A stretch of DNA of 64,000 nt. Source: Chryseobacterium sp. KACC 21268 (GTDB taxonomy: Bacteria > Bacteroidota > Bacteroidia > Flavobacteriales > Weeksellaceae). The stretch is from contig CP117875.1 of the NCBI GenBank assembly GCA_028736075.1, positions 2,356,001-2,420,000 on the forward strand, written 5' to 3'. A program made the position numbers and the translations under genes. The notes beneath the pieces are model-generated. The model had not been told where the DNA came from, searched no databases, and was given only the letters and a program-made list of their open reading frames with translations. Each line of letters opens with the position of its first letter. The first letter of the stretch is position 1. Of this stretch, positions 1-64,000 are shown in pieces.

Positions 1-138
1 GCAAAAATTGCAAATGCTCAAAAATTTATCAGCGCAGCAGACCTGCAAGATTTTTCTAACAAGTTATCTGAAATAGCTGATTTGAAGATAAAGCAGAATG
101 ATATTTTTATTAAAATATATTCTTTGCTCGGACAATGA
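1..138 (+). CDS. 3' end of a small protein upstream of the relaxase, probably a relaxosome accessory protein
   Basis: An open frame runs from base 1 to a TGA at 136-138 and gives the last 45 residues of a protein, ending ...IKIYSLLGQ. The stop overlaps the ATG of the relaxase (ATGA), so the two are probably translationally coupled. Genes in this position in Bacteroidetes elements usually encode the small MobA/MobC-type DNA-binding partner of the relaxase. The visible part is helical-looking and has no motif that settles the family, so the role is inferred from position only. Confidence 0.6.
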   Translation, partial: AKIANAQKFISAADLQDFSNKLSEIADLKIKQNDIFIKIYSLLGQ

Positions 139-1628
139 TCGTTAAAATAATGAAACCGGCGGGTTCCAGCTTTCCAGGGGTCAATTACAACGATAAAAAA
201 GTGAATAAAGGAATTGGGGAATTGATGCTGATGAAAAATTTTCCTTCGTTCATTAATGAAGCCAGTAGTCAGAAGGAGGTTCGGGATTATTTAAAATCAA
301 TTTCAAAAAACGAAAAAGTAAAGAAACCCCAATTTCACTCAGTCATTTCAACCAAGTTTCAGTGGCACAGCAAAGAAGAACTGAAAAATGTTGCAGAAGG
401 TTTTATGAGTGAAATGGGATACGGGACACAACCTTTCATTGTTGTATTTCATAAGGACACAGATAATAATCACGTCCACATTGTTTCCACAAGGGTTGAT
501 AAGCAATCCGGAAAGAAGATCGATGACAGTTACGAGAGGCTTAAAGCTCAAAAGGCATTATGTAATACAATGGGAAAATTGTACGGCCAGAGTCCAGAAG
601 CAGAATTGCACAAACTCCTAAATTACAAAATAAGTTCGTTCAGTCAATTGGAAACTTTGCTTCATAGAAATGGTTATAAAATAAACAGAAACACAAATGA
701 TGAAAATTTTTATAGCATTTTAAAAAACGGAGTCATACAGCGAACACTTTCAGGGAATCAAATTGTTTTCGACAATAGTAAAAGTGACAGCAGAGCCAGA
801 CAGATTAAAGCCATTCTGAATAAATATAAGGAACTGTATTCCAACAAAGTTTTCAAAGTGGAAGACAATAGGCGAAGTCAATCAATGTTACCACAAGAAA
901 AGATAGCTGACAGAGAAAATCTTTCAAAATCAAAAATTGAATTTGAAAGTGAGCTTCAGAAAAAGTTGAAAGATGTTTTCGGGATCGACATTGTATTTCA
1001 TCAAAAAGAAGGTTTAAAACCTTTTGGTTACACGTTGATAGACCATAAAACAGGTAGCGTCTACAAAGGGAGTGAGATTTTGAAAATGAATGAATTATTT
1101 GAATTCACTTCCGAAACTTTGGATAAAAAGCTTTTCGAAATCTTAAAAGATTATAACATTCCAAATCAGGAATCAAGAGAAATACTGCTGGAGTTTTTGA
1201 AAAAGCAATATCGGGAAACAGAGATTAAGGATTTTATGCTATTTGAAAATAGGGGAAAGAAAGATTTGGAAACCTACCGAAAAGTCCAGTTTGAAGTAAA
1301 GGATTTTATCAGAAATAACAAAAACACAAATGATGAAAAAAAAGATATTTCTATAACGACTGCTGAAGACGGAAAGCTGTATGCTGTTCATACCAGATTC
1401 CATTACGTGGTTGAACTTCAACCATTAATCGGAGAAAAGGAGTATCAAAAATTTCTAAATCCCATAGGCATAAATGAAGTGCAGACAGAAAACCGGACTG
1501 AAAATAATAAAAAAACAGAATTAAACAAAGCCGTCAACGAAATGCTATTTGAATGGATGAAAAGTTCAGGAACGGCAAAAGACCCTGCTGAAAACGAACT
1601 CAAGAAACGAAAGAAGAAGAGGCGGTAA
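135..1628 (+). CDS. Relaxase / mobilization nuclease
   Basis: A 497-residue relaxase that would nick the origin of transfer and lead the DNA strand into the recipient. Residues 100-117 carry the metal-binding histidine signature of the Relaxase family (PF03432): H106, then N-N-H-V-H-I-V with H113 and H115. Y18 is a possible nicking tyrosine. The C-terminal two thirds is charged and poorly conserved and ends in a run of Lys/Arg, as expected of a DNA-binding tail. It overlaps the upstream partner gene by ATGA and is followed after 69 bp by the ParA gene. The oriT should lie near or upstream of this operon; I could not define it here. Confidence 0.88.
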   Translation: MIVKIMKPAGSSFPGVNYNDKKVNKGIGELMLMKNFPSFINEASSQKEVRDYLKSISKNEKVKKPQFHSVISTKFQWHSKEELKNVAEGFMSEMGYGTQPFIVVFHKDTDNNHVHIVSTRVDKQSGKKIDDSYERLKAQKALCNTMGKLYGQSPEAELHKLLNYKISSFSQLETLLHRNGYKINRNTNDENFYSILKNGVIQRTLSGNQIVFDNSKSDSRARQIKAILNKYKELYSNKVFKVEDNRRSQSMLPQEKIADRENLSKSKIEFESELQKKLKDVFGIDIVFHQKEGLKPFGYTLIDHKTGSVYKGSEILKMNELFEFTSETLDKKLFEILKDYNIPNQESREILLEFLKKQYRETEIKDFMLFENRGKKDLETYRKVQFEVKDFIRNNKNTNDEKKDISITTAEDGKLYAVHTRFHYVVELQPLIGEKEYQKFLNPIGINEVQTENRTENNKKTELNKAVNEMLFEWMKSSGTAKDPAENELKKRKKKRR

Positions 1629-1697
1629 GGCCTAAATTCCGGCTTCCGATAAAAATTTACAGCTAATAATTATCAAACAAAAACCATTAACCAACCA

Positions 1698-2381
1698 ATG
1701 ATCATCACTTTTGCCACCCAAAAAGGAGGAACCGGAAAAACAACATTGGCGATTGCTTTAGCCAATTATATTTCCACTAATTCCGAAATAAAAATCAATG
1801 TGTTTGATTTCGATTATCAGAAATCCTTTTACTACAAATGGAAAGAAGATGAAGTGTTGGAAATTCCAAAATTGTACGATGTTGAGATTATTGGTGAAGA
1901 TGATGGGCAGCCTTTTTCGGACTTTGATACTCTTATTGATCTGAAAGAAAGCGAGGAGATCAATCTCTTTGATCTGGCAGGAACACTTGATGCTAAATAC
2001 AGCGACTTATTGATATACAGCGATTTTATCGTGATCCCATTTGAATATTCCGATGTATCTGTAAAATCAACGTTGGTTTTTATCAATATGCTGGGATTAT
2101 TGGAAAGCGAGGCCGAAAGAATATTTATCCGTTCCAAATATGATAAAGGATACAAATACCTAAATCAGGAAGCAATGGACATTGAGCTGGCAAAATATGG
2201 AATGCTGCTGCCAAGTCCAGTATTCAAGAGAAACATCCTGCAAACTATTAATACCAGAAACCTGGCTGGCAAGCAAAAATATGCCGTAGAAAATACACTC
2301 GATGAACTTTTAAAGCATATCAATGAAAACTCAAAGATCAAAATAGAAATTCTGAAAAAGAAGGAAAAAGCCAAAGATTAG
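1698..2381 (+). CDS. ParA/MinD-type ATPase of the conjugation region (TraA-like)
   Basis: A 227-residue P-loop ATPase. The deviant Walker A motif KGGTGKTT lies at residues 9-16, with the signature first lysine K9. The following NVFDFDYQ segment (about 35-42) is the A' region and NLFDLAG (about 90-96) is Walker B. In Bacteroidetes conjugative elements a ParA-like protein (TraA) stands at the head of the tra genes, as here; it may position the element or its transfer machinery. A chromosomal partitioning role is less likely because no parB or parS-like gene follows. Confidence 0.85.
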   Translation: MIITFATQKGGTGKTTLAIALANYISTNSEIKINVFDFDYQKSFYYKWKEDEVLEIPKLYDVEIIGEDDGQPFSDFDTLIDLKESEEINLFDLAGTLDAKYSDLLIYSDFIVIPFEYSDVSVKSTLVFINMLGLLESEAERIFIRSKYDKGYKYLNQEAMDIELAKYGMLLPSPVFKRNILQTINTRNLAGKQKYAVENTLDELLKHINENSKIKIEILKKKEKAKD

Positions 2382-2416
2382 ACACCGAAAAATATCCACT
2401 AAATAAAACATAAAAA

Positions 2417-3010
2417 ATGATTAAAATTTCACTTAGCATACTGGCGGTTTACCTGATGTATTATGCAGGTAACATCTTGTACGATCTGTTTCTCAAGAAA
2501 GAAAAAGCAATTTACAAAGAAGAGACTGAGGAATTTTCTTTGTCCGCCATCTCCGAGCAGTACGAAGCCCTTACTGCAACTATTGGGATTGAAGATGTTG
2601 AAAATATCATAACTCCAAAATCATTCAACAGAAAAGAATTAACTCCTATTCCAAGCGAAGAAACGGAACAAAGACAGGATCTGGAGTATTTGAGGGAACG
2701 ATTTGAATCTGAACAAGATTTAGATGAATTGGATAATGCACCAAAAAAGGATTCCATCGAAAAGGAAAACCTACAAAATTCTGAAAATTCTGAATCAAGT
2801 GAAACGTATCCTAACCAAAAAGAAAAAATATCAAAAGAACAGGAAATCCAAAAACCTTACGATGTGATTACCCAAAGCCCAATTATTATAGACAAAGCCA
2901 CAGAAAATTCCAGAATAAAAGAATGGAAGAAGATGCTCAATCTTTCTGAAACCTTGGTTCAAATGGTTGCCAACTATGACGGACACAAAGTTTACCATTC
3001 CACAATGTAG
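2417..3010 (+). CDS. Membrane-anchored hypothetical protein of the tra region
   Basis: A 197-residue protein with one N-terminal membrane segment (about residues 4-26) followed by an acidic, Glu/Ser/Gln-rich, probably disordered middle (about 70-150) and a short more conserved-looking C-terminal end. The position between ParA and TraE is where TraB-TraD proteins lie in CTnDOT-type elements, but I do not recognise the family. The topology suggests an inner-membrane protein with a large soluble tail. Confidence 0.6.
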   Translation: MIKISLSILAVYLMYYAGNILYDLFLKKEKAIYKEETEEFSLSAISEQYEALTATIGIEDVENIITPKSFNRKELTPIPSEETEQRQDLEYLRERFESEQDLDELDNAPKKDSIEKENLQNSENSESSETYPNQKEKISKEQEIQKPYDVITQSPIIIDKATENSRIKEWKKMLNLSETLVQMVANYDGHKVYHSTM

Positions 3011-3130
3011 CCTTTATTCCAAATAATATAACTCACTAATAAACAACGTGTTAAAAATACGATGCAGGGTATTCTATGCCCAAAAACCAAAAATAAACCA
3101 ATTAATTAACCTTCTAAAAGAACACTTATT

Positions 3131-3451
3131 ATGAATCAAAAATTCAAAAAACACCAAATGATGAAAAAAATTTTAACCCTCGCTTTTGTAGTGATGGCAC
3201 TAACACCTGCATTTGCACAAGGCGGTGCAACAGCGATCTCGAACGCCGCCAACGACATTAAGGATTATTGGGATCCTATCAAACTAATCCTGAAAGCAGT
3301 TGGTGGATTGGTTGGTTTCATTGGAGGTTTGAGAGTGTATAACAAATGGACGAATGGCGACCAGGATGTCAACAAAGAGATCCTTGGTTATGGAGGAGCA
3401 ATGATCTTCCTGCTGGTAGTTCCGGAATTCGTAACCGCATTTTTTGCCTAA
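3131..3451 (+). CDS. traE: TraE family conjugal transfer protein (DUF4134)
   Basis: A 106-residue protein with a signal peptide ending at A-F-A-Q and two hydrophobic helices separated by a short polar loop. The ending VPEFVTAFFA and the segment VGGLVGFIGGLRVYNKW fit the DUF4134/TraE family, which resembles VirB2 pilin-type subunits in size and layout. Possible starts are 3131 or the double ATG at 3161/3164 (MMKKILTL), the second being more usual for the family. It is followed at once by traF. Confidence 0.85.
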   Translation: MNQKFKKHQMMKKILTLAFVVMALTPAFAQGGATAISNAANDIKDYWDPIKLILKAVGGLVGFIGGLRVYNKWTNGDQDVNKEILGYGGAMIFLLVVPEFVTAFFA

Positions 3452-3452
3452 G

Positions 3453-3779
3453 ATGGGATTCTATTTATACAAGGGGCTCAAAAAACCCCTTGTGTTTTTC
3501 GGACTGAAAGGGAAATACATTTTTTACGCAGTGGGTGTCATTGGCACAGGAGTCATTTTGGCGCTGGTATTATCGAAGTTTGGATTACTAGGTTCTTTAT
3601 TCGGACTCGCAATAACCGCAGGAGGTGTTTATCTGATCTTCAAAAGACAGGACAAATATGGGCTATATGATAAAACTAAAAATTTCGATCAGATCTTGAT
3701 CTTTCCAAAAAAATTAACCAACAAAAGACTTTTAAAGAATGATGAAACCGAAAGGTTAAATATGACGAATAAAAAATAA
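3453..3779 (+). CDS. traF: TraF family conjugal transfer protein (DUF4133, VirB3-like)
   Basis: About 108 residues, starting at ATG 3453 (MGFYLYKGLKKPLVFFGLKG); an in-frame TTG at 3444 would overlap traE and is not needed. Two adjacent hydrophobic segments at about residues 23-60 are followed by a basic cytoplasmic tail. The N-terminal Y-x-L-x-K-G-L-x-K-P-L-V-F-x-G-L-K-G pattern is typical of DUF4133. VirB3-like proteins sit in the inner membrane next to the VirB4 ATPase, which is encoded next. Confidence 0.85.
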   Translation: MGFYLYKGLKKPLVFFGLKGKYIFYAVGVIGTGVILALVLSKFGLLGSLFGLAITAGGVYLIFKRQDKYGLYDKTKNFDQILIFPKKLTNKRLLKNDETERLNMTNKK

Positions 3780-3790
3780 ATAAGTTCAAT

Positions 3791-6700
3791 ATGAAAAAGG
3801 AAAAACAAGCATTTAACATCCCTTTTATCGGGTATGATTATGCAAAAGATTTCAATTGGGATTTCGATGTTCTTTTCGGACAGTATGGAAATCCTATTAT
3901 TGGTATTAGGATAAAAAATATTGTAGAGCAGTATTCAGCAGATCCGGATACGTACCTCCATTTTCATACGGTCTTAAATCAGGTAGTCTCGATTATTGGT
4001 GAAGGAAGAATTGTCCAGAAGCTCGACATTTTTTCTAAAAAAAGATACACCGCAGAACAGTCCAATCAGTTTCTACAGCAAAAATATTCAGAACATTTTG
4101 AGGGCAGGCTTTTTAAAACCATCGAAACCGTGCTATTCTTCACGGATATTATCGATGACAAACTGAAAAAGAAAACTAAGCATTATCATTTTTCGGATAA
4201 AAGTTATAAGGAACTACGGGATAAGTGCCAGAAAGTATTGATGCTTTTGAAACAGAATAATTGTGAACCTGAGTTTTTATTTGAGAAAGATTTTGATTAC
4301 TACATTTCGGGAGTTCTGTCGATGCAGTTTACAGAAACTCCAACTTTTGATAATATAAAAAGCACCAACGAATTTTTGCAGATCGGAAATAGGATTGTGA
4401 AAAACATTGCCTATGTTGACGTAGAAAACATTGATCTGCCTTCAGAAATTGAGCCTTACTCAGTTTTAGGAGGTAACGGAGCTGCAGCTGAGACGGCGGT
4501 TGACAATTTTAGTTTCATCAATGAACTGGAAGACTACGAGACCATTGTCTACAATCAGATCATTACCATTCCCCTTCAGGCACAACAGCAAAGGGAGCTT
4601 GATAAAAAAAAGAAAAAACATGAAGGCGCGGCGAACAATTCTCCGTCCAACGCGATTATAGCAGATGAAATTCAGACCCTGCTTCATAACATTGCAACCG
4701 ATGGACAGCTCGTCGTCAATGCTCATTTTTCCATCCTTTTTTCAGCACACACATTGGAGAAAATGGAAAATATTCAGTCGATGATTGAAAACAAGCTTTT
4801 CACGAAAGGAATTATTGTTTCTAAAAATGCCTACAACCAGTTAGAACTCTGGCGATCAGCCATTCCGGGCAATGGAACAGAACTTAGGGAATACGATCTA
4901 TTTATGACGACAAGCGAAGCGGCCTTGTGTTTTTTTTTTAAAGAAAGTTACCCGGTCAATGAAGAATCCAATTTCTACCTGAGATTTACAGACAGACAGG
5001 GCGTTCCGCTAAAAGTAGATCCTTCGGATTTACCGATGAAAACAGGAAGAATAAACAACAGGAATAAGTTTGTTTTAGGACCCAGTGGGTCAGGCAAGAG
5101 TTTTTTAATGAATAATATCATCGAGCAATATCTGACCTACAATTATGATGTAGTCATTGTTGATACAGGAGATTCTTATTCAGGAACTTGTAAATACAAA
5201 GGAGGAAGATACATTCAGTACACCGAAGAAAAACCGATTACTATGAATCCTTTTCTAATGGATAAGAAAGAGTTCAATATCGAAAAAATCGAATTTTTAA
5301 CCAACCTGATCTTCCTGATTTGGCAAGGTCCTGACTCTTCAATGTCATCAGCACAAAAGTCCATATTAGACAATGTATTGATGTCGTATTATCATCAGTA
5401 TTTTAACTCAGGACAAGAATGGTATCAAAATAAAACTTCGGAAGAACTTATTTTATATCTCAATAAATATAACATTCAAGAAGAGGATCTATTCACAGAA
5501 TATGAGAATGAAGCCAAAGGACATCAAAACTATTATGACATTTTGGGGATTACATTCGATGCCAGTTCTAATGAAATCAAGGAAGCCGGAAGAAAATTAT
5601 TAAAATTTTATCATCCTGATAAAAACATCAACAATCCGGAATATGAAAGTGAGAATTTTTATAAAGTCTATGAAGCGTATGATACGCTGAACGATGAAGA
5701 AAGAAGGAAAATATACAATGAAACGCAGTTGATCTTAATTAAGTCGAATGACATCATCAAGCAGACCAGATCATCTGAGCAGTGGAATGAATCTTTTAGA
5801 AAAGCTATCATCAGAAAAATTAAAGAATTAGAAGAAAAGCTAGTTGTAACAGAACTTTCGTTCAATGGATTTTATGATTACTGCGATCAATTTCTCCCCA
5901 TTTACCTGAATAATAAGAAACACAATATTATAGAAAAGGAATTTAATCTGCGCACCTTTTTATTTGTGCTGAAAGATTTTTACAAAGGCGGAAGGTATGG
6001 AACAACATTAAATGAAAGTGCAGACAATACGCTTTTTGACGAATCATTGATCGTTTTTGAAATTGATAATGTAAAGGACAATCCCAAACTCTTTCCGATT
6101 GTCACGCTCATTATTATGGACACTTTTATTCAGAAAATGAGACTCAGAAAAGACCGCAGAAAAGCACTCATCATCGAAGAAGCGTGGAAGGCAATCGCAA
6201 GTAAACTGATGGGAGGCTACATTCTTTACTTGTATAAAACCGTAAGGAAATTTTGGGGAGAAGCAGTAGTAGTCACTCAGGAACTCGATGACATTATTGG
6301 AAATGCGGTGGTAAAAGATTCCATCATCAATAATTCGGACACGTTTATACTGCTTGACCAGACAAAGTTCAAAGACAACTTTGATAAGATCGCTTCATTG
6401 CTTTCACTCAATAAAGTAGAGCAAAACAAGATTTTTACCATTAATAATCTCAATAATAAATTCGGAAGAAGTCGTTTTAAAGAATTTTATCTGAAAAGAG
6501 GTTCCAAAGGAGAGGTGTACGGAAACGAGGTTTCTTTGGAGCAGTATCTGACCTACACAACAGAAAAACCTGAAAAGTCTGCTGTTGAGTATTATGTACA
6601 TCGATATGGCAATTATGATGAAGCATTGCGCAAAATAGTTGATGATTTGAAAATCTTCGGAGACAGTCTCGAAAATCTTGTATCGCTCGTGAATTTATAT

Positions 6701-6856
6701 CAAAATCCACTGGATCAAAAAATCAATTCCTTTTACGGAATGATGAAAAAAGAACTTAAAGGGAAGAATGTCTTCAAGACCATCTCACAGGAATTAGAAG
6801 ACCGAAATATCAGTTTTTCAGAATTAATAAATAAAAAACAATATGAAAAAGTTTAG
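3791..6856 (+). CDS. traG: TraG family VirB4-type conjugation ATPase with an inserted DnaJ domain
   Basis: A 1021-residue ATPase that would power assembly of the mating channel. The N-terminal half is the CagE/TrbE/VirB-type region; Walker A is GPSGSGKS at 430-437 and Walker B is ALIIEEAW at about 792-799. Between them, residues about 578-650 form a clear J domain: YYDILGI at 581-587, helix II ending in the HPD motif at 608-610, and F-Y-K-V-Y-E-A-Y-D-T-L plus D-E-E-R-R-K-I-Y in helices III-IV. TraG proteins of CTnDOT-type elements are about 830 residues; the extra length is accounted for by this insertion and nearby sequence. The gene overlaps the next one by 14 bp. Confidence 0.93.
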   Translation: MKKEKQAFNIPFIGYDYAKDFNWDFDVLFGQYGNPIIGIRIKNIVEQYSADPDTYLHFHTVLNQVVSIIGEGRIVQKLDIFSKKRYTAEQSNQFLQQKYSEHFEGRLFKTIETVLFFTDIIDDKLKKKTKHYHFSDKSYKELRDKCQKVLMLLKQNNCEPEFLFEKDFDYYISGVLSMQFTETPTFDNIKSTNEFLQIGNRIVKNIAYVDVENIDLPSEIEPYSVLGGNGAAAETAVDNFSFINELEDYETIVYNQIITIPLQAQQQRELDKKKKKHEGAANNSPSNAIIADEIQTLLHNIATDGQLVVNAHFSILFSAHTLEKMENIQSMIENKLFTKGIIVSKNAYNQLELWRSAIPGNGTELREYDLFMTTSEAALCFFFKESYPVNEESNFYLRFTDRQGVPLKVDPSDLPMKTGRINNRNKFVLGPSGSGKSFLMNNIIEQYLTYNYDVVIVDTGDSYSGTCKYKGGRYIQYTEEKPITMNPFLMDKKEFNIEKIEFLTNLIFLIWQGPDSSMSSAQKSILDNVLMSYYHQYFNSGQEWYQNKTSEELILYLNKYNIQEEDLFTEYENEAKGHQNYYDILGITFDASSNEIKEAGRKLLKFYHPDKNINNPEYESENFYKVYEAYDTLNDEERRKIYNETQLILIKSNDIIKQTRSSEQWNESFRKAIIRKIKELEEKLVVTELSFNGFYDYCDQFLPIYLNNKKHNIIEKEFNLRTFLFVLKDFYKGGRYGTTLNESADNTLFDESLIVFEIDNVKDNPKLFPIVTLIIMDTFIQKMRLRKDRRKALIIEEAWKAIASKLMGGYILYLYKTVRKFWGEAVVVTQELDDIIGNAVVKDSIINNSDTFILLDQTKFKDNFDKIASLLSLNKVEQNKIFTINNLNNKFGRSRFKEFYLKRGSKGEVYGNEVSLEQYLTYTTEKPEKSAVEYYVHRYGNYDEALRKIVDDLKIFGDSLENLVSLVNLYQNPLDQKINSFYGMMKKELKGKNVFKTISQELEDRNISFSELINKKQYEKV

Positions 6857-7496
6857 CATTCTATTTTTAGGATTTGGAAGTTTATTGTGTGCTCAAAACA
6901 CCTACATCGATCCTACGGTAACGGCAGCAATGATTCTATATTCTGAAAATCTAAAAGCCAAACAGAATGAGGTCATCGAAGAAACTTCAAAACTAAAAGA
7001 TGCCCAGACGTGGGTCGGAACCCAGATGGTTGCAGCTAACGATATTCAGAATAAAATTCTGAAGGGCTTAAAAGAAGTTTCCGGGACACTGCAAAATGGT
7101 ATTCAGGTGCAGGAGATCTACTCGGAACTCAATAAGTGTTACAATTACTCAGCACAAGTAGGACAATTAGCATCAGCACATCCGCAATACGCAATTTTTG
7201 GGGTGAAAGCTTCCCAAAAAACCTACGAGCAAAGCCTGAAAATAGTGACAGATGTTTCTGACATCCTCGCATCCGGAGAGTTGAATCTGGCTACTGCAGG
7301 AGACCGCTACAAAATCCTTCATAATATTTCCGGTAATGTCAAAAATCTGAAGTTGTGGCTTTTGGCCATCAAATTAAGATTGGAGAAAGCAAACCGATTG
7401 GGATTCTGGAATTCCATCAATCCATTTGCAGGCTACATCAATACAGACAAAGCGATTGTTGAGGATATTATGGATCGGTATAAAAGGAATTTTTAA
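6843..7496 (+). CDS. Secreted conjugation protein, TraI-like (first of four related proteins)
   Basis: A 217-residue protein with a signal peptide cleaved near L-C-A-Q, followed by mostly helical sequence with coiled-coil character (about 35-100). It occupies the TraI position (DUF4141-like) downstream of TraG. It starts inside the end of traG, so it is translationally coupled. It ends with YINTDKAIVEDIMDRYKRNF, a motif that recurs at the ends of the next three proteins. The function is not established; a periplasmic scaffold similar to VirB5 is a reasonable guess. Confidence 0.75.
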   Translation: MKKFSILFLGFGSLLCAQNTYIDPTVTAAMILYSENLKAKQNEVIEETSKLKDAQTWVGTQMVAANDIQNKILKGLKEVSGTLQNGIQVQEIYSELNKCYNYSAQVGQLASAHPQYAIFGVKASQKTYEQSLKIVTDVSDILASGELNLATAGDRYKILHNISGNVKNLKLWLLAIKLRLEKANRLGFWNSINPFAGYINTDKAIVEDIMDRYKRNF

Positions 7497-7506
7497 AACC
7501 AAAAAG

Positions 7507-8229
7507 ATGAAATCGAGGAACGAGATTCGCCGACTTTATGGAGGCAAAAATAAGTTGTTTTTAAGTTTGCTATTTACTGCAATCTACGTCGTTTTAACTT
7601 CTTCCGGTGGCGGTTCCACACCAGCTTGGCAACAGGAAAATGTATCATTTCCGATGATGGATTTGGAGATCAATGCCACAATGAAAGAACACGACAGGCA
7701 AAAAGAGATGCGGGAAAAGCAAACGCTGAATGCGACAGTGGAAACCGCCAATAGAACCCAATGGAACAACTTCAAAGACAAGATTACCAAAATTCAGGAT
7801 CGATTGAGGATAGTTTCATTTGCCATCCAGGCAATACCGACAGGAATAGCAATGAGCAGGGAAATAACAAAAATAACAAACGATCAGACTGCTATTATCA
7901 ATGAAATAAATGATGCTCCTTATTCCATTATAGCCGTTTTGCCTTCTCAGGTTCAGTTTGTGGATGATCTGCAAATGGTGACCAGACTCGTAACCGGAAT
8001 TATTTTGTCTTATGGAGCCATCAATCAAATGGAGAAATCGGAACGCAAAGTACTATTGGGTTATGCTTTAGGCGAAGTGAAAACATTGAGCAGGAATTCT
8101 ACGCATATGCTTTTGAAAATACGGGATATAAAAGCCAAAGTAAAACGAAATAAAAGAGCCTTTCAGTATTATGTCAACAGAGACAAGCAAGTGGTTGAAA
8201 GCATAATGAATAACATCAAGTCTTTTTAG
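7507..8229 (+). CDS. Conjugation-region protein, second of the four related proteins
   Basis: About 240 residues from ATG 7507; an in-frame ATG at 7426 would overlap the previous gene by 70 bp and adds a non-signal sequence, so I prefer 7507. A hydrophobic stretch near residues 18-32 could be a signal anchor. The rest is helical and ends YVNRDKQVVESIMNNIKSF, matching the tail of its neighbours. No enzyme motif is visible. It is likely an accessory part of the mating apparatus. Confidence 0.65.
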   Translation: MKSRNEIRRLYGGKNKLFLSLLFTAIYVVLTSSGGGSTPAWQQENVSFPMMDLEINATMKEHDRQKEMREKQTLNATVETANRTQWNNFKDKITKIQDRLRIVSFAIQAIPTGIAMSREITKITNDQTAIINEINDAPYSIIAVLPSQVQFVDDLQMVTRLVTGIILSYGAINQMEKSERKVLLGYALGEVKTLSRNSTHMLLKIRDIKAKVKRNKRAFQYYVNRDKQVVESIMNNIKSF

Positions 8230-8297
8230 AAATGAAATCGAAGATTCGGCGGAGCCAATGTATTTCACAAATTGCTTAATGATAAAATAATAAAGAT

Positions 8298-8966
8298 ATG
8301 AGCAAAAAAGCAATTCTTCTTGGAGTTTTATTCTTCACTGTTGCATCCGTAAAAAGCCAGCAGATAGTTATCAATGACAAACTTTTATCACAGATCACCG
8401 TAAACCACGGTGTTCGATTAGGAAGTGAGCAAACTTTTCTGGATTCCTATGAAAAGCAAAAAGAATTGTATGATGATATCAATAATAAAATCACGCAGAT
8501 CATAGCGATTCAGGAATACATCTATCAACAACTGAAAAATGTGAATTCGGCGCTTACCCAGAGTAAAAAACTTATCTACCTCTATCAATATTTGGGTAAA
8601 ATAGTGACGAACTCCAATAAAATGCTGGATCTATCCGCACAGCATCCTGAATATTCGGTACTCATTTCAAAATATTATGTTGAAATAGGCAAGCAGACGA
8701 TGAAGCTTCAGCAGGAAGTTACCCAGGACATTCTCAATGAAGACAAAGACTTTCTGATGGATGCAATGGATAGGGAAATGCTTATTGAAAAGATCTTTAC
8801 CCGTGTCAGAAATATCAATGGGAATATTTTATACATCAATCTGCGATTAGAGAATGCCAAGAAAATTCCTTACCTGTATCAAGTTCCTGTTCTCCGCAAC
8901 TACATCAATATAGACAAAGCCATTGTTGGCGACATCATCACTAAATACAATCACATCTTTAATTAA
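8298..8966 (+). CDS. Secreted conjugation protein, third of the four related proteins (paralogue of the first)
   Basis: A 222-residue protein with a signal peptide (cleavage near V-K-S-Q) and helical body. It is the closest relative of the protein at 6843-7496: similar length, similar spacing of helices, an A-Q-H-P-E-Y / S-A-H-P-Q-Y match in the middle (AQHPEYSVL here, SAHPQYAIF there), R-L-E-x-A-x-K/N late in the chain, and the ending YINIDKAIVGDIITKYNHIF. This supports an internal duplication. Confidence 0.7.
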   Translation: MSKKAILLGVLFFTVASVKSQQIVINDKLLSQITVNHGVRLGSEQTFLDSYEKQKELYDDINNKITQIIAIQEYIYQQLKNVNSALTQSKKLIYLYQYLGKIVTNSNKMLDLSAQHPEYSVLISKYYVEIGKQTMKLQQEVTQDILNEDKDFLMDAMDREMLIEKIFTRVRNINGNILYINLRLENAKKIPYLYQVPVLRNYINIDKAIVGDIITKYNHIFN

Positions 8967-8970
8967 AATT

Positions 8971-9801
8971 ATGGAAAATCTACTAAAAAAAATCAGTCTA
9001 TTTCAGTTGCTCTTTTTTACAGCCACTGTGTTTGGACAGGTCAGCGTCAAGAGATTAAATGACCCTTCCATTGTTGCCCAGCATAAAAGAATGGTCTTTC
9101 AAGATTGGGGAGATTGGAGACCTTACCCAAAATACTTTTTAGGAGTTCAAACCAATTTTGCTTACGCAACGGTTTGGGGGTTATGGTCTCCAAAAATAAA
9201 CAGGGATTATAAAGACGGCGAAGACATTCGACCATTAAAATCTACAGGAGTACAAAATCAGAGATTCGCTCAATTAAAATTTCAGGAGGAAGAAGCAAAA
9301 AAAATAAAGGCAGCTTCAGATACCATTCATAAAAGAAGTGTTCAGGATTTTGCCCATTGGACTTCAGCAACAGTAGATGCCGATCCACTTTGGCTGCTTT
9401 ATTACAAACGAATGCTAAAACCTATTACTGAATTCCCCGATACGCCTCAAAATTTTATGGAGTGGCGGCTGAAAGACCAGCAAACGTTTGAAACGCTCAA
9501 TACCACAGGAATAATAAGAAGACTTCAGGAAGAACTGGATCTCATCAAAGAAAAATATTCAATGTCCAGAAGTATGGATATGCCAAGAGGAAAACGATTC
9601 ATTATGTATCACGAAACCCTTATCAAGTGGAGAAAATTTGTACGGGAGTTAAGAGATTACAACAACAAGACAACACTCCTTACAGATTATAAAAACATTT
9701 TAAAGAACCATTCAAATTATACTTTGCCACCTGCGTGGACACCGGCATCAGACCAGCAAATTGTTCAAAATATGATGAATCATTATAAACACCGATTTTA
9801 A
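8971..9801 (+). CDS. Secreted conjugation-region protein, fourth of the set
   Basis: About 276 residues from ATG 8971 (an upstream in-frame ATG at 8923 overlaps the previous gene). A signal peptide ends at V-F-G-Q. The mature N-terminal part is Trp- and Tyr-rich (D-W-G-D-W-R-P-Y-P-K-Y-F) and unlike the other three, but the last 18 residues, SDQQIVQNMMNHYKHRF and its flank, match their shared tail. It is followed with a 2-bp gap by traJ. Function unknown. Confidence 0.65.
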   Translation: MENLLKKISLFQLLFFTATVFGQVSVKRLNDPSIVAQHKRMVFQDWGDWRPYPKYFLGVQTNFAYATVWGLWSPKINRDYKDGEDIRPLKSTGVQNQRFAQLKFQEEEAKKIKAASDTIHKRSVQDFAHWTSATVDADPLWLLYYKRMLKPITEFPDTPQNFMEWRLKDQQTFETLNTTGIIRRLQEELDLIKEKYSMSRSMDMPRGKRFIMYHETLIKWRKFVRELRDYNNKTTLLTDYKNILKNHSNYTLPPAWTPASDQQIVQNMMNHYKHRF

Positions 9802-9803
9802 AA

Positions 9804-11039
9804 ATGAATAAAACGATAACATTAACTTTTTGCTTATTAGCAATTCTTTTGCCTGTTATGGGATTTGCCCAAACAGATGCCGATTATAGCAATCTACTCC
9901 AATTTTTAAAAGGTGACGGTGCTTTTGAGAAATGGTTTATGGAGGTTTTTACAAAGCTGGATAACAGCGTACAGGACAGTGCGCAAGGTTCCGCTTTGGT
10001 AGGAAAAGCAATAGGCGGTTTAGGCGCTCTGATGTACCTCGGGTACATGGGTTGGCAAATGGCAGCCGGAGATAGAGAATGGGAAATTACCCCAATGCTG
10101 AAACCCATTCTCATAGGATTTACCCTTGTTTACTGGAGCGGATTTGTCAGTATGATTCAAGCACCATTTGAGGCCATTGCCGAACCAGGGATTTCAATTT
10201 TCAGCGAGATAGAATCAGAAGTTAACGACTTAAGGGTCGAAAGATTTAAGAAGCAGCAACAATTACTCGATGCCGTCATCAAACTGAAAGCGGAAGAAGA
10301 TGCCAAACAGGAAGTTATTGAAAATACCACTGAAGATGCCGATGATTCGTGGTTTGATATCAGTGAGGGATTGGATAAATTGATTCAGCCTATCAAAGAA
10401 TGGTCAATACGAATGGAATTCCAAATGCAAAAATTAGTAGCGGAACTCATTGAATTTGTCTGCTTGTCCATTCTTCGCATCTGCGTGTATCTTATTTTCT
10501 TCATTCAAAAAATATGGGCGTATATACTCATCATTTTAGGACCCATAGCCGTAGGGATGGCTTTGATTCCCGGATTTGAAAATTCTTTATACAGCTGGGT
10601 ATCAAAGTTTATCAATATCAATCTCTACACTTTTGTTGCCTACACCATCATCAACATCGGTCAGCAACTGATCGCTTCGGGTTATACAATGGAGATTGAA
10701 AGATACAATACGCTTTTATCCAACGGAACCATTACCAACTTAGACGCTTTGATGGTATACGTTTCAAATTCCGGAATGATCTACAATCAGCTGTTTACGT
10801 GTGTTGCCTATGTGGTCACAGGAATTGGAGTTTTAATGACTCCAACTATTGCAGACAGTATTGTTTCTGCGGGAGGAGCAGGATCAATGACCAAAATGAA
10901 AAATGCAGCGGGAAAAATAGCAAGCAGTGCCAAAACAGCAATATTGGCGGCTAAAACAGGAGGTGCTTCTGTCGCAGCGAGTGCAGCAGCAGGCTCAGCT
11001 TCGGGAAGAGTTAAGGAAGCGATGAAAAACGGAAAATAA
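9804..11039 (+). CDS. traJ: TraJ family conjugative transfer membrane protein (VirB6-like)
   Basis: A 411-residue protein with a signal peptide (G-F-A-Q near residue 24), a hydrophobic helix near 65-80, a charged coiled-coil-like segment at about 130-180 and then a cluster of membrane segments between about 210 and 360. The Ala/Gly/Ser-rich C-terminus (A-A-K-T-G-G-A-S-V-A-A-S-A-A-A) is typical of TraJ proteins. VirB6-like proteins form the inner-membrane channel for DNA. It stands in its usual place before traK. Confidence 0.85.
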   Translation: MNKTITLTFCLLAILLPVMGFAQTDADYSNLLQFLKGDGAFEKWFMEVFTKLDNSVQDSAQGSALVGKAIGGLGALMYLGYMGWQMAAGDREWEITPMLKPILIGFTLVYWSGFVSMIQAPFEAIAEPGISIFSEIESEVNDLRVERFKKQQQLLDAVIKLKAEEDAKQEVIENTTEDADDSWFDISEGLDKLIQPIKEWSIRMEFQMQKLVAELIEFVCLSILRICVYLIFFIQKIWAYILIILGPIAVGMALIPGFENSLYSWVSKFININLYTFVAYTIINIGQQLIASGYTMEIERYNTLLSNGTITNLDALMVYVSNSGMIYNQLFTCVAYVVTGIGVLMTPTIADSIVSAGGAGSMTKMKNAAGKIASSAKTAILAAKTGGASVAASAAAGSASGRVKEAMKNGK

Positions 11040-11057
11040 TCTCAAAAATTACCATAA

Positions 11058-11672
11058 ATGCTTATTAAAAACATAGAACAAAGAATTAAAATCAACAAGG
11101 TTTTTTCAATCTCAACCATTGTTTTTGCTGTTTTCATTGTCATTGCAGGGTTTTTCTTTGCGTACAGAATGATCGAGGATTCCAGAAGATCCATTTACAT
11201 TTTAGATAATGGGGTTCCGGTTCTTGCCAAGCAAACGGACGTACTTCTCAACCGACCTGTTGAATACAAAGCGCAGATAGAACTTTTCCACAGACTGTTT
11301 TTCACACTCGCTCCAGATGATACCTATATTAAGGATAATATTCAAAAGTCATTATATCTCATTGATGACAGCGGGAAAAAAGAATATACCAATTTAAAGG
11401 AAAAAGGTTTTTACAATCAGATCATCGCCTCCAGTTCAATGGTCAGTATCCATACCGATTCAATTGCACTCAATATGGAACAAAAGAAATTCTCTTTTTT
11501 CGGGAAACAAATGATCACAAGAAAATCCTCTGTCATTACCAGAATGCTCATAACCGAAGGTTTCTTTGAAGACATCATCAGAAGTCCCAATAATCCTCAC
11601 GGTGTGATTCTTAAAAACTGGCGAATCATCAATAACGAAGAACTATCCAATCAAAACAAAAATTCTTACTAA
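11058..11672 (+). CDS. traK: TraK family conjugative transfer protein (VirB8-like)
   Basis: A 204-residue protein with a short cytoplasmic N-terminus, one membrane helix at about residues 17-38, and a periplasmic domain of about 160 residues. Size, topology and the place between traJ and traM are those of TraK, the VirB8-like bridge between inner-membrane and outer parts of the channel. The N-terminal IEQRIKINKVFSI pattern is like that of other TraK proteins. Confidence 0.85.
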   Translation: MLIKNIEQRIKINKVFSISTIVFAVFIVIAGFFFAYRMIEDSRRSIYILDNGVPVLAKQTDVLLNRPVEYKAQIELFHRLFFTLAPDDTYIKDNIQKSLYLIDDSGKKEYTNLKEKGFYNQIIASSSMVSIHTDSIALNMEQKKFSFFGKQMITRKSSVITRMLITEGFFEDIIRSPNNPHGVILKNWRIINNEELSNQNKNSY

Positions 11673-11673
11673 A

Positions 11674-12027
11674 ATGAATACGACATTAAAACAAAAGGGT
11701 CAGAAATGGATACTATGGGCGGTTCAAAATCCGAAGAAATTCTTCACTTGTGCAATGATTTTACTGTCAGTTTCCTTTATAGGATCAATTATTCAAGGTG
11801 TTTTTTTTCCTTCCGAAACGGCATTTAAAATAAGACCTCCGGTTCTTTATTCAAACAATAAGACGAGTCAAAATTTGCCCATCAACAATGATAAAGAAAT
11901 GGAAAAAATAGTGAATGAACTCAAGACTTTAAAAGTAAAAAGAGACCAAAATTCTTTACAAAAAGAAGACAGCTTACGAATCGACTACCTGTTTAACCAA
12001 TACCAAAATTTAAAAAATGGACATTAA
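11674..12027 (+). CDS. Small membrane protein in the traL position
   Basis: A 117-residue protein with one membrane helix at about residues 25-45, then a Lys/Glu-rich tail that looks like a short coiled coil (about 75-115). It lies between traK and traM, where CTnDOT-type elements have the small TraL protein. The sequence alone does not prove that it is TraL. Its last 11 bp overlap the traM start. Confidence 0.65.
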   Translation: MNTTLKQKGQKWILWAVQNPKKFFTCAMILLSVSFIGSIIQGVFFPSETAFKIRPPVLYSNNKTSQNLPINNDKEMEKIVNELKTLKVKRDQNSLQKEDSLRIDYLFNQYQNLKNGH

Positions 12028-13231
12028 AAAGATCAATTTTAAAGATAAGAAATACGTTTTGCCACTTTTGGCTTTGCCGTTTCTTTTTCTTTTCGGCTAC
12101 GTGGGAGCGCAGTTTATGAAGGAAGATGCTTCTGCAAAGGATAAGCCCAAAGAACTGTCTCTTTCATTAGGCGAAACGCAGGATTCTATTATGACCAAAA
12201 ACGATGCTTACGATGAATTCTTTAAAAAAGAGGATAACCGAACAATGCTTGGAGGTTTGGATAAGGAATCAGACAGTTTACTAAGCTATGATGATCAATT
12301 ATCATTAGACCAAAAAAGAAAAATAGATTCATTAAAAGCGGTCAGCGGAAGACAGAATAGATATCAGGCAAAAGGAGATCAATCTTCATATTACAATCCC
12401 AATCAACAGCAAGGAGATGATAAAGATTATAAAAGGTCTTCAGAGATCATCAAAATGCTAAATGAAAAATCTTATGGAAATGAAAATAACAAATACTCTG
12501 ATACACAAAAAGAAAAACCTCAGTCCGCCCAACCAGATCCTGTAAAATATCTGAAAGAGCAGATGCTGGTAATGGATTCATTAGAAAAATCCCGTGATCC
12601 TGAATACCAAAATAAACTCGCAGCAGAACAGAGATTGAAATCAAATAAGGATAAGATGAACGATTTTCTCAATTCAACTTTCAATGTGAGCAAATCCGGA
12701 ATCAACAGCGGTTTTAATGCTTTCTATAAGGAAAAGGAAAATAGTTTTATCAAAGCGGTCATTGACGAAAACAACAAAGGATTTTTAGGAAGCAGGATCA
12801 GGTTCCGCTTGTTGGAAGACATCTTTGTTGGAAACAAAAAGATTGGCAAAGGTTCTATACTATATGGTCAAATTTCGGGATTTTCAATGCAAAGAGTCAA
12901 TCTCAATATTGTTTCGGTCTTTACAAAAGGAGAGATCTATCCGGTCAATCTATCCATTTACGATGTTGACGGGATGAAAGGATTGTACGTTCCACAAAGT
13001 GTTTTTAGAGATATGATGCGGGAAATGGGTAGCAACTCAGTTCAAGGAATACAGATGGATATGGGCGGAAAAGGATTTTTTTCAAGTATTGGAAGCAGCC
13101 TTTTTACTTCGACGTCTAAATCCATCGCCAATCTGATCAAAGAAAATAAAGCAAAACTGAAATACAACTCATATGTCTTTTTGATCGACGAAAAACAATT
13201 GAAAGATTCACAAAACCAACAAAAAAAATAA
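12017..13231 (+). CDS. traM: TraM family conjugative transposon protein (VirB10-like)
   Basis: A 404-residue protein: one membrane helix at about residues 14-32, a long polar, Lys/Asp/Gln-rich linker to about residue 220, and a folded C-terminal domain (I-R-F-R-L-L-E-D-I-F-V-G-N-K-K-I-G-K-G onward) that resembles the beta-rich domain of TraM/VirB10. Such proteins span the periplasm and join the inner and outer rings of the channel. Overlaps the preceding gene by 11 bp and is followed by traN after 4 bp. Confidence 0.87.
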   Translation: MDIKKINFKDKKYVLPLLALPFLFLFGYVGAQFMKEDASAKDKPKELSLSLGETQDSIMTKNDAYDEFFKKEDNRTMLGGLDKESDSLLSYDDQLSLDQKRKIDSLKAVSGRQNRYQAKGDQSSYYNPNQQQGDDKDYKRSSEIIKMLNEKSYGNENNKYSDTQKEKPQSAQPDPVKYLKEQMLVMDSLEKSRDPEYQNKLAAEQRLKSNKDKMNDFLNSTFNVSKSGINSGFNAFYKEKENSFIKAVIDENNKGFLGSRIRFRLLEDIFVGNKKIGKGSILYGQISGFSMQRVNLNIVSVFTKGEIYPVNLSIYDVDGMKGLYVPQSVFRDMMREMGSNSVQGIQMDMGGKGFFSSIGSSLFTSTSKSIANLIKENKAKLKYNSYVFLIDEKQLKDSQNQQKK

Positions 13232-13235
13232 AACA

Positions 13236-14105
13236 ATGAGAACTTTATTATACACCCTTTTAATATTCACAGCTCAATTTTTCACGGCTCAAACTGCAAC
13301 CAAAGAACAGATTGTTTCCGATTTACCTGAGATTGAAATTACCGAAGGCATCAACCTGCACATCATTTCGCCGGAACCCATTCAGTACGTGGATTTGTCA
13401 ACAGAAAAACTGACTGGAGATTTGCCTGCTACAAACATTGCCAGAATAAAGATCACAGACCATCCTGATTCTGACGAGAAAGGAAAAATCAATATACCTT
13501 CCGTTTTTTTTAATGGAAATACTATTGGGATCATTACCGTTGTCGCACAATCTTTCATTGCACAGTACAAAGTTGTTTATCGAAATCAGGATAACCTCAA
13601 TACGATTACCAATATTCATATACAGCCCGAAGCGATGCAGCCTGTAGAATTTGATAAAATGGTGTTCTCTAATCTTGAGTTGAGAAAATTTGCAATGGAT
13701 ATTATTCGAAAAAAATCTGAAAAAAATCCGATTAGAGAAGAAAAAAATCTAAAACTCAGCTTCCAGCTCAATAATGTCTATGTGATGAGTGATTATATTT
13801 TTTTAGATATGACCATCAAGAATAATTCTAATCTGAGCTATGATATTGAGGATTTGAAATTCTCCTTGGAAGACAAAAAAATACACAAAGCCACCAATAA
13901 CCAAAGTGTAGATCTAACACCCATTTTACAGCTCAATCCGCAGAAACACTTCAGAAAAAATTTCAGGAATATTTATGTTTTCAAAAAATTCACTTACCCA
14001 AACAGTAAAGTGATGATGATTCGCTTGATTGAAGAACAGCTCTCGGGGCGCACCATAGAAATGAAAGTCATCTATTCAGATATTCTGAAAGCAGATACCT
14101 TTTAA
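13236..14105 (+). CDS. traN: TraN family conjugative transposon protein (DUF4138, VirB9-like)
   Basis: A 289-residue secreted protein with a signal peptide ending near F-T-A-Q and a beta-rich mature part. The segment EGINLHIISPEPIQYVDLST and the later YVMSDYIFLDMTIKNNSNLS are like the two beta domains of TraN (DUF4138), the VirB9-like protein of the outer-membrane ring. It directly follows traM, the usual order. Confidence 0.87.
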   Translation: MRTLLYTLLIFTAQFFTAQTATKEQIVSDLPEIEITEGINLHIISPEPIQYVDLSTEKLTGDLPATNIARIKITDHPDSDEKGKINIPSVFFNGNTIGIITVVAQSFIAQYKVVYRNQDNLNTITNIHIQPEAMQPVEFDKMVFSNLELRKFAMDIIRKKSEKNPIREEKNLKLSFQLNNVYVMSDYIFLDMTIKNNSNLSYDIEDLKFSLEDKKIHKATNNQSVDLTPILQLNPQKHFRKNFRNIYVFKKFTYPNSKVMMIRLIEEQLSGRTIEMKVIYSDILKADTF

Positions 14106-14115
14106 TATTAAGACT

Positions 14116-14463
14116 ATGGAAAATTTTACAGTTATGCTGTGTTTTGCACTGGTGATATTACTATTTACCTACCATTCTGTTGCTATAATTATTATTTATA
14201 AAAAACGAAAAGAATTTATTATTGCCTATAAAAGGGTGTTAAACCTTAAAGATTGGTGTGATAAAATATCTGAATAGCCAGGTCACTCATACATTATCGA
14301 GAGTGTCGAAAAAAGAGGAAATGAATTAATTGCTCAATTGAATCTGTTGAATGCTAATCTTACTGGAATACAGGAACAGCAAAAAACATTACAGGAAGCG
14401 CAACAAAAGCTGCATAGCAATCTATTAGAAGAACACGAATTACTTAATCAATATTATTCTTAA
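14116..14463 (+). pseudogene. Small membrane/coiled-coil gene interrupted by an in-frame TAG
   Basis: From ATG 14116 the frame encodes 53 residues with one membrane helix (F-T-V-M-L-C-F-A-L-V-I-L-L-F-T-Y), meets TAG at 14275-14277, and then stays open in the same frame for 61 more codons to TAA at 14461-14463. The downstream part is a Gln/Leu/Glu-rich coiled coil. The final TAA overlaps the next gene's ATG (TAATG), the arrangement expected of an intact 115-codon gene coupled to the coupling-protein gene. I read this as a nonsense mutation; a sequencing error or readthrough cannot be excluded. The position fits the TraO-TraQ part of CTnDOT-type operons, but I do not recognise the family. Confidence 0.75.
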
Positions 14464-16454
14464 TGCAAGAACAACAACATCAAATAAAGATCTATGGCTT
14501 TCTGCAAAAAGCAGTGTACGCTGTGGTTGCATTAGACTGTGCTTCGCTTTTTTATCTGAATGCTGATGTTCCGGTAGTGTCCAACTTGCTGAAAAATTTT
14601 TCAAAGCTGAGCTTTATCTACCCACCTATCAATGCCAAATTTGCGACATTGATTCTTATTGGATTGGTAGCTGTCGGAACAAAAGCCAAGAAAAAGAAAG
14701 ACTTAAATATCGCAACAGAAATTGTCGTTCCTATGATTGCGGGATTGCTGATGATTTTTTCTTCATTAGTCTGGCAAAATGAGGCAGGAAATGCACAGCT
14801 TCCAAAAGTATTTCCCGGATTTAATCTCTATCAGGTAATCTATGCTATTCTTTCTTTTTTAGGGTCAGTTATTCTCCAAATGGGTGCAGACAGTATTTCT
14901 AAACTGATGCAGCAAAAAATGGGAAAAGACCGATGGAACGTGGAGGAAGAATCTTTTGACCAAAATCAAGAACTGGTAACGTCGGACGTCACAATCAACA
15001 TTCCATATTTATTCCGTTACAAAAACAAGAGCAATAAAGGCTGGATGAACATCAATCCTTTTAGAGGAACAATGGTCATCGGAACACCAGGTTCTGGAAA
15101 GTCGTTTGGTGTCATCAATCCTGCCATAAGACAATTGATCGCCAAAGGTTTCTGTCTCTGCATCTACGATTTTAAATTTCCTGATTTAGCACAGATTGCA
15201 TACTACCATTATTTGTTGAAAAAAAGTAAGGAGGCAGAATACGATTACAATTTCCACGTCATTAATCTCAACGAGGTTGAAAAATCAAAAAGAGTCAATC
15301 CGTTTCATAAAAAGTACATCCAAACTTTGGCAGAAGCTCAGGAAATGGCAGAATCGATGGTTTCATCTTTACAGAAAGGAGGTTCGAGTTCAGGAGGTGG
15401 TTCCGAAGCTTTCTTTACCCAATCTGCGATTAATTTCCTTTCATCCTGTATTTATTTTTTTGCAACATTCGAAAATGGAAAATATTCTGATTTGCCTCAT
15501 ATTCTTTCTTTTATGAACAGAAGCTATAAAGAAATTTTCGATACTCTTTTTACCAATGAAGAAATTTTCTCTTTGCTGTCACCTTTCAAGACGGCCTATG
15601 ACAACAAAGCATTTGACCAATTGGAAGGACAAATCGGAACACTCAAAATTTTCCTTTCCCGATTGGCAACCAAAGAAAGTTTTTGGGTGTTTTCAGGAGA
15701 TGAAGTGGAATTGAAGATAACCGACAGAGATAATCCTTCTATTATTATTCTGGCATCAGACCCGGGAACACAGGATATTAATTCTGCATTGTATTCTTCG
15801 GTATTAAACAGGACTTTAAGATTGATCAATTCCAAACACAATTTGCCGGGAGGAATTATTGCAGACGAATTTCCTACAATTTATATTCATAAAATTGACA
15901 ACATTGTAGCCACTGCGAGAAGCAACAGAGTTGCTGTTTTATTAGGCCTTCAGGAGCTTCCACAACTTCGACAATTTTACAAAAAGGAAGTTGCTGATAC
16001 GATTTCTGCCATTGTTGGAAATATTCTTTCCGGTTCTGCCAGAGACAAAAATACATTGGATTGGTTAGAGAAACTATTTGGGAAAATTAAACAGAAATCA
16101 TACTCGCAATCTATTTCCCAACAAGGAACAACCACTAGCATTAATGAAAAAATGGACAATATGATTCCTGCAGGAAAAATCGCAGCCTTGAAAACAGGAG
16201 AGATGGTTGGGATGATAGCGCAAGGAGAAGAAAATGATGTGCAAGAATATAAAACGTCCGCAGTGAATGGTAAAATTAATTTAGATATGAAAGCGATTCA
16301 AGAAGAAGAAAAAAACTATGTGAAAATGCCGTCATATTACTCTTTTGTAGATAAAAAGGGGGTTAATCGCAAAGAAGAGGTGTTGATGACCAATTTTAGA
16401 AAAATCAATAAAGAAGTTGAACTCATTGTGAATGAAAATATAAAAGCTGCATAA
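14463..16454 (+). CDS. VirD4-type coupling protein (TraG/TraD-like)
   Basis: A 663-residue type IV coupling protein that would hand the relaxase-DNA complex to the channel. Three or four membrane helices lie within residues 15-140; Walker A is GTPGSGKS at 207-214, the Walker B region is GGIIADEFP near 462-470, followed by the conserved ARSNRVAVLLGLQELPQL segment. The start is ATG 14463 overlapping the stop of the broken gene before it. A 79-residue frame at 15277-15516 is a shadow. Confidence 0.92.
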   Translation: MQEQQHQIKIYGFLQKAVYAVVALDCASLFYLNADVPVVSNLLKNFSKLSFIYPPINAKFATLILIGLVAVGTKAKKKKDLNIATEIVVPMIAGLLMIFSSLVWQNEAGNAQLPKVFPGFNLYQVIYAILSFLGSVILQMGADSISKLMQQKMGKDRWNVEEESFDQNQELVTSDVTINIPYLFRYKNKSNKGWMNINPFRGTMVIGTPGSGKSFGVINPAIRQLIAKGFCLCIYDFKFPDLAQIAYYHYLLKKSKEAEYDYNFHVINLNEVEKSKRVNPFHKKYIQTLAEAQEMAESMVSSLQKGGSSSGGGSEAFFTQSAINFLSSCIYFFATFENGKYSDLPHILSFMNRSYKEIFDTLFTNEEIFSLLSPFKTAYDNKAFDQLEGQIGTLKIFLSRLATKESFWVFSGDEVELKITDRDNPSIIILASDPGTQDINSALYSSVLNRTLRLINSKHNLPGGIIADEFPTIYIHKIDNIVATARSNRVAVLLGLQELPQLRQFYKKEVADTISAIVGNILSGSARDKNTLDWLEKLFGKIKQKSYSQSISQQGTTTSINEKMDNMIPAGKIAALKTGEMVGMIAQGEENDVQEYKTSAVNGKINLDMKAIQEEEKNYVKMPSYYSFVDKKGVNRKEEVLMTNFRKINKEVELIVNENIKAA

Positions 16455-16455
16455 A

Positions 16456-17298
16456 ATGAAAAAACTAAAATACAAATTTACTTTGATGGCGCTGTTTTAC
16501 AGTAGCTTATCATTTGCGCAATTTAATACGATTATACCAACATTACCAAAAAAATCTGAAAATATAAAAGTATCAGATAAAACTAACATTGACGAACCGG
16601 TAAACCAGAAAAAGAATAAAAAAACGTGGAAAGAGGTTTTAAACATCATCACAAAATCAGATCTGAAAAATCAAATTGATTCCCTGAAAATACTCATTAA
16701 AGAATATGGAAGTGTAAAGGATGAAGGGATAAATGACATTGAAAAACTCAAAACTTCTTTAACGCAGCTCACACAAAATCAGCTTGAAGATCATAGAGAA
16801 ACATCAAAGAAGCAGGCTGCAGTTACGACTTATGATTTTGTAGATGAACCAAAAAAATATTTTTCAAAAATTGTAATGCCACTTAAAAATAAATTGACAG
16901 TAACATCATCTTATGGAACCAGAACGCATCCCATTTTCGGAAGCAAAAAAATGCACAACGGGATCGACCTTAAAGCCAACTATGAAAATGTCTATTCCGT
17001 AATAGATGGAATTGTTACGGCAACTGGTTGGGATTCTAAAGGCGGTGGAAATTTCATCAAAGTAAAACATTTCAACCGTTTTGAAACAACCTATATGCAC
17101 TTATCAGAGATCTATTATCGGATTGGCGAAAAAGTAAAAGCTGGTTTTATCATTGGCAAAAGTGGCAATTCCGGAAACTCAACGGGACCACATTTGCATT
17201 TTTCGGTAAAAGAATTTGGACAAAGCATCAATCCTTCTCATTTTTTAAACGACCTCACAAAAGTAAACAATTTAATAACAAACCATTATGAACACTAA
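16456..17298 (+). CDS. M23-family peptidoglycan endopeptidase of the conjugation operon
   Basis: A 280-residue exported protein: signal peptide (S-L-S-F-A-Q), a helical linker (about 55-120) and an M23 domain from about 140. Zinc ligands and catalytic residues are visible: H167 and D171 in H-N-G-I-D, then H246-L-H248. It begins 1 bp after the coupling-protein stop. M23 or other lytic enzymes in conjugation operons open the cell wall for the mating channel. The frame overlaps the next gene by 11 bp. Confidence 0.9.
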   Translation: MKKLKYKFTLMALFYSSLSFAQFNTIIPTLPKKSENIKVSDKTNIDEPVNQKKNKKTWKEVLNIITKSDLKNQIDSLKILIKEYGSVKDEGINDIEKLKTSLTQLTQNQLEDHRETSKKQAAVTTYDFVDEPKKYFSKIVMPLKNKLTVTSSYGTRTHPIFGSKKMHNGIDLKANYENVYSVIDGIVTATGWDSKGGGNFIKVKHFNRFETTYMHLSEIYYRIGEKVKAGFIIGKSGNSGNSTGPHLHFSVKEFGQSINPSHFLNDLTKVNNLITNHYEH

Positions 17299-17992
17299 CA
17301 CTTTACCAACAGACGAACTAAAGAAATATGGCATCATCGAAACAGACAATTCGTTTTCTAAAAAGCTAAATTCGGATGATATTCAAAAATTTCTGCAAGG
17401 ATATACCATCGTTGCGGACAACGACATAAACAGGGCGACTTTTCAGCTTACGGATAATAATACCAAACTGAAAGTTATCTTTTTGGAAAGAGATAAAAGT
17501 ATTTCTGAAATTCTCAAAAACAGTAAAGACAAAATTGAATATTCTGATATTCAAGACCTTTCAAAATCAGAAAAAGAATTGATTTATGAAAAAAAGGCTT
17601 TCATTTTCGACAAAGAAACCAATAAGGTGGTTGAGTTTGATCTCATTAAAAACACAAGAGAATTAACTGCAATTATTGCAGATAAAAGAGATGTAGCAGA
17701 AACCAACCTCTACAAAAATGAACTTATGAAACTGAAATCTTTTCTACAGGATAAAATTGACCAGTTCCCAGAAATGGCAAAAGAAATCGCTAAGGATCTG
17801 AATATCGTTTCCAAAGAGATAGGAACAGTTGATGGAATTTCTAAAAAGCAGCATCAATCACAGGAGCAGAATAAATCTGACATTCAGCTAAATGTAAATG
17901 ACCCCGATGTCTATCAAGACGCCAATAGAATGAGAGAGGAAAACTCAGAACAAGAAGAGGAAGTAGAAAAGTCACGAAGATTTAGAAGGTAA
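17288..17992 (+). CDS. Hypothetical cytoplasmic protein of the element
   Basis: A 234-residue protein with no signal peptide or membrane segment. The first 110 residues contain a possible small folded domain (L-Q-G-Y-T-I-V-A-D-N-D-I-N-R-A-T-F and K-K-A-F-I-F-D-K-E-T-N-K-V), remotely like the DUF4099/DUF3945 regions common in Bacteroidetes mobile elements; residues about 140-180 are helical and the tail is acidic then basic (R-R-F-R-R). I do not assign a function. It overlaps the peptidase gene and precedes a related accessory gene after 15 bp. Confidence 0.6.
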   Translation: MNTNTLPTDELKKYGIIETDNSFSKKLNSDDIQKFLQGYTIVADNDINRATFQLTDNNTKLKVIFLERDKSISEILKNSKDKIEYSDIQDLSKSEKELIYEKKAFIFDKETNKVVEFDLIKNTRELTAIIADKRDVAETNLYKNELMKLKSFLQDKIDQFPEMAKEIAKDLNIVSKEIGTVDGISKKQHQSQEQNKSDIQLNVNDPDVYQDANRMREENSEQEEEVEKSRRFRR

Positions 17993-18007
17993 ATTTAAAA
18001 CTAAAAA

Positions 18008-20032
18008 ATGGAAGATAAATTATCTTGGTTTGAGAAGCTTGTAATTCCGAGAACAACGGCTTATAAAGATTTTGTTCGTGAAATGAAAACTACTCCGCCT
18101 GAACAATTTTTCAGGGATGGAGAAAGGAAGTTTTCTGATCGGGAGAAAAAGTTTATGCAGATTTATAAATCCACGGCAAATCAAATAGTTAAAGGCTCTG
18201 CTTACACTGTAAATACAATCTTCAATGCGGATACTGATACTTCCGTGAAAATTAATTTTAAAAGTTTAGCTGAAGTAGTACGCTTTATGGATAAACAGAA
18301 AATCGATGGTAGAATCTTAATCATACAAGATAACCATGCTTTTACAGAAGTGACTATTGGTAATGAAGCAGCAAAGCAAATATATCTTTCAGATTCTTGG
18401 GCAAATGAATTGGAGTTAAGGACAGACTTAAGTTTAGGAATGACAACTTCAGAAATTGATGAACGGCAAGCCGATCATTTCCGAAAATATGAAATGGAAA
18501 CAGATAGATCAACCATCGAAATAAATACCTCTATTGAAAAGACTAAAGATCAAATAGAAAGCACATTAAGCTTTGACTGGGAAGAAAATAGTCTTGGATT
18601 TGATGATCTATTTTCAGAAGAAGACTTTGAAGAAAATTTAACCCCTGCATCTGATCTTCCGGACGGCTGGACCTGGAACGATTATAATGATGGAAGTGGC
18701 TCGCTGAAGAGTCCAAGCGGTCATAGGTATTACAGCTATGATATGCAAACTCAGGAATATACATTACCGTACGGTCGCCGAGAATGGACAGGTATGAGAG
18801 AATTTTATGATGCTCCAAAAAGTTTGAACGAATTCAAAAGCTATGTCGAAAACGACTTAAAATCAAAAGCGGTGCAAAATAATCTTTATCCGAAACTTTC
18901 CGAAGAGGAAAAAAATGATATTCTCAATTACAGGATTTTTATGAAAGAAAACGAATTCATACTGGAGAACTTGCAGATCACAGCGAACCAAAGAAAAGCT
19001 TATTCAGAGAAAATGGAATTCGGAACAACAGATGGAGATTATTCTCTTACAAAGGCACAAATGGCCACAATCCCAAATGTTATTGATGGTCATACGTTGT
19101 CAAAAAATGACAAATACGCATTAGCTTTTGGCTTGTTGGAAAAACCGGAATATGGCGAATCCTATGAAATATTAATTAGCGGTGAAATTTTAAAAATCTA
19201 TCTGGAAGAAGATAGTTTGCCAAAAACTCGAATATTAACAATGAATGATATAAAATTTAACAATCAAAACCCAAACATTATGGAAACACAGAACGAATAT
19301 GAACCATCTCAGTATCCGAAATTTCAGTTAAAATATCTTGGTTTCGGAGAAGGAGAACAACTGCACAAAGATTTAGAAAATGGGATTAATGCTCCCGAAA
19401 AAGAGTTCGAAATTAAAACCACTTCCGACAAAACGATGCCTGGAAATGAAATGGAATTCACGTTAAAATTCAATAAGATAGAAAATGGAAGTGTCTTTAT
19501 GAATTTTTATAATGCGAAACTCACTAAAGAAAATGGCGACGTTATCTCCCACAATTTTCCTGTTAACAGGGTAAATACATTTACTGCCAAAGAAGCAGTC
19601 AACCTTTTGGAAGGGCGTACGGTAAAAATAGAATTTCACAATCCGAAAACAGAAAAAATAGAACCTGCATTTGCCAAACTGAATTTTAACGAACCCAAAA
19701 CTGAAAAAGGAAATTATAATTTCCAGAATTTTTACAAAAATTATGGTGTTGATACGGCTCAGATCGTAGAAAAATCCAAACTGATCTTCGATAAGCCGGA
19801 ATGGAAGGAAAGTATCATAAAATCTTTGGAAAAAGGAAATATCGTCAAGGTAAAATTTGAATTGGATGATAAAGTGATAGAAGGTAAAGCAGTTCTGAAT
19901 CCTCAGTATAAAAATCTAAGTCTGTACGATCAGGATATGAACAGAATCAATACCAACAAGCCTTTAGAAGGTTTGGAACAAGACAACAAGCACGAAAAAA
20001 ATAACGTGAAAGAACAAAGTATTAAACGATAG
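18008..20032 (+). CDS. Large hypothetical element protein with a WW-like segment
   Basis: A 674-residue cytoplasmic-looking protein of several parts. Residues about 1-170 form one region; 170-215 is acidic; residues about 218-260 read L-P-D-G-W ... G-H-R-Y-Y-S-Y-D ... Q-E-Y-T-L-P, which resembles a WW domain with an enlarged first loop; residues 330-410 resemble the DUF3945/DUF4099 type of mobile-element domain (L-S-K-N-D-K-Y-A-L-A-F-G); the C-terminal third repeats beta-rich units (V-K-I-E-F-H-N, V-K-V-K-F-E-L). No catalytic motif is seen. It is the last gene before a terminator. Confidence 0.6.
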   Translation: MEDKLSWFEKLVIPRTTAYKDFVREMKTTPPEQFFRDGERKFSDREKKFMQIYKSTANQIVKGSAYTVNTIFNADTDTSVKINFKSLAEVVRFMDKQKIDGRILIIQDNHAFTEVTIGNEAAKQIYLSDSWANELELRTDLSLGMTTSEIDERQADHFRKYEMETDRSTIEINTSIEKTKDQIESTLSFDWEENSLGFDDLFSEEDFEENLTPASDLPDGWTWNDYNDGSGSLKSPSGHRYYSYDMQTQEYTLPYGRREWTGMREFYDAPKSLNEFKSYVENDLKSKAVQNNLYPKLSEEEKNDILNYRIFMKENEFILENLQITANQRKAYSEKMEFGTTDGDYSLTKAQMATIPNVIDGHTLSKNDKYALAFGLLEKPEYGESYEILISGEILKIYLEEDSLPKTRILTMNDIKFNNQNPNIMETQNEYEPSQYPKFQLKYLGFGEGEQLHKDLENGINAPEKEFEIKTTSDKTMPGNEMEFTLKFNKIENGSVFMNFYNAKLTKENGDVISHNFPVNRVNTFTAKEAVNLLEGRTVKIEFHNPKTEKIEPAFAKLNFNEPKTEKGNYNFQNFYKNYGVDTAQIVEKSKLIFDKPEWKESIIKSLEKGNIVKVKFELDDKVIEGKAVLNPQYKNLSLYDQDMNRINTNKPLEGLEQDNKHEKNNVKEQSIKR

Positions 20033-20062
20033 ATAACACGTACAACCAATCATTTATTTCCC

Positions 20063-20098
20063 AGCGGTAAGTCAAATTAGTTTGGCTGCCGCTTTTTT
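20063..20098 (+). terminator. Intrinsic terminator after the tra-region operon
   Basis: AGCGG at 20063-20067 pairs with CCGCT at 20088-20092, continued by GTCAAA/TTTGGC after small bulges, and is followed by six T residues. It ends the long operon and also argues that the following lipoprotein starts at 20112, not at the in-frame ATG at 20082, which lies within the hairpin. Confidence 0.7.
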
Positions 20099-20111
20099 AA
20101 ACCCTATATCT

Positions 20112-20792
20112 ATGAAAAAACTTTTAATACTACCCAGCTTGTTTTTTCTTTTTATAAGCACTTCCTGCCACAAAGAAATCAAATCTGAAAAAGGAGGAAT
20201 CGATGTTGTCTCCAATGTCTATTTTGATGTTTCCAAAAATCTAGACAAAATCCAAAGTTTTCATTTGTCAAGCCTTAATTATTCGGGAGATTCTATTATA
20301 GAAAGGATTCCGGATGCTGATGCTCCCGAAATAACCCAACAGATTTATTTCATTAAAGATTCATTGTGCTATACCATTGAAAATGAAAATCCCGGCAAAA
20401 TTATTCTGTCAGACATCATAAAGAAACAAAAGCCGCTTTCGGTTGAAAAGAAAAAAGGAGGAACATTGTTTTCTCAGGAAAAAATCCCCAATTACAGAAA
20501 CAGAAAAAATCTGAGTGATACGGTTTTGTTTAAGAAAAAATACAAACGATTTGAAATCAACTCACCTTGGATGTACACCCGGTTTTACATTTATCCAACG
20601 GATACTATTTTACCGTACTCTATTTACAAACACGCAGAAAAGGACTACCACGGAAGGCTCGAAAGGATTGATTCTTACAATAAAAAGACGGACATATTCG
20701 TGACGCTTCAATTAATATCAAGAAAAAACTGGGACAATGAAGCAAAAGAAATTTTTGAATTTAACCATTTCATAAAAAACAGAAAAAAGTGA
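20112..20792 (+). CDS. Lipoprotein of unknown function carried by the element
   Basis: About 226 residues from ATG 20112. A lipoprotein signal with the lipobox ending S-T-S-C gives lipidation at C19. The mature part (beta-rich, with Y-x-R-F-Y-I-Y-P-T-D-T-I-L-P) is unlike any family I recognise. Its TGA overlaps the GTG start of the next gene (GTGA), so the two are made together. Possible roles such as surface exclusion are guesses. Confidence 0.7.
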   Translation: MKKLLILPSLFFLFISTSCHKEIKSEKGGIDVVSNVYFDVSKNLDKIQSFHLSSLNYSGDSIIERIPDADAPEITQQIYFIKDSLCYTIENENPGKIILSDIIKKQKPLSVEKKKGGTLFSQEKIPNYRNRKNLSDTVLFKKKYKRFEINSPWMYTRFYIYPTDTILPYSIYKHAEKDYHGRLERIDSYNKKTDIFVTLQLISRKNWDNEAKEIFEFNHFIKNRKK

Positions 20793-23700
20793 AAGATGAA
20801 GATTTTTTTAATGAGATAAATGATGACATTTCTGTAGTTGAAGGAAATAAAAAGGAACTTATTGTTTTCACAAACAGTAAGGATACGCTTTCATTCTTGG
20901 AGCTTCTTCAATTGAACAAACAAGTCAATAATAGAACATTGATTACCCTTAATTCAGGTTCAAATAGCAAAAAGTTCCTCAATAGATACCAGAATTATGA
21001 TGGTAAAATGTTTCTTTGTCTTACCGGGGATAGAACGGGAAATGCAATAACCAGGAAAATTCTTACAGAATTTACTGGCAAAAATATCAAAGACGTTCGT
21101 CCATTGTATGAAATTTCTGAAAATGGGAATCAAGACCTGACCGAATATCTACAGAATAAACTCAAGCTTCAAGATAAAAATACTAATTTAGTTGAACCAA
21201 AAATTTCTGAAAATGAAAGCAATGCAATTGAATCCGGAAGAACATCCGATTCTCAGCAAGTGGGAAAAGGAACACCTGAACAAAACCCTGCAGAACTTGG
21301 CTCAAAAATCCAATCCGAGCAAAACGGAAGTTACGGAAGAAGACAAGCAGTGGGCAGCAACAATGCTGGAAATGGACTTGCAGTCACAGAACGGAGCGAT
21401 TTGGGAAACCGAAACCGAGACCGAGGAAGAGGATCCAATGGTGGAACACAACCGCAAAATGCTCAAGAAAATGAGGGAAGAGAACATTCCCTGGGCGGAA
21501 TCTTATCCGGGAGACGTGTATCCGATAGAAGAAGACCCAACGGAGGACTTTCCGAGGTAAGTGAAAATATTACTCAAAATGATGAGTTAGAAACCCTTGT
21601 CGAAAAATATAAAGGTCAAAAACTGACCAATGAACAAGTTGCGGAAGTAGTTTCTGCAGCTTGTTTTGTTTCCAGTGATCACAAAATTAATCTGAAGGAA
21701 AACCTACATATTACTAATGATTTAAAAGAAATTTGCAGCCAATTCCGAAGCGGAGGAACGGCAAAAGAAGGAAGAGGGATTTTAGACGAATATTATACGC
21801 AGGATAAAATTGTTGATGCAGTTCATAATTTAATTAAAGACCATTTTAAAACTCAAAAAGAAATTTCCGTTTTAGAACCAAGTGTTGGAACTGGAAATTT
21901 CATCTATGCTACTCACGAGCTATCTGTAAATTCTAAAATTGCAGGATTTGAAATCAACGAGACCACCGCAAAAATTGCCAAGATTCTGCATCCCGAAGCT
22001 GACATCAATCTTCGTTCGTTTGAAACTGAATTCATTGACGAAAAAGGAAATAAAAAGGACTTTTCTCAGCAATACGATTTGGTAATTGGAAATCCGCCCT
22101 ATGGCGAACATCGAGGATTTTACAAGGGATTGGGCGAAGAACCGCAAATTTCGAAGTATGAAGATTATTTTGTTAAACGGTCATTAGATTCTTTGAAACC
22201 CAACGGCGTTTTGGCGATGGTTCTTCCATCAGGTTGGCTCAACCGACAAAAGAATTTACAAAATGTTAGTGTTTTGGAAGGTTTCCGTTTACCCAATGGC
22301 GCTTTTGCAGGAACACAAATCGGAACCGACATCATTATTCTAAGAAAAAACACTCAAAATATCTCTACTGATATTTCTAACTATTTCGATAATAACCCAG
22401 CAAGAATTTTGGGAGAAACCCAAGAAAAAACCAACCGTTTCGGTCGATTAGAAAAATATATTCACGGAAATTTAGATGAAGCTTTATTTAAGATTGAACA
22501 GTATAAAAATAGGAAAGAAACCCAGTGGATCGGAAATCTGTTTGAAGATTTGTTTTTAGAGGAAGAACCTAAAGGTGAAAATAAAATTCCTGTACCCAAA
22601 AGAGGAAGTGCAGAAATCGAAGATTCTACGAGGATTGAAAACCAAAATGAAAATGAACTCAATGTAACAGAAACTCAAGAAAAAATTGAACTGGTACTTT
22701 CTAAACTCAATAACATCAAGTTTAAATCTCCGACAATCACTATTGAAATAAGCAAGTATGAAAAGCTGCGAGAAGATCTAATCACAAAACCAGCATCATT
22801 TTCGGAGGAAAAATTAACAGAACTTATTGAGAAAAGTGATAGGATTATTTCTATTCACAATACAAAAAATCAGAACGAGTATAAAATTCAGTCAAAACCC
22901 GAACTCAAAAAAGGTGTTTTAAAATATCAATTCTCCAAGCAAGATAAAATTGTCAATACTTCATTACAAAACAGTTCTGATATTAGCAAGGAACAAATTG
23001 AAGCGTTCAGAGATACCAATTATGACGGTACATTAAATAATCGCGAAAAGCATTATCAATTTGCCAACTTCATTGATGGAAACTGGGTTCACGATTCTTA
23101 TTACACCGAAGGAAATGTTTACGCGAAACTGGAACAATTGGAGCGTGATTTTTCTGATAAAAATGCAGTTGGAGGGACAGAAAACCAATACGAAAAACAA
23201 AAAGCATTATTAGAAAATGTCCTACCAAAAGCGAAATCACTGGATGAAATTTATATCAGTCCGAACCACGAGTTCGTACACAAATTTGGGTTAGGTCAAA
23301 TAGAAAAAGACCAATACAATCATATTACAAAACGTACCGAATCAGTCATCGTAGATTACAATCTTGCCGAAAGATTCAAAGATTTTGTCGACACTTTGTC
23401 AAGTGAAGCCTTTGCGGGTTCTTCAGCTTGGGAAGTGCGAAGCTTTGTAGATAATGAAACGGTTACAGGAAGCGATAAAGAGAGAAATGCTTTAGTCCGT
23501 GAAAGACGAAAAACTGCAGCGAATGATTTGTTTTACAAGTTTGTTCGGGAAGAACTTTCCGATGATATTAGAAATCGCTTTGTAAAAGACTTTAATCGAA
23601 ACTACAATAACATTCACGTTCCGGATTATTCTAAATTCCCATTATTTTCCAGAATCTATCTGCATTTCAAAGGTCAGAAATTGCGTTTGACCGAAGTTCA

Positions 23701-25990
23701 GAAAGCAGGAATCGGAAGACAGACCACAAAAGGAGTAGGGCTCTTAGCGCACGAAGTGGGTTTTGGTAAAACATTATCAGGAATCCTTTCTATGCACGAA
23801 GCAATGGAAAGAGGAAATGCGAGAAGACCAATCATCGTTGTTCCAAATGACAGCATTTTGAAACAATGGGTGGAAACGATATTTGAAACCATTCCCAATG
23901 CGAAAATCAATGTTTTAGGGAATTTAGGGAAAGACTATGACCTTTCGAAATTTGATAATAAAGACGGAGAAATTACCATTATTACTTATGAGGGTTTCAA
24001 TAATATCGGGTTTTCATCAGAAGTAACTGAAAAACTTTCTTCAAAATTCAGTTACATCTCTACAAGCGAGCTGAAAGGTGTTACCAATACAGAAAGAGAC
24101 ATCCAAATTGAAATTCAGAAAGAAAAGGAGATCGAGGGAAAAATGAAGCGTGGAAAGATCTATGATTGGGAAGATTTTGGATTCGATCATTTGACGTACG
24201 ACGAAGTTCACAATGCCAATCATATTGTAGGAAAAGTAAAAATAGAAGACCGAAGATTTGCGTCCGATTTTAGAAGCCAAAACCAACAGACTTCCAAATT
24301 GGGAATCAATACCTGGATGGCAGCTCAGTATATTCAAGATAAAAATGATGGCAGAAATGTGACACTACTTTCAGCAACACCTTTTACGAACAAGCCTTTG
24401 GAATATTATTCCATTCTTTCTTTGATAGCAAATAAAAGATTAGAAGAATCGGGATATTTCAACGTCAATACATTCTTCGAGACCTTTATGGAAGCTGATA
24501 ATGATATGGAGATTGATGCAAAAGGGGATGTGAAGTTTAAAGCCAATGTTCGGAGATTTAAAAATAATTCGCTGTTTCAGCAATTACTTTCGGAATTCAT
24601 TGATATAAAAGGAGAGGAGGATAACCCTGAATTGATCCGTCCGAATAAAATTAACAAAGAGTATAGAATTGAGCAGAATGATCTGACAAAAGAACAATAT
24701 GACATGCTCAATGAAAATTTCAGCGAAACTGAAAAGGGAGCAATTCTAACGCATATTCTTAATGCCCGATTAATTGCAATTTCACCATATCTATCACCGT
24801 ATTATAATGAAGAAGAACCTTCCGTTAAAGAATTCATAGAAAATTCTCCCAAGTTTAAACAGACGATGGATTTAATTCATCAAAATAAAAAAGACATTCC
24901 AAAATCCGGACAAATTATTTATTCTGAATTGGCGGTTGCTCAATTTCCAAAATTAAAAGAATATCTCATTACAGAAATTGATTTCAAACCTGAAGAAATT
25001 GGTCTTATTACCGGAGCTACCAATAAAAATCAAAGAATTTCTATTCAAAATGATTTTAATGAAGGAAAAATAAAAGTAGTTATTGGAAGCGAAGCCATTC
25101 AGGAAGGAATGAATCTTCAGGAAAATACTACGGATGTGTACATGCTTACATTACCCTACAATTTCACGTCTTTGCGACAGGTGGAAGGGCGGGCGTGGCG
25201 TCAAGGAAATAGGAATGAAAATGTACGGATTAACTTTATGCTTACCAATGATAGTATAGATGTTTTTATGCTTCAAAAACTGCAATCCAAACAGGCAAGA
25301 TACCTGGAAGCGATGAAAAATGGAGCCGATGTTTTGGATATTTCAGACATAAGTACCCAGGAATTAAAAACTTCAATCATCACCAATCCTGAAACAAGAG
25401 CTAATATTGAAATTGAACTTATCAAAAAGAAGATTGAAAGCGAGAAAAATAAACATCTGGCAGATAATGCTTTTGTTTTAAGGAAGTATGAAGATTTCGT
25501 AAAAGTGAAAGAATTGGTTACAAAAGCTGAACATTCGTACAATAGGATCGAAGGATACTCAAAAAATGAAGATGTAAATTCTGACTACTGGAGAACGCAG
25601 TTACCTTCTTATCAAAGGACAATTGATCAACATAAAGCTCAAGGTCAAGAAGTGATTGACAATCTCGCCGCAAAAGGGGTCAATGTTGCAGAAATTGAGA
25701 AGCAAACTAAAGCTACTGAAGAGAAGATTTCTGAATTGGATAAAAAGTTGGAAGAACTACCCGAAATGAAAGAGAATCTTATTGCAAAATATAAAATTGA
25801 AAAACAGAATAATTCCAACAATTTGAAGACTGACTTCAAATCAGAACGAGCAGCCGAAAACAAAATGATTTTCAAATTAGATAATGAAGCTTTAATTACA
25901 TCTTCAAAACCTGATAATTTATTGAATTATTTAAATATAATGAGAGAAGGCGAAAATTATCAAAATTCATATTTAGGTAAAAGGCGATAA
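20789..25990 (+). CDS. Giant N6-adenine methylase-helicase fusion with a degenerate TOPRIM domain
   Basis: A 1733-residue protein starting with GTG 20789. Residues 20-110 look like the Toprim_2 domain found in Bacteroidetes element proteins, but the acidic residues are replaced (FTNSKD at 27-32, LTGD at 78-81). A Gly/Arg/Asn-rich linker covers about 150-260. The N6-adenine methylase follows with motif I L-E-P-S-V-G-T-G-N at about 362 and NPPY at 435-438. The SF2 helicase has Walker A GFGKT at 991-995, DEVH at 1138-1141 and motif VI QVEGRAWRQGN near 1464. A coiled coil ends the chain (about 1530-1680). Such methylase-helicase proteins (for example phage P1 DarB) protect incoming DNA from restriction; that role is inferred. 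Confidence 0.88.
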   Translation: MKDEDFFNEINDDISVVEGNKKELIVFTNSKDTLSFLELLQLNKQVNNRTLITLNSGSNSKKFLNRYQNYDGKMFLCLTGDRTGNAITRKILTEFTGKNIKDVRPLYEISENGNQDLTEYLQNKLKLQDKNTNLVEPKISENESNAIESGRTSDSQQVGKGTPEQNPAELGSKIQSEQNGSYGRRQAVGSNNAGNGLAVTERSDLGNRNRDRGRGSNGGTQPQNAQENEGREHSLGGILSGRRVSDRRRPNGGLSEVSENITQNDELETLVEKYKGQKLTNEQVAEVVSAACFVSSDHKINLKENLHITNDLKEICSQFRSGGTAKEGRGILDEYYTQDKIVDAVHNLIKDHFKTQKEISVLEPSVGTGNFIYATHELSVNSKIAGFEINETTAKIAKILHPEADINLRSFETEFIDEKGNKKDFSQQYDLVIGNPPYGEHRGFYKGLGEEPQISKYEDYFVKRSLDSLKPNGVLAMVLPSGWLNRQKNLQNVSVLEGFRLPNGAFAGTQIGTDIIILRKNTQNISTDISNYFDNNPARILGETQEKTNRFGRLEKYIHGNLDEALFKIEQYKNRKETQWIGNLFEDLFLEEEPKGENKIPVPKRGSAEIEDSTRIENQNENELNVTETQEKIELVLSKLNNIKFKSPTITIEISKYEKLREDLITKPASFSEEKLTELIEKSDRIISIHNTKNQNEYKIQSKPELKKGVLKYQFSKQDKIVNTSLQNSSDISKEQIEAFRDTNYDGTLNNREKHYQFANFIDGNWVHDSYYTEGNVYAKLEQLERDFSDKNAVGGTENQYEKQKALLENVLPKAKSLDEIYISPNHEFVHKFGLGQIEKDQYNHITKRTESVIVDYNLAERFKDFVDTLSSEAFAGSSAWEVRSFVDNETVTGSDKERNALVRERRKTAANDLFYKFVREELSDDIRNRFVKDFNRNYNNIHVPDYSKFPLFSRIYLHFKGQKLRLTEVQKAGIGRQTTKGVGLLAHEVGFGKTLSGILSMHEAMERGNARRPIIVVPNDSILKQWVETIFETIPNAKINVLGNLGKDYDLSKFDNKDGEITIITYEGFNNIGFSSEVTEKLSSKFSYISTSELKGVTNTERDIQIEIQKEKEIEGKMKRGKIYDWEDFGFDHLTYDEVHNANHIVGKVKIEDRRFASDFRSQNQQTSKLGINTWMAAQYIQDKNDGRNVTLLSATPFTNKPLEYYSILSLIANKRLEESGYFNVNTFFETFMEADNDMEIDAKGDVKFKANVRRFKNNSLFQQLLSEFIDIKGEEDNPELIRPNKINKEYRIEQNDLTKEQYDMLNENFSETEKGAILTHILNARLIAISPYLSPYYNEEEPSVKEFIENSPKFKQTMDLIHQNKKDIPKSGQIIYSELAVAQFPKLKEYLITEIDFKPEEIGLITGATNKNQRISIQNDFNEGKIKVVIGSEAIQEGMNLQENTTDVYMLTLPYNFTSLRQVEGRAWRQGNRNENVRINFMLTNDSIDVFMLQKLQSKQARYLEAMKNGADVLDISDISTQELKTSIITNPETRANIEIELIKKKIESEKNKHLADNAFVLRKYEDFVKVKELVTKAEHSYNRIEGYSKNEDVNSDYWRTQLPSYQRTIDQHKAQGQEVIDNLAAKGVNVAEIEKQTKATEEKISELDKKLEELPEMKENLIAKYKIEKQNNSNNLKTDFKSERAAENKMIFKLDNEALITSSKPDNLLNYLNIMREGENYQNSYLGKRR

Positions 25991-26060
25991 AAGTTAACTA
26001 AGTTTTTAGTAATTTTTGAGTTGTCCTGTGGTTAGTTAACATAGTTAGGGCTAACCAAAA

Positions 26061-26237
26061 ATGATTACTTGCCGAGCAGATTTTACTTGCAAAGACTTCT
26101 ATGATGAGGTTCATGCTGTCCACTACAAAAGATTAGAAAACACGTTGTTTTCTAATCTTTTTTTGGATAAAGATGATATATCAGCTTGTAGAACACTTCT
26201 CCTAACCTTAGATGCAGCTATTTTAAAAATATTTTAA
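26061..26237 (+). CDS. Possible small protein (58 residues)
   Basis: ATG 26061 to TAA 26235-26237 gives a 58-residue frame with a mixed, protein-like composition (D-F-Y-D-E-V-H-A-V-H-Y-K-R-L-E-N, then L-L-L-T-L-D-A-A-I-L). It runs straight through the perfect hairpin at 26127-26161, so either the hairpin is coding or the frame is chance. It may be a small element gene; no family recognised. Confidence 0.3.
   Translation: MITCRADFTCKDFYDEVHAVHYKRLENTLFSNLFLDKDDISACRTLLLTLDAAILKIF
26127..26168 (+). terminator. Strong intrinsic terminator
   Basis: A perfect 16-bp stem, AAAAGATTAGAAAACA (26127-26142) against 26146-26161, with a 3-base loop CGT, running into eight T residues (26158-26165). It closes the methylase-helicase transcription unit about 140 bp after its stop and, being symmetrical, could also act on the other strand. 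Confidence 0.75.
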
Positions 26238-26374
26238 AAGATTAAAATAAGTACATAGTTACAACACAATTCGTTCACTATTAGATCCAAAAATACATTT
26301 TAGACCAAAATCAGTGTTTATCTATTTTTAATAATCCAGATTGCTCTTGAATAGCCTCCCGCACCAAATCCATA

Positions 26375-26418
26375 TAGTTTTATTCAAAAATATTATAGAT
26401 TTTTATTGAATAAAACTA
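26375..26418. repeat. 13-bp perfect inverted repeat upstream of the recombinase unit
   Basis: TAGTTTTATTCAA at 26375-26387 and its exact complement TTGAATAAAACTA at 26406-26418, with an 18-bp AT-rich spacer. It lies 92 bp before the small gene at 26510 and about 400 bp before the recombinase. It could be an operator, a recombinase-related site or part of a promoter region. The rest of the 25991-26509 gap holds the terminator, the doubtful 58-residue frame and a 7-bp TGGTTAG/CTAACCA repeat at about 26030-26058. Confidence 0.7.
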
Positions 26419-26509
26419 CCGACAATTCTATTTCTTAAACTAATAAATCATCAGTGATAATAGTAAGTTGAAATTGAGTTTAAAAGATTTCATGTAGTAA
26501 AGATTAACA

Positions 26510-26731
26510 ATGGCTAAAAGGGAAATAATAAAATATCCGATTACTGAAAGCTCAAATAAATTTGAGCTGGAGTCGATTATGAAATTTCAGGAATTGCCAT
26601 TAAATGTCGCTATAAAAATGCTAAAGGATTCAGGAACTATAGTGTCAGATGACGAGGCTGCTGAAATTTTACTATTTTTTCATACAATGGTTAAAATTAC
26701 CATCAAGGAGTTTTTATCACCTAAAGATTAA
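26510..26731 (+). CDS. Small hypothetical protein before the recombinase
   Basis: A 73-residue soluble protein, basic at the N-terminus then mostly helical (L-N-V-A-I-K-M-L-K-D-S-G-T-I-V-S-D-D-E-A-A-E-I-L). The layout, with a K-x-L-x-x-x-G-x-x-x-S-D-x-E-A-x-x-I-L pattern, resembles small proteins often found next to mobile-element recombinases in Bacteroidetes; a regulator or directionality factor is possible but not shown. It is separated from the recombinase by 88 bp. Confidence 0.55.
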   Translation: MAKREIIKYPITESSNKFELESIMKFQELPLNVAIKMLKDSGTIVSDDEAAEILLFFHTMVKITIKEFLSPKD

Positions 26732-26819
26732 TTCGTACTTTAGTGATTACAAAGTATTTAAATCGTACAATACTCTATTATTATAAAGATTCTCTTATTC
26801 CACTTTTAAATAAAAAATT

Positions 26820-28394
26820 ATGAAAGTTGCTGATCTATATATTCGCGTGTCAACTGACGAACAAGCAGATAAAGGATATTCACAACGTGATCAGGAGGAG
26901 CGTTTACGCAAGCATTGTTCTTCTCTGAATATAACGATTGACAAAATTATTTATGAAGATCATTCTGCCAAAACTTTTGAGAGGCCTGAATGGAAAAAAT
27001 ACCTGTTTAATATTAGAAAAGGAAGAGGTTCTAAACAAAACAAGTTCTTATTTTTTACAAAATGGGATCGATTCAGCCGTAATACCAGTGAGGCTTATCA
27101 GATGATATCCAATCTTAATAAATTATGTATTACGCCTCAAGCTATTGAACAACCGTTAGATTTACGTGTACCCGAAAATAAACTGTTGTTAGCAATATAT
27201 TTATCAACGCCTGAGGTAGAAAATGACAGGAGGGCATTGAATGTGACTTATGGAATGAGAAGAGCGATTAAAGAGGGTAGAATGATGGGTATCGCTCCAT
27301 ATGGCTATATTAACAGATGTACAGAAGACGGCCGTAAATATGTAGCAGTTAAAGAACCTGAGGCAACAAACATGATATGGGCCTTTAAGCAGGTGGCGAA
27401 AGGACATCTACCTACAGCAGTTATTTTAAAAGAAATGAACAGGAGAGAAGGCAGAAAGCTGACGAAAAATTCATTTATGGATGGTTTGAGAAATATAGCC
27501 TACTGCGGAAAATTATTTCTAAAGGCGTATAACGATGAGGAGGAAAAAATTGTTGAAGGAAAACATGAAGCACTGATCTCTGAAGAACTTTTCATGAAAG
27601 TTCAAAGGGTTCTTAATCGTAAAAGTAATAAGGATGCTTTCTTACCAGCAGGAAGGATAATAAATGAAGAACGCTATCCTTTGAGGGGATTACTATTATG
27701 CCCACAATGCAATAAAACTCTTACTGCCAGTAGTGCTAAGGGAAGAAGCAAGCATTACTACTATTACCATTGTACAACCTCATGTGGTTTCAGGCATAAT
27801 TCTGAAATAGTTAATGATCTTTTTGTCGAAGAATTATCAAAATTTAGATTCAGCATCGGTGCTGAGAAAATATTAAAAACAATTTTAGAACAGAACTTTT
27901 CAATAGTTTCAAATGGTCTAAATGATGAAAGAAAGGTTTTGCAAAATAAACTTAATGCTATTGAAGGAAGAATTGACAAAGCAAGAGATATGTATCTTGA
28001 AGATAAATTGGATGAAGAAGATTTTAAGAGAATTAAAATGAAGTATAAAGTGGAAATAGAAGATATCAACTTTAAATTAAATTCATTAAAAAATTCTGGT
28101 CATACTGATGATATTGAGAAGAAGATGACTCAAGCATTAAATGCCATTGTCAACATCTCTGAAAGATATAATAACGCAAGTACAATTGACAAGCGTGCAA
28201 TTGTTGGTTTGATATATCCTGAAAAGTTAACTTTCGATGGCGAGTATTTTCAAACCACAAAAATTAACAGTTTGGCTGGTAATATTGCTTTGATTAACAA
28301 GGAGTTAGGAAATAAAAAAAACCGACAAAGAAGTGAAAAAACTTCAAATGTCGGTCTTGTGACCTCGACAGGATTCAAACCTGTAACCTTCTGA
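26820..28394 (+). CDS. Large serine recombinase (integrase) of the element
   Basis: A 524-residue large serine recombinase that would integrate and excise the element. The resolvase domain holds YIRVSTDEQ with catalytic S11; the Recombinase domain follows (GMRRAIKEGRMMGIAPYGY at about 145-162); the zinc ribbon has C294, C297, C318 and C322; a coiled coil covers about 365-425. The last residues (from about 514, V-T-S-T-G-F-K-P-V-T-F) are read from the antisense strand of the tRNA-Arg gene, and about 498-512 from the tRNA's terminator. The C-terminus has therefore probably been set by the integration site. Confidence 0.92.
   Translation: MKVADLYIRVSTDEQADKGYSQRDQEERLRKHCSSLNITIDKIIYEDHSAKTFERPEWKKYLFNIRKGRGSKQNKFLFFTKWDRFSRNTSEAYQMISNLNKLCITPQAIEQPLDLRVPENKLLLAIYLSTPEVENDRRALNVTYGMRRAIKEGRMMGIAPYGYINRCTEDGRKYVAVKEPEATNMIWAFKQVAKGHLPTAVILKEMNRREGRKLTKNSFMDGLRNIAYCGKLFLKAYNDEEEKIVEGKHEALISEELFMKVQRVLNRKSNKDAFLPAGRIINEERYPLRGLLLCPQCNKTLTASSAKGRSKHYYYYHCTTSCGFRHNSEIVNDLFVEELSKFRFSIGAEKILKTILEQNFSIVSNGLNDERKVLQNKLNAIEGRIDKARDMYLEDKLDEEDFKRIKMKYKVEIEDINFKLNSLKNSGHTDDIEKKMTQALNAIVNISERYNNASTIDKRAIVGLIYPEKLTFDGEYFQTTKINSLAGNIALINKELGNKKNRQRSEKTSNVGLVTSTGFKPVTF
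28313..28355 (-). terminator. Intrinsic terminator of the tRNA-Arg gene
   Basis: On the minus strand the stem ACCGACA/TGTCGGT (28321-28327 with 28349-28355) is extended by GAAGT/ACTTC (28330-28334 with 28341-28345) and followed by a run of seven or eight U (28314-28321). It begins 5 bases after the tRNA 3' end. It lies inside the recombinase reading frame. Confidence 0.75.
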
Positions 28395-28433
28395 GCCGTA
28401 ATCAGATGCGCTATTCAGTTGCGCCACGAGGCC
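28360..28433 (-). tRNA. tRNA-Arg (anticodon ACG)
   Basis: Minus strand, 74 nt. Acceptor stem GGCCTCG with CGAGGTC and discriminator A; anticodon stem TCTGA/TCAGA with loop TTACGGC giving anticodon ACG; T arm GGTTTGAATCC. CCA is not encoded. The 3' end faces the conjugative element, as expected where a tRNA 3' end is the attachment site, although large serine recombinases more often use other targets. Confidence 0.95.
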
Positions 28434-28448
28434 TTGTTTAAAGGTTTG

Positions 28449-28456
28449 CAAATATA
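28449..28456 (-). promoter_or_regulatory. Promoter -7 element of tRNA-Arg
   Basis: Minus strand TATATTTG, a full match to the Bacteroidetes TAnnTTTG element, ending 15 bases before the tRNA 5' end. No clear -33 TTTG was found. Confidence 0.55.
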
Positions 28457-28480
28457 GTACTTTTTTGCTTTCTTTGGAAG

Positions 28481-29533
28481 ATGAAACGTATTTTTTTACT
28501 ACTAATTTTATTTCTTTTTTCAATTTCCTGCAAAAAAGAAAATGTTCAAAAATCAAATGACAATATAACCATCTCATCACGAGTGAATTATATTGAGAAT
28601 TCCGACAACCTGACTTTGACCTCCGGAAAATTCAAAAATGTAATTTCGAGCAAAAATCTGCCTTTCAAAAAAGCAATGTTGCTAAATTCTAGCTTGATTG
28701 GCTTCTTTTCTGAACTTAATTTAGAAAATAAAATCACCGGCGTCTCCAGTCCGGAATATATTTTCTCGGAAAAAATCCACCAGTTAATCAACGAAAACAA
28801 AATCCTCAACGTTGGAAACGAACAAAAATACGACATCGAAAAAATCCTTTCCAACAAACCGGATGTCATCTTCACCAACTATGTTCCCAACTTTGCCAAC
28901 ACCTACGAAGTCCTGAAAAACAACGGCATCGAACTCATTTTCCTCGATGACTTTATGGAACAAAATCCATTAGAAAAATCAAAATATCTTTTGCTCTTCG
29001 GAAAATTATTCGGAAAAGAAAAGGAAGCGGAAAAAGCCTATCGAAACATCGAAGGCAATTACAAGAAAATCCAGGCCTTAAGCAAAAATTCAAAGTCAAA
29101 TTCGTTGGTTCTTTGCAACGAGATGTACGGAAGCCAATGGTTTCTACCAGGCGGAAACTCCTTCGTAGCCAAGCTTATCAACGATGCTGGCGGAAATTAT
29201 ATCCTCAAAGACAACAAAGAATCCACCTCGGTTCCACTAAGTTTCGAGGAAGTTTTCATCAAATCAAAACAAGCCAATTTTTGGATTAACATCAGTCCGC
29301 ACAAAAACAAAAAAGAACTTCTAACGCTCAATCCGAATTATTCAAAAATGGACGTTTTCAATTCTGGCAAATTATATATGATAAACAACCGCGAAAAAGA
29401 CCAGGCCAACGACTATTTCGAAAGTGGCATTGTCCGTTGCGACGTGGTTTTGAGAGATTATTTCAAGATTTTTCATCCAGAAGACGTAACTTTCCAGTCA
29501 GAACCGTTGGTTTATCTCAAAGAACTTAAATAA
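28481..29533 (+). CDS. Periplasmic-binding lipoprotein of an iron/cobalamin-type ABC transporter (BtuF/FecB-like)
   Basis: A 350-residue lipoprotein with lipobox S-I-S-C (C17) and the two-lobed fold of the helical-backbone metal-receptor family (PF01497): FKKAMLLNSSLIGFFSEL, then S-N-K-P-D-V-I-F-T-N-Y in lobe 1 and G-S-Q-W-F-L-P-G-G-N-S-F in lobe 2. Such proteins bind siderophores, haem or cobalamin; the substrate cannot be read from sequence. No permease or ATPase gene is adjacent, so the rest of the transporter is elsewhere. It is the first chromosomal gene after the element and runs directly into the CPBP gene (no gap). Confidence 0.85.
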   Translation: MKRIFLLLILFLFSISCKKENVQKSNDNITISSRVNYIENSDNLTLTSGKFKNVISSKNLPFKKAMLLNSSLIGFFSELNLENKITGVSSPEYIFSEKIHQLINENKILNVGNEQKYDIEKILSNKPDVIFTNYVPNFANTYEVLKNNGIELIFLDDFMEQNPLEKSKYLLLFGKLFGKEKEAEKAYRNIEGNYKKIQALSKNSKSNSLVLCNEMYGSQWFLPGGNSFVAKLINDAGGNYILKDNKESTSVPLSFEEVFIKSKQANFWINISPHKNKKELLTLNPNYSKMDVFNSGKLYMINNREKDQANDYFESGIVRCDVVLRDYFKIFHPEDVTFQSEPLVYLKELK

Positions 29534-30349
29534 ATGCAGGAACAAAATTATAAAGTCGACTTTTTCATCGGAATCATCCTCGTGGTCGGACTTTTCATCG
29601 GGCAATCATTCGCTTACGCCATCGGTTTGGGATTGTCGGCGTTATTCGACCAGGACATCAGCGAATTCGGCGGTTTCAACATCTTTATGTATTGCGCGAC
29701 AATGCTCACGCCCGTTTTATTCTTCGACCTTTTAGTCGTTAGAAAAGAAAAAAAGAAACTCAATTTCGACTTTTCAACCAAGCCATTTCGGGTTTATCTA
29801 TTGATATTCCCAATGATGTTCGGGATGATGCTCGTCGCCGATTACACCACGCAACTTATCCCAACAGAAGGCGGAATTCTCGGCCCGATTTACGAACTCT
29901 ATACCAAAGAATTCGCAAAACTCCTCAAAGACCCGGTCGCACTGGTCATTATGACCGTCATCCTCGCACCAATTCTTGAAGAAATCCTTTTCCGAGGCGT
30001 CATTATGAAAGGAATGATAAACAACAAAGTCGCTCCAGCCACCGCGATTATCGTCTCCGCCTTGATTTTCGGCGCCGTCCATTTCAATCCGTGGCAATTT
30101 GCGGGCGCATTTTTGCTCGGTTTGGTATTAGGTTTGGTGTACTACAAAACGAAATCTCTGCTGATGCCGATATTGTTGCACGCCTTCAATAACTTACTGT
30201 CAGCATTGATGATGATGTACTCGGATTCAGAAACTTTTTCCGGATTATTCAGCGTAAACAAAGAACTTCTTCTTGTCGCTGGCGTGGTAATTTTCGCAAT
30301 TCCATTTTATTTTTTCGCCATCCACAAGAATATTATTTATAAAGATTAA
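29534..30349 (+). CDS. CPBP family intramembrane metalloprotease
   Basis: A 271-residue membrane protein with about seven or eight helices. The Abi/CPBP motifs are complete: E149-E150-x-x-x-R154 (L-E-E-I-L-F-R), F-G-A-V-H183 and H216-A-F-N-N220. Family members cleave or process prenylated and other membrane substrates; in bacteria the substrates are mostly unknown. It starts at the base after the stop of the binding-protein gene. Confidence 0.9.
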   Translation: MQEQNYKVDFFIGIILVVGLFIGQSFAYAIGLGLSALFDQDISEFGGFNIFMYCATMLTPVLFFDLLVVRKEKKKLNFDFSTKPFRVYLLIFPMMFGMMLVADYTTQLIPTEGGILGPIYELYTKEFAKLLKDPVALVIMTVILAPILEEILFRGVIMKGMINNKVAPATAIIVSALIFGAVHFNPWQFAGAFLLGLVLGLVYYKTKSLLMPILLHAFNNLLSALMMMYSDSETFSGLFSVNKELLLVAGVVIFAIPFYFFAIHKNIIYKD

Positions 30350-30360
30350 AATTATGGCAA

Positions 30361-30480
30361 CTTATCCGTCTTCCGCTCCCAATCTTTTTGCCCTCGCTTT
30401 TCCAGCCACAAAAAAGGATTTCCGCTCAAGCCGGGTTGCGCTTCGCAAAGTCCAACATTTGTCATCCATACAAACTTTTG
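30361..30480. repeat. Diverged copy of a dispersed intergenic sequence
   Basis: This non-coding stretch shares the pattern T-A-T-C-C-G, then ATCTTTTT, CGCTTT, AAAAAAGGAT, TCCGCT and ATTTGTCA, in the same order and with similar spacing, with 50768-50880. The match is by eye and imperfect. I see no reading frame in it. Confidence 0.5.
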
Positions 30481-30526
30481 TCAACATTAGAAATTAATCT
30501 AAAAACTTTAAATTTGAAATGTTGAA

Positions 30527-30559
30527 AGCCTTGTCAAGGTTCCGAACCTTGACAAGGCT
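30527..30559. repeat. 16-bp palindrome between CPBP and rdgB genes
   Basis: AGCCTTGTCAAGGTTC at 30527-30542 and its exact complement at 30544-30559, with one base between. There is no T-run on either side, so it is less likely a classical terminator than a repetitive palindrome or a binding site. Confidence 0.7.
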
Positions 30560-30617
30560 GATTAAAACCCACAAATAATATCATTTATCACTTATCAACT
30601 ATCATTTATAACAACAT

Positions 30618-31202
30618 ATGGAAATCCTAATCGCCACACATAACTTACACAAAAAAGAAGAAATCCAACAAATCCTCGGACCAGACTTCATCGTGACATC
30701 GCTCACAGATTACAACCTGAACGACGAAATCATCGAGGACGGAAACACCTTCCAGGAAAACGCCCTCATCAAAGCAAAATACTGCTTCGAGAAAACCGGA
30801 AAGGGAAGTGTTGGCGACGACAGCGGATTGGTTGTGGAAGCCTTGGACGGACGACCTGGGATTTACTCCGCACGTTACGCCGGAAACCACAATTTCAAAA
30901 AGAACATCGAGAAAGTTTTGGAAGAACTGTCGGATGAACCAAATAGACGTGCTTATTTTATCACCGTTCTATGTTTCAAAGACAACGACGGCGAACATTA
31001 CTTCGAAGGCCGAGTTTACGGAAACATCACGACAGAAGTTTTCGGCGAAGATGGATTTGGTTACGACCCGATTTTCATTCCAGACGACCACAATATGACT
31101 TTCGCTCAGATGTTGCCAGAGGAAAAAAACAAAATCAGCCACAGAAGTGAAGCTTTGAAAAAATTCTTAGAATTCCTCAATTCCAAAGGGGGTCTTTTGT
31201 GA
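30618..31202 (+). CDS. rdgB: XTP/dITP pyrophosphatase (RdgB/HAM1 family)
   Basis: A 194-residue enzyme that hydrolyses ITP, dITP and XTP to keep damaged purines out of nucleic acids. The family signatures are present: the N-terminal A-T-x-N-x-x-K-x-x-E-I, S-V-G-D-D-S-G-L-V-V-E-A-L-D-G-R-P-G-I-Y-S-A-R-Y-A-G in short form (SVGDDSGLVVEALDG, then GIYSARYAG), G-F-G-Y-D-P-I-F near the end, and K-N-x-I-S-H-R-x-x-A. Length is normal. Confidence 0.95.
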   Translation: MEILIATHNLHKKEEIQQILGPDFIVTSLTDYNLNDEIIEDGNTFQENALIKAKYCFEKTGKGSVGDDSGLVVEALDGRPGIYSARYAGNHNFKKNIEKVLEELSDEPNRRAYFITVLCFKDNDGEHYFEGRVYGNITTEVFGEDGFGYDPIFIPDDHNMTFAQMLPEEKNKISHRSEALKKFLEFLNSKGGLL

Positions 31203-31257
31203 TTTTTATGATGTTTTCGTATATTTACCCTTTTATTTTTCAATACAAACAAGAAAA

Positions 31258-32175
31258 TTGAGTACATATCTTACCATTTTGGGATTCAACTCCGCAATTC
31301 CAACCATCAATTCCTCTCCAACCTCTCAGTTTTTGGAAATGGAAGAACGTCATTTCCTCATCGATTGTGGCGAAGGAACTCAGGTTCAAATGCGAAAAGC
31401 AAAAGTGCGGTTTTCCAAAATCAATCATATTTTCATTTCCCATCTTCACGGTGACCATTGTTTCGGTTTGCCGGGATTGGTTGCTTCTTTCCGACTTCTG
31501 GGAAGAAAAACCCCATTGAATATCTACGGTCCAAAAGGCATCAAAAAAATGATGGACACAATTTTCGAAATCACGGAAACCTACAAAGGTTTTGAGGTCA
31601 TCTATCACGAACTGGAAGGCAAAGAATCAGTAAAAATATACGAAGACAAAAGGGTAGAAGTCTTCACAATTCCGCTCAACCACAGGATTTATTGCAACGG
31701 TTATCTCTTCAAAGAAAAACCAAAAGAACGCCATTTGAATATGAAGGAAATCTCAAAACACAAAGAAATTGAGATTTGCGATTTTCAGAACCTGCGATTA
31801 GGGAAAGATTTCATCTCCGAAGATGGAAACATCATCGACAATGCTTCATTGACGACTGACCCGCAACCTTCCGTTTCATACGCATTTTGCAGTGACACCA
31901 AATACAAAGAAGACATCATCCCAATCATAGAAAACGTCGACGTCCTCTACCACGAATCCACTTTCTTGAATAACCTGAAAGAAATGGCAGATTACACCGG
32001 ACATTCCACAGCTTTGGAGGCCGCGACGATTGCCAAAAAAGCACAAGTCGGAAAATTGATTTTAGGACATTTCTCAAACCGTTACAGCGATTTAAGCGTA
32101 ATGACAGATGAAGCAAGACAGATTTTCCCGAATAGTTTTCTGCCTAAGGCTTTGGAGACAGTGAAGGTTGGGTAG
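31258..32175 (+). CDS. rnz: Ribonuclease Z
   Basis: A 305-residue metallo-beta-lactamase-fold tRNA 3' endonuclease. Zinc motif H-L-H-G-D-H at about 61-66, the start LTILGFNSAIPT, P-x-x-H-x-x-x-x-x-G-Y in the middle, S-D-T-K and the late G-H-F-S motif (G-H-F-S-N-R-Y) are all present. The only fitting start is a TTG codon at 31258; nearby ATG codons are in another frame. The tRNA genes here do not encode CCA, so a 3' maturase is needed. Confidence 0.93.
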   Translation: MSTYLTILGFNSAIPTINSSPTSQFLEMEERHFLIDCGEGTQVQMRKAKVRFSKINHIFISHLHGDHCFGLPGLVASFRLLGRKTPLNIYGPKGIKKMMDTIFEITETYKGFEVIYHELEGKESVKIYEDKRVEVFTIPLNHRIYCNGYLFKEKPKERHLNMKEISKHKEIEICDFQNLRLGKDFISEDGNIIDNASLTTDPQPSVSYAFCSDTKYKEDIIPIIENVDVLYHESTFLNNLKEMADYTGHSTALEAATIAKKAQVGKLILGHFSNRYSDLSVMTDEARQIFPNSFLPKALETVKVG

Positions 32176-32179
32176 AAAT

Positions 32180-32803
32180 TTATTGAACCTCTTTATTAAT
32201 GTAAAGCCAATCTTCTATCTCACTTTTTGGCGACATTTGAAAAATTTCCAGATATTCATTATACCATTTAGATTTCTGGAATTTAGAAATATTTATAGTT
32301 GAAGGAATTGAATTTGAATAATAGACTTGATTATTCAATCGAAGTTTAAATCGAATTTTTGTCGAAAAATCTCCTTTGTATTTTGGAGAATCTAATTCAA
32401 TTATTTGATTTGGGTTAAATTTGATTTTTCTGTCATAACTATTTCCGCAAGTTGAAAAACCCCAGAACTCAATTGGTTTCCACTTTCCTTTTTTGTCAAT
32501 TGCTTCTTGGATTAAATACAAACTATAATCTTGCGGAACTAAAACTAGATTTTCGCTTGAAGAATTTTTTACAAAAATTGAAAATTTATCTTTGTCTTTT
32601 TGTTCAATAAAAATGTTGACATTTTCCAGCTTACTTGATTTCACAAACTTACTATTTATGCTATCATTCAAAACCGATTCATTTATAATACGGTTTTGGT
32701 TAAAATACATTTCATTCTGCAAATCCTGTGAAAAGACTTTTGAACCTACTCCTACAACGCCAAAAATTAATAGAATTACAAGAGTTAGAGATTTGGTTTT
32801 CAT
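32180..32803 (-). CDS. Secreted hypothetical protein
   Basis: A 207-residue protein on the minus strand with a signal peptide cleaved near V-F-S-Q and a beta-rich mature domain (F-S-I-F-V-K-N-S-S-S-E-N-L-V-L-V; I-R-F-K-L-R-L-N-N-Q-V-Y-Y-S). No family recognised. It converges on rnz with a 4-bp gap. Confidence 0.7.
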   Translation of the reverse strand: MKTKSLTLVILLIFGVVGVGSKVFSQDLQNEMYFNQNRIINESVLNDSINSKFVKSSKLENVNIFIEQKDKDKFSIFVKNSSSENLVLVPQDYSLYLIQEAIDKKGKWKPIEFWGFSTCGNSYDRKIKFNPNQIIELDSPKYKGDFSTKIRFKLRLNNQVYYSNSIPSTINISKFQKSKWYNEYLEIFQMSPKSEIEDWLYINKEVQ

Positions 32804-32842
32804 AACATAGTTTATAATTCAAATATCCGAAAATTATTCTCA

Positions 32843-33157
32843 TCAAACCACATCAATACTCACAATACAAACCGCCAAAGAAATACAAATCAAAGCCACA
32901 AAGAAAAGAACATCAGCAATGTTTTCTAATCTGTCCGACAGCTTTTCCTTATCTGTTCTGATGGCAAGGAAAGATAAAGTGCAACTCAACATCAAACAGA
33001 AAATCGCGCCAACGGTAAATTCATCCAAATAAGAATGATGACTGAACTTCGTAATCTTCAAAGAAGTAATGATGACCAAACAAAATCCCAAAAGGTTGGT
33101 AGAGGCATTCAGAATGTGTGGTGCGGTTTTTTTCATTGGTTCAAATTGATGATTCAA
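32843..33157 (-). CDS. Small membrane protein, function unknown
   Basis: About 100 residues with three hydrophobic helices (about 20-38, 48-66 and 85-103). A second start, ATG at 33136 (MKKTAPHILN), is about equally likely as the one at 33157. The pattern A-P-H-I-L-N-A-S-T-N-L-L-G is like that of small flavobacterial inner-membrane proteins, but I cannot name a family. Confidence 0.6.
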   Translation of the reverse strand: MNHQFEPMKKTAPHILNASTNLLGFCLVIITSLKITKFSHHSYLDEFTVGAIFCLMLSCTLSFLAIRTDKEKLSDRLENIADVLFFVALICISLAVCIVSIDVV

Positions 33158-33267
33158 AAATATTCATTAATTCTGTGGAAAAAATATAATTGATGAATTT
33201 TTATACTTTATAAAATTATCTTATTTTTACGAAATATCAAATCAATAAAAATTTCAGTAAAAAATTT

Positions 33268-33275
33268 TATATTTG
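33268..33275 (+). promoter_or_regulatory. Promoter -7 element of the oxoacid dehydrogenase gene
   Basis: TATATTTG, an exact TAnnTTTG match, 16 bp before ATG 33291. It overlaps the in-frame TTG at 33273, which rules out that codon as the start. Confidence 0.6.
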
Positions 33276-33290
33276 TCAAAATTCAAAGTT

Positions 33291-35723
33291 ATGCAAACAA
33301 CCTACATAGAAACTCAGCAAATCTCATTTCAGGATTTTAAAAACAGCATTTTGGAAGACTATCGTTTAGGTAGGATTTCTCGCGAGATGTCCTATTTGGG
33401 AAGGCGCGAAGTTTTGACCGGTAAAGCAAAATTTGGGATTTTCGGAGACGGGAAAGAATTGCCACAGTTGGCAATGGCTAAGGTTTTTAGAAACGGTGAT
33501 TTCCGTTCGGGTTATTACCGCGACCAGACTTTTGCGTTGGCAATCGATGCGGTTTCTGTGGAAAGTTTTTTTGCACAATTATACGCTGACACAAGCGTGG
33601 AAAGAGAACCAGCATCTGCCGGAAGACAAATGAACGGCCACTACGCCACAAGAAGTTTGAACGCAGACGGAAGTTGGAAAAACTTAACTGAACAGAAAAA
33701 TATTTCATCCGACATTTCGCCAACCGCTGGACAAATGCCGAGATTATTGGGATTGGCTCAGGCTTCCAAAGTTTATAAATCCGTAAAATTCGATGGTTCT
33801 GAGAAGTTTTCAAAAGACGGAAACGAAGTAGCCTTTGGAACGATTGGCGACGCTTCAACAGCTGAAGGTCATTTTTGGGAAACTTTGAACGCCGCTTGTG
33901 CTTTGCAAGTTCCGATGATTGTTTCGATTTGGGATGATGGTTACGGGATTTCGGTTCCGACTCAAAACCAAAGAGCGAAAGCGGATATTTCCGAAATGCT
34001 TTCCGGTTTCCAAAGAAAAGCGGACGAAAAACAAGGTTGCGAAATCATCCAGGTGAAAGCGTGGGATTATCCAGCGTTGATGGAAGCTTATGCGAAAGCT
34101 GAGCATTACGCAAGATATGAAAGCGTTCCAGTGGTGATTCACGTGACGGAAGTGACACAACCACAAGGACATTCGACTTCTGGTTCGCACGAGCGTTACA
34201 AAAACGAAGAGCGTCTGAAATGGGAATCTGAGTTTGACGGAATGTTGAAATTCCGTGAATGGATTTTGGATTACAGCATCGAGATTGAAGGAAATGAAGA
34301 ATATTTGGCTTCGGTTGAAGAATTAGATTCAATCGATTCAGAATCTAAGAAATTGGTGAAAGACGGGCAGAAAAAAGCTTGGGAATCTTACCAAAATACA
34401 ATCTCAGATTTAAAAAATCAAGTTTTACCATTTGTAGAATCCATTAAAAATCAAAATGTTGAAGTTGCTCAATTAATTGAAAGCTTTAATAAAATCATTT
34501 CTAAAAGCAAGAGAGATATTTTCCATTTGGTAAGACAGTCTTTATTAGTGACAAGAGCTCAAAACTCCGCTGAAAGAACTGCTTTGAAATCGAAATACGA
34601 AGAAATATTCAAAATTGAAAAAGATAATTATTCGTCGCATTTGTATTCTCAATCTGAATGGAAAGCAACGAATGTAAAAGAAATCAAACCAATCTATTCT
34701 GATGCTTCTGAAGAAGTGGATGGCAGAGTTGTGGTACGAAATAACTTCGATAAAATCTTTGCAAAATATCCGCAAGCTTTGGTTTTCGGTGAAGATGCGG
34801 GAAATATCGGCGATGTGAATCAAGGTCTGGAAGGACTTCAGGAAAAATATGGCGAGGTAAGAATTGCTGACACAGGAATCCGTGAAGCAACAATTCTCGG
34901 ACAAGGTATAGGAATGGCGATGCGCGGTCTGAAACCGATTGCTGAAATCCAATATCTTGATTATATTTTGTACTGTTTGCAAGGAATGAGCGATGATTTG
35001 GCAACGGTTCAATACAGAACAAAAGGTGGTCAAAAAGCACCTGTCATCATTAGAACTCGCGGACACAGATTGGAAGGCGTTTGGCATTCCGGTTCGCCAA
35101 TGGCGGGAATCCTTAACCTTTCAAAAGGAATTAATATTCTGGTTCCAAGAAGTCTAACGAAAGCGGCAGGTTTTTACAACACAATGCTTCAAAGTGATGA
35201 GCCAGCCGTGATTGTAGAATGCTTGAACGGTTACAGATTGAAAGAAAAACAACCAGATAACTTAGGAGAATTCACGATTCCTGTCGGAAAAATCGAAGTG
35301 ACAAAAGAAGGTAAAGATGTTACTTTGGTAACTTACGGTTCAACTTGGAGAATCGTTACGGAAGCGGCGAATGAATTAGAAAAATTAGGAATTTTTGCAG
35401 AAGTGATTGATGTTCAGTCGTTGATTCCATTCGATTTGACTAATGAAATTGCAGAAAGCGTGAAGAAAACCAATCGATTGGTCGTAATCGATGAAGATGT
35501 GGAAGGTGGAACTTCGGCGTTTATTCTTCAGCAGATTTTAGAGAAACAAAAAGCGTTCAAATTTTTGGATTCGGAGCCATTGACGATTTCTGCGGAAAAT
35601 CACAGACCAGCTTTTGCAAGTGATGGCGACTACTTCAGCAAACCATCTTCTGATGATATAATTGAGAAAATCTACGCGATGTTTACGGAAATCAATCCTC
35701 AGAAATATCCATCGATTTATTGA
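33291..35723 (+). CDS. Branched-chain 2-oxoacid dehydrogenase E1, alpha and beta subunits fused
   Basis: An 810-residue single chain. The first half is the E1-alpha type with the thiamine diphosphate motif G-D-A-S-T-A-E-G ... N-A-A-C-A-L (about residues 190-215) and D-D-G-Y-G-I-S-V; the second half, from about 475, is the E1-beta transketolase-type domain (V-F-G-E-D, G-I-R-E-A, H-S-G-S-P, then the C-terminal domain). Its partners would be E2 acyltransferase and the dihydrolipoamide dehydrogenase encoded at 42165. The product is used for branched fatty acids typical of flavobacteria. The substrate (branched-chain rather than pyruvate) is inferred from the family. Confidence 0.9.
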   Translation: MQTTYIETQQISFQDFKNSILEDYRLGRISREMSYLGRREVLTGKAKFGIFGDGKELPQLAMAKVFRNGDFRSGYYRDQTFALAIDAVSVESFFAQLYADTSVEREPASAGRQMNGHYATRSLNADGSWKNLTEQKNISSDISPTAGQMPRLLGLAQASKVYKSVKFDGSEKFSKDGNEVAFGTIGDASTAEGHFWETLNAACALQVPMIVSIWDDGYGISVPTQNQRAKADISEMLSGFQRKADEKQGCEIIQVKAWDYPALMEAYAKAEHYARYESVPVVIHVTEVTQPQGHSTSGSHERYKNEERLKWESEFDGMLKFREWILDYSIEIEGNEEYLASVEELDSIDSESKKLVKDGQKKAWESYQNTISDLKNQVLPFVESIKNQNVEVAQLIESFNKIISKSKRDIFHLVRQSLLVTRAQNSAERTALKSKYEEIFKIEKDNYSSHLYSQSEWKATNVKEIKPIYSDASEEVDGRVVVRNNFDKIFAKYPQALVFGEDAGNIGDVNQGLEGLQEKYGEVRIADTGIREATILGQGIGMAMRGLKPIAEIQYLDYILYCLQGMSDDLATVQYRTKGGQKAPVIIRTRGHRLEGVWHSGSPMAGILNLSKGINILVPRSLTKAAGFYNTMLQSDEPAVIVECLNGYRLKEKQPDNLGEFTIPVGKIEVTKEGKDVTLVTYGSTWRIVTEAANELEKLGIFAEVIDVQSLIPFDLTNEIAESVKKTNRLVVIDEDVEGGTSAFILQQILEKQKAFKFLDSEPLTISAENHRPAFASDGDYFSKPSSDDIIEKIYAMFTEINPQKYPSIY

Positions 35724-35733
35724 TTTCTGAAAT

Positions 35734-35988
35734 TTAAAATATCCCCAAAAAACCTTTTGAAGATTCTATTTTCAAAAGGTTATTTTTTTGTAGGTCTTCT
35801 ACAAACTGGCTTTCATCATCGTGACGAATGTCGATTTTTTCAAAAGTTTTTTTTCTGTAAGAATATCCTTCCATAAAATCTTTATTATCAATCCATTTCT
35901 GCAAATCCATTTTTCTCATCCAATCTATAAAATGAGAATGCGATTCTGCACGAAAGCTTTTATTCCGTTTTACAAGGGTATATTTCAC
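35734..35988 (-). CDS. Small hypothetical protein
   Basis: An 84-residue basic protein on the minus strand with a protein-like composition (S-H-S-H-F-I-D-W-M-R-K-M-D-L-Q-K-W-I). No family recognised. Its 3' end contains the hairpin at 35751-35781, which is the terminator of the opposite gene, so the last 15 or so codons are shared with that structure. Confidence 0.5.
   Translation of the reverse strand: MKYTLVKRNKSFRAESHSHFIDWMRKMDLQKWIDNKDFMEGYSYRKKTFEKIDIRHDDESQFVEDLQKNNLLKIESSKGFLGIF
35751..35788 (+). terminator. Intrinsic terminator after the oxoacid dehydrogenase gene
   Basis: AACCTTTTGAA (35751-35761) pairs with TTCAAAAGGTT (35771-35781) across a 9-base loop, then A and seven T. It lies 28 bp after the stop codon. 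Confidence 0.75.
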
Positions 35989-36068
35989 TACTTAAATTTT
36001 AACAAATCTATTACTAATAAACAGTTATCATTATTAAGTATTCATTAACAATTAATTTTCATTTATTT

Positions 36069-36098
36069 TTGAAAGTTCAATAATTTTAATTATATTTG
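36069..36098 (+). promoter_or_regulatory. Promoter of the GbsR-like regulator
   Basis: TTG at 36069-36071 (within TTTTTG) and TATATTTG at 36091-36098, with 19 bp between them, match the Bacteroidetes -33/-7 pattern. The start codon is at 36115. Confidence 0.65.
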
Positions 36099-36114
36099 TA
36101 CTATAAATTACAAT

Positions 36115-36615
36115 ATGAAACTCGACGAAGCCAAAGAAAAATACATCCAAACTTGGGGAACATTTGCCACAAGCTGGGGAATCAACCGAACAATGGCGCA
36201 GGTTCACGCTTTGCTTTTGGCAGAAGGAAAACCATTGTCAACGGATGAAGTGATGGAGCTTTTGCAAATTTCACGAGGCAATGCGAATATGAATCTCCGG
36301 GCACTGATGGATTGGGGAATTGTAAAAAAAGAATTTGTGAAAGGGGATAGGAAGGAATATTTCATCGCTGAAAAAGATGTCTGGTTTCTCTTCAAACAAA
36401 TTACAAAAGAACGCAGAAAACGAGAAATAGAACCAGTTGTAGCGTTTTTGGAGGAACTGAAAAATGTAGATTACGATTCCGATGAAGCCAAAGAATTCAT
36501 CAAACTGATGGAAGATTTTGGAAACGTGACCAACAAAATCAACAATATAATGGACCTTGCCATAAAAAGCGACGACCATTGGTTGGTTGGGAAAATCACC
36601 AATTTATTGAAATAG
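36115..36615 (+). CDS. GbsR/MarR-type transcriptional regulator
   Basis: A 166-residue DNA-binding protein. Residues about 22-75 form a winged helix (R-T-M-A-Q-V-H-A-L-L-L-A, D-E-V-M-E-L-L-Q-I-S-R-G-N-A-N-M-N-L-R-A-L), followed by the D-R-K-E-Y-F wing and a helical C-terminal part for dimerisation. This is the GbsR-like group. It probably controls the genes just downstream (a small membrane protein, a DCC protein and a TIGR01777 protein), a grouping seen in other flavobacteria. Confidence 0.85.
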   Translation: MKLDEAKEKYIQTWGTFATSWGINRTMAQVHALLLAEGKPLSTDEVMELLQISRGNANMNLRALMDWGIVKKEFVKGDRKEYFIAEKDVWFLFKQITKERRKREIEPVVAFLEELKNVDYDSDEAKEFIKLMEDFGNVTNKINNIMDLAIKSDDHWLVGKITNLLK

Positions 36616-36636
36616 AAAGGAATTCATTTTCCTTTT
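36616..36636 (+). terminator. Weak intrinsic terminator
   Basis: AAAGGAA at 36616-36622 pairs with TTCCTTT at 36629-36635, followed by T. The short stem makes this a tentative call; it may reduce readthrough from the regulator to the next genes. Confidence 0.4.
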
Positions 36637-36775
36637 TTATTTCAGATGAAGTTTCAAAAATTACTGAAAATATAAAAATTACAATACTATGAAAAATCTT
36701 ATCATTCACCTATTTCTTATTCTATACTTTGGAAAAACCAAAAGGAGTTTTTTAACATTTTAAAATTATAAAGCT

Positions 36776-37147
36776 ATGAAAACCTTCTTCAAATATGATT
36801 TCTACTTTCAACTAGCTGCTTATCTTATCTCAATTTTGTGGTCAAGTTTAGGTTCAGAATTCCAAGGTAATTTTGCAATTTGCTTATTTTTTATAGGATG
36901 CTCGCAGACAATTAGTTTCATAATTAGGGTGGGCGGATTACAGGAGAGAAATGTAGTTTTTAAAATTTACAAAATAGGTTATTATATTTTTTTATTGTCA
37001 ATTTTATTTATGTCTGTACTGCAACTAGATTTTTTGTTTGTATTTGTTGCAATTCTAATCAATGTGATGGCAATTCTATTTTTGATTTCAAGTTTCATTG
37101 ATTACAGAAATCAAAAATCTATCAATCTTAAAAACCCTACAAAATGA
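36776..37147 (+). CDS. Small membrane protein
   Basis: A 123-residue protein with four hydrophobic segments (about 9-25, 30-45, 62-82 and 86-107) and a short basic tail. No family recognised. Its stop overlaps the start of the DCC protein by 4 bp, so they are expressed together. Confidence 0.65.
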   Translation: MKTFFKYDFYFQLAAYLISILWSSLGSEFQGNFAICLFFIGCSQTISFIIRVGGLQERNVVFKIYKIGYYIFLLSILFMSVLQLDFLFVFVAILINVMAILFLISSFIDYRNQKSINLKNPTK

Positions 37148-37959
37148 AAACGCTACAAAACCACATCCTCATCTACGACAACGATTGTCCAATGTGTAAC
37201 ATCTATTCCAAAGGATTTATAAAGGCCGGAATGCTGGATGAGAAGGGAAGAGAGGCCTTCTCAGACATCTCTCCTGAAATCAAAAATATGATTGATTTTC
37301 AACGTTCAAAAAGCGAGATAGCGTTGATTGATACAAAGGAAAACAAAGTATTCTACGGATTGGAAAGTCTGCTCAAAATAATCGGAAACGCCTTTCCAGC
37401 TTTAGAAAAAGTCGCAAGAATACAACCATTTCATTGGTTTTTTCAAAGACTTTACAAGTTCGTTTCTTACAACAGAAAACAAAATATTCCTTCCGCAAAA
37501 GATTTGACAGAGTACAATTGTGTTCCGGATTTCAATCTCAAATACAGACTTTTATACCTTGCGTTTGTTTTAATTTTTTCCGCTTATGTTTTAGGATTTT
37601 ATAATCAAAGATTGTTTCCTGATTTCAAAAATAATTTTGGTCTGGAATTTTTCATCTGTTGTATGCAAATCGTTTGGCAGAGCTTGTTTATGGGGATTTA
37701 TCTCAAAGATAGAATTTGGGATTATCTCGGGAATATGATGACGGTCTCTCTTCTTGGAACTTTGCTTTTGGTTCCGGTTTTATTCTTTGATTTTAATCAA
37801 ATATTTTATTTTATCTACTTTGGAATTGTAGTGTTTGTGATGTTTTTGGAACATTTGAGACGATGCAGAATGTTGAAATTCGGGATTATTCCAACCATTT
37901 CTTGGATGATTTTCAGAATCACTTTTGGAGCAATTATTTTGTATATTGTTTTAAACTAA
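37144..37959 (+). CDS. DCC (DUF393) thiol-disulfide oxidoreductase-like protein with a membrane domain
   Basis: A 271-residue protein. The N-terminal thioredoxin-like part carries D-N-D-C-P-M-C at residues 12-18, the motif that names the DCC family, and W-F-F-Q-R-L-Y-K at about 99-106. From about 140 it continues with four or five membrane helices, an addition to the usual 130-residue domain. The redox role is inferred from the C-x-x-C-type site. Confidence 0.85.
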   Translation: MKTLQNHILIYDNDCPMCNIYSKGFIKAGMLDEKGREAFSDISPEIKNMIDFQRSKSEIALIDTKENKVFYGLESLLKIIGNAFPALEKVARIQPFHWFFQRLYKFVSYNRKQNIPSAKDLTEYNCVPDFNLKYRLLYLAFVLIFSAYVLGFYNQRLFPDFKNNFGLEFFICCMQIVWQSLFMGIYLKDRIWDYLGNMMTVSLLGTLLLVPVLFFDFNQIFYFIYFGIVVFVMFLEHLRRCRMLKFGIIPTISWMIFRITFGAIILYIVLN

Positions 37960-37981
37960 TTTCTAATTAAATTTTATTAAA

Positions 37982-38872
37982 ATGAAAATAATCATCGCAG
38001 CCGGAACTGGTTTTCTTGGCAAAAATTTAGAACAATATTTCCTCAATAAAAACTATGAAATCAAAATCCTGACCCGAAATCCAAAACGTGAAAACGAAAT
38101 CTTATGGGACGCAAAAACGTTAGGAAATTGGAAAACCGAATTAGAAAACGCAGACGTGCTTATCAATCTTACAGGAAAATCTGTGGATTGCAGATACAAC
38201 GAGAAGAACAAAATGGAAATCTACGATTCCAGGATTTATTCCACAAAAGTCCTTCAGCAAGCCATTGACGAATGTCAAAATCCACCAAAAATCTGGCTGA
38301 ATGCAAGTTCTGCAACAATCTACACCCATTCCGAAACCCATCTCAATACGGAGAAAAACGGAATCATCGGCGACGATTTTTCAATTAATATTTGTAAAAG
38401 CTGGGAAAAAAAATTCTTCAAAACCGAAAATCAAAATATCCGAAAAGTCGCTCTGAGGACTTCAATTGTCTTAGGGAAAAATGGTGGCGCTTTTCCTAAA
38501 TTCAAACAAATCTCAAAACTCGCTTTAGGCGGAAAACAAGGTAGAGGAAATCAAATGATGAGCTGGATTCACATTGATGACTTTTGCGAAGCCGTCAACT
38601 TCATCATTGAAAATGAAAACTTAAAAGGTGCAATCAATATCACAGCTCCAAAACCTTTATCAAACATAGAAATGATGAAACAACTTCGTGAGAAAATAAA
38701 AATTCCATTCGGAATCCCAAGTCCGGTTTGGCTGTTGGAAATCGCAGCAATCTTCATCAAAACCGAAACTGAATTGATGCTGAAAAGCCGAAATGTTTAT
38801 CCGGAAATTTTATTGGAAAATGGATTTCAGTTTCAATATTATAACTTTGAAAAAGCAATAAAAAGACTTTAA
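37982..38872 (+). CDS. TIGR01777 family NAD(P)-binding epimerase-like protein
   Basis: A 296-residue extended short-chain dehydrogenase. The nucleotide motif is G-T-G-F-L-G at residues 8-13; L-I-N-L-T-G-K-S-V-D-C-R-Y follows, and M-S-W-I-H-I-D-D appears at about 197-204, both typical of TIGR01777 (YfcH-like). The substrate is unknown. It follows the DCC gene after 22 bp and is probably in the same operon. Confidence 0.88.
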   Translation: MKIIIAAGTGFLGKNLEQYFLNKNYEIKILTRNPKRENEILWDAKTLGNWKTELENADVLINLTGKSVDCRYNEKNKMEIYDSRIYSTKVLQQAIDECQNPPKIWLNASSATIYTHSETHLNTEKNGIIGDDFSINICKSWEKKFFKTENQNIRKVALRTSIVLGKNGGAFPKFKQISKLALGGKQGRGNQMMSWIHIDDFCEAVNFIIENENLKGAINITAPKPLSNIEMMKQLREKIKIPFGIPSPVWLLEIAAIFIKTETELMLKSRNVYPEILLENGFQFQYYNFEKAIKRL

Positions 38873-38885
38873 ATAAAACATAATA

Positions 38886-38934
38886 TTTGTCATTCCGTAG
38901 GAATCTAAACGTCGCTGTTGAGATTCCTGACAAA
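38886..38934. repeat. Hairpin-forming intergenic repeat
   Basis: AGGAATCT (38899-38906) pairs with AGATTCCT (38921-38928), and outside this TTTGTC (38886-38891) pairs with GACAAA (38929-38934). The left side has an extra A-T-T-C-C-G-T bulge. Its form is that of short repetitive elements scattered between flavobacterial genes; copy number cannot be judged from one window. Confidence 0.55.
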
Positions 38935-39080
38935 CTTAGTGTAATTAACTATCAAACTGTTTTTATATTGATTAAAATTACAAAACTTTGGAAGCTGACT
39001 TTCAAAGTTTTTTCTTAAATTTTCAAAAATATTTCCAACCTTTTTTAAACAACTGCATCTTTCCTTATAAACGCCAGAAT

Positions 39081-39605
39081 ATGGAACACGAATTATACAT
39101 AAGATGCAAAAATAAAGACCGCAATGCACAGCGGAAACTTTATGAAGAATATGCAGGCCGGTTCTTCGCGACCTGCAAACGTTACCTTAAAAACGACGAA
39201 GATGCGGAAGAAGTTTTGGCGGATTCTTTCTATCTGATTTTCACAAAGCTTGACCAATTGAAGGAATTGCAGGTTTTCGATGCTTGGGCAAAGAAAATTG
39301 TGGTGAATCAATGTCTACAGAAACTTCGCAAGAAACAACCGTTTTCGATTTCAATTGAAGAGAATTTTGTGGATTTGGCCGAAGCTGAACCGGAAAATGT
39401 TTCGGAGGAAAGAGGAATTTTATCACTTCTCAATTTTCTCCCCGAAGGTTGCCGTACGATTTTCAATCTGTTTGCGATGGAAGGTTATCCGCACAAAGAG
39501 ATTGCGCAAATGCTTTCTATATCGGAAGGCACGTCCAAATCTCAGGTGAATTTTGCCCGCAAAAAATTGCAGGAACTGGTGAAACTTCAAACAATTAATT
39601 CTTAA
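39081..39605 (+). CDS. ECF-type RNA polymerase sigma factor
   Basis: About 174 residues from ATG 39081 (MEHELYIRCKNKDRNAQRKL); an in-frame ATG at 38988 would add an unrelated Phe-rich extension and is rejected. Region 2 has Y-L-K-N-D-E-D-A-E-E-V-L-A-D-S-F and region 4 has M-E-G-Y-P-H-K-E-I-A-Q-M-L-S-I-S-E-G-T-S-K-S-Q, the usual helix-turn-helix. The next gene, 11 bp downstream, begins with an anti-sigma-like segment and probably controls it. Confidence 0.93.
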   Translation: MEHELYIRCKNKDRNAQRKLYEEYAGRFFATCKRYLKNDEDAEEVLADSFYLIFTKLDQLKELQVFDAWAKKIVVNQCLQKLRKKQPFSISIEENFVDLAEAEPENVSEERGILSLLNFLPEGCRTIFNLFAMEGYPHKEIAQMLSISEGTSKSQVNFARKKLQELVKLQTINS

Positions 39606-39616
39606 AGTTTAAAAAA

Positions 39617-42061
39617 ATGGAAAATCAAGATATCGATAAAATGTTCAACGAAGCCGGAAAATCTGCGGAAGAAAAACCAACTTTCCCAAATTTCGAAAAA
39701 GTGTGGCAAAACGTTGAAGAAAAATTAGATAAAAAACAAGAAAAGAAGAGAATTATTCCACTTTGGTTGCCTTACGGAATGGTTGCTGGATTGGCTTTGA
39801 CGTTTGGTGTTTTATATTTTGTGAATGATAAAGACACGAAAATAGAACCTCAAATTGCTTCAAATGATTACGGAAAACCAATCAATCCGACTCAAATAGA
39901 AACGCCGAAAAAAGTTGAGGAAATCAATAAAACTTTTGAAGAGAATTGGGTGAAAAGTCCACTGAAAACTGTTGAGGCGAAAGATATTGTAGCTTATCAA
40001 GAAGCGCCAAAAGTTGCTGTTGCTCCGCCAATGATTTACCAAAATTCTTCTCCTGTGGCAGATGTAATTGCGCCAACTGCAATCTATGAAGTTCAGCAAC
40101 AAGGAATTACAACCGTTCAGGCTCCTGAACTGAAACCAAATTACATCTACACTGAAAAATTAAATAGCGTTGATGATGTTGTGGTGACTGCAATGGGAAT
40201 CAATCGAGAGCAAAAAAGTATTGGTTATGCATCAACAATGGTGAGTAAAAATTCGATGAATAAAAAAGAGAAATCTTATTCACCGCCACCTCCGCCACCA
40301 GCAACGGGAAAAGTGATGGCTCAAGCTTATGTTGACCAAGCTCTGAACGGACGCATTGCTGGACTTCAGATTGCTCCGACAAATCCTGGAAATTCACCAC
40401 AATTGACGATTCGAGGTATGGCTTCTTTGACTTCAAACAATCAACCTTTATACGTGATTGATGGAATTCCGTATGAGAAAGCAAGCTTGGCTAATATCGA
40501 CCAAAATAAAATAAAGGATGTTAAAGTTCTAAAAGACGTTTCGGCAACATCACTTTACGGAAGCAGAGGAAAAAATGGAGTAGTTGTGATTAAAACTAAA
40601 GGTTTGTCCAAAAAAGAAATTGATTTGCTTAATAATCCACAACCTGTTCAAAATCAAGAATCTTACGACGAGTGGAAGGAAAATCAATTCGAATCCGCAA
40701 AAGCCAACCCACTTTCTACATTTTCAATTGATGTGGATAATGCGTCATATTCCAATGTTCGAAGAATGATAAACAATGGACAGAAAGTGGATAAAAATGC
40801 TGTGAGAATCGAGGAAATGATTAATTATTTCAAATACGATTATCCTCAGCCAAAAAACAATCAGCCTTTTTCCATCAACACAGAATATAACGATTCGCCT
40901 TGGAATCCTAAACATAAGTTGTTGAAAATCGGTTTGCAAGGTAAAACATTGAACGAAAAAGAATTACCAGCTTCAAATTTGGTTTTCCTAATCGATGTTT
41001 CCGGTTCGATGAACGAGCAGAATAAATTGCCGTTGCTGAAAACTTCATTCAAAATATTGTTAGAGAAACTTCGTCCGCAAGATAAAGTCGCAATCGTCAC
41101 TTATGCAGGAAGTGCAGGCGTAGTTTTGGAGCCGACTTCGGCTAAAAATAAGGAGAAAATCCTGACAGCTTTGGAAAATCTAAGCGCTGGCGGAAGTACT
41201 GCTGGCGGTCAAGGAATTGAATTGGCTTATAAATTAGCGCAGGAAAACTTAGTTAAAAAAGGAAACAACCGTGTGATTTTGGCGACAGATGGCGATTTCA
41301 ATGTTGGTGTTTCCGATAATTCTGAACTTCAAAAATTGATTGAGGAGAAGAGAAAATCTGGAATTTATCTCACTTGTCTTGGTTTCGGAATGGGAAATTA
41401 CAAAGACAATCGTCTGGAAATGCTTGCTGACAAAGGCAACGGAAATTACGCTTACATCGATAATATGCAGGAATCGAATAAGTTTCTTGGGAAGGAATTC
41501 GCCGGAAGTATGTATGCGATTGCGAAAGATGTGAAGATTCAAATCGAGTTTAATCCGAAGTTCGTAAAATCTTATCGATTAATTGGTTATGAAAATAGAA
41601 AATTAAAAAATGAAGATTTTAAAAATGACAAAATCGATGCGGGAGAATTGGGAATTGGTCACACGGTGACAGCGATTTATGAAGTTATTCCAGTTAATTC
41701 AGATTCCGAATTCAGTCCGCAAGATGTTGATTTGAAATATTCTAATACTGGTTCTAAAAACGAATTTGGAGACGAATTGGCAACGGTAAAATTCCGCTAC
41801 AAAAATCCGGATGAAGATGTAAGTAAAGAATTAATTCAAACTATCAAAGATTCTAAAAATCAATTGAATAGTGCATCATCTGATTTCAAATTTGCATCGT
41901 CTGTGGCTTGGTTTGGTTTGGTTTTAAGACAATCGGAATTCATCAAAGATAAAGACCTTGATAAAATCATCAATCTTTCAAAACAAGGAAAATCGAATGA
42001 TGAAGATGGTTACCGTTCAGAATTCATCCGACTGATTGAAAGCTACAAGCAGATAAAGTAA
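39617..42061 (+). CDS. Anti-sigma-like / SusC-type plug / YfbK vWA fusion protein
   Basis: An 814-residue protein of unusual make-up. Residues 1-50 look like the cytoplasmic part of an anti-sigma factor, followed by one membrane helix (about 52-70). Residues about 175-205 (V-D-D-V-V-V-T-A-M-G-I) resemble the start of SusC/RagA receptors, and 240-330 form a TonB-receptor plug (L-N-G-R-I-A-G-L-Q, P-L-Y-V-I-D-G-I-P, A-T-S-L-Y-G-S-R-G). From about 350 a YfbK-type region leads into a vWA domain whose MIDAS is D-V-S-G-S-M-N, and a DUF3520-like C-terminus. It follows the sigma gene by 11 bp. It could report envelope or ligand states to the sigma factor. Confidence 0.85.
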   Translation: MENQDIDKMFNEAGKSAEEKPTFPNFEKVWQNVEEKLDKKQEKKRIIPLWLPYGMVAGLALTFGVLYFVNDKDTKIEPQIASNDYGKPINPTQIETPKKVEEINKTFEENWVKSPLKTVEAKDIVAYQEAPKVAVAPPMIYQNSSPVADVIAPTAIYEVQQQGITTVQAPELKPNYIYTEKLNSVDDVVVTAMGINREQKSIGYASTMVSKNSMNKKEKSYSPPPPPPATGKVMAQAYVDQALNGRIAGLQIAPTNPGNSPQLTIRGMASLTSNNQPLYVIDGIPYEKASLANIDQNKIKDVKVLKDVSATSLYGSRGKNGVVVIKTKGLSKKEIDLLNNPQPVQNQESYDEWKENQFESAKANPLSTFSIDVDNASYSNVRRMINNGQKVDKNAVRIEEMINYFKYDYPQPKNNQPFSINTEYNDSPWNPKHKLLKIGLQGKTLNEKELPASNLVFLIDVSGSMNEQNKLPLLKTSFKILLEKLRPQDKVAIVTYAGSAGVVLEPTSAKNKEKILTALENLSAGGSTAGGQGIELAYKLAQENLVKKGNNRVILATDGDFNVGVSDNSELQKLIEEKRKSGIYLTCLGFGMGNYKDNRLEMLADKGNGNYAYIDNMQESNKFLGKEFAGSMYAIAKDVKIQIEFNPKFVKSYRLIGYENRKLKNEDFKNDKIDAGELGIGHTVTAIYEVIPVNSDSEFSPQDVDLKYSNTGSKNEFGDELATVKFRYKNPDEDVSKELIQTIKDSKNQLNSASSDFKFASSVAWFGLVLRQSEFIKDKDLDKIINLSKQGKSNDEDGYRSEFIRLIESYKQIK

Positions 42062-42083
42062 ACTTCTCAATATTAAATTTTTG

Positions 42084-42109
42084 AAAAGCAACTCCAAGAG
42101 TTGCTTTTT
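42084..42109 (+). terminator. Intrinsic terminator after the vWA gene
   Basis: AAAAGCAACTC at 42084-42094 pairs with GAGTTGCTTTT at 42098-42108, with loop CAA and a further T. It lies 22 bp after the stop. Confidence 0.75.
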
Positions 42110-42164
42110 GTCATACGATGCTTTCAATAATTTTCCGTAAATTCGCTAAAATTTTTTAATCACA

Positions 42165-43556
42165 ATGAACTACGATATTATTGTTATTGGAAGTGGACCT
42201 GGCGGTTATGTGACTGCAATCAGAGCTTCTCAATTGGGTTTCAAAACAGCCATCATCGAAAAAGAAAATCTTGGCGGAATCTGCCTCAACTGGGGTTGTA
42301 TCCCGACGAAAGCGTTGTTGAAATCTGCTCACGTTTTCAATTATCTGAAGCACGCAGAAGACTATGGTCTTAACAAAGTGGAAAATCCAGGCTTCGATTT
42401 TTCAAAAGTTATCCAAAGAAGTAGAGGCGTAGCTTCCAAAATGAGCGGTGGAATTTCTTTCTTGATGAAGAAAAACAAAATCGATGTCATTATGGGAACT
42501 GCCACTGTGAAAGCGGGTAAAAAAGTGACCGTTGTAGATTCTGAAGGAAAATCAACAGAATATTCCGGAACCAACATCATTATCGCAACTGGAGCGCGTT
42601 CCAGAGAATTGCCAAACCTTCCTCAAGATGGTAAAAAAGTAATCGGATACAGACAGGCATTGTCTCTTCCTGAGCAACCAAAATCTATGATTGTTGTAGG
42701 TTCTGGCGCTATCGGAATTGAGTTTGCTGATTTTTATAACGCAATGGGAACCAAAGTGACTGTTGTAGAATTCTTGCCAAACATCGTTCCTTTGGAGGAT
42801 GAAGAAGTTTCAAAACACGTTGAGAAATCTCTAAAAAAATCAGGGATTGAAATTATGACCAACGCTTCTGTGGAATCTGTGGATACTTCAGGAAACGGCG
42901 TAAAAGCTAGCGTGAAAACAGCTACTGGAAATATTACTTTAGAGGCTGATATCTTACTTTCTGCAGTTGGAATTGCTTCAAACGTTGAAGGAATCGGACT
43001 TGAAGCAGTAGGAATCAAAACTGAAAAAGGAAAAGTTCTGGTAAACGAATGGTACGAAACTTCTGTTCCAGGATATTACGCCATTGGTGACATTATCCCA
43101 ACTCAGGCTTTAGCTCACGTGGCTTCTGCAGAAGGAATCACTTGCGTTGAGAAAATCAAAGGTCTTCACGTAGAAGCTATCGATTATGGAAATATTCCGG
43201 GTTGTACTTATTGTCACCCAGAAATTGCTTCTGTTGGTTTGACTGAAAAACAAGCGAAAGAAAAAGGTTACGAAATCAAAGTTGGTAAATTCCCATTCTC
43301 TGCGTCAGGAAAAGCTACGGCTAACGGCGATGTTGATGGATTTATCAAAGTTATTTTTGATGCTAAATACGGTGAGTGGCTTGGTTGTCATATGGTTGGT
43401 GACGGTGTTACCGATATGATTGCTGAAGCTGTGGTTGCGAGAAAACTAGAAACGACAGGACACGAAGTTCTTAAATCTATCCACCCGCACCCAACTATCT
43501 CTGAAGCTGTGATGGAAGCTGTTGCTGCTGCTTACGGTGAGGTGATTCACATTTAA
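42165..43556 (+). CDS. lpdA: Dihydrolipoamide dehydrogenase (E3)
   Basis: A 463-residue flavoprotein disulfide reductase that reoxidises lipoamide in 2-oxoacid dehydrogenase complexes. FAD motif G-S-G-P-G-G at 9-14; redox pair C40-x4-C45 in GGICLNWGCIPTK; NAD motif V-G-S-G-A-I-G-I-E-F at about 179-188; and the C-terminal H-P-H-P-T-I-S-E with the base histidine. It would serve the E1 protein encoded at 33291 and other complexes. Confidence 0.96.
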   Translation: MNYDIIVIGSGPGGYVTAIRASQLGFKTAIIEKENLGGICLNWGCIPTKALLKSAHVFNYLKHAEDYGLNKVENPGFDFSKVIQRSRGVASKMSGGISFLMKKNKIDVIMGTATVKAGKKVTVVDSEGKSTEYSGTNIIIATGARSRELPNLPQDGKKVIGYRQALSLPEQPKSMIVVGSGAIGIEFADFYNAMGTKVTVVEFLPNIVPLEDEEVSKHVEKSLKKSGIEIMTNASVESVDTSGNGVKASVKTATGNITLEADILLSAVGIASNVEGIGLEAVGIKTEKGKVLVNEWYETSVPGYYAIGDIIPTQALAHVASAEGITCVEKIKGLHVEAIDYGNIPGCTYCHPEIASVGLTEKQAKEKGYEIKVGKFPFSASGKATANGDVDGFIKVIFDAKYGEWLGCHMVGDGVTDMIAEAVVARKLETTGHEVLKSIHPHPTISEAVMEAVAAAYGEVIHI

Positions 43557-43581
43557 TAAGAATAACATAATATTCATATAT

Positions 43582-43611
43582 AAAAACCGCAGATTTTTCT
43601 GCGGTTTTTTT
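43582..43611 (+). terminator. Intrinsic terminator after lpdA
   Basis: AAAAACCGCAGA (43582-43593) pairs with TCTGCGGTTTTT (43598-43609) around a TTTT loop, with T continuing to 43611. It ends 11 bp before the patatin gene. Confidence 0.9.
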
Positions 43612-43622
43612 AATTTTACGTA

Positions 43623-44426
43623 ATGGAAAATTCGAAGATAGGATTGGTTTTGTCCGGAGGTGGAACACGCGGATTGGCTCACGCAGGTGTTTTGAAATTT
43701 CTAAATGAGAAAAACATTAAACCAGACATTCTCTCTTGCTGTAGCGCAGGTTCCATCGTTGGCTCTTTGTACGCCGTTGGGAAATCACCGGAGGAAATTT
43801 TGGATTTTTTCCAGTCGATTTATTTTTTCAATTGGAAACATTTTACGTTCAATCAGCCGGGATTTGTTTCGTCAGCCATTTTCACAATGTATTTGACACC
43901 TATTTTCCAAGATATGACGATTGGAGATTTGAACAAGGATGTCAGAATCGTAGCGACGGAATTGATAACCGGGCAACAAAAAGTTTTTGAAAAACATTAC
44001 AAAGTTGTTGATGCGATTATTGCTTCGTCCTGCATTCCCGGGATTTCCACACCTTATTTTATAGGAGAAGAGATGTACAGCGATGGAGGTGTGCTCAATA
44101 ACTTTCCCGCAGATATAATTAATAATGAATGCGACAAAATGATTGGTGTTTATGTGACGCCACCTCAAGATGTCGAAGCACAAGACCTTAGAACAATCAA
44201 AGCGGTTACTACAAGAGCTTACGAACTAGCGTCGCATCGAACAGAGATTTTCAAATTTGCTTATTGTGATTGGTTCATCACTTCTAAAAAGTTATCGAAA
44301 TATGGAATCTTCGAAAGAAAACCTCAGAATATGGAGGAAATTTTCAATATCGGTTACGAGGAAGCCAAACGAACTTTTCTTGATAATGAGGAAGAATTTA
44401 CAGCAATGTTTTCAAAAAAGGAATGA
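43623..44426 (+). CDS. Patatin-like phospholipase
   Basis: A 267-residue cytoplasmic lipid hydrolase. The oxyanion motif S-G-G-G-T-R-G is at 11-17, the nucleophile motif reads C-C-S41-A-G-S, with Cys in place of the first Gly of G-x-S-x-G, and the catalytic Asp is in S-D-G-G-V-L-N-N-F-P. All parts of the dyad are present, so it is probably active. Its last 29 bp overlap the end of the convergent hydrolase gene. Confidence 0.9.
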   Translation: MENSKIGLVLSGGGTRGLAHAGVLKFLNEKNIKPDILSCCSAGSIVGSLYAVGKSPEEILDFFQSIYFFNWKHFTFNQPGFVSSAIFTMYLTPIFQDMTIGDLNKDVRIVATELITGQQKVFEKHYKVVDAIIASSCIPGISTPYFIGEEMYSDGGVLNNFPADIINNECDKMIGVYVTPPQDVEAQDLRTIKAVTTRAYELASHRTEIFKFAYCDWFITSKKLSKYGIFERKPQNMEEIFNIGYEEAKRTFLDNEEEFTAMFSKKE

Positions 44427-45192
44427 TTGCTTGCCAGTTTTCTTCGCTATCGTCATAGAAAGATGATAGAGCTAATGTTCCATGATGTCCTGTGGTTTTC
44501 GCAGGAAGATAAAATTGCTTTTTAGATTGAATGGAATTATAAATAGGCTTCCAAGTAGATTCTTCATTTCTAGCTGACGAAGTATAAACAGGAATCTTTA
44601 TTTCCTTTGCGAATTCTGAAATATTTCTATTCTCGACTTTAAAATATTCCCCTGGAGAGTAAGCAATGAGTGCTTTATAATCTTTTGGATACTTAGCTGC
44701 CATATAAAATCCCAACGACGCTGAGTATGAACTTCCCCAATAAATTATTTTTCTAGATTTAATTTGATTTTTAGCATAATCGAAAGACGCTTCCAAGTCA
44801 GGAATTACGTCTTCAAAAGCGGTGGACATTCCTTGTTTTAAAGCTTCTTTTTTGGTCAGATTAGTGACTTGATTCAAGATATCTCCCGAGCGAAGATCAA
44901 CTGCCAATACATTGAAACCTAAGTCGACCAATCTTGGTGCAATACTTCTGAATTCACCTCTGCTGAAACCAGCTTGGTGATAGAGTATGATAAGCGGACC
45001 GCGTTTGTTGTTACCTGAATATAAATCCGCATAAACTTTCAGTCCATCAGAAGTTGAGAAATTTACTGTTTTGTAGGTGTGGTGCTTTACATCCAGAGTA
45101 CTTGGAATAGGGTCAGAAAGTGATGCGGTAGATGAACAATTGTACAAACAATTTAAAAGAATAACCCAAAGTATGAAATAAAATTTTTTCAT
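44398..45192 (-). CDS. Lipoprotein alpha/beta hydrolase
   Basis: A 264-residue minus-strand protein with a lipobox L-Y-N-C (C19). The hydrolase fold shows G-P-L-I-I-L-Y-H-Q-A-G at the first strand, the nucleophile elbow W-G-S-S-Y-S (G-x-S-x-S, slightly unusual), and a C-terminal catalytic histidine in T-G-H-H-G-T. Dienelactone-hydrolase-like; substrate unknown. It converges with, and overlaps by 29 bp, the patatin gene. Confidence 0.83.
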   Translation of the reverse strand: MKKFYFILWVILLNCLYNCSSTASLSDPIPSTLDVKHHTYKTVNFSTSDGLKVYADLYSGNNKRGPLIILYHQAGFSRGEFRSIAPRLVDLGFNVLAVDLRSGDILNQVTNLTKKEALKQGMSTAFEDVIPDLEASFDYAKNQIKSRKIIYWGSSYSASLGFYMAAKYPKDYKALIAYSPGEYFKVENRNISEFAKEIKIPVYTSSARNEESTWKPIYNSIQSKKQFYLPAKTTGHHGTLALSSFYDDSEENWQAIIPFLKTLL

Positions 45193-45246
45193 AATGCCCT
45201 GTTTAAGCTATTTTGTTATTATAATTACGTATTATTTTTGATTCGT

Positions 45247-45254
45247 CAAATATA
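45247..45254 (-). promoter_or_regulatory. Promoter -7 element of the lipoprotein hydrolase gene
   Basis: Minus-strand TATATTTG, a full TAnnTTTG match, 55 bp before the start codon. No clear -33 element. Confidence 0.45.
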
Positions 45255-45329
45255 ACAGATTATTTTTAATTATTTGTGTTATAATATTAATTTAACTTAA
45301 AGGAAAAGGAAATATATTTTTAATTTTAT

Positions 45330-46157
45330 TTAAATAATTTTCTCACCGCAGATTTTGCAAAAACGGGCATTCTCATCATTATCTTCGTTGCCGCATCGGT
45401 TACACTGAAAATTGTTTTTCTTTTGTTTGCGAAATTCGGAAGTTACAATTCCTGTTGGAACCGCAATAATGCTGTAACCACAGAGCATCACTACGATTGA
45501 AAGCATTTTACCAACTGGTGTAGCAGGAGAGATGTCGCCGTAACCTACTGTAGTTATTGTAACAACCGCCCAATAAACACTCTGCGGAATGCTACTAAAG
45601 CCATTATTCCCACCTTCTATCAAATACATGAGCGACCCAATCATGATGATGAAAATCACCATAAACAAAAGGAAAATGTAAATCTTTCGAGAACTTTGCC
45701 TCAGTGCGGAAACTATAAATCGACCGTCGTGCATATAATCCGCAAGGTTGAAAATCCTAAAAATCCTTAGCATTCTCAACATTCTAATAATCGCAACAAA
45801 ATGCCAAATCGGAAAAAATAAACTGATGTAGAAAGGCACGATGGAGAGAAAATCAATAATACCTAAAGGACTAAAAATATATTCTTCCCGGTCCTTTACG
45901 CAAATAATTCTCAAAATATATTCTATCGTGAATATTAAAGTGATAAAAAATTCTGCGTAATAAAACTCCCTGTAATATTCCAATCTGAAAATAGGAATAG
46001 TTTCCACCATCAACAAAGCCGTACTGATGAGAATTAGAACAAGTAAACAGATATCGAATATTTTCCCTGCTTTTGTATGGGACAGGTAAACTGTTTCGTA
46101 TATCTTCTTTCGCCATCCATCCTCCGGAATAAGGTCAAACTCTGGTTTGATTTTCAT
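45330..46157 (-). CDS. Voltage-gated potassium channel with a C-terminal zinc ribbon
   Basis: A 275-residue minus-strand channel with six membrane segments. S4 carries regularly spaced arginines (R-M-L-R-M-L-R-I-F-R-I-F), and the pore loop has the selectivity filter T-I-T-T-V-G-Y-G-D. The cytoplasmic C-terminus ends in a C-x-x-C ... C-x-x-C zinc ribbon (C-N-R-C-G-N and F-C-K-I-C-G), an addition seen in some bacterial Kv channels. The start is followed upstream by the divergent Xre-RES operon. Confidence 0.93.
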   Translation of the reverse strand: MKIKPEFDLIPEDGWRKKIYETVYLSHTKAGKIFDICLLVLILISTALLMVETIPIFRLEYYREFYYAEFFITLIFTIEYILRIICVKDREEYIFSPLGIIDFLSIVPFYISLFFPIWHFVAIIRMLRMLRIFRIFNLADYMHDGRFIVSALRQSSRKIYIFLLFMVIFIIMIGSLMYLIEGGNNGFSSIPQSVYWAVVTITTVGYGDISPATPVGKMLSIVVMLCGYSIIAVPTGIVTSEFRKQKKNNFQCNRCGNEDNDENARFCKICGEKII

Positions 46158-46216
46158 TTTAGTAAATTAAAAATTGAAGGTAATAAAATAAATCAATTCA
46201 AAATAATTAAAAAATT

Positions 46217-46257
46217 AGACAAAAGTCTTTTTTATACAGACAAAAGTCTTATATTTG
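46217..46257 (+). promoter_or_regulatory. Promoter and twin operator of the first Xre-RES operon
   Basis: The palindrome AGACAAAAGTCT occurs twice, at 46217-46228 and 46238-46249, 21 bp apart (two helical turns), and the second copy abuts the -7 element TATATTTG (46250-46257). This is the geometry of an autoregulatory operator bound by two antitoxin dimers. Confidence 0.8.
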
Positions 46258-46278
46258 TGATGTAGAAAAATAAAAGCG

Positions 46279-46734
46279 ATGAAAAAATATAAAACAACAA
46301 ACACCACACATTCCGTATCAGAGCCAGTTGCAGTCTATGGATATCAGAATTTTGACGATGGCGGCATCTTCAGAATGATAGAAATTGCAGAACGCGGTAT
46401 TTCTTTTAAACTTTTTGATAATCTTGTGAAAAAGTTCCCTTTCAGTTTTCAAGAGTGGGCTGGTTTTCTTCATATTTCTGGGAAAACATTGTCCCGTTAC
46501 CAAAAAGAAGAGAAAACCTTTGACACATTGCAATCCGAGAAGATATTGCAAATAGAAATGCTCTACAAAAGAGGCGAGGAGGTTTTTGGTTCGTCAGATT
46601 ACTTTTTGATTTGGTTGCAAGCAGAAAACTTGGCTTTAGGCAAAACAAAACCACAAGACCTGATTGGTAGTAACTTTGGAATCTCTCTTCTAATGGATGA
46701 GCTTACAAGATTGGAGCACGGTATTTTAGCGTAA
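46279..46734 (+). CDS. Xre/MbcA/ParS-type antitoxin
   Basis: A 151-residue antitoxin of the DUF2384 class. A helix-turn-helix lies at about 55-80 (F-L-H-I-S-G-K-T-L-S-R-Y-Q-K), and the C-terminal DUF2384 part has L-A-L-G-K-T-K-P-Q-D-L-I and the final helix that blocks the toxin. It shares the N-terminal EPVAxYG motif with the second antitoxin in this window (61635). The RES gene follows after 6 bp. Confidence 0.9.
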   Translation: MKKYKTTNTTHSVSEPVAVYGYQNFDDGGIFRMIEIAERGISFKLFDNLVKKFPFSFQEWAGFLHISGKTLSRYQKEEKTFDTLQSEKILQIEMLYKRGEEVFGSSDYFLIWLQAENLALGKTKPQDLIGSNFGISLLMDELTRLEHGILA

Positions 46735-46740
46735 TTCTTG

Positions 46741-47193
46741 ATGATAGTTTATAGACTTTCAAAAGAAATCTACGCCAATGATCTTTCAGGAAAAGGTGCT
46801 GAAATAGCTGGTGGACGATGGAATAGCAAAGGCAACGCGACGTTGTACACAGGACAATCTATAGCGCTTTGCGTTACTGAAATCGCCGTTCACATTCCGC
46901 TTGGCATTATTCCAAAAGATTTTCGTTTGGTTCATATTGAGATTCCTGATATTGAGGTTTTTGAACCGAAAAGATTTCCTAAGGATTGGAATACTTTTCC
47001 GCATCTGGACGCTACACAAAAAATGGGTGACAAATTTCTTAAGGAAAATAAATTCTTGGCTATGAAAGTTCCATCCGCGGCGGTTCAAGGGGAATTTAAT
47101 TATATTATCAATCCTCGAAATGTCAATTTTAAAGATGTTAAAATCATAAAGGTGGAGAAATTCACTTTTGATGACCGATTGTTTATCAGATAA
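46741..47193 (+). CDS. RES-domain toxin
   Basis: About 150 residues from ATG 46741 (a TTG at 46738 is less likely). RES toxins degrade or modify NAD+ with an ADP-ribosyltransferase-like fold. The named residues are visible: R26 in G-G-R-W-N, Y36, S40 and E47 in C-V-T-E. It is the second gene of a toxin-antitoxin operon and is followed after 11 bp by the Nif3-like gene, so transcription may continue. Confidence 0.92.
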   Translation: MIVYRLSKEIYANDLSGKGAEIAGGRWNSKGNATLYTGQSIALCVTEIAVHIPLGIIPKDFRLVHIEIPDIEVFEPKRFPKDWNTFPHLDATQKMGDKFLKENKFLAMKVPSAAVQGEFNYIINPRNVNFKDVKIIKVEKFTFDDRLFIR

Positions 47194-47204
47194 AAATTAA
47201 ATTA

Positions 47205-48302
47205 ATGAAAATCAATGAATTTATAAAGGAGTTTGAGAAATTGATCCCAATAAAACAAGCGGAAGATTTTGATAATGTGGGATTAATTTGCGGAAATCCA
47301 GATAGAGAAATCTCAGGAATTCTGATTGCTCACGACGCTTTGGAATTGGTTATCGATGAAGCTGTTGAAAAGAATTTCAATCTCGTGGTTTGTTTTCATC
47401 CGATTATTTTTTCTGGATTAAAATCAATTACTGGAAAGAATTATGTTGAGAAAGCCGTCCTGAAAGCTTTGGAAAACAAAATTGCAATCTATGCGATTCA
47501 CACGGCTTTTGACAATGATTATTTTGGTGTTAATTATAAAATCTGCGAAGTTCTTGGATTGAAGAATCAAAAAATATTGATGCCGAAACAAAATCAATTA
47601 AAGAAATTGGAAGTTTATGTTCCGGTTGATTCGGCTGAGAATTTGAAAAATGCCTTGTTCCAAGCTGGTGCGGGAAATATCGGTTTTTATGATGAATGTA
47701 GTTTTTCTATTAATGGAAACGGAACATTCCGTCCGTTGCAAGGTTCAAATCCAGTAACTGGAATTCATAACGAAAGAGAAAACGCAGATGAAGTTTTGGT
47801 CTCAGTCATTTTTGAAGATTTTAAGAAAAACCAAATTCTTTCTGCGATGAAACAAAATCATCCTTACGAAGAAGTGGCTTATCAATTAATTTCGCTCGAC
47901 AACGAAAATCATTATACTGGTTTGGGCAGATTCGGAGATTTGGAGACCGAAATGGATGAGAAGGATTTCTTACAATTTGTAAAGGAAAAATTTGACCTTA
48001 AAGTCATTAGACACAGTTCTTTAATTAATAAAAAAATTAGAAAAGTTGGCGTCTTGGGTGGAAGTGGAGCAAGTGGAATCAAGTCTGCATTGGCTTCAAA
48101 ATGTGATGCTTACCTTACTGGCGATGTGAAATATCACGACCTTTTCTCAGCAGAAGATAAAATACTGATCTGCGATATCGGACATTTTGAATCGGAACAA
48201 TTTGTAACTCAACAATTATTTGAAATATTGTCCGAAAAATTCACTATATTTGCCATCGCAAAAACGACTAAGAAAACAAATCCTGTTAATTATTTTATAT
48301 AG
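47205..48302 (+). CDS. Nif3-like dinuclear metal-centre protein
   Basis: A 365-residue member of the NIF3/DUF34 family. The first metal motif is C-F-H-P-I-I-F-S-G, the second H-T-A-F-D-N; a later G-H-F-E-S-E completes the site. Between the two halves an inserted PII-like domain (about 125-235) gives the long form of the family. Function uncertain (GTP cyclohydrolase-like or metal-related roles have been suggested). It is followed after 2 bp by the coiled-coil gene, the usual pair in Bacteroidetes. Confidence 0.9.
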   Translation: MKINEFIKEFEKLIPIKQAEDFDNVGLICGNPDREISGILIAHDALELVIDEAVEKNFNLVVCFHPIIFSGLKSITGKNYVEKAVLKALENKIAIYAIHTAFDNDYFGVNYKICEVLGLKNQKILMPKQNQLKKLEVYVPVDSAENLKNALFQAGAGNIGFYDECSFSINGNGTFRPLQGSNPVTGIHNERENADEVLVSVIFEDFKKNQILSAMKQNHPYEEVAYQLISLDNENHYTGLGRFGDLETEMDEKDFLQFVKEKFDLKVIRHSSLINKKIRKVGVLGGSGASGIKSALASKCDAYLTGDVKYHDLFSAEDKILICDIGHFESEQFVTQQLFEILSEKFTIFAIAKTTKKTNPVNYFI

Positions 48303-48304
48303 AT

Positions 48305-49090
48305 ATGGCTGATAAAAAAGTAAACGAAATTTCTGTTGAAGAAAAACTAAGAGCACTTTACGATTTGCAGATCATTGATTCCCGTTTGGATGAGATCCGC
48401 AACACAAGAGGCGAATTGCCAATTGAAGTAGAAGATCTTGAGATAGAAATTGAAGGTCTTAACAAAAGAGCCCAAAAATTCGAATCTGAAATTGCTGAGC
48501 AAAATGCAGAGATCAATGAGAAAAAAGATCTTATGAAAAGCGCTCAAGTATTGATTGACAAATATAAAACGCAGCAAGATAACGTTAGAAATAACAAAGA
48601 ATTCGAAACTTTAGCAAAAGAAGTAGAGTACCAGGAATTGGAAATTCAATTGGCTGAAAAAAGAATCAAAGAATTTGGAGGGAAGATCGATCACAAAAAG
48701 GAAACTTTGGCTGACCTTACTGCTAAGATCGATGAGCTAAACAACCACTTGGTTCACAAGAAAAACGAGTTGGAAAACTTGGTTTCTGAAACTCAAAAAG
48801 AAGAAGATTATCTATTGGAAAAATCTAAAGAATTTGCTGAGAAAATCGATCAAAGATTATTGGTTTCTTATCAAAGGATCCGTACTGGATCTTCAACAGG
48901 TCTTGCAGTTGTAGGTTTGGAAAGAGGAGCGCCAAAAGGTTCTTTCTTCACAATTCCACCACAGAAGCAAATGGAGATCGCTCAGAGAAAGAAGATCATC
49001 ATTGATGAGCATTCTGGAAAGATCTTGGTAGATGATGAGTTGGTAAATGAAGAAACTGCAAAGATGGAAAGCATTATCAAATTCAACTAA
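48305..49090 (+). CDS. Zinc-ribbon family coiled-coil protein that has lost its cysteines
   Basis: A 261-residue protein: a long helical coiled coil (about 12-190) followed by the small C-terminal domain known in this family as a C4 zinc ribbon. Here the domain reads G-A-P-K-G-S-F-F-T-I-P-P ... D-E-H-S-G-K-I-L, where relatives have G-x-C-x-x-C and C-x-x-C-G-R-I. No cysteine is left, so it cannot bind zinc in the usual way. It stands in its normal place after nif3 and ends at a strong terminator. Confidence 0.87.
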   Translation: MADKKVNEISVEEKLRALYDLQIIDSRLDEIRNTRGELPIEVEDLEIEIEGLNKRAQKFESEIAEQNAEINEKKDLMKSAQVLIDKYKTQQDNVRNNKEFETLAKEVEYQELEIQLAEKRIKEFGGKIDHKKETLADLTAKIDELNNHLVHKKNELENLVSETQKEEDYLLEKSKEFAEKIDQRLLVSYQRIRTGSSTGLAVVGLERGAPKGSFFTIPPQKQMEIAQRKKIIIDEHSGKILVDDELVNEETAKMESIIKFN

Positions 49091-49110
49091 TCGAAATTTG
49101 ATTTAAATAT

Positions 49111-49145
49111 AAAAAGAGACCCGAATTTTCGGGTCTCTTTTTTTT
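49111..49145. terminator. Bidirectional terminator
   Basis: A perfect stem with GAGACCCGAA (49116-49125) and TTCGGGTCTC (49128-49137), flanked by A5 on the left and T8 on the right. It serves the plus-strand coiled-coil gene and the convergent GIN gene. Confidence 0.88.
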
Positions 49146-49162
49146 GAGAAAATAATATAAAA

Positions 49163-49987
49163 TTACTGGATAGAAATAGATCCAGAACTACTTTCGTTTT
49201 TAGTGATCTCATTCAAACTTCCTCTTTTGATCACACGGATATCTCCGCTGGAAGATGCGCTTGCAGTAACACTTTTACTCACGCCAATGGTGATGTCGGC
49301 AGACGATGACGTTGCTAAAACAGCACTTTCTGTCGTGAAGTTTTCCGCGTCCACATCACCAGAAGATGACGCTTGGATGTTCACACTTTCAGATTTTCCT
49401 TTGATGTCGATTCCGCCGGAAGATGAGCTTTGCATATTCAAACTTTTCGCATTGACCTCGCCTTCGTAATTTCCGCTGCTTGACGCTTGGATATTGATAT
49501 TTCCGCCATTGATATTTCCTTTTATGGTTCCAGAGCTGGAAACTTTCACATCAAGATCAGAGAAACTGAAGTTGTCTTTCAAAGAGATGCTTCCGCTGGA
49601 ATTGGCTGCCAAATGGTCAAAATCTTTAGCATAAACTTTAATTTTGATTCGATCTGTAGAAATACTTTTCATAGACTCCGATTGGATTTTCACTTGTACT
49701 TTTCCGCCGTTTTGTTTCACGACAACATATTTCATCAGGTCAGAAGGTGCATAAACAATGATTTTCTCATTGTTAGATTTGAAGACTTCCGCATTAAGAG
49801 AAGTCGAGATTTCCAATTCATCAAAATTAATGTCGTAAGTTTTCTCAATCACTTCACCTTTTCCGGAGTCAGATATCAAGTTAGAAAACATCGCATCGTT
49901 TCCGTTGGAATTGTCACTTTTGGATTGTACACAAGAAAAATTTGCAGCAGAAGCCAAAAGGACCAGAGTTAAAAGTTGTATTTTCAT
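49163..49987 (-). CDS. GIN-domain (DUF2807) lipoprotein
   Basis: A 274-residue minus-strand lipoprotein with lipobox A-N-F-S-C (C19). The mature part is a right-handed beta-helix built of repeating S-S-S-G units (for example I-Q-A-S-S-S-G-D, M-Q-S-S-S-S-G-G), typical of the putative auto-transporter adhesin head GIN domain. Surface or periplasmic, function unknown. A 161-residue plus-strand frame opposite it is a shadow. Confidence 0.9.
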   Translation of the reverse strand: MKIQLLTLVLLASAANFSCVQSKSDNSNGNDAMFSNLISDSGKGEVIEKTYDINFDELEISTSLNAEVFKSNNEKIIVYAPSDLMKYVVVKQNGGKVQVKIQSESMKSISTDRIKIKVYAKDFDHLAANSSGSISLKDNFSFSDLDVKVSSSGTIKGNINGGNINIQASSSGNYEGEVNAKSLNMQSSSSGGIDIKGKSESVNIQASSSGDVDAENFTTESAVLATSSSADITIGVSKSVTASASSSGDIRVIKRGSLNEITKNESSSGSISIQ

Positions 49988-50124
49988 AAGTATAATTTTT
50001 TATAGTTTCTGATTTTATATAACTAAGACACTTGAAAACTCGATTTCATTACATCAAAAAATTATTTTTTCTCATTCTAAATAATTTTCTAAATTTACAA
50101 CATTAAAAAAATAAATATTAAAGT

Positions 50125-50616
50125 ATGAAAAATATATTGTTTGCATTCGTATTGATAGGATTATCCGTTTCAGCATTCGCACAATCCGGTCCGCCAGCAG
50201 GCGAAGCGAAAGTTGGCGAATATTACGGCCAGGATGTTTCCGCAAAAGCTGTTAAGAAAGCCATTTCTCCAGACGAACTCAATAAAGAATTAAAAGCAAC
50301 ACCCAAAATCGCCAAAACTTCTGTCAAAGGAAAAGTAACCGGCGTTTGCCCTAAGAAAGGCTGTTGGATAAGCTTGGCAACAGATTCCGGCGAAACATTC
50401 TTCGTGAAGATGAAAGATTATGCCTTCTTCGTTCCGACCGCTTTGGAGGGTAAAACCGTGATTTTGGAAGGCAGCGCAGAGAGCAAAACCACTTCAGTAA
50501 AAGAATTGCAACATTATGCCGAGGACGCTAAAAAATCTCAGGCCGAGATAGATGCGATCACAGAACCAAAAACCGAAACCAGATTTTTAGCTAGCGCTAT
50601 CAAGGTCGTAGAGTGA
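50125..50616 (+). CDS. DUF4920 domain exported protein
   Basis: A 163-residue protein with a signal peptide (S-A-F-A-Q) and a small beta-barrel-like domain. The motif V-C-P-K-K-G-C-W-I-S-L is typical of DUF4920 and may bind metal or form a disulfide. Function unknown. Confidence 0.85.
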   Translation: MKNILFAFVLIGLSVSAFAQSGPPAGEAKVGEYYGQDVSAKAVKKAISPDELNKELKATPKIAKTSVKGKVTGVCPKKGCWISLATDSGETFFVKMKDYAFFVPTALEGKTVILEGSAESKTTSVKELQHYAEDAKKSQAEIDAITEPKTETRFLASAIKVVE

Positions 50617-50659
50617 TAAAAAATTGCTCCCTTTAGGTTTGTGGCAACAATTTTAATAC

Positions 50660-50687
50660 AAGCTTCAGATTTTTCTGAGGCTTTTTT
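50660..50687 (+). terminator. Intrinsic terminator after the DUF4920 gene
   Basis: AAGCTTCAGA (50660-50669) pairs with TCTGAGGCTT (50674-50683), one T-G pair, loop TTTT, and the T run continues to 50687. Confidence 0.8.
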
Positions 50688-50698
50688 CTTTGGGCGTA

Positions 50699-50763
50699 TC
50701 TCTTTGTTTTGCTTTCACGTTTAGTTTATCGAAAGACATTTTCAGCAAAGCAAAACAAAGAGA
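50699..50763. repeat. 17-bp perfect inverted repeat in an intergenic repeat element
   Basis: TCTCTTTGTTTTGCTTT (50699-50715) and its exact complement (50747-50763), spaced by 31 bp. It is joined to the sequence at 50768-50880 that resembles 30361-30480. Together with the terminator this accounts for most of the gene-free stretch 50617-50978; two short frames there are not convincing genes. It may be a small non-autonomous element or a repeat with RNA structure. Confidence 0.7.
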
Positions 50764-50767
50764 CCGG

Positions 50768-50880
50768 GCTATCCGCTACTATCTTTTTTCGCCAACGCTT
50801 TCCCCTCACCGAAAAAAGGATATCCGCTGCTATCCCTTACGCGCTGGCGCAAGATTCACGATTTGTCACAGTTAGAAAAT
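50768..50880. repeat. Dispersed intergenic sequence, second copy
   Basis: Shows the same order of blocks as 30361-30480: T-A-T-C-C-G, ATCTTTTTT, CGCTTT, AAAAAAGGAT, TCCGCT, then a GC-rich stretch and ATTTGTCA. GC content is higher than that of the surroundings. Confidence 0.5.
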
Positions 50881-50978
50881 GTTCCCAAAGAGGAAGCTTT
50901 GGCAATTGTCAAACTGCAAGATAATTCCTTTGAAACACCACCAATTCTGCTTATATTTACACTCTAAATTTTCAAAAA

Positions 50979-51815
50979 ATGGCAGACTGGAAAATCGTCA
51001 AAGAATACGAAGATATTACCTATAAAAAATCAAATGGCGTTGCAAGAATCGCTATCAACAGACCAGAAGTCAGAAACGCTTTCCGACCAAAAACAACCTC
51101 AGAACTTTACGACGCATTCTACGATGCTTACGAGGATTCGTCCATCGGCGTTGTGCTGTTGACAGGCGAAGGTCCAAGTCCAAAAGACGGCGGTCACGCA
51201 TTCTGCAGCGGCGGCGACCAAAAAGCCCGTGGCCATCAGGGTTACGTGGGAGAAGATGGAAGACATCGCCTTAATATTCTGGAAGTTCAACGTCTGATTC
51301 GTTTTATGCCAAAAGCGGTGATTGCTGTGGTAAACGGTTGGGCAGTTGGTGGTGGACATTCACTTCACGTGGTTTGCGATTTGACTTTGGCAAGTGAGGA
51401 ACACGCGATTTTCAAACAGACCGATGCGGACGTTACGAGTTTCGACGGTGGTTATGGTTCTGCATATTTGGCAAAAATGGTAGGTCAGAAAAAAGCTAGA
51501 GAAATATTCTTTTTAGGAAGAAATTATTCAGCTAAAGAAGCAGAAGAGATGGGAATGGTAAACGCCGTAATTCCTCACGCAGAATTGGAAGACACCGCTT
51601 ACGAATGGGCGCAAGAAATCCTTGCAAAATCGCCAACTTCCATCAGAATGCTGAAATTCGCAATGAATCTAACAGACGACGGAATGGTTGGACAGCAGAT
51701 TTTCGCAGGAGAAGCAACCCGTTTAGCCTATATGACAGAGGAAGCGAAAGAGGGTAGAAATGCTTTCTTGGAAAAACGCAAACCAAACTTTGGTGACGAC
51801 CAGTGGATATCTTAA
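50979..51815 (+). CDS. menB: 1,4-dihydroxy-2-naphthoyl-CoA synthase
   Basis: A 278-residue crotonase-fold enzyme of menaquinone synthesis that closes the second ring. I-N-R-P-E-V-R-N-A-F-R-P-K-T, F-C-S-G-G-D-Q-K-A-R-G and V-N-G-W-A-V-G-G-G-H-S-L are the MenB-specific forms of the crotonase motifs; D-A-D-V-T-S-F-D-G-G-Y-G-S is also characteristic. menA follows 97 bp downstream. Confidence 0.96.
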   Translation: MADWKIVKEYEDITYKKSNGVARIAINRPEVRNAFRPKTTSELYDAFYDAYEDSSIGVVLLTGEGPSPKDGGHAFCSGGDQKARGHQGYVGEDGRHRLNILEVQRLIRFMPKAVIAVVNGWAVGGGHSLHVVCDLTLASEEHAIFKQTDADVTSFDGGYGSAYLAKMVGQKKAREIFFLGRNYSAKEAEEMGMVNAVIPHAELEDTAYEWAQEILAKSPTSIRMLKFAMNLTDDGMVGQQIFAGEATRLAYMTEEAKEGRNAFLEKRKPNFGDDQWIS

Positions 51816-51912
51816 TACTGTAATATGTCAAAAGTACAAAGTAAAAAGTATTAATCTTATTAAAAAAAAATTACATTGTACATCATACATTTTACTTTTT
51901 ACAAAAAAATAA

Positions 51913-52842
51913 ATGAAATATTGGATACAAGCTGCGAGGCTTAGAACTTTACCACTTTCTATGAGTGGAATTATTATGGGAGCTTTCATTGCAAAATGGA
52001 GGATTTCCCAGGAAGGTGGATTTTGGGACTGGCGGATTTTTGCTTTGGCACTTCTCGTGACTTTATTATATCAGGTCCTTTCCAACTTTGCCAACGATTA
52101 CGGCGATGGCGTGAAAGGAACAGACAAAAATAGGATAGGAGAAGCCGAGCAAAGAGCAGTGGCATCAGGAAAAATCACAGCAACTCAAATGAGAAATGCG
52201 GTGATTCTACTTTCGATTTTATCTTTTGTAGCAACAGTTGCCTTATTGTATGTCGCTTTCTATCCGGCTTACACCAGAGAGTTTTGGATTTTCATCGGAT
52301 TGGGAATTGCCTCGATTTTGGCAGCAATTGGATATACGGTTGGGAAAAAACCTTACGGCTATTTAGGTTTGGGCGATATTTTCGTGTTCATATTTTTCGG
52401 ATTGGTTTCGGTTTGTGGGAGTTATTTTCTGTTTACTAAATCTTTCAGTTGGGACGTCTTATTTCCTGCAATTGCAGTTGGAATGTTGAGTATGGCGGTT
52501 CTTAACCTGAATAATATGAGAGACATTGTCAATGATGAGTTATCAGGTAAAAAAACGTTTGCTTTGAAGCTAGGTTACAAAAATGCAATGATTTACGAAA
52601 TCATCTTATTGCAATTACCTATTCTTTTGATGTTGGCTTTTTTGATGTACAACGGCTTTCAAGCACAAGGGAAATATTATCCATTTATCGTGATGATTTT
52701 GATTTTCCCATTCATCAAATTAAGGAGAAGCATAATGGCTGTCAACGAACCAAAATTATTGGATCCATTTCTGAAACAGGTCGGAATCCTAACTTTCCTG
52801 ATGGCGGTTTTGACGGCTTTTGGCCTTAATTATTTTAATTAA
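51913..52842 (+). CDS. menA: 1,4-dihydroxy-2-naphthoate prenyltransferase
   Basis: A 309-residue membrane enzyme of the UbiA family with about eight or nine helices. The first prenyl-diphosphate motif is N-F-A-N-D-Y-G-D-G-V-K-G-T-D and the second N-N-M-R-D-I-V-N-D. The MenA-specific R-L-R-T-L-P-L-S-M-S-G start is present (A-A-R-L-R-T-L-P-L-S-M-S-G). It attaches the prenyl chain to the product of the MenB branch. Confidence 0.95.
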   Translation: MKYWIQAARLRTLPLSMSGIIMGAFIAKWRISQEGGFWDWRIFALALLVTLLYQVLSNFANDYGDGVKGTDKNRIGEAEQRAVASGKITATQMRNAVILLSILSFVATVALLYVAFYPAYTREFWIFIGLGIASILAAIGYTVGKKPYGYLGLGDIFVFIFFGLVSVCGSYFLFTKSFSWDVLFPAIAVGMLSMAVLNLNNMRDIVNDELSGKKTFALKLGYKNAMIYEIILLQLPILLMLAFLMYNGFQAQGKYYPFIVMILIFPFIKLRRSIMAVNEPKLLDPFLKQVGILTFLMAVLTAFGLNYFN

Positions 52843-52856
52843 TAAATCTAAAAAAA

Positions 52857-53540
52857 ATGAAAATAAAATTCCTCGGACAAAACTGTTTTTTGTTCACATA
52901 CAACGGAAAAACTATTCTTGCGGACCCTTTCTACAATTATCAGAAAGAGAAATCAGGATTTGACATCACCGCTCAAAAAATTGATTATGTGTTAATTACG
53001 CACGCACACGGCGACCATATCGCGGACGTGAAAGAGGTGTTAGAAAATCATCCGGATGCAACCGTAATTGGTCAGCCGGAGATTTGTGGTTATTTCAAGC
53101 ACACAAATAATATCGATATCAACTTCGGTGGTTCTGCCAAGATTGAAGATTTGAAGATTTCTATGGTTCCTGCCTTACACACGAGCTCTTTTCCGGACGG
53201 TTCTTACGGCGGATTGGCTTCTGGCTATATTTTCAGATTTGCTGACGGTAGAAACCTTTATTTGGCTGGAGACACGGGCGTGACGGCTGAGATGAGTTTG
53301 TTTCCGCAGGTTTTCGGGAAATTGGATTTGTCGATTCTACCAGTTGGAAAACATTACACGATGTGTCCTAGAAAAGCGGCTTTCGCAGCATCAGAACTAT
53401 TGAAAACACCAAAAGTGATTGGCTGTCATTTCGATACTTTCCCACCAATCGAAATCAATCACGAAGAAGCTAAAAAGCATTTCTCTGATAAGAATATCGA
53501 ATTTACATTACCAGAATTAGGACAGGAATTTGAGTTCTAA
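52857..53540 (+). CDS. Metal-dependent hydrolase of the UPF0173 type
   Basis: A 227-residue metallo-beta-lactamase-fold protein. The zinc motif is T-H-A-H-G-D-H-I-A-D; a second histidine occurs in P-A-L-H-T-S, D in A-G-D-T-G, and a later H in I-G-C-H-F-D-T-F. Related to YtkL/UPF0173 proteins; substrate unknown. It follows menA after 14 bp and may be cotranscribed. Confidence 0.9.
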   Translation: MKIKFLGQNCFLFTYNGKTILADPFYNYQKEKSGFDITAQKIDYVLITHAHGDHIADVKEVLENHPDATVIGQPEICGYFKHTNNIDINFGGSAKIEDLKISMVPALHTSSFPDGSYGGLASGYIFRFADGRNLYLAGDTGVTAEMSLFPQVFGKLDLSILPVGKHYTMCPRKAAFAASELLKTPKVIGCHFDTFPPIEINHEEAKKHFSDKNIEFTLPELGQEFEF

Positions 53541-53614
53541 ACAAAAAAAATTAAGAGATTAAGTAGTTCAAATTTGAAACTGTCTTAATCTCTTAACTTT
53601 AAAAAATAAAAAAT

Positions 53615-53707
53615 GGCAAGCTACCTAAATCACACCGCTACGACCAATTACCTTTGCTGCGTTCCCACCCTGGAGGATTCTCAGGAGCTGGTTGTTTAGG
53701 ACTTGCC
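53615..53707 (-). ncRNA. ffs: Signal recognition particle RNA (small bacterial type)
   Basis: Minus strand. The conserved SRP domain IV appears as CAGGGTGGGAACGCAGCAA (with the GGAA tetraloop context) and the ends GGCAAG and CTTGCC pair to close the hairpin. The 5' end lies at about 53707, 4 bases after an exact TATCTTTG promoter element. Length about 93 nt. This accounts for most of the 290-bp gap before the DUF4199 gene. Confidence 0.93.
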
Positions 53708-53711
53708 GGTG

Positions 53712-53719
53712 CAAAGATA
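53712..53719 (-). promoter_or_regulatory. Promoter -7 element of the SRP RNA
   Basis: Minus-strand TATCTTTG, an exact TAnnTTTG element, placed 4-5 bases before the expected 5' end of the RNA. Confidence 0.75.
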
Positions 53720-53830
53720 GAAAAATTAAGAAAAAAGAAAAAGGAAAAGAGAGAAAAGAAATGATGACGACTCTAGATTGTTGATAGTCAGTTTGAAATA
53801 TTTATCTCTTTTATCAAAAATTAAAAAATT

Positions 53831-54418
53831 ATGACAAAAACCCCTGTAACAATAGGTTTTATTTTATACGCGCTCACAATGTTGGCATTCTTCATTGTGT
53901 ACTATTTCTTCGCAAACGCCAACTATTTTGAGACCACAATGCAGGTCAATGCCTTTGGGATGACGTTCTTGTATGTCTTGGCTGGTTTTGCTTCAACCTA
54001 TTGGTTAAGAGTTGGTACGTTAATTACTTATCCTCAAGCTTTTAAACAAACGTTTTTAACACTTTTCACGGGCGGTGTTTTGTCGATGTTTTCCATTTTT
54101 GCATTCCTAAATTATGTAGATACAGACGCACGGGATTTGCTCAATCACCAGTATATTCAGACCGAACTTGACAATTTGGATGAATCTTACGCTAAATTGA
54201 AAGTGGAAGCGGCCAATCAAAAAGACCGCACTAAAGTAAAAGACCTGGAAGAAAATTACACCGGCGCAAAACTGGCTAGGGAAGCAGCGTTGAAGGAAAA
54301 CAGGAATTATTTTTCTTTCAAATTTATGTCCGCAGTTTTTGGTGGCTTTTTACTATTTTATCTACTTTTGTCTATTATCATCGCAGGGTTTTTGAAGAAC
54401 AAAAAACGCTACGAGTAG
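53831..54418 (+). CDS. DUF4199 membrane protein
   Basis: A 195-residue protein with three membrane helices in the first 90 residues, a charged helical loop (about 110-155) and a last helix at about 165-188. The layout and the ending F-M-S-A-V-F-G-G-F-L-L-F-Y-L-L-L-S-I-I-I-A fit the DUF4199 family, common in Bacteroidetes and without known function. Confidence 0.8.
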   Translation: MTKTPVTIGFILYALTMLAFFIVYYFFANANYFETTMQVNAFGMTFLYVLAGFASTYWLRVGTLITYPQAFKQTFLTLFTGGVLSMFSIFAFLNYVDTDARDLLNHQYIQTELDNLDESYAKLKVEAANQKDRTKVKDLEENYTGAKLAREAALKENRNYFSFKFMSAVFGGFLLFYLLLSIIIAGFLKNKKRYE

Positions 54419-54475
54419 AAGATTTGTGTTTTTTGAAAAATCACTTATTAAATTATAATTAATCATTTGTAATTT

Positions 54476-54503
54476 ATACGTATCTTTACTAAAACAATAC
54501 GTA
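54476..54503 (+). promoter_or_regulatory. Twin operator before the antitoxin-PIN operon
   Basis: ATACGTAT (54476-54483, itself a palindrome) and ATACGTA (54497-54503) are 21 bp apart and enclose a TATCTTTA element (54481-54488) close to TAnnTTTG. The second copy ends at the base before the ATG. Autoregulation by the antitoxin is likely. Confidence 0.65.
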
Positions 54504-54752
54504 ATGACGACCAAACTTACCTTGACTGTAGAAAAGTCAGTTATTGAAAAAGCAAAAAAATACGCCAAAGGTACTCAGAGAAGTCTTTCTGAGATGGTGC
54601 AAAAGTATTTGGAAACTTTGGTAGAGAGTCCAAAAGAAGATCGTGAACTCTCTCCAAAAATAAAAAAATTGGCAGGAAGTTTGAAAATGCCAGAGGATGT
54701 TGATTATGATAAAGCTCTTGATGACTATTACAGAGAAAAATACAAACTGTAA
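54504..54752 (+). CDS. Antitoxin of a PIN-domain toxin-antitoxin pair (DUF6364-like)
   Basis: An 82-residue protein with a ribbon-helix-helix start: T-L-T-V-E-K-S-V-I-E-K-A-K-K-Y-A-K-G-T-Q-R-S-L-S-E-M-V is like the DUF6364 group of antitoxins. The Lys-rich and acidic C-terminus would bind the toxin. Its stop overlaps the toxin start. Confidence 0.85.
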   Translation: MTTKLTLTVEKSVIEKAKKYAKGTQRSLSEMVQKYLETLVESPKEDRELSPKIKKLAGSLKMPEDVDYDKALDDYYREKYKL

Positions 54753-55177
54753 TGAAGTACTTTATTGACACAAATTTGATTCTCGATTTTTTATCTGGCA
54801 GAGAACCTTTTGCCGAAAATGCTAATGCTATTTTTAATTTGGCCTACAATAATCAAATAACACTTTTTGCATCTTCTCAATCTATTTTAACTTCTCATTA
54901 TATTTTGAAAAAAGCGTTTGCAGAAGATAAAGTAAGGAAAAGTTTATCTGAAATTCTTGACCTAATAGAAGTTGTTTCTGTCACGAAATCTATTTTGCAG
55001 AAAGCTCTAAAATCTAAGCACAAAGATTATGAAGATGCTGTACAAATATTTTGTGCTCATCACATCGAAAACTTGGAGGGCATTATAACAAGAGATTTGA
55101 AAGATTTTTCCACATCCGAAATTCCTGTTTTTGCACCAGACGAAGCTTTAAATCTCATTCAAAAGAAATATCTTTGA
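54752..55177 (+). CDS. PIN-domain toxin (VapC-like ribonuclease)
   Basis: A 141-residue PIN protein. D6 in F-I-D-T-N-L-I-L-D, acidic residues in K-D-Y-E-D-A-V-Q and I-T-R-D-L-K-D-F form the metal site. The antitoxin gene overlaps it (TAATG). The RNA target is unknown; relatives cut tRNA or rRNA. Confidence 0.9.
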   Translation: MKYFIDTNLILDFLSGREPFAENANAIFNLAYNNQITLFASSQSILTSHYILKKAFAEDKVRKSLSEILDLIEVVSVTKSILQKALKSKHKDYEDAVQIFCAHHIENLEGIITRDLKDFSTSEIPVFAPDEALNLIQKKYL

Positions 55178-55203
55178 CCTTTTAAAATCTACCCTTTTTA
55201 TCA

Positions 55204-56157
55204 ATGAATCTCTCAATAATCATCCCATTACTCAACGAGCAAGACTCTCTGGAAGAGCTGTTCACCAGGATTGACACCGTTTGTCAGGCCAACAAGCTGT
55301 CTTACGAAGTTTGGTTCATAGATGACGGAAGCACCGACCTCTCTTGGTCCATCATCGAAAATCTGAAAATCCAGCATCCGCAAATCCACGGGATTAAATT
55401 CTCCAAAAACTACGGAAAATCACAAGCACTTCACGCTGCTTTCGAAAAGGTAAATGGTGATGTTATTATCACGATGGACGCTGATTTACAGGACTTTCCG
55501 GAAGAAATTCCTGAACTTTACGAAATGGTAAAAGTAGGAAATTACGACATCGTTTCCGGTTGGAAAAAGAAACGTTTTGATAATGTGATGACCAAAAATA
55601 TTCCGTCAAAATTATTCAATTCTGCAGCTAGAAAAGTGTCCGGCGTTTCGCTTCACGATTTCAATTGCGGACTGAAAGCCTACAAAAAACAAGTAGTGAA
55701 ATCCATCGATGTTTACGGCGATATGCACAGATATATTCCAGTTTTGGCGGCCAATGCAGGTTTCAGAAATATTACGGAAAAACCGGTTCAGCACCAGGCA
55801 AGACCTTATGGAACTTCGAAATTTGGGACGGAAAGATTTGTTCGCGGATTTTTGGATTTGGTGACACTTTGGTTCGTTAGCAGATTTGGCGGAAGACCGA
55901 TGCATTTCTTTGGCGCAGCGGGAACTTTGATGTTTATCATTGGATTTTTGTCAGCCATTTGGTTGGGAATTTCAAAGCTTATTGATGTTTATATCTTCAA
56001 AGTTTACGGAAATCTAATTGCGGATAATCCTTGGTTTTTCATTGCTTTGACGATGATGATAATGGGAAGTTTGCTTTTCGTTGCTGGATTCTTAGGTGAA
56101 TTGATTATCAGAACAAATCGGGAACATAAGAATTATCATATTGAGGAATTAATTTAA
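55204..56157 (+). CDS. Family 2 glycosyltransferase (GtrB/ArnC-like)
   Basis: A 317-residue enzyme. The GT-A domain has I-I-P-L-L-N-E-Q-D-S-L, W-F-I-D-D-G-S-T-D and D-A-D-L-Q-D-F-P; two membrane helices at about 233-258 and 276-300 follow. This is the dolichyl/undecaprenyl-phosphate sugar transferase type. Substrate and target (O-antigen, lipid A or others) are not shown. Confidence 0.92.
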   Translation: MNLSIIIPLLNEQDSLEELFTRIDTVCQANKLSYEVWFIDDGSTDLSWSIIENLKIQHPQIHGIKFSKNYGKSQALHAAFEKVNGDVIITMDADLQDFPEEIPELYEMVKVGNYDIVSGWKKKRFDNVMTKNIPSKLFNSAARKVSGVSLHDFNCGLKAYKKQVVKSIDVYGDMHRYIPVLAANAGFRNITEKPVQHQARPYGTSKFGTERFVRGFLDLVTLWFVSRFGGRPMHFFGAAGTLMFIIGFLSAIWLGISKLIDVYIFKVYGNLIADNPWFFIALTMMIMGSLLFVAGFLGELIIRTNREHKNYHIEELI

Positions 56158-56194
56158 ACGAGATAATTACACGGATCAATCTCAATTAAATTTT

Positions 56195-57679
56195 ATGGAA
56201 TTAAACAAATTCATTTGGAATAATTATAAAGAAAGTAAGGAGGGGCAAGAGTTAATATCTTTTTTCAAAGATGGAGATTTTAATGAAATCCTATCAAGAT
56301 TTATTGATAAAAAGAACAAAGATTTAGAATATTATAATCATACTTTAAATGTCTTCTCGCAATGTGAATTTGAATTTGATGAGAAAAATGGCATCACTGA
56401 AAATGCTAAAAACTTATTCAATTATTTCATAGAAAATGGTTTGATTCTGGAAGATGAGGAAGGCGAATTTTCTTATTTTGAAAAAGAAGATTATGATTTC
56501 CTTTTAGATGTAATTGAACCTTATTCTTTATATCTATTTGATGTTTTTCCGGATTATTTTTTTCCTTATTTTTTCAAATTAGAGTTTGCAAAATTTCAAA
56601 AAATATGTGATACATTCAATATTAATATTCCTAAAGTTCCACTAAAAAATAATAAAAAAGAAAGGCTCAATTATTACTTAAAATTATGTAATGTTTTCTT
56701 TGAATTCAGACAAAATAATGATATAGATGGATTTGAGTTTTCCTCATTTCTGTATGATTTCGCTCCAAAATATATTGGTTTTAAAGAAGTCGAAAATTTA
56801 CCAGAGCCTACTAATATTTGGCTTTGTGGAGGAGCAAAGGAAGATTATCCATATTTATTAAAAGCGACTTCATATACGACTTATTTTTGGCAAGGAAATG
56901 AGGATACAAAAAGAGGAGATATAATCGTAATGTATTGCCTTTCTCCAAAAAGTAATATTGAATTTGTTTGCAGGGCGCTTAATGATGGTGTCAGAGACCC
57001 ATTTTTTCATTATTATGGAAGTATAACTTTAGGCCATATAAAAAAAGTTGAAGCAATTCATATTTCTCAGATTAAAGCTGACGAACATTTAAAAAATCTT
57101 CCAATCGTTAAAAAAAATCTTCAAGGTGTAAATGGAACTCAAATTAATAATGAAGATTATAAAAGGATTTTATATTTATTAGAAGAAAAAGGTGAAGATA
57201 TATCTAGATTACCTAAGTTTTCTATTGTTGATTTTAAATTAAACTTTGATTGCATAAATGAAAGGGATGTAGAGATTAAAATTGTTGAACCATTCCTTGA
57301 ACAACTCAATTTTTCAGAAAACGACTGGCTTCGCCAATTCTCTGTAAGAATGGGAAGAGGAGAACGGAATTATCCAGATTACGTTTTCTTTGCGGATAAA
57401 AACAAAGGCTATGAAAAAGCAAAAATGCTTTTGGAAACAAAATTCATTATTAAAAACAATAGAGAATTAGAAGATACTTTTCAACAAGCTCATTCTTATG
57501 CATTACGATTAGAAGCACAAAAAATCGTAATTTGCGATAAAGATTTTGTTTGGATTTATTCAAGAAAAAATGATAGTTTCGACAGAACAAAATATTTTAA
57601 ATTTAATTGGCAAGAGATTAATAATCCTGACATTTATAACCAAATTAAAAAGTTAATTGGTAAAGATTTTATTAAATGA
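56195..57679 (+). CDS. EVE-like domain fused to a PD-(D/E)XK nuclease; candidate modification-dependent restriction enzyme
   Basis: A 494-residue single protein. Residues 1-200 are a helical, acidic region without recognised motif. Residues about 207-320 resemble an EVE/PUA-like modified-base reader: N-I-W-L-C-G-G, Y-T-T-Y-F-W-Q-G, R-G-D-I-I-V-M-Y-C and the S-I-T-L-G-H-I-K-K-V-E-A strand. Residues about 355-450 match the N-terminal nuclease of type I R proteins: E-P-F-L, P394-D395-Y, E414-T-K416 and Q-Q-A-H-S-Y-A with Q431. EVE domains fused to nucleases are known in modification-dependent restriction; this particular combination I do not recall. It is followed by a GIN lipoprotein with a 4-bp overlap. 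Confidence 0.75.
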   Translation: MELNKFIWNNYKESKEGQELISFFKDGDFNEILSRFIDKKNKDLEYYNHTLNVFSQCEFEFDEKNGITENAKNLFNYFIENGLILEDEEGEFSYFEKEDYDFLLDVIEPYSLYLFDVFPDYFFPYFFKLEFAKFQKICDTFNINIPKVPLKNNKKERLNYYLKLCNVFFEFRQNNDIDGFEFSSFLYDFAPKYIGFKEVENLPEPTNIWLCGGAKEDYPYLLKATSYTTYFWQGNEDTKRGDIIVMYCLSPKSNIEFVCRALNDGVRDPFFHYYGSITLGHIKKVEAIHISQIKADEHLKNLPIVKKNLQGVNGTQINNEDYKRILYLLEEKGEDISRLPKFSIVDFKLNFDCINERDVEIKIVEPFLEQLNFSENDWLRQFSVRMGRGERNYPDYVFFADKNKGYEKAKMLLETKFIIKNNRELEDTFQQAHSYALRLEAQKIVICDKDFVWIYSRKNDSFDRTKYFKFNWQEINNPDIYNQIKKLIGKDFIK

Positions 57680-58377
57680 GAAAACTAATATATTTATTTT
57701 CGATAATAGCAATCGTTTCCTGCGGAAAAGTAACACCAAAAGGTGAGATTCAATCGAAAGATGTTGAATTGGCCGAGTTTTCAAAACTTGATTTGAAAGG
57801 GAAATTCCGAGTGTTTTATATTCAAAGTCCACACAATTTCGTGAATGTGGAAACTTATCCAAACGTTTTCGAAAATCTGAAAATCGAAGTTAAAGACAAA
57901 AACTTATCTATTACGGAGAAAAGTGCAACAGATAAAGTTGACTTTTATAATATTACTATCTACGGAAAAAATCCTTTTGATGATATTAAAATATCTGATT
58001 CAGTGGAACTTAATATCTCCAGCCAGATGAAAGTTGAAAATTTTTCACTTCATTTGAAAGATAATGCTAAATTTATAGGTTCAGTGATTTCAGAAAAGTC
58101 GACCATCGAAATGTTGAATAAAAGTAGAGCTAACTTGTTGGGAAAAACAACTTTAGCAAAAATTAACATCAGAGATACAGCGAGCATTATTTCACCGTAT
58201 TGGTACATCAAAGATTTGGAAATCGAGTCCCAAAACGGAAATTATGCAGAACTGAATGTGGATGAGGAAATCAAAGGTAAAATCGGAAATACTTCAAAAT
58301 TGATTTATTACGGAAATCCTTCGAAAAAATTGAAAGTCACTGAGAAAGCGACCATCGAGAATAAGAAAATTAATTAA
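57676..58377 (+). CDS. GIN-domain (DUF2807) lipoprotein
   Basis: A 233-residue protein with lipobox I-V-S-C (C16) and a beta-helix-type body (F-S-K-L-D-L-K-G-K-F-R-V-F-Y, K-V-E-N-F-S-L-H-L-K-D-N-A-K-F). Similar in class to the protein at 49163 but without its serine-rich repeats. Its ATG overlaps the stop of the restriction-like gene. Confidence 0.8.
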   Translation: MRKLIYLFSIIAIVSCGKVTPKGEIQSKDVELAEFSKLDLKGKFRVFYIQSPHNFVNVETYPNVFENLKIEVKDKNLSITEKSATDKVDFYNITIYGKNPFDDIKISDSVELNISSQMKVENFSLHLKDNAKFIGSVISEKSTIEMLNKSRANLLGKTTLAKINIRDTASIISPYWYIKDLEIESQNGNYAELNVDEEIKGKIGNTSKLIYYGNPSKKLKVTEKATIENKKIN

Positions 58378-58400
58378 ATAAACTACAAACTAAAAAATAA

Positions 58401-60125
58401 ATGTCAGATACAACACCAACTTTAGATAAAGCAAAACTTTGGCTTTCCGAAACATTTGACGAAGAAACCAGAAAAAAAGTTCAAACTTTGATCGATTCCG
58501 AATCTCCAGATCTGGAAGATTCTTTCTACAGAGAATTAGAATTCGGAACTGGCGGAATGCGCGGCATAATGGGCGTTGGGACCAATCGTCTTAATAAATA
58601 TACATTAGGACAAGCGACTCAAGGTCTAGCCAACTATCTTCATCAGCAATTTTCCGGCGAGGAAATCAAAGTGGCGATTGCTTATGATGTGAGACATAAT
58701 TCTAAGGAATTCGGGAAAGTGGTGGCTGATGTTTTGACGGCTAACGGAATCAAGGTTTTGTTGTTCAAAGATCACCGTCCAACGCCGGAATTGTCCTTCA
58801 CCGTTCGTGATAAAAAATGTAACGCTGGAATCGTTTTGACGGCTTCTCATAATCCACCTGAATATAATGGTTATAAGGTTTATTGGAATGACGGTGCGCA
58901 AATCGTTCCGCCAGATGACGAAAATATCATCAGAGAAGTTTATGCAACCAAATTCGAAAATATCAAGTTTGATGGAAACGATGATTTGATAGAATGGATT
59001 GGCGATGATCAGGATGATGTTTACGTTGATGCTTGTATGGAAAACTCTCTTTATCAGAATGTTGGTAGGGATAATTTGAATATCGTTTTCACATCCATCC
59101 ACGGAACAACCTACACAACTGTTCCAAAAGCACTTAAAAAAGCTGGATTTACAAAAGTGGATCTGGTGCAGGAACAAATGATTCCAAGCGGAAACTTTCC
59201 AACTGTTGCTTCCCCAAATCCAGAAGAGCCAGCAGCACTTTCTATGGCGATGGACCTTGCGGAAATTACCAATGCTGATATCGTGATCGGAACAGATCCA
59301 GATGGCGACAGATTGGGAATTGCAGTGAGAAATCTTGAAGGCGAAATCCAATTGTTGAATGGAAATCAATGTAATACAATTCTTACTTATTATATATTAG
59401 ATCAATGGAAAAAAGCGGGGAAAATTACCGGAAAAGAATTCATTGGTTCTACGATTGTGACGTCTGATATTTTCTTTGATGTTGCAGAGAAATTCGGTGT
59501 TGACTGCAAAGTTGGATTGACCGGTTTCAAATGGATCGGGAAAATGATCCGTGATTTTGAAGGTCAGGAAAAGTTCATTTGCGGTGGCGAAGAGAGTTTC
59601 GGATTTATGACCGGAGATTTCGTGAGAGACAAGGATTCTTGCGGTTCTATCTTGACAGCTTGTGAGATCGCTGCTTGGTGTAAAGCCAATGGAACGACAG
59701 TTTATCAATATATGATTGATATCTACAAAGAAGTTGGATTCTACTATGAAGGCTTGATCAACGTAGTGAGAAAGGGAAGAAGTGGTGCAGAAGAGATCCA
59801 GGAAATGATGAAGAACTTCCGCGAAAATCCTCCAAAAGAAATCGCTGGTTCTCCTGTGGAAGAAGTAAAAGATTTCAAAGAGCAAACTTGTTTTGTGGTT
59901 TCCAAAAACGAGAAAAAGGTGATGGATGATATTCCAAAATCTAACGTTTTGATCTATTATACCCAAGATGGAACCAAGGTTTGCGTGCGTCCTTCCGGAA
60001 CTGAGCCGAAGATCAAATTCTATGTTTCTGTGAAAGATTCTATAACTTCTGAGCAAGATTTCGTAGAAAAGCTTCCTAAGTTGGAAGAGAAGATCAATAA
60101 AGTAAAACAGGATCTCAACCTGTAA
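58401..60125 (+). CDS. Phosphoglucomutase / phosphohexomutase
   Basis: A 574-residue alpha-D-phosphohexomutase interconverting sugar-1- and sugar-6-phosphates. All family motifs are present: the active serine in T-A-S-H-N-P-P-E-Y-N-G-Y, metal loop D-P-D-G-D-R, sugar loop G-G-E-E-S-F-G and phosphate loop R-P-S-G-T-E-P-K. The N-terminal half-domain has the E-F-G-T-G-G-M-R-G-I segment of the PGM/PMM group. Two long minus-strand frames opposite it are shadows. Confidence 0.94.
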   Translation: MSDTTPTLDKAKLWLSETFDEETRKKVQTLIDSESPDLEDSFYRELEFGTGGMRGIMGVGTNRLNKYTLGQATQGLANYLHQQFSGEEIKVAIAYDVRHNSKEFGKVVADVLTANGIKVLLFKDHRPTPELSFTVRDKKCNAGIVLTASHNPPEYNGYKVYWNDGAQIVPPDDENIIREVYATKFENIKFDGNDDLIEWIGDDQDDVYVDACMENSLYQNVGRDNLNIVFTSIHGTTYTTVPKALKKAGFTKVDLVQEQMIPSGNFPTVASPNPEEPAALSMAMDLAEITNADIVIGTDPDGDRLGIAVRNLEGEIQLLNGNQCNTILTYYILDQWKKAGKITGKEFIGSTIVTSDIFFDVAEKFGVDCKVGLTGFKWIGKMIRDFEGQEKFICGGEESFGFMTGDFVRDKDSCGSILTACEIAAWCKANGTTVYQYMIDIYKEVGFYYEGLINVVRKGRSGAEEIQEMMKNFRENPPKEIAGSPVEEVKDFKEQTCFVVSKNEKKVMDDIPKSNVLIYYTQDGTKVCVRPSGTEPKIKFYVSVKDSITSEQDFVEKLPKLEEKINKVKQDLNL

Positions 60126-60171
60126 TTGAAAATTTTATTTGAATTAAATATTATCTAAAATATTTTAATGG

Positions 60172-60219
60172 AAAAGTTCTCAATTGTTAAAGTCATTTAA
60201 TTTTTGGGAACTTTTTTTT
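60172..60219 (+). terminator. Intrinsic terminator after the phosphohexomutase gene
   Basis: AAAAGTTCTC at 60172-60181 pairs with GGGAACTTTT at 60206-60215 (one T-G pair), and the T run goes to 60219. The loop is long (24 bases). Confidence 0.7.
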
Positions 60220-60321
60220 GATGTAAGTTGAATTACTCAGCTACATTTAAGACCTTTGTAAAACTATAAAAAGAATAAAATCAGATCCTAAGTCTGAATA
60301 ATAACATCTAAAATCAATAAA

Positions 60322-61575
60322 GTGAAAGTATCAAAACTCGCATCTAACCTCATTGGTTCAGAGATTATCAAAATCGGAAATGAAGTGAATGACCTGAAAG
60401 CGAAAGGTGCACAAATCTCAAACCTAACTATTGGCGACCTTAATTCCAACATTTATCCAATTCCTCAGGAGTTGAAAGACGGAATCCAGAAAGCTTATAA
60501 GAATAATCTTACCAATTACCCACCAGCAAACGGTTTGCAATCTCTGAGAGCTTCCGTGAGTAATGATCTTAAAAAACGTTGGAATCTGGATTATTCTGCC
60601 AATGATATTTTGATTACAGCTGGTTCAAGACCTTTGATATACGCCGTTTTCAAAACAATTGTGGACGAAGGTGACAAAGTGATCTACCCGATTCCTTCTT
60701 GGAACAACAACCATTATGCTTATTTGACGAGTGCCAATGCAGTTGAAGTCCAAACGCAGGAATCCAATAATTTCTTGCCAACAGCCGACGATTTGAGACC
60801 ACATTTGGAAGGTGCAGTTCTACTTTGTCTTTGTTCTCCACTGAATCCGACTGGAACAATGTTCACAAAAGAACAGTTGTCTGACATCTGTGAATTGGTT
60901 TTAGAAGAAAATAAAAAAAGAGGTGAGGACGAAAAACCGCTTTATTTGATGTACGATCAAATCTATGCGATGCTGACATTTGGTTCAGATCATCACGATC
61001 CGGTAAGTCTTTTCCCAGAAATGAAAGATTACACGATCTATGTGGACGGAACGTCTAAATGCTTTGCAGCGACTGGCGTTCGAGTTGGTTGGGGATTCGG
61101 ACCAAGTTTGGTGATTGACAAAATGAAAGCTTTGCTAACTCACGTAGGTGCTTGGGCACCGAAACCAGAGCAGGAAGCTGTTGCTGAATTTTTAGCTGAT
61201 GATTCTGCTGTTGACAATTTCTTAGAAGATTATAAAGGAAAACTTAACAACAGTTTGAAAGAACTTCACGCGGGAATTCAGGAATTGAAAAATAATGGTT
61301 TTGCAGTTGAAAGCATTTCACCAATGGGCGCACTTTATTTGACAATCAAATTGGATTACCTCGGGAAAACTGCGCCAGACGGTAAATTAATCGAAAATTC
61401 TACAGATCTTGTTTTCTATTTGATCAATAATGCAGGAATGGCTTTGGTTCCGTTCTCCGCATTTGGAAATGACAAATCTGTACCTTGGTTTAGAGCATCA
61501 ATAGGCGGTTGTTCGCTAGATGATATCAAAGATTGCCTTCCTAAATTGAAAAAAGCGCTTGAAAATTTGAAATAA
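60322..61575 (+). CDS. Pyridoxal-phosphate aminotransferase (class I/II)
   Basis: A 417-residue aminotransferase starting at GTG 60322. S-P-L-N-P-T-G-T-M-F lies around residue 172, the PLP lysine is in D-G-T-S-K-C-F-A-A-T-G-V-R-V-G-W, and R-A-S-I-G-G near the end binds the carboxylate. Class I/II fold; aspartate- or alanine-type substrate cannot be told from sequence. No nearby pathway gene helps. Confidence 0.9.
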   Translation: MKVSKLASNLIGSEIIKIGNEVNDLKAKGAQISNLTIGDLNSNIYPIPQELKDGIQKAYKNNLTNYPPANGLQSLRASVSNDLKKRWNLDYSANDILITAGSRPLIYAVFKTIVDEGDKVIYPIPSWNNNHYAYLTSANAVEVQTQESNNFLPTADDLRPHLEGAVLLCLCSPLNPTGTMFTKEQLSDICELVLEENKKRGEDEKPLYLMYDQIYAMLTFGSDHHDPVSLFPEMKDYTIYVDGTSKCFAATGVRVGWGFGPSLVIDKMKALLTHVGAWAPKPEQEAVAEFLADDSAVDNFLEDYKGKLNNSLKELHAGIQELKNNGFAVESISPMGALYLTIKLDYLGKTAPDGKLIENSTDLVFYLINNAGMALVPFSAFGNDKSVPWFRASIGGCSLDDIKDCLPKLKKALENLK

Positions 61576-61618
61576 TTGGAAAAAATTCGTTTTTGACTTG
61601 GAAAAATTTCTATCTTTG
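61576..61618 (+). promoter_or_regulatory. Promoter with direct repeats before the second Xre-RES operon
   Basis: TTGGAAAAAATT (61576-61587) and TTGGAAAAATTT (61598-61609) are 22 bp apart and precede an exact -7 element TATCTTTG (61611-61618), with TTG at 61593-61595 as a -33 candidate. The first antitoxin ATG in frame with the domain is 61635, 17 bp on. Confidence 0.65.
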
Positions 61619-61634
61619 TGGAAAGGAAAAAGAA

Positions 61635-62108
61635 ATGGCAACAAATAAAGAACAACGCGATTCCAACAAAAATAGAGTAGAAGAGCCAGTAGCCGCTTAC
61701 GGAGCAGTCACTTCTGTGTTCAATAGATTTGCAATAAAAGATGACTACAAACTGTTGAAAAAAGCAAGAGAAGGCTTGAAAACAGACGTATTCTATTCAC
61801 TTGCTGATGCCATCAAGATGCCAGAGAAAGCTTTGGCATCTGTCATCAATCTTTCTCCAAGGACCATCAGCAATTACAGAGATCAGGAAAAAGGACTAGA
61901 CCCGATCTACAGCGAGCATCTATTAAAATTGATCAATCTTTATAGTTTTGGAAAGGAGATCTTTGGAAATTTGGATGAGTTTACCCTATGGATGAACCGT
62001 CCTTTTTGGAATTCCAGTGATAAGCCGATAGATTTTATTTCCACTTCTGGAGGTGTAGATCTGATCTACGAAGAGATAGAAAAACTAGCCCAAGGTTATC
62101 CTGTATAA
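61635..62108 (+). CDS. Xre/MbcA/ParS-type antitoxin (second copy)
   Basis: About 157 residues from ATG 61635; an in-frame ATG at 61593 lies within the promoter and is rejected. R-V-E-E-P-V-A-A-Y-G-A near the start repeats the EPVAxYG motif of the antitoxin at 46279. A helix-turn-helix follows (A-S-V-I-N-L-S-P-R-T-I-S-N-Y-R-D-Q), then the DUF2384 part. Overlaps the RES gene by TAATG. Confidence 0.9.
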   Translation: MATNKEQRDSNKNRVEEPVAAYGAVTSVFNRFAIKDDYKLLKKAREGLKTDVFYSLADAIKMPEKALASVINLSPRTISNYRDQEKGLDPIYSEHLLKLINLYSFGKEIFGNLDEFTLWMNRPFWNSSDKPIDFISTSGGVDLIYEEIEKLAQGYPV

Positions 62109-62575
62109 TGCTCGTTTACAGAATTGTCCACAAAAGATATGCGGACTCTCTCTTTGCGAGTGGCTTGGAAGGAAGATGGAACCACGAAGGTAAAAAAGTA
62201 CTTTACACAGCCGAGAGTATTTCTCTTGCCTATCTGGAAACACTTGCGCATCGCAAAGGATTGGGATTCAATAAGGACTTTAGGATTATGGTCATCAAAA
62301 TTCCTATCAATACAGAAATTCAAACGGTTGAATCCTCCGATTTGTCAAAAAGCTGGCGGGATTTTAGGAATTATTCGGATTGTCAAAAGATTGGAAATGC
62401 TTGGTTTGATGCTGATGAAAAGCTATGTTTAAAAGTGCCTTCCGCGGTCGTTCCTGAAAATTGGAATGTCGTCATCAATACCTTTCATAAAGATTTTAAA
62501 AAAGTAAAATTAATTGACGTTCTCGATTTTGAGCCTGATGATAGATTGGAACAAATTATAAAACAGTACAAATAA
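62108..62575 (+). CDS. RES-domain toxin (second copy)
   Basis: A 155-residue RES toxin. R23 in E-G-R-W-N, Y33, S37 and E44 correspond to the active residues of the copy at 46741. The two toxins are clearly different in sequence, so they are not a recent duplication. The gene overlaps both the antitoxin before it and kdsB after it by TAATG. Confidence 0.92.
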
Positions 62576-63297
62576 TGAAAGTTATCGCAGTCATTCCTGC
62601 CCGTTACAATTCCACCAGATTTCCTGGCAAAATGATGGAAATTTTGGGTAATAGAACTATTATTACAACAACGTATCAGAATGTTGTAGAGACTGGTTTG
62701 TTTGATGAAGTCTTCGTGGCTACAGATTCCGAAATTATCTTTGATGAAATTTCCAAAAATGGCGGAAAAGCCGTAATGACAGGCGAACACGAAACAGGAA
62801 GTGATAGAATTGCCGAAGCTGTTCGAAACATCGATTGTGATATTGTCATCAATGTTCAGGGCGATGAACCTTTTCTTAAGAAAGAACCTTTAAAGCAATT
62901 GATTGATGTTTTTGCCAAGGACGAAAAGAAAGAGATTTCATTGGCTTCATTGAAAATTCAATTGAAAGAATCTGATGAAATTCAGAATCCTAATAATGTG
63001 AAAGTCATCACGGATATTAATGGGTTTGCCTTGTATTTCAGCCGTTCTGTGATTCCTTTTCATCGCGAATTGTCGTACAATGTCAAGTATTACAAACATA
63101 TTGGCGTCTATGCTTTTAGGAAAGAAGCTTTGCTTAAGTTTTCGTCTTTGGAAATGACACCTATGGAAATTTCGGAAAAATTAGAGCAATTGCGCTATTT
63201 GGAAAATGGAATGAAAATTAGGCTGGTAGAAACTGATTTTGTAGGAATTGGAATCGATACGCCGGAGGATCTGGAAAAAGCAAAAATGCTACTCTAA
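62575..63297 (+). CDS. kdsB: 3-deoxy-manno-octulosonate cytidylyltransferase (CMP-KDO synthetase)
   Basis: A 240-residue nucleotidyltransferase that activates KDO for lipopolysaccharide inner-core assembly. N-terminal [23 protein letters not shown], and the late [11 protein letters not shown] are family signatures. The ATG overlaps the RES toxin stop, an unusual partner for an essential envelope gene. Confidence 0.95.
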
Positions 63298-63361
63298 CTG
63301 ATTAATATCTTTTTTAGCACTTTTTAATATTTCCACAGAATCGAGAACTTAATAAAAATCC

Positions 63362-63369
63362 TATCTTTG
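63362..63369 (+). promoter_or_regulatory. Promoter -7 element of the exported protein gene
   Basis: TATCTTTG, an exact TAnnTTTG element, 18 bp before ATG 63388. No clear -33 motif. Confidence 0.55.
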
Positions 63370-63387
63370 GATTCTTAAAAATTCTGA

Positions 63388-64000
63388 ATGAAAAAAATAA
63401 TTCTCATATTCTCCATTATATTTTCCATTTTCATTTCTGCCCAAACAGCTACAGAGATCATCGACAAAAACATCGAGAATTCTGGTGGCCTTACCAATTG
63501 GAAACTTCTGAACACGGTTCAAATCCAAGGAAGAGTTACACTTGGCGTGAATGACGAATATCCTATTAAAATCTATCAACAACGTCCCAATCTCAGCAAA
63601 ACTGCAATGGTTGTTGGCGGAAAAGAAACGCCCGTTGAAGGTTATGATGGCAAGAATGGATATGCGATGAATTATGCGCAAAACAAGCTTCAGCAATACA
63701 ATGATTACATTCCCGAAAACTTCGACAACGATTTTATCGATTGGGAAAACAAAGGTTTTGAAGCTAAATTTCTAGGGAAAGAAAAAATTAACGATCAACT
63801 TTATTTCAAGGTCGAATTGACGAAGAATGTCAACAAAACAATTTATTACTTCGATGTCAGAAATTATATGTTGTTTCGTGAGATCAAAAAGGATGAGATC
63901 CTGACCTATTCTGATTATAAAAAAGTAGGACAATTATTAATGCCTTACAGAATCGAATCGTCTTCACCTAAGAAAGATAGCGATTACGTGATGACAATCA
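63388..64000 (+). CDS. Exported protein, LolA/outer-membrane lipoprotein-sorting-like, cut by window end
   Basis: The first 204 residues of a protein that continues past the window. A signal peptide ends near F-I-S-A-Q and is followed by T-A-T-E-I-I-D-K-N-I-E-N-S-G-G, then beta-rich sequence with Y-D-G-K-N-G-Y-A-M-N and Y-Y-F-D-V-R-N-Y-M-L. The pattern fits the outer-membrane lipoprotein-sorting (LolA-like) fold common in Bacteroidetes, but the missing C-terminus leaves the family open. Confidence 0.75.
   Translation, partial: MKKIILIFSIIFSIFISAQTATEIIDKNIENSGGLTNWKLLNTVQIQGRVTLGVNDEYPIKIYQQRPNLSKTAMVVGGKETPVEGYDGKNGYAMNYAQNKLQQYNDYIPENFDNDFIDWENKGFEAKFLGKEKINDQLYFKVELTKNVNKTIYYFDVRNYMLFREIKKDEILTYSDYKKVGQLLMPYRIESSSPKKDSDYVMTI

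Follow-up and report, generated by a model that had tools for sequence, protein, structure and literature searches.

Introduction

The closest described relatives of the ATPase reported here are the TraG proteins of Bacteroides conjugative transposons (TIGR03783, PF19044), with which it shares the ATPase itself, the Walker motifs and the neighbouring tra genes. Translocation in conjugation requires prior unfolding of the relaxase, according to PMC10711112 (available in part), which names VirB11 as a candidate unfoldase. J-domain proteins of class C share just the J domain with DnaJ and may carry it anywhere in the chain (PMC8215388, available in part).

The stretch of DNA analysed, hereafter the window, comprises 64,000 nucleotides from Chryseobacterium sp. 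KACC 21268. Here we describe a TraG-type (VirB4 family) conjugation ATPase encoded within it, in which a J domain is built into the ATPase part of the chain. In the literature searched (titles and the starts of abstracts, with the surveys Barriot 2020 and Malinverni 2023 outside scope) no TraG or VirB4 with a J domain was found, and the one paper pairing TraG, a DnaJ domain and conjugation is, in the part available, an unrelated expression study. The combined DnaJ and TraG architecture is already visible in precomputed Pfam annotations.

Results and discussion

A J domain lies between the Walker motifs of TraG

By every feature tested, the TraG of the window is a member of the TraG/VirB4 family. 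The 1021-residue open reading frame scored 471.8 bits against TIGR03783 (curated cut-off 261.55) and matched PF19044 (E 7e-129) as two stretches flanking an insert, with Walker A and Walker B both intact. An earlier note, made from the sequence alone, had placed a J domain at about residues 578–650, between the two Walker motifs, with its HPD motif at residues 608–610, and had proposed a PF00226 search as a check. Both the domain and the motif were confirmed; the match to PF00226 is significant and covers the full profile (positions 1–63 of 63, 65.7 bits, cut-off 27.8). In a genome-wide DnaJ search, which returned four places, the TraG insert ranked third at 70.8 bits.

The predicted structure is consistent with this assignment. 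The J domain is modelled as a four-helix J fold, matching the J domain of DNAJB1, within a model of a single chain, not a hexamer, that is of moderate confidence overall (mean pLDDT 71.8, pTM 0.50). By sequence and predicted fold, the TraG of the window thus counts as a J-domain protein of class C. On either side of J is a helical arm, the upstream one having predicted helices at residues 550–558 and 564–576. J and its arms take the place of a short loop that lies between the two Walker motifs, in the all-helical portion of the ATPase. At that site the aligned J-less TraGs of the Bacteroides type show a loop of some 10 residues, or else an insert unrelated to this one. Likewise, the VirB4 of Thermoanaerobacter (4ag5) has at the aligned place a loop of about 15 residues (about 158–172 of the listed sequence) and no domain. 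The profile alignment to TrwK, the VirB4 of R388 (8rtd), does not reach the insertion site.

Table 1. Features of the window that bear on the J-domain TraG, with positions counted from the first nucleotide of the window.
Feature	Position	Strand	Residues or size	Remarks
Relaxase (MobA/VirD2-like)	135..1628	+		PF03432, E 2.7e-20; likely the translocated protein
ParA-like ATPase	1698..2381	+		PF01656, E 3.6e-9
DUF4134 and DUF4133 genes	3131..3779	+		PF13572, PF13571
TraG-type ATPase of conjugation (VirB4 family), containing the J domain	3791..6856	+	1021 aa
Walker A, GPSGSGKS	5078..5101	+	430–437	Invariant in a 49-row alignment of relatives
Upstream arm of insert	5411..5521	+	~541–577	Missing from J-less TraG
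J domain (PF00226)	5528..5719	+	580–643	E 4.1e-18
HPD motif	5612..5620	+	608–610	Within the J domain, between helix II and helix III
Downstream arm of insert	5732..5854	+	648–688	Missing from J-less TraG; predicted helix 662–683
Walker B end, LIIEE	6167..6181	+	793–797	No variation at E796 or E797 across the 49 rows
traJ-like, traK-like, small ORF, traM, traN	9804..14105	+		PF12508, PF13595 over cut-off
VirD4-like coupling protein	14463..16454	+		PF10412, PF02534 over cut-off
Large serine recombinase, likely right end of element	26820..28394	+		PF00239, PF07508

Setting of the gene in an apparent integrated conjugative element

A relaxase and a coupling protein are encoded close to traG, and the whole has the look of an integrated conjugative element. 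The DUF4134 and DUF4133 genes go by the names TraE and TraF. Within the traJ-like to traN cluster, TIGR03782 scored well below its cut-off and TIGR03779 and TIGR03780 just below theirs, and the traK-like call rests on a gene order shared with annotated relatives; the coupling protein scored 522 bits against NF041326, below the cut-off of 900. The 3' end of the recombinase gene overlaps a tRNA-Arg (28359–28433, minus strand, identified by ARAGORN), suggesting integration at tRNA-Arg. The left end of the element lies outside the window; a search of the window and the 40 kb upstream for a long duplicate of the tRNA-Arg end gave none.

A similar tra gene order is present on two plasmid relatives, one from Chryseobacterium and one from Sphingobacterium faecium. 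Directly after traG (6843–9801) the window encodes four consecutive proteins of 217–292 residues with no Pfam match over cut-off, and both plasmids encode four hypothetical proteins at the same place. Further downstream (20789–25990) lies a protein of 1733 residues combining an Eco57I-type methylase and a SNF2-type helicase, which is likely cargo.

The HPD motif is conserved and the J domain is under selection

Conservation of the HPD motif was read residue by residue in 108 genome copies, namely the window copy and 107 of the 111 other J places in genomes of the same family. The four omitted from the 112 places comprise three in one genome (G123) and one in another (G246), with a J score equal to that of a copy from the respective genome that was read. 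All 108 have HPD, across 85 distinct J regions in which the adjoining sites vary. Among database proteins it is present in 142 of the 143 examined, a set that excludes one J protein of another kind (P0144, 567 residues), the exception being a protein of 625 residues (P0023) that reads YPD; for proteins listed from the first protein search described below the count is 119 of 120, the remaining one reading YPD. Ten columns between residues 579 and 645 are invariant (Y582, L585, H608, P609, D610, N612, Y630, L633, R639 and Y642), most of which we take to be signature positions of J domains.

Selection was estimated by pooling dN/dS over 31 pairs without shared sequences. The J domain (residues 578–647) gave 0.061 (bootstrap 0.039–0.087), about half the values of the arms (0.127 for residues 540–577 and 0.125 for the downstream arm). 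For the other parts of TraG the values were 0.049 (N-terminal part), 0.022 (ATPase core) and 0.169 (C-terminal tail). These values indicate that selection maintains the J domain, more strongly than it does the linkers and less strongly than the ATPase.

The earlier note had regarded relatives with the insert and no HPD as a sign of decay. The counts above go against decay for nearly all members; three sequences of a sister lineage, together with the YPD protein, do fit it. The first of the three is the one TraG of the J type, out of 113 in the family genomes, that is without the full domain (genome G022, L235:914-3904). It is 63% identical in the ATPase end and has an open frame, with a J-like remnant that retains YYEVLGI, a stretch resembling helix II and KRAYD, has no HPD and matches PF00226 at E 0.089, below the cut-off. 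Two database proteins (P0145 and P0146), with 84% and 82% identity to this TraG across the region searched, share the remnant and its lack of HPD. Together these sequences make up a long-branched sister group to the remaining J-domain TraGs, their exact placement being unsure. Most simply, a working J domain was captured once, long ago, and the contact with Hsp70 was later lost once. Since this lineage keeps an open TraG frame, recruitment of DnaK is dispensable in at least one line.

The loss of HPD in one sister lineage and the YPD of the 625-residue protein are also what might be expected of a passenger, that is, a J domain picked up by accident that is now neutral or serves only as a spacer. 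Against this, dN/dS in the domain is lower than in its own linkers, HPD is kept in every genome copy read and the domain is retained in 112 of the 113 TraGs of the type; we consider the passenger reading largely refuted and highly improbable. A chance or decayed domain was rejected on the E-value, the conservation of HPD and the dN/dS.

One clade of TraGs acquired the domain

A protein search with residues 560–690 returned 267 proteins, and in all 120 of those listed a DnaJ domain is combined with a TraG domain; the same combination is present in 23 of the 24 proteins obtained when a distant member served as query. The 131-residue J region was found whole at 112 places in the 296 family genomes, the weakest of these matches having E 2.6e-32 and the lowest identity being 43%, and the next matches in these genomes (E 4.8e-17 or worse) are short frames of ordinary J proteins. 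Among 395 genomes across the phylum, 3 carriers were found at E 1e-18 or better, all in the same family as the window. Carriers include Chryseobacterium, Epilithonimonas, Halpernia, Vaginella, Frigoriflavimonas, Capnocytophaga, Cloacibacterium and Elizabethkingia, as well as the Chryseobacterium and S. faecium plasmids mentioned above.

J-less members of the clade were sought with a query from the ATPase end without the insert, hence without selection for J. This query identified the 113 TraGs of the J type in 93 of the 296 family genomes, and the number carrying J was obtained by matching genome and place to the J-region search. In the order sample, all 17 ATPase matches with at least 78% identity lie at J places, and the other 47 are at most 54% identical. 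In the named genomes 21 of at least 80 loci have J, all at 68% identity or higher; the other 59 loci among the matches listed (at most 49% identity) have no J by a custom J profile, and PF00226 was absent from the four J-less TraGs scanned with Pfam (L005, L168, L183 and L185). The first of these (L005, G000:C1:2991987-2994461, minus strand) is a second TraG in the window's own genome, canonical and 841 residues long, indicating that two types of conjugation motor gene coexist there. The earlier note had spoken of TraG proteins in general. A J domain in the motor ATPase is borne out, but the wording took in too much, since the domain is a feature of one clade and canonical TraG is without it.

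When a tree was built from the ATPase with the insert removed, a single branch (SH-aLRT 100) separated all 41 J-bearing rows from the others, and the J state requires only one change, a gain. The nearest relatives of the J clade are TraGs with a short loop, mainly from Sphingobacteriaceae. The tree, from a quick search without bootstrap, holds 93 rows (41 with J, 26 with a long insert other than J and 26 with a short loop) and excludes 11 near-duplicate loci and loci without a TraG frame over 700 residues; its sampling of J is biased, 25 of the 41 J rows (13 proteins and 12 loci) coming from J-region searches.

At the same site the Bacteroidales TraGs (L167–L179, L181, L208, L215, L218, L219 and similar) carry other inserts, variable in length, mostly charged and some 40–150 residues longer than the short loop. 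The possibility that these are diverged J domains was rejected, as they gave no match to the custom J profile and the one scanned with Pfam (L168) gave no match to PF00226. The insertion site thus tolerates additions, and one clade put a J domain there.

Such a site could be a fast-changing docking arm, of which J is one version that serves as a binding surface, with stimulation of Hsp70 secondary. The variable charged inserts of the Bacteroidales, the fast change of the arm residues adjoining J and the 82–84% identity at which two HPD-less members keep the insert region relative to the third are all consistent with a docking function, and in the related ATPase VirD4 substrates are recruited by the all-alpha domain (PMC12624023, available in part). 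A surface alone would not, however, require HPD to be invariant across J regions that fall to 43% identity with that of the window, and we regard the docking arm as quite unlikely.

Two further observations concern individual loci. In 7 of the 107 J-domain TraG loci fetched (L014, L020, L079, L098, L109, L144 and L147) the gene is split near residue 375–388, every time at the same domain junction, into an N-terminal frame and a frame with the ATPase and J; several database proteins of about 606–693 residues resemble these split frames. In addition, a TraG from a record titled as a Clostridia metagenome-assembled genome (L172) groups with those of Bacteroidales, reflecting either transfer or a binning error.

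The host's DnaK is the candidate partner

The contacts of a J domain with DnaK are described in the part of PMC8215388 available: R22, K26, R27, K48 and K51 place J on DnaK, with position 48 in E. coli forming a salt bridge to the substrate domain of DnaK, and H33, P34 and D35 act on the DnaK linker, SBD and NBD. In the J-domain TraGs, the helix II positions 22, 26 and 27 (DnaJ numbering) are lysine or arginine in 108, 108 and 105 of 108 copies, respectively. Speaking against such a contact, position 48 is tyrosine or phenylalanine in 99 of 108, with no lysine among the residues listed for it, and position 51 is mostly aromatic (100 of 108); the host's own DnaJ has lysine at position 48 and alanine at position 51.

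A single DnaK-type Hsp70 is encoded in the genome, as is a single GrpE, the latter adjoining DnaJ. A second, weak Hsp70 match is an open reading frame of 343 residues, presumably MreB-like judging from its start. Neither window positions 1–28500 nor the 20 kb before the window yielded a separate gene for a J protein or an Hsp70. With a single DnaK-type Hsp70 in the genome and none beside the tra genes in that stretch, no candidate partner other than the housekeeping DnaK emerged. The HPD motif and the basic helix II positions lend good support to recruitment of Hsp70 by the J domain of TraG, whether for a substrate or for the machine itself, and we regard it as probable. Such recruitment would fit the suggestion of the earlier note that the ATPase couples channel assembly or substrate unfolding to DnaK.

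Proposed role at the base of the channel

We propose that this TraG is at once a VirB4 motor and a class C J protein that would recruit the host DnaK at the base of the channel, with the relaxase as the likely client; we judge the chances of this whole proposal to be evenly balanced. The J domain would capture the host's single DnaK in its ATP state and trigger hydrolysis beside a client at the cytoplasmic base of the channel, a position for J that is inferred from the VirB4 family only. The likeliest client would be the relaxase, which needs unfolding for passage, although this is a weaker inference than the binding of DnaK. DnaK could then hold or unfold segments of the relaxase while the coupling protein and TraG feed them in.

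The genome gave no match to the VirB11 family (T2SSE, PF00437) over the cut-off, with two weak ones below it, elsewhere, so the type IV secretion system seems to be without the ATPase proposed as a substrate unfoldase. The need for relaxase unfolding, this apparent absence of VirB11 and the kept HPD and basic helix II positions together favour the relaxase at the channel base as the client of DnaK. To our knowledge, the J-less TraG system of the same family is likewise without VirB11. Because J-less TraGs serve many elements and VirB11 is missing there too, the J domain is not simply a substitute for VirB11.

The same evidence for a working J domain (the PF00226 match, HPD, dN/dS and the basic positions) would equally suit the main rival, in which DnaK is recruited to build, remodel or dismantle the machine, acting on TraG folding, on oligomers or on subunits of the secretion system. 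SV40 large T antigen and auxilin act on complexes, and remodelling of the machine would resemble them. J is, moreover, found on the motor and not on the relaxase or on the coupling protein, the usual substrate receptor (PMC12624023, available in part), and disassembly of oligomers is among the jobs of bacterial Hsp70 (PMC8215388, available in part). J-less TraGs, however, presumably assemble without J, if their assembly is assumed, and we hold remodelling to be somewhat unlikely.

Returning to recruitment of DnaK for the relaxase, its broader form would be that a class of conjugative elements in Flavobacteriia, with relatives in Sphingobacteriia, uses the Hsp70 of the donor to power or prepare the translocation of the relaxase, the J co-chaperone that arms DnaK at the entrance of the channel being the VirB4 motor. 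We put this forward tentatively, as a possibility. A conserved and selected co-chaperone module within the motor makes a role of DnaK testable by a single amino-acid change.

Comparison with known J-domain systems

The class C proteins DjlA and TopJ have the J domain in common with TraG, and TopJ models match TraG residues 579–643. We know of no DjlA- or TopJ-like class C protein that is a conjugation ATPase. For translocation machines the parallels are Sec63, which works with BiP, and Pam18, which works with mtHsp70; both hold a J domain at the mouth of a translocon, where the Hsp70 acts on the passing chain. The J domains of Sec63 match TraG residues 580–642 by sequence (E 0.0014). Sec63 and Pam18 are, however, separate membrane proteins on the receiving side, whereas in TraG the J domain is inside the motor and on the sending side. 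If the proposal is true, TraG would be a bacterial case among translocation machines with a J domain at the pore, and Hsp70 would be part of a bacterial type IV secretion motor. In the union of a J domain and a hexameric ATPase in one chain, TraG resembles SV40 large T antigen, although the latter is a eukaryotic viral helicase with an N-terminal J domain and is not homologous to TraG as a whole.
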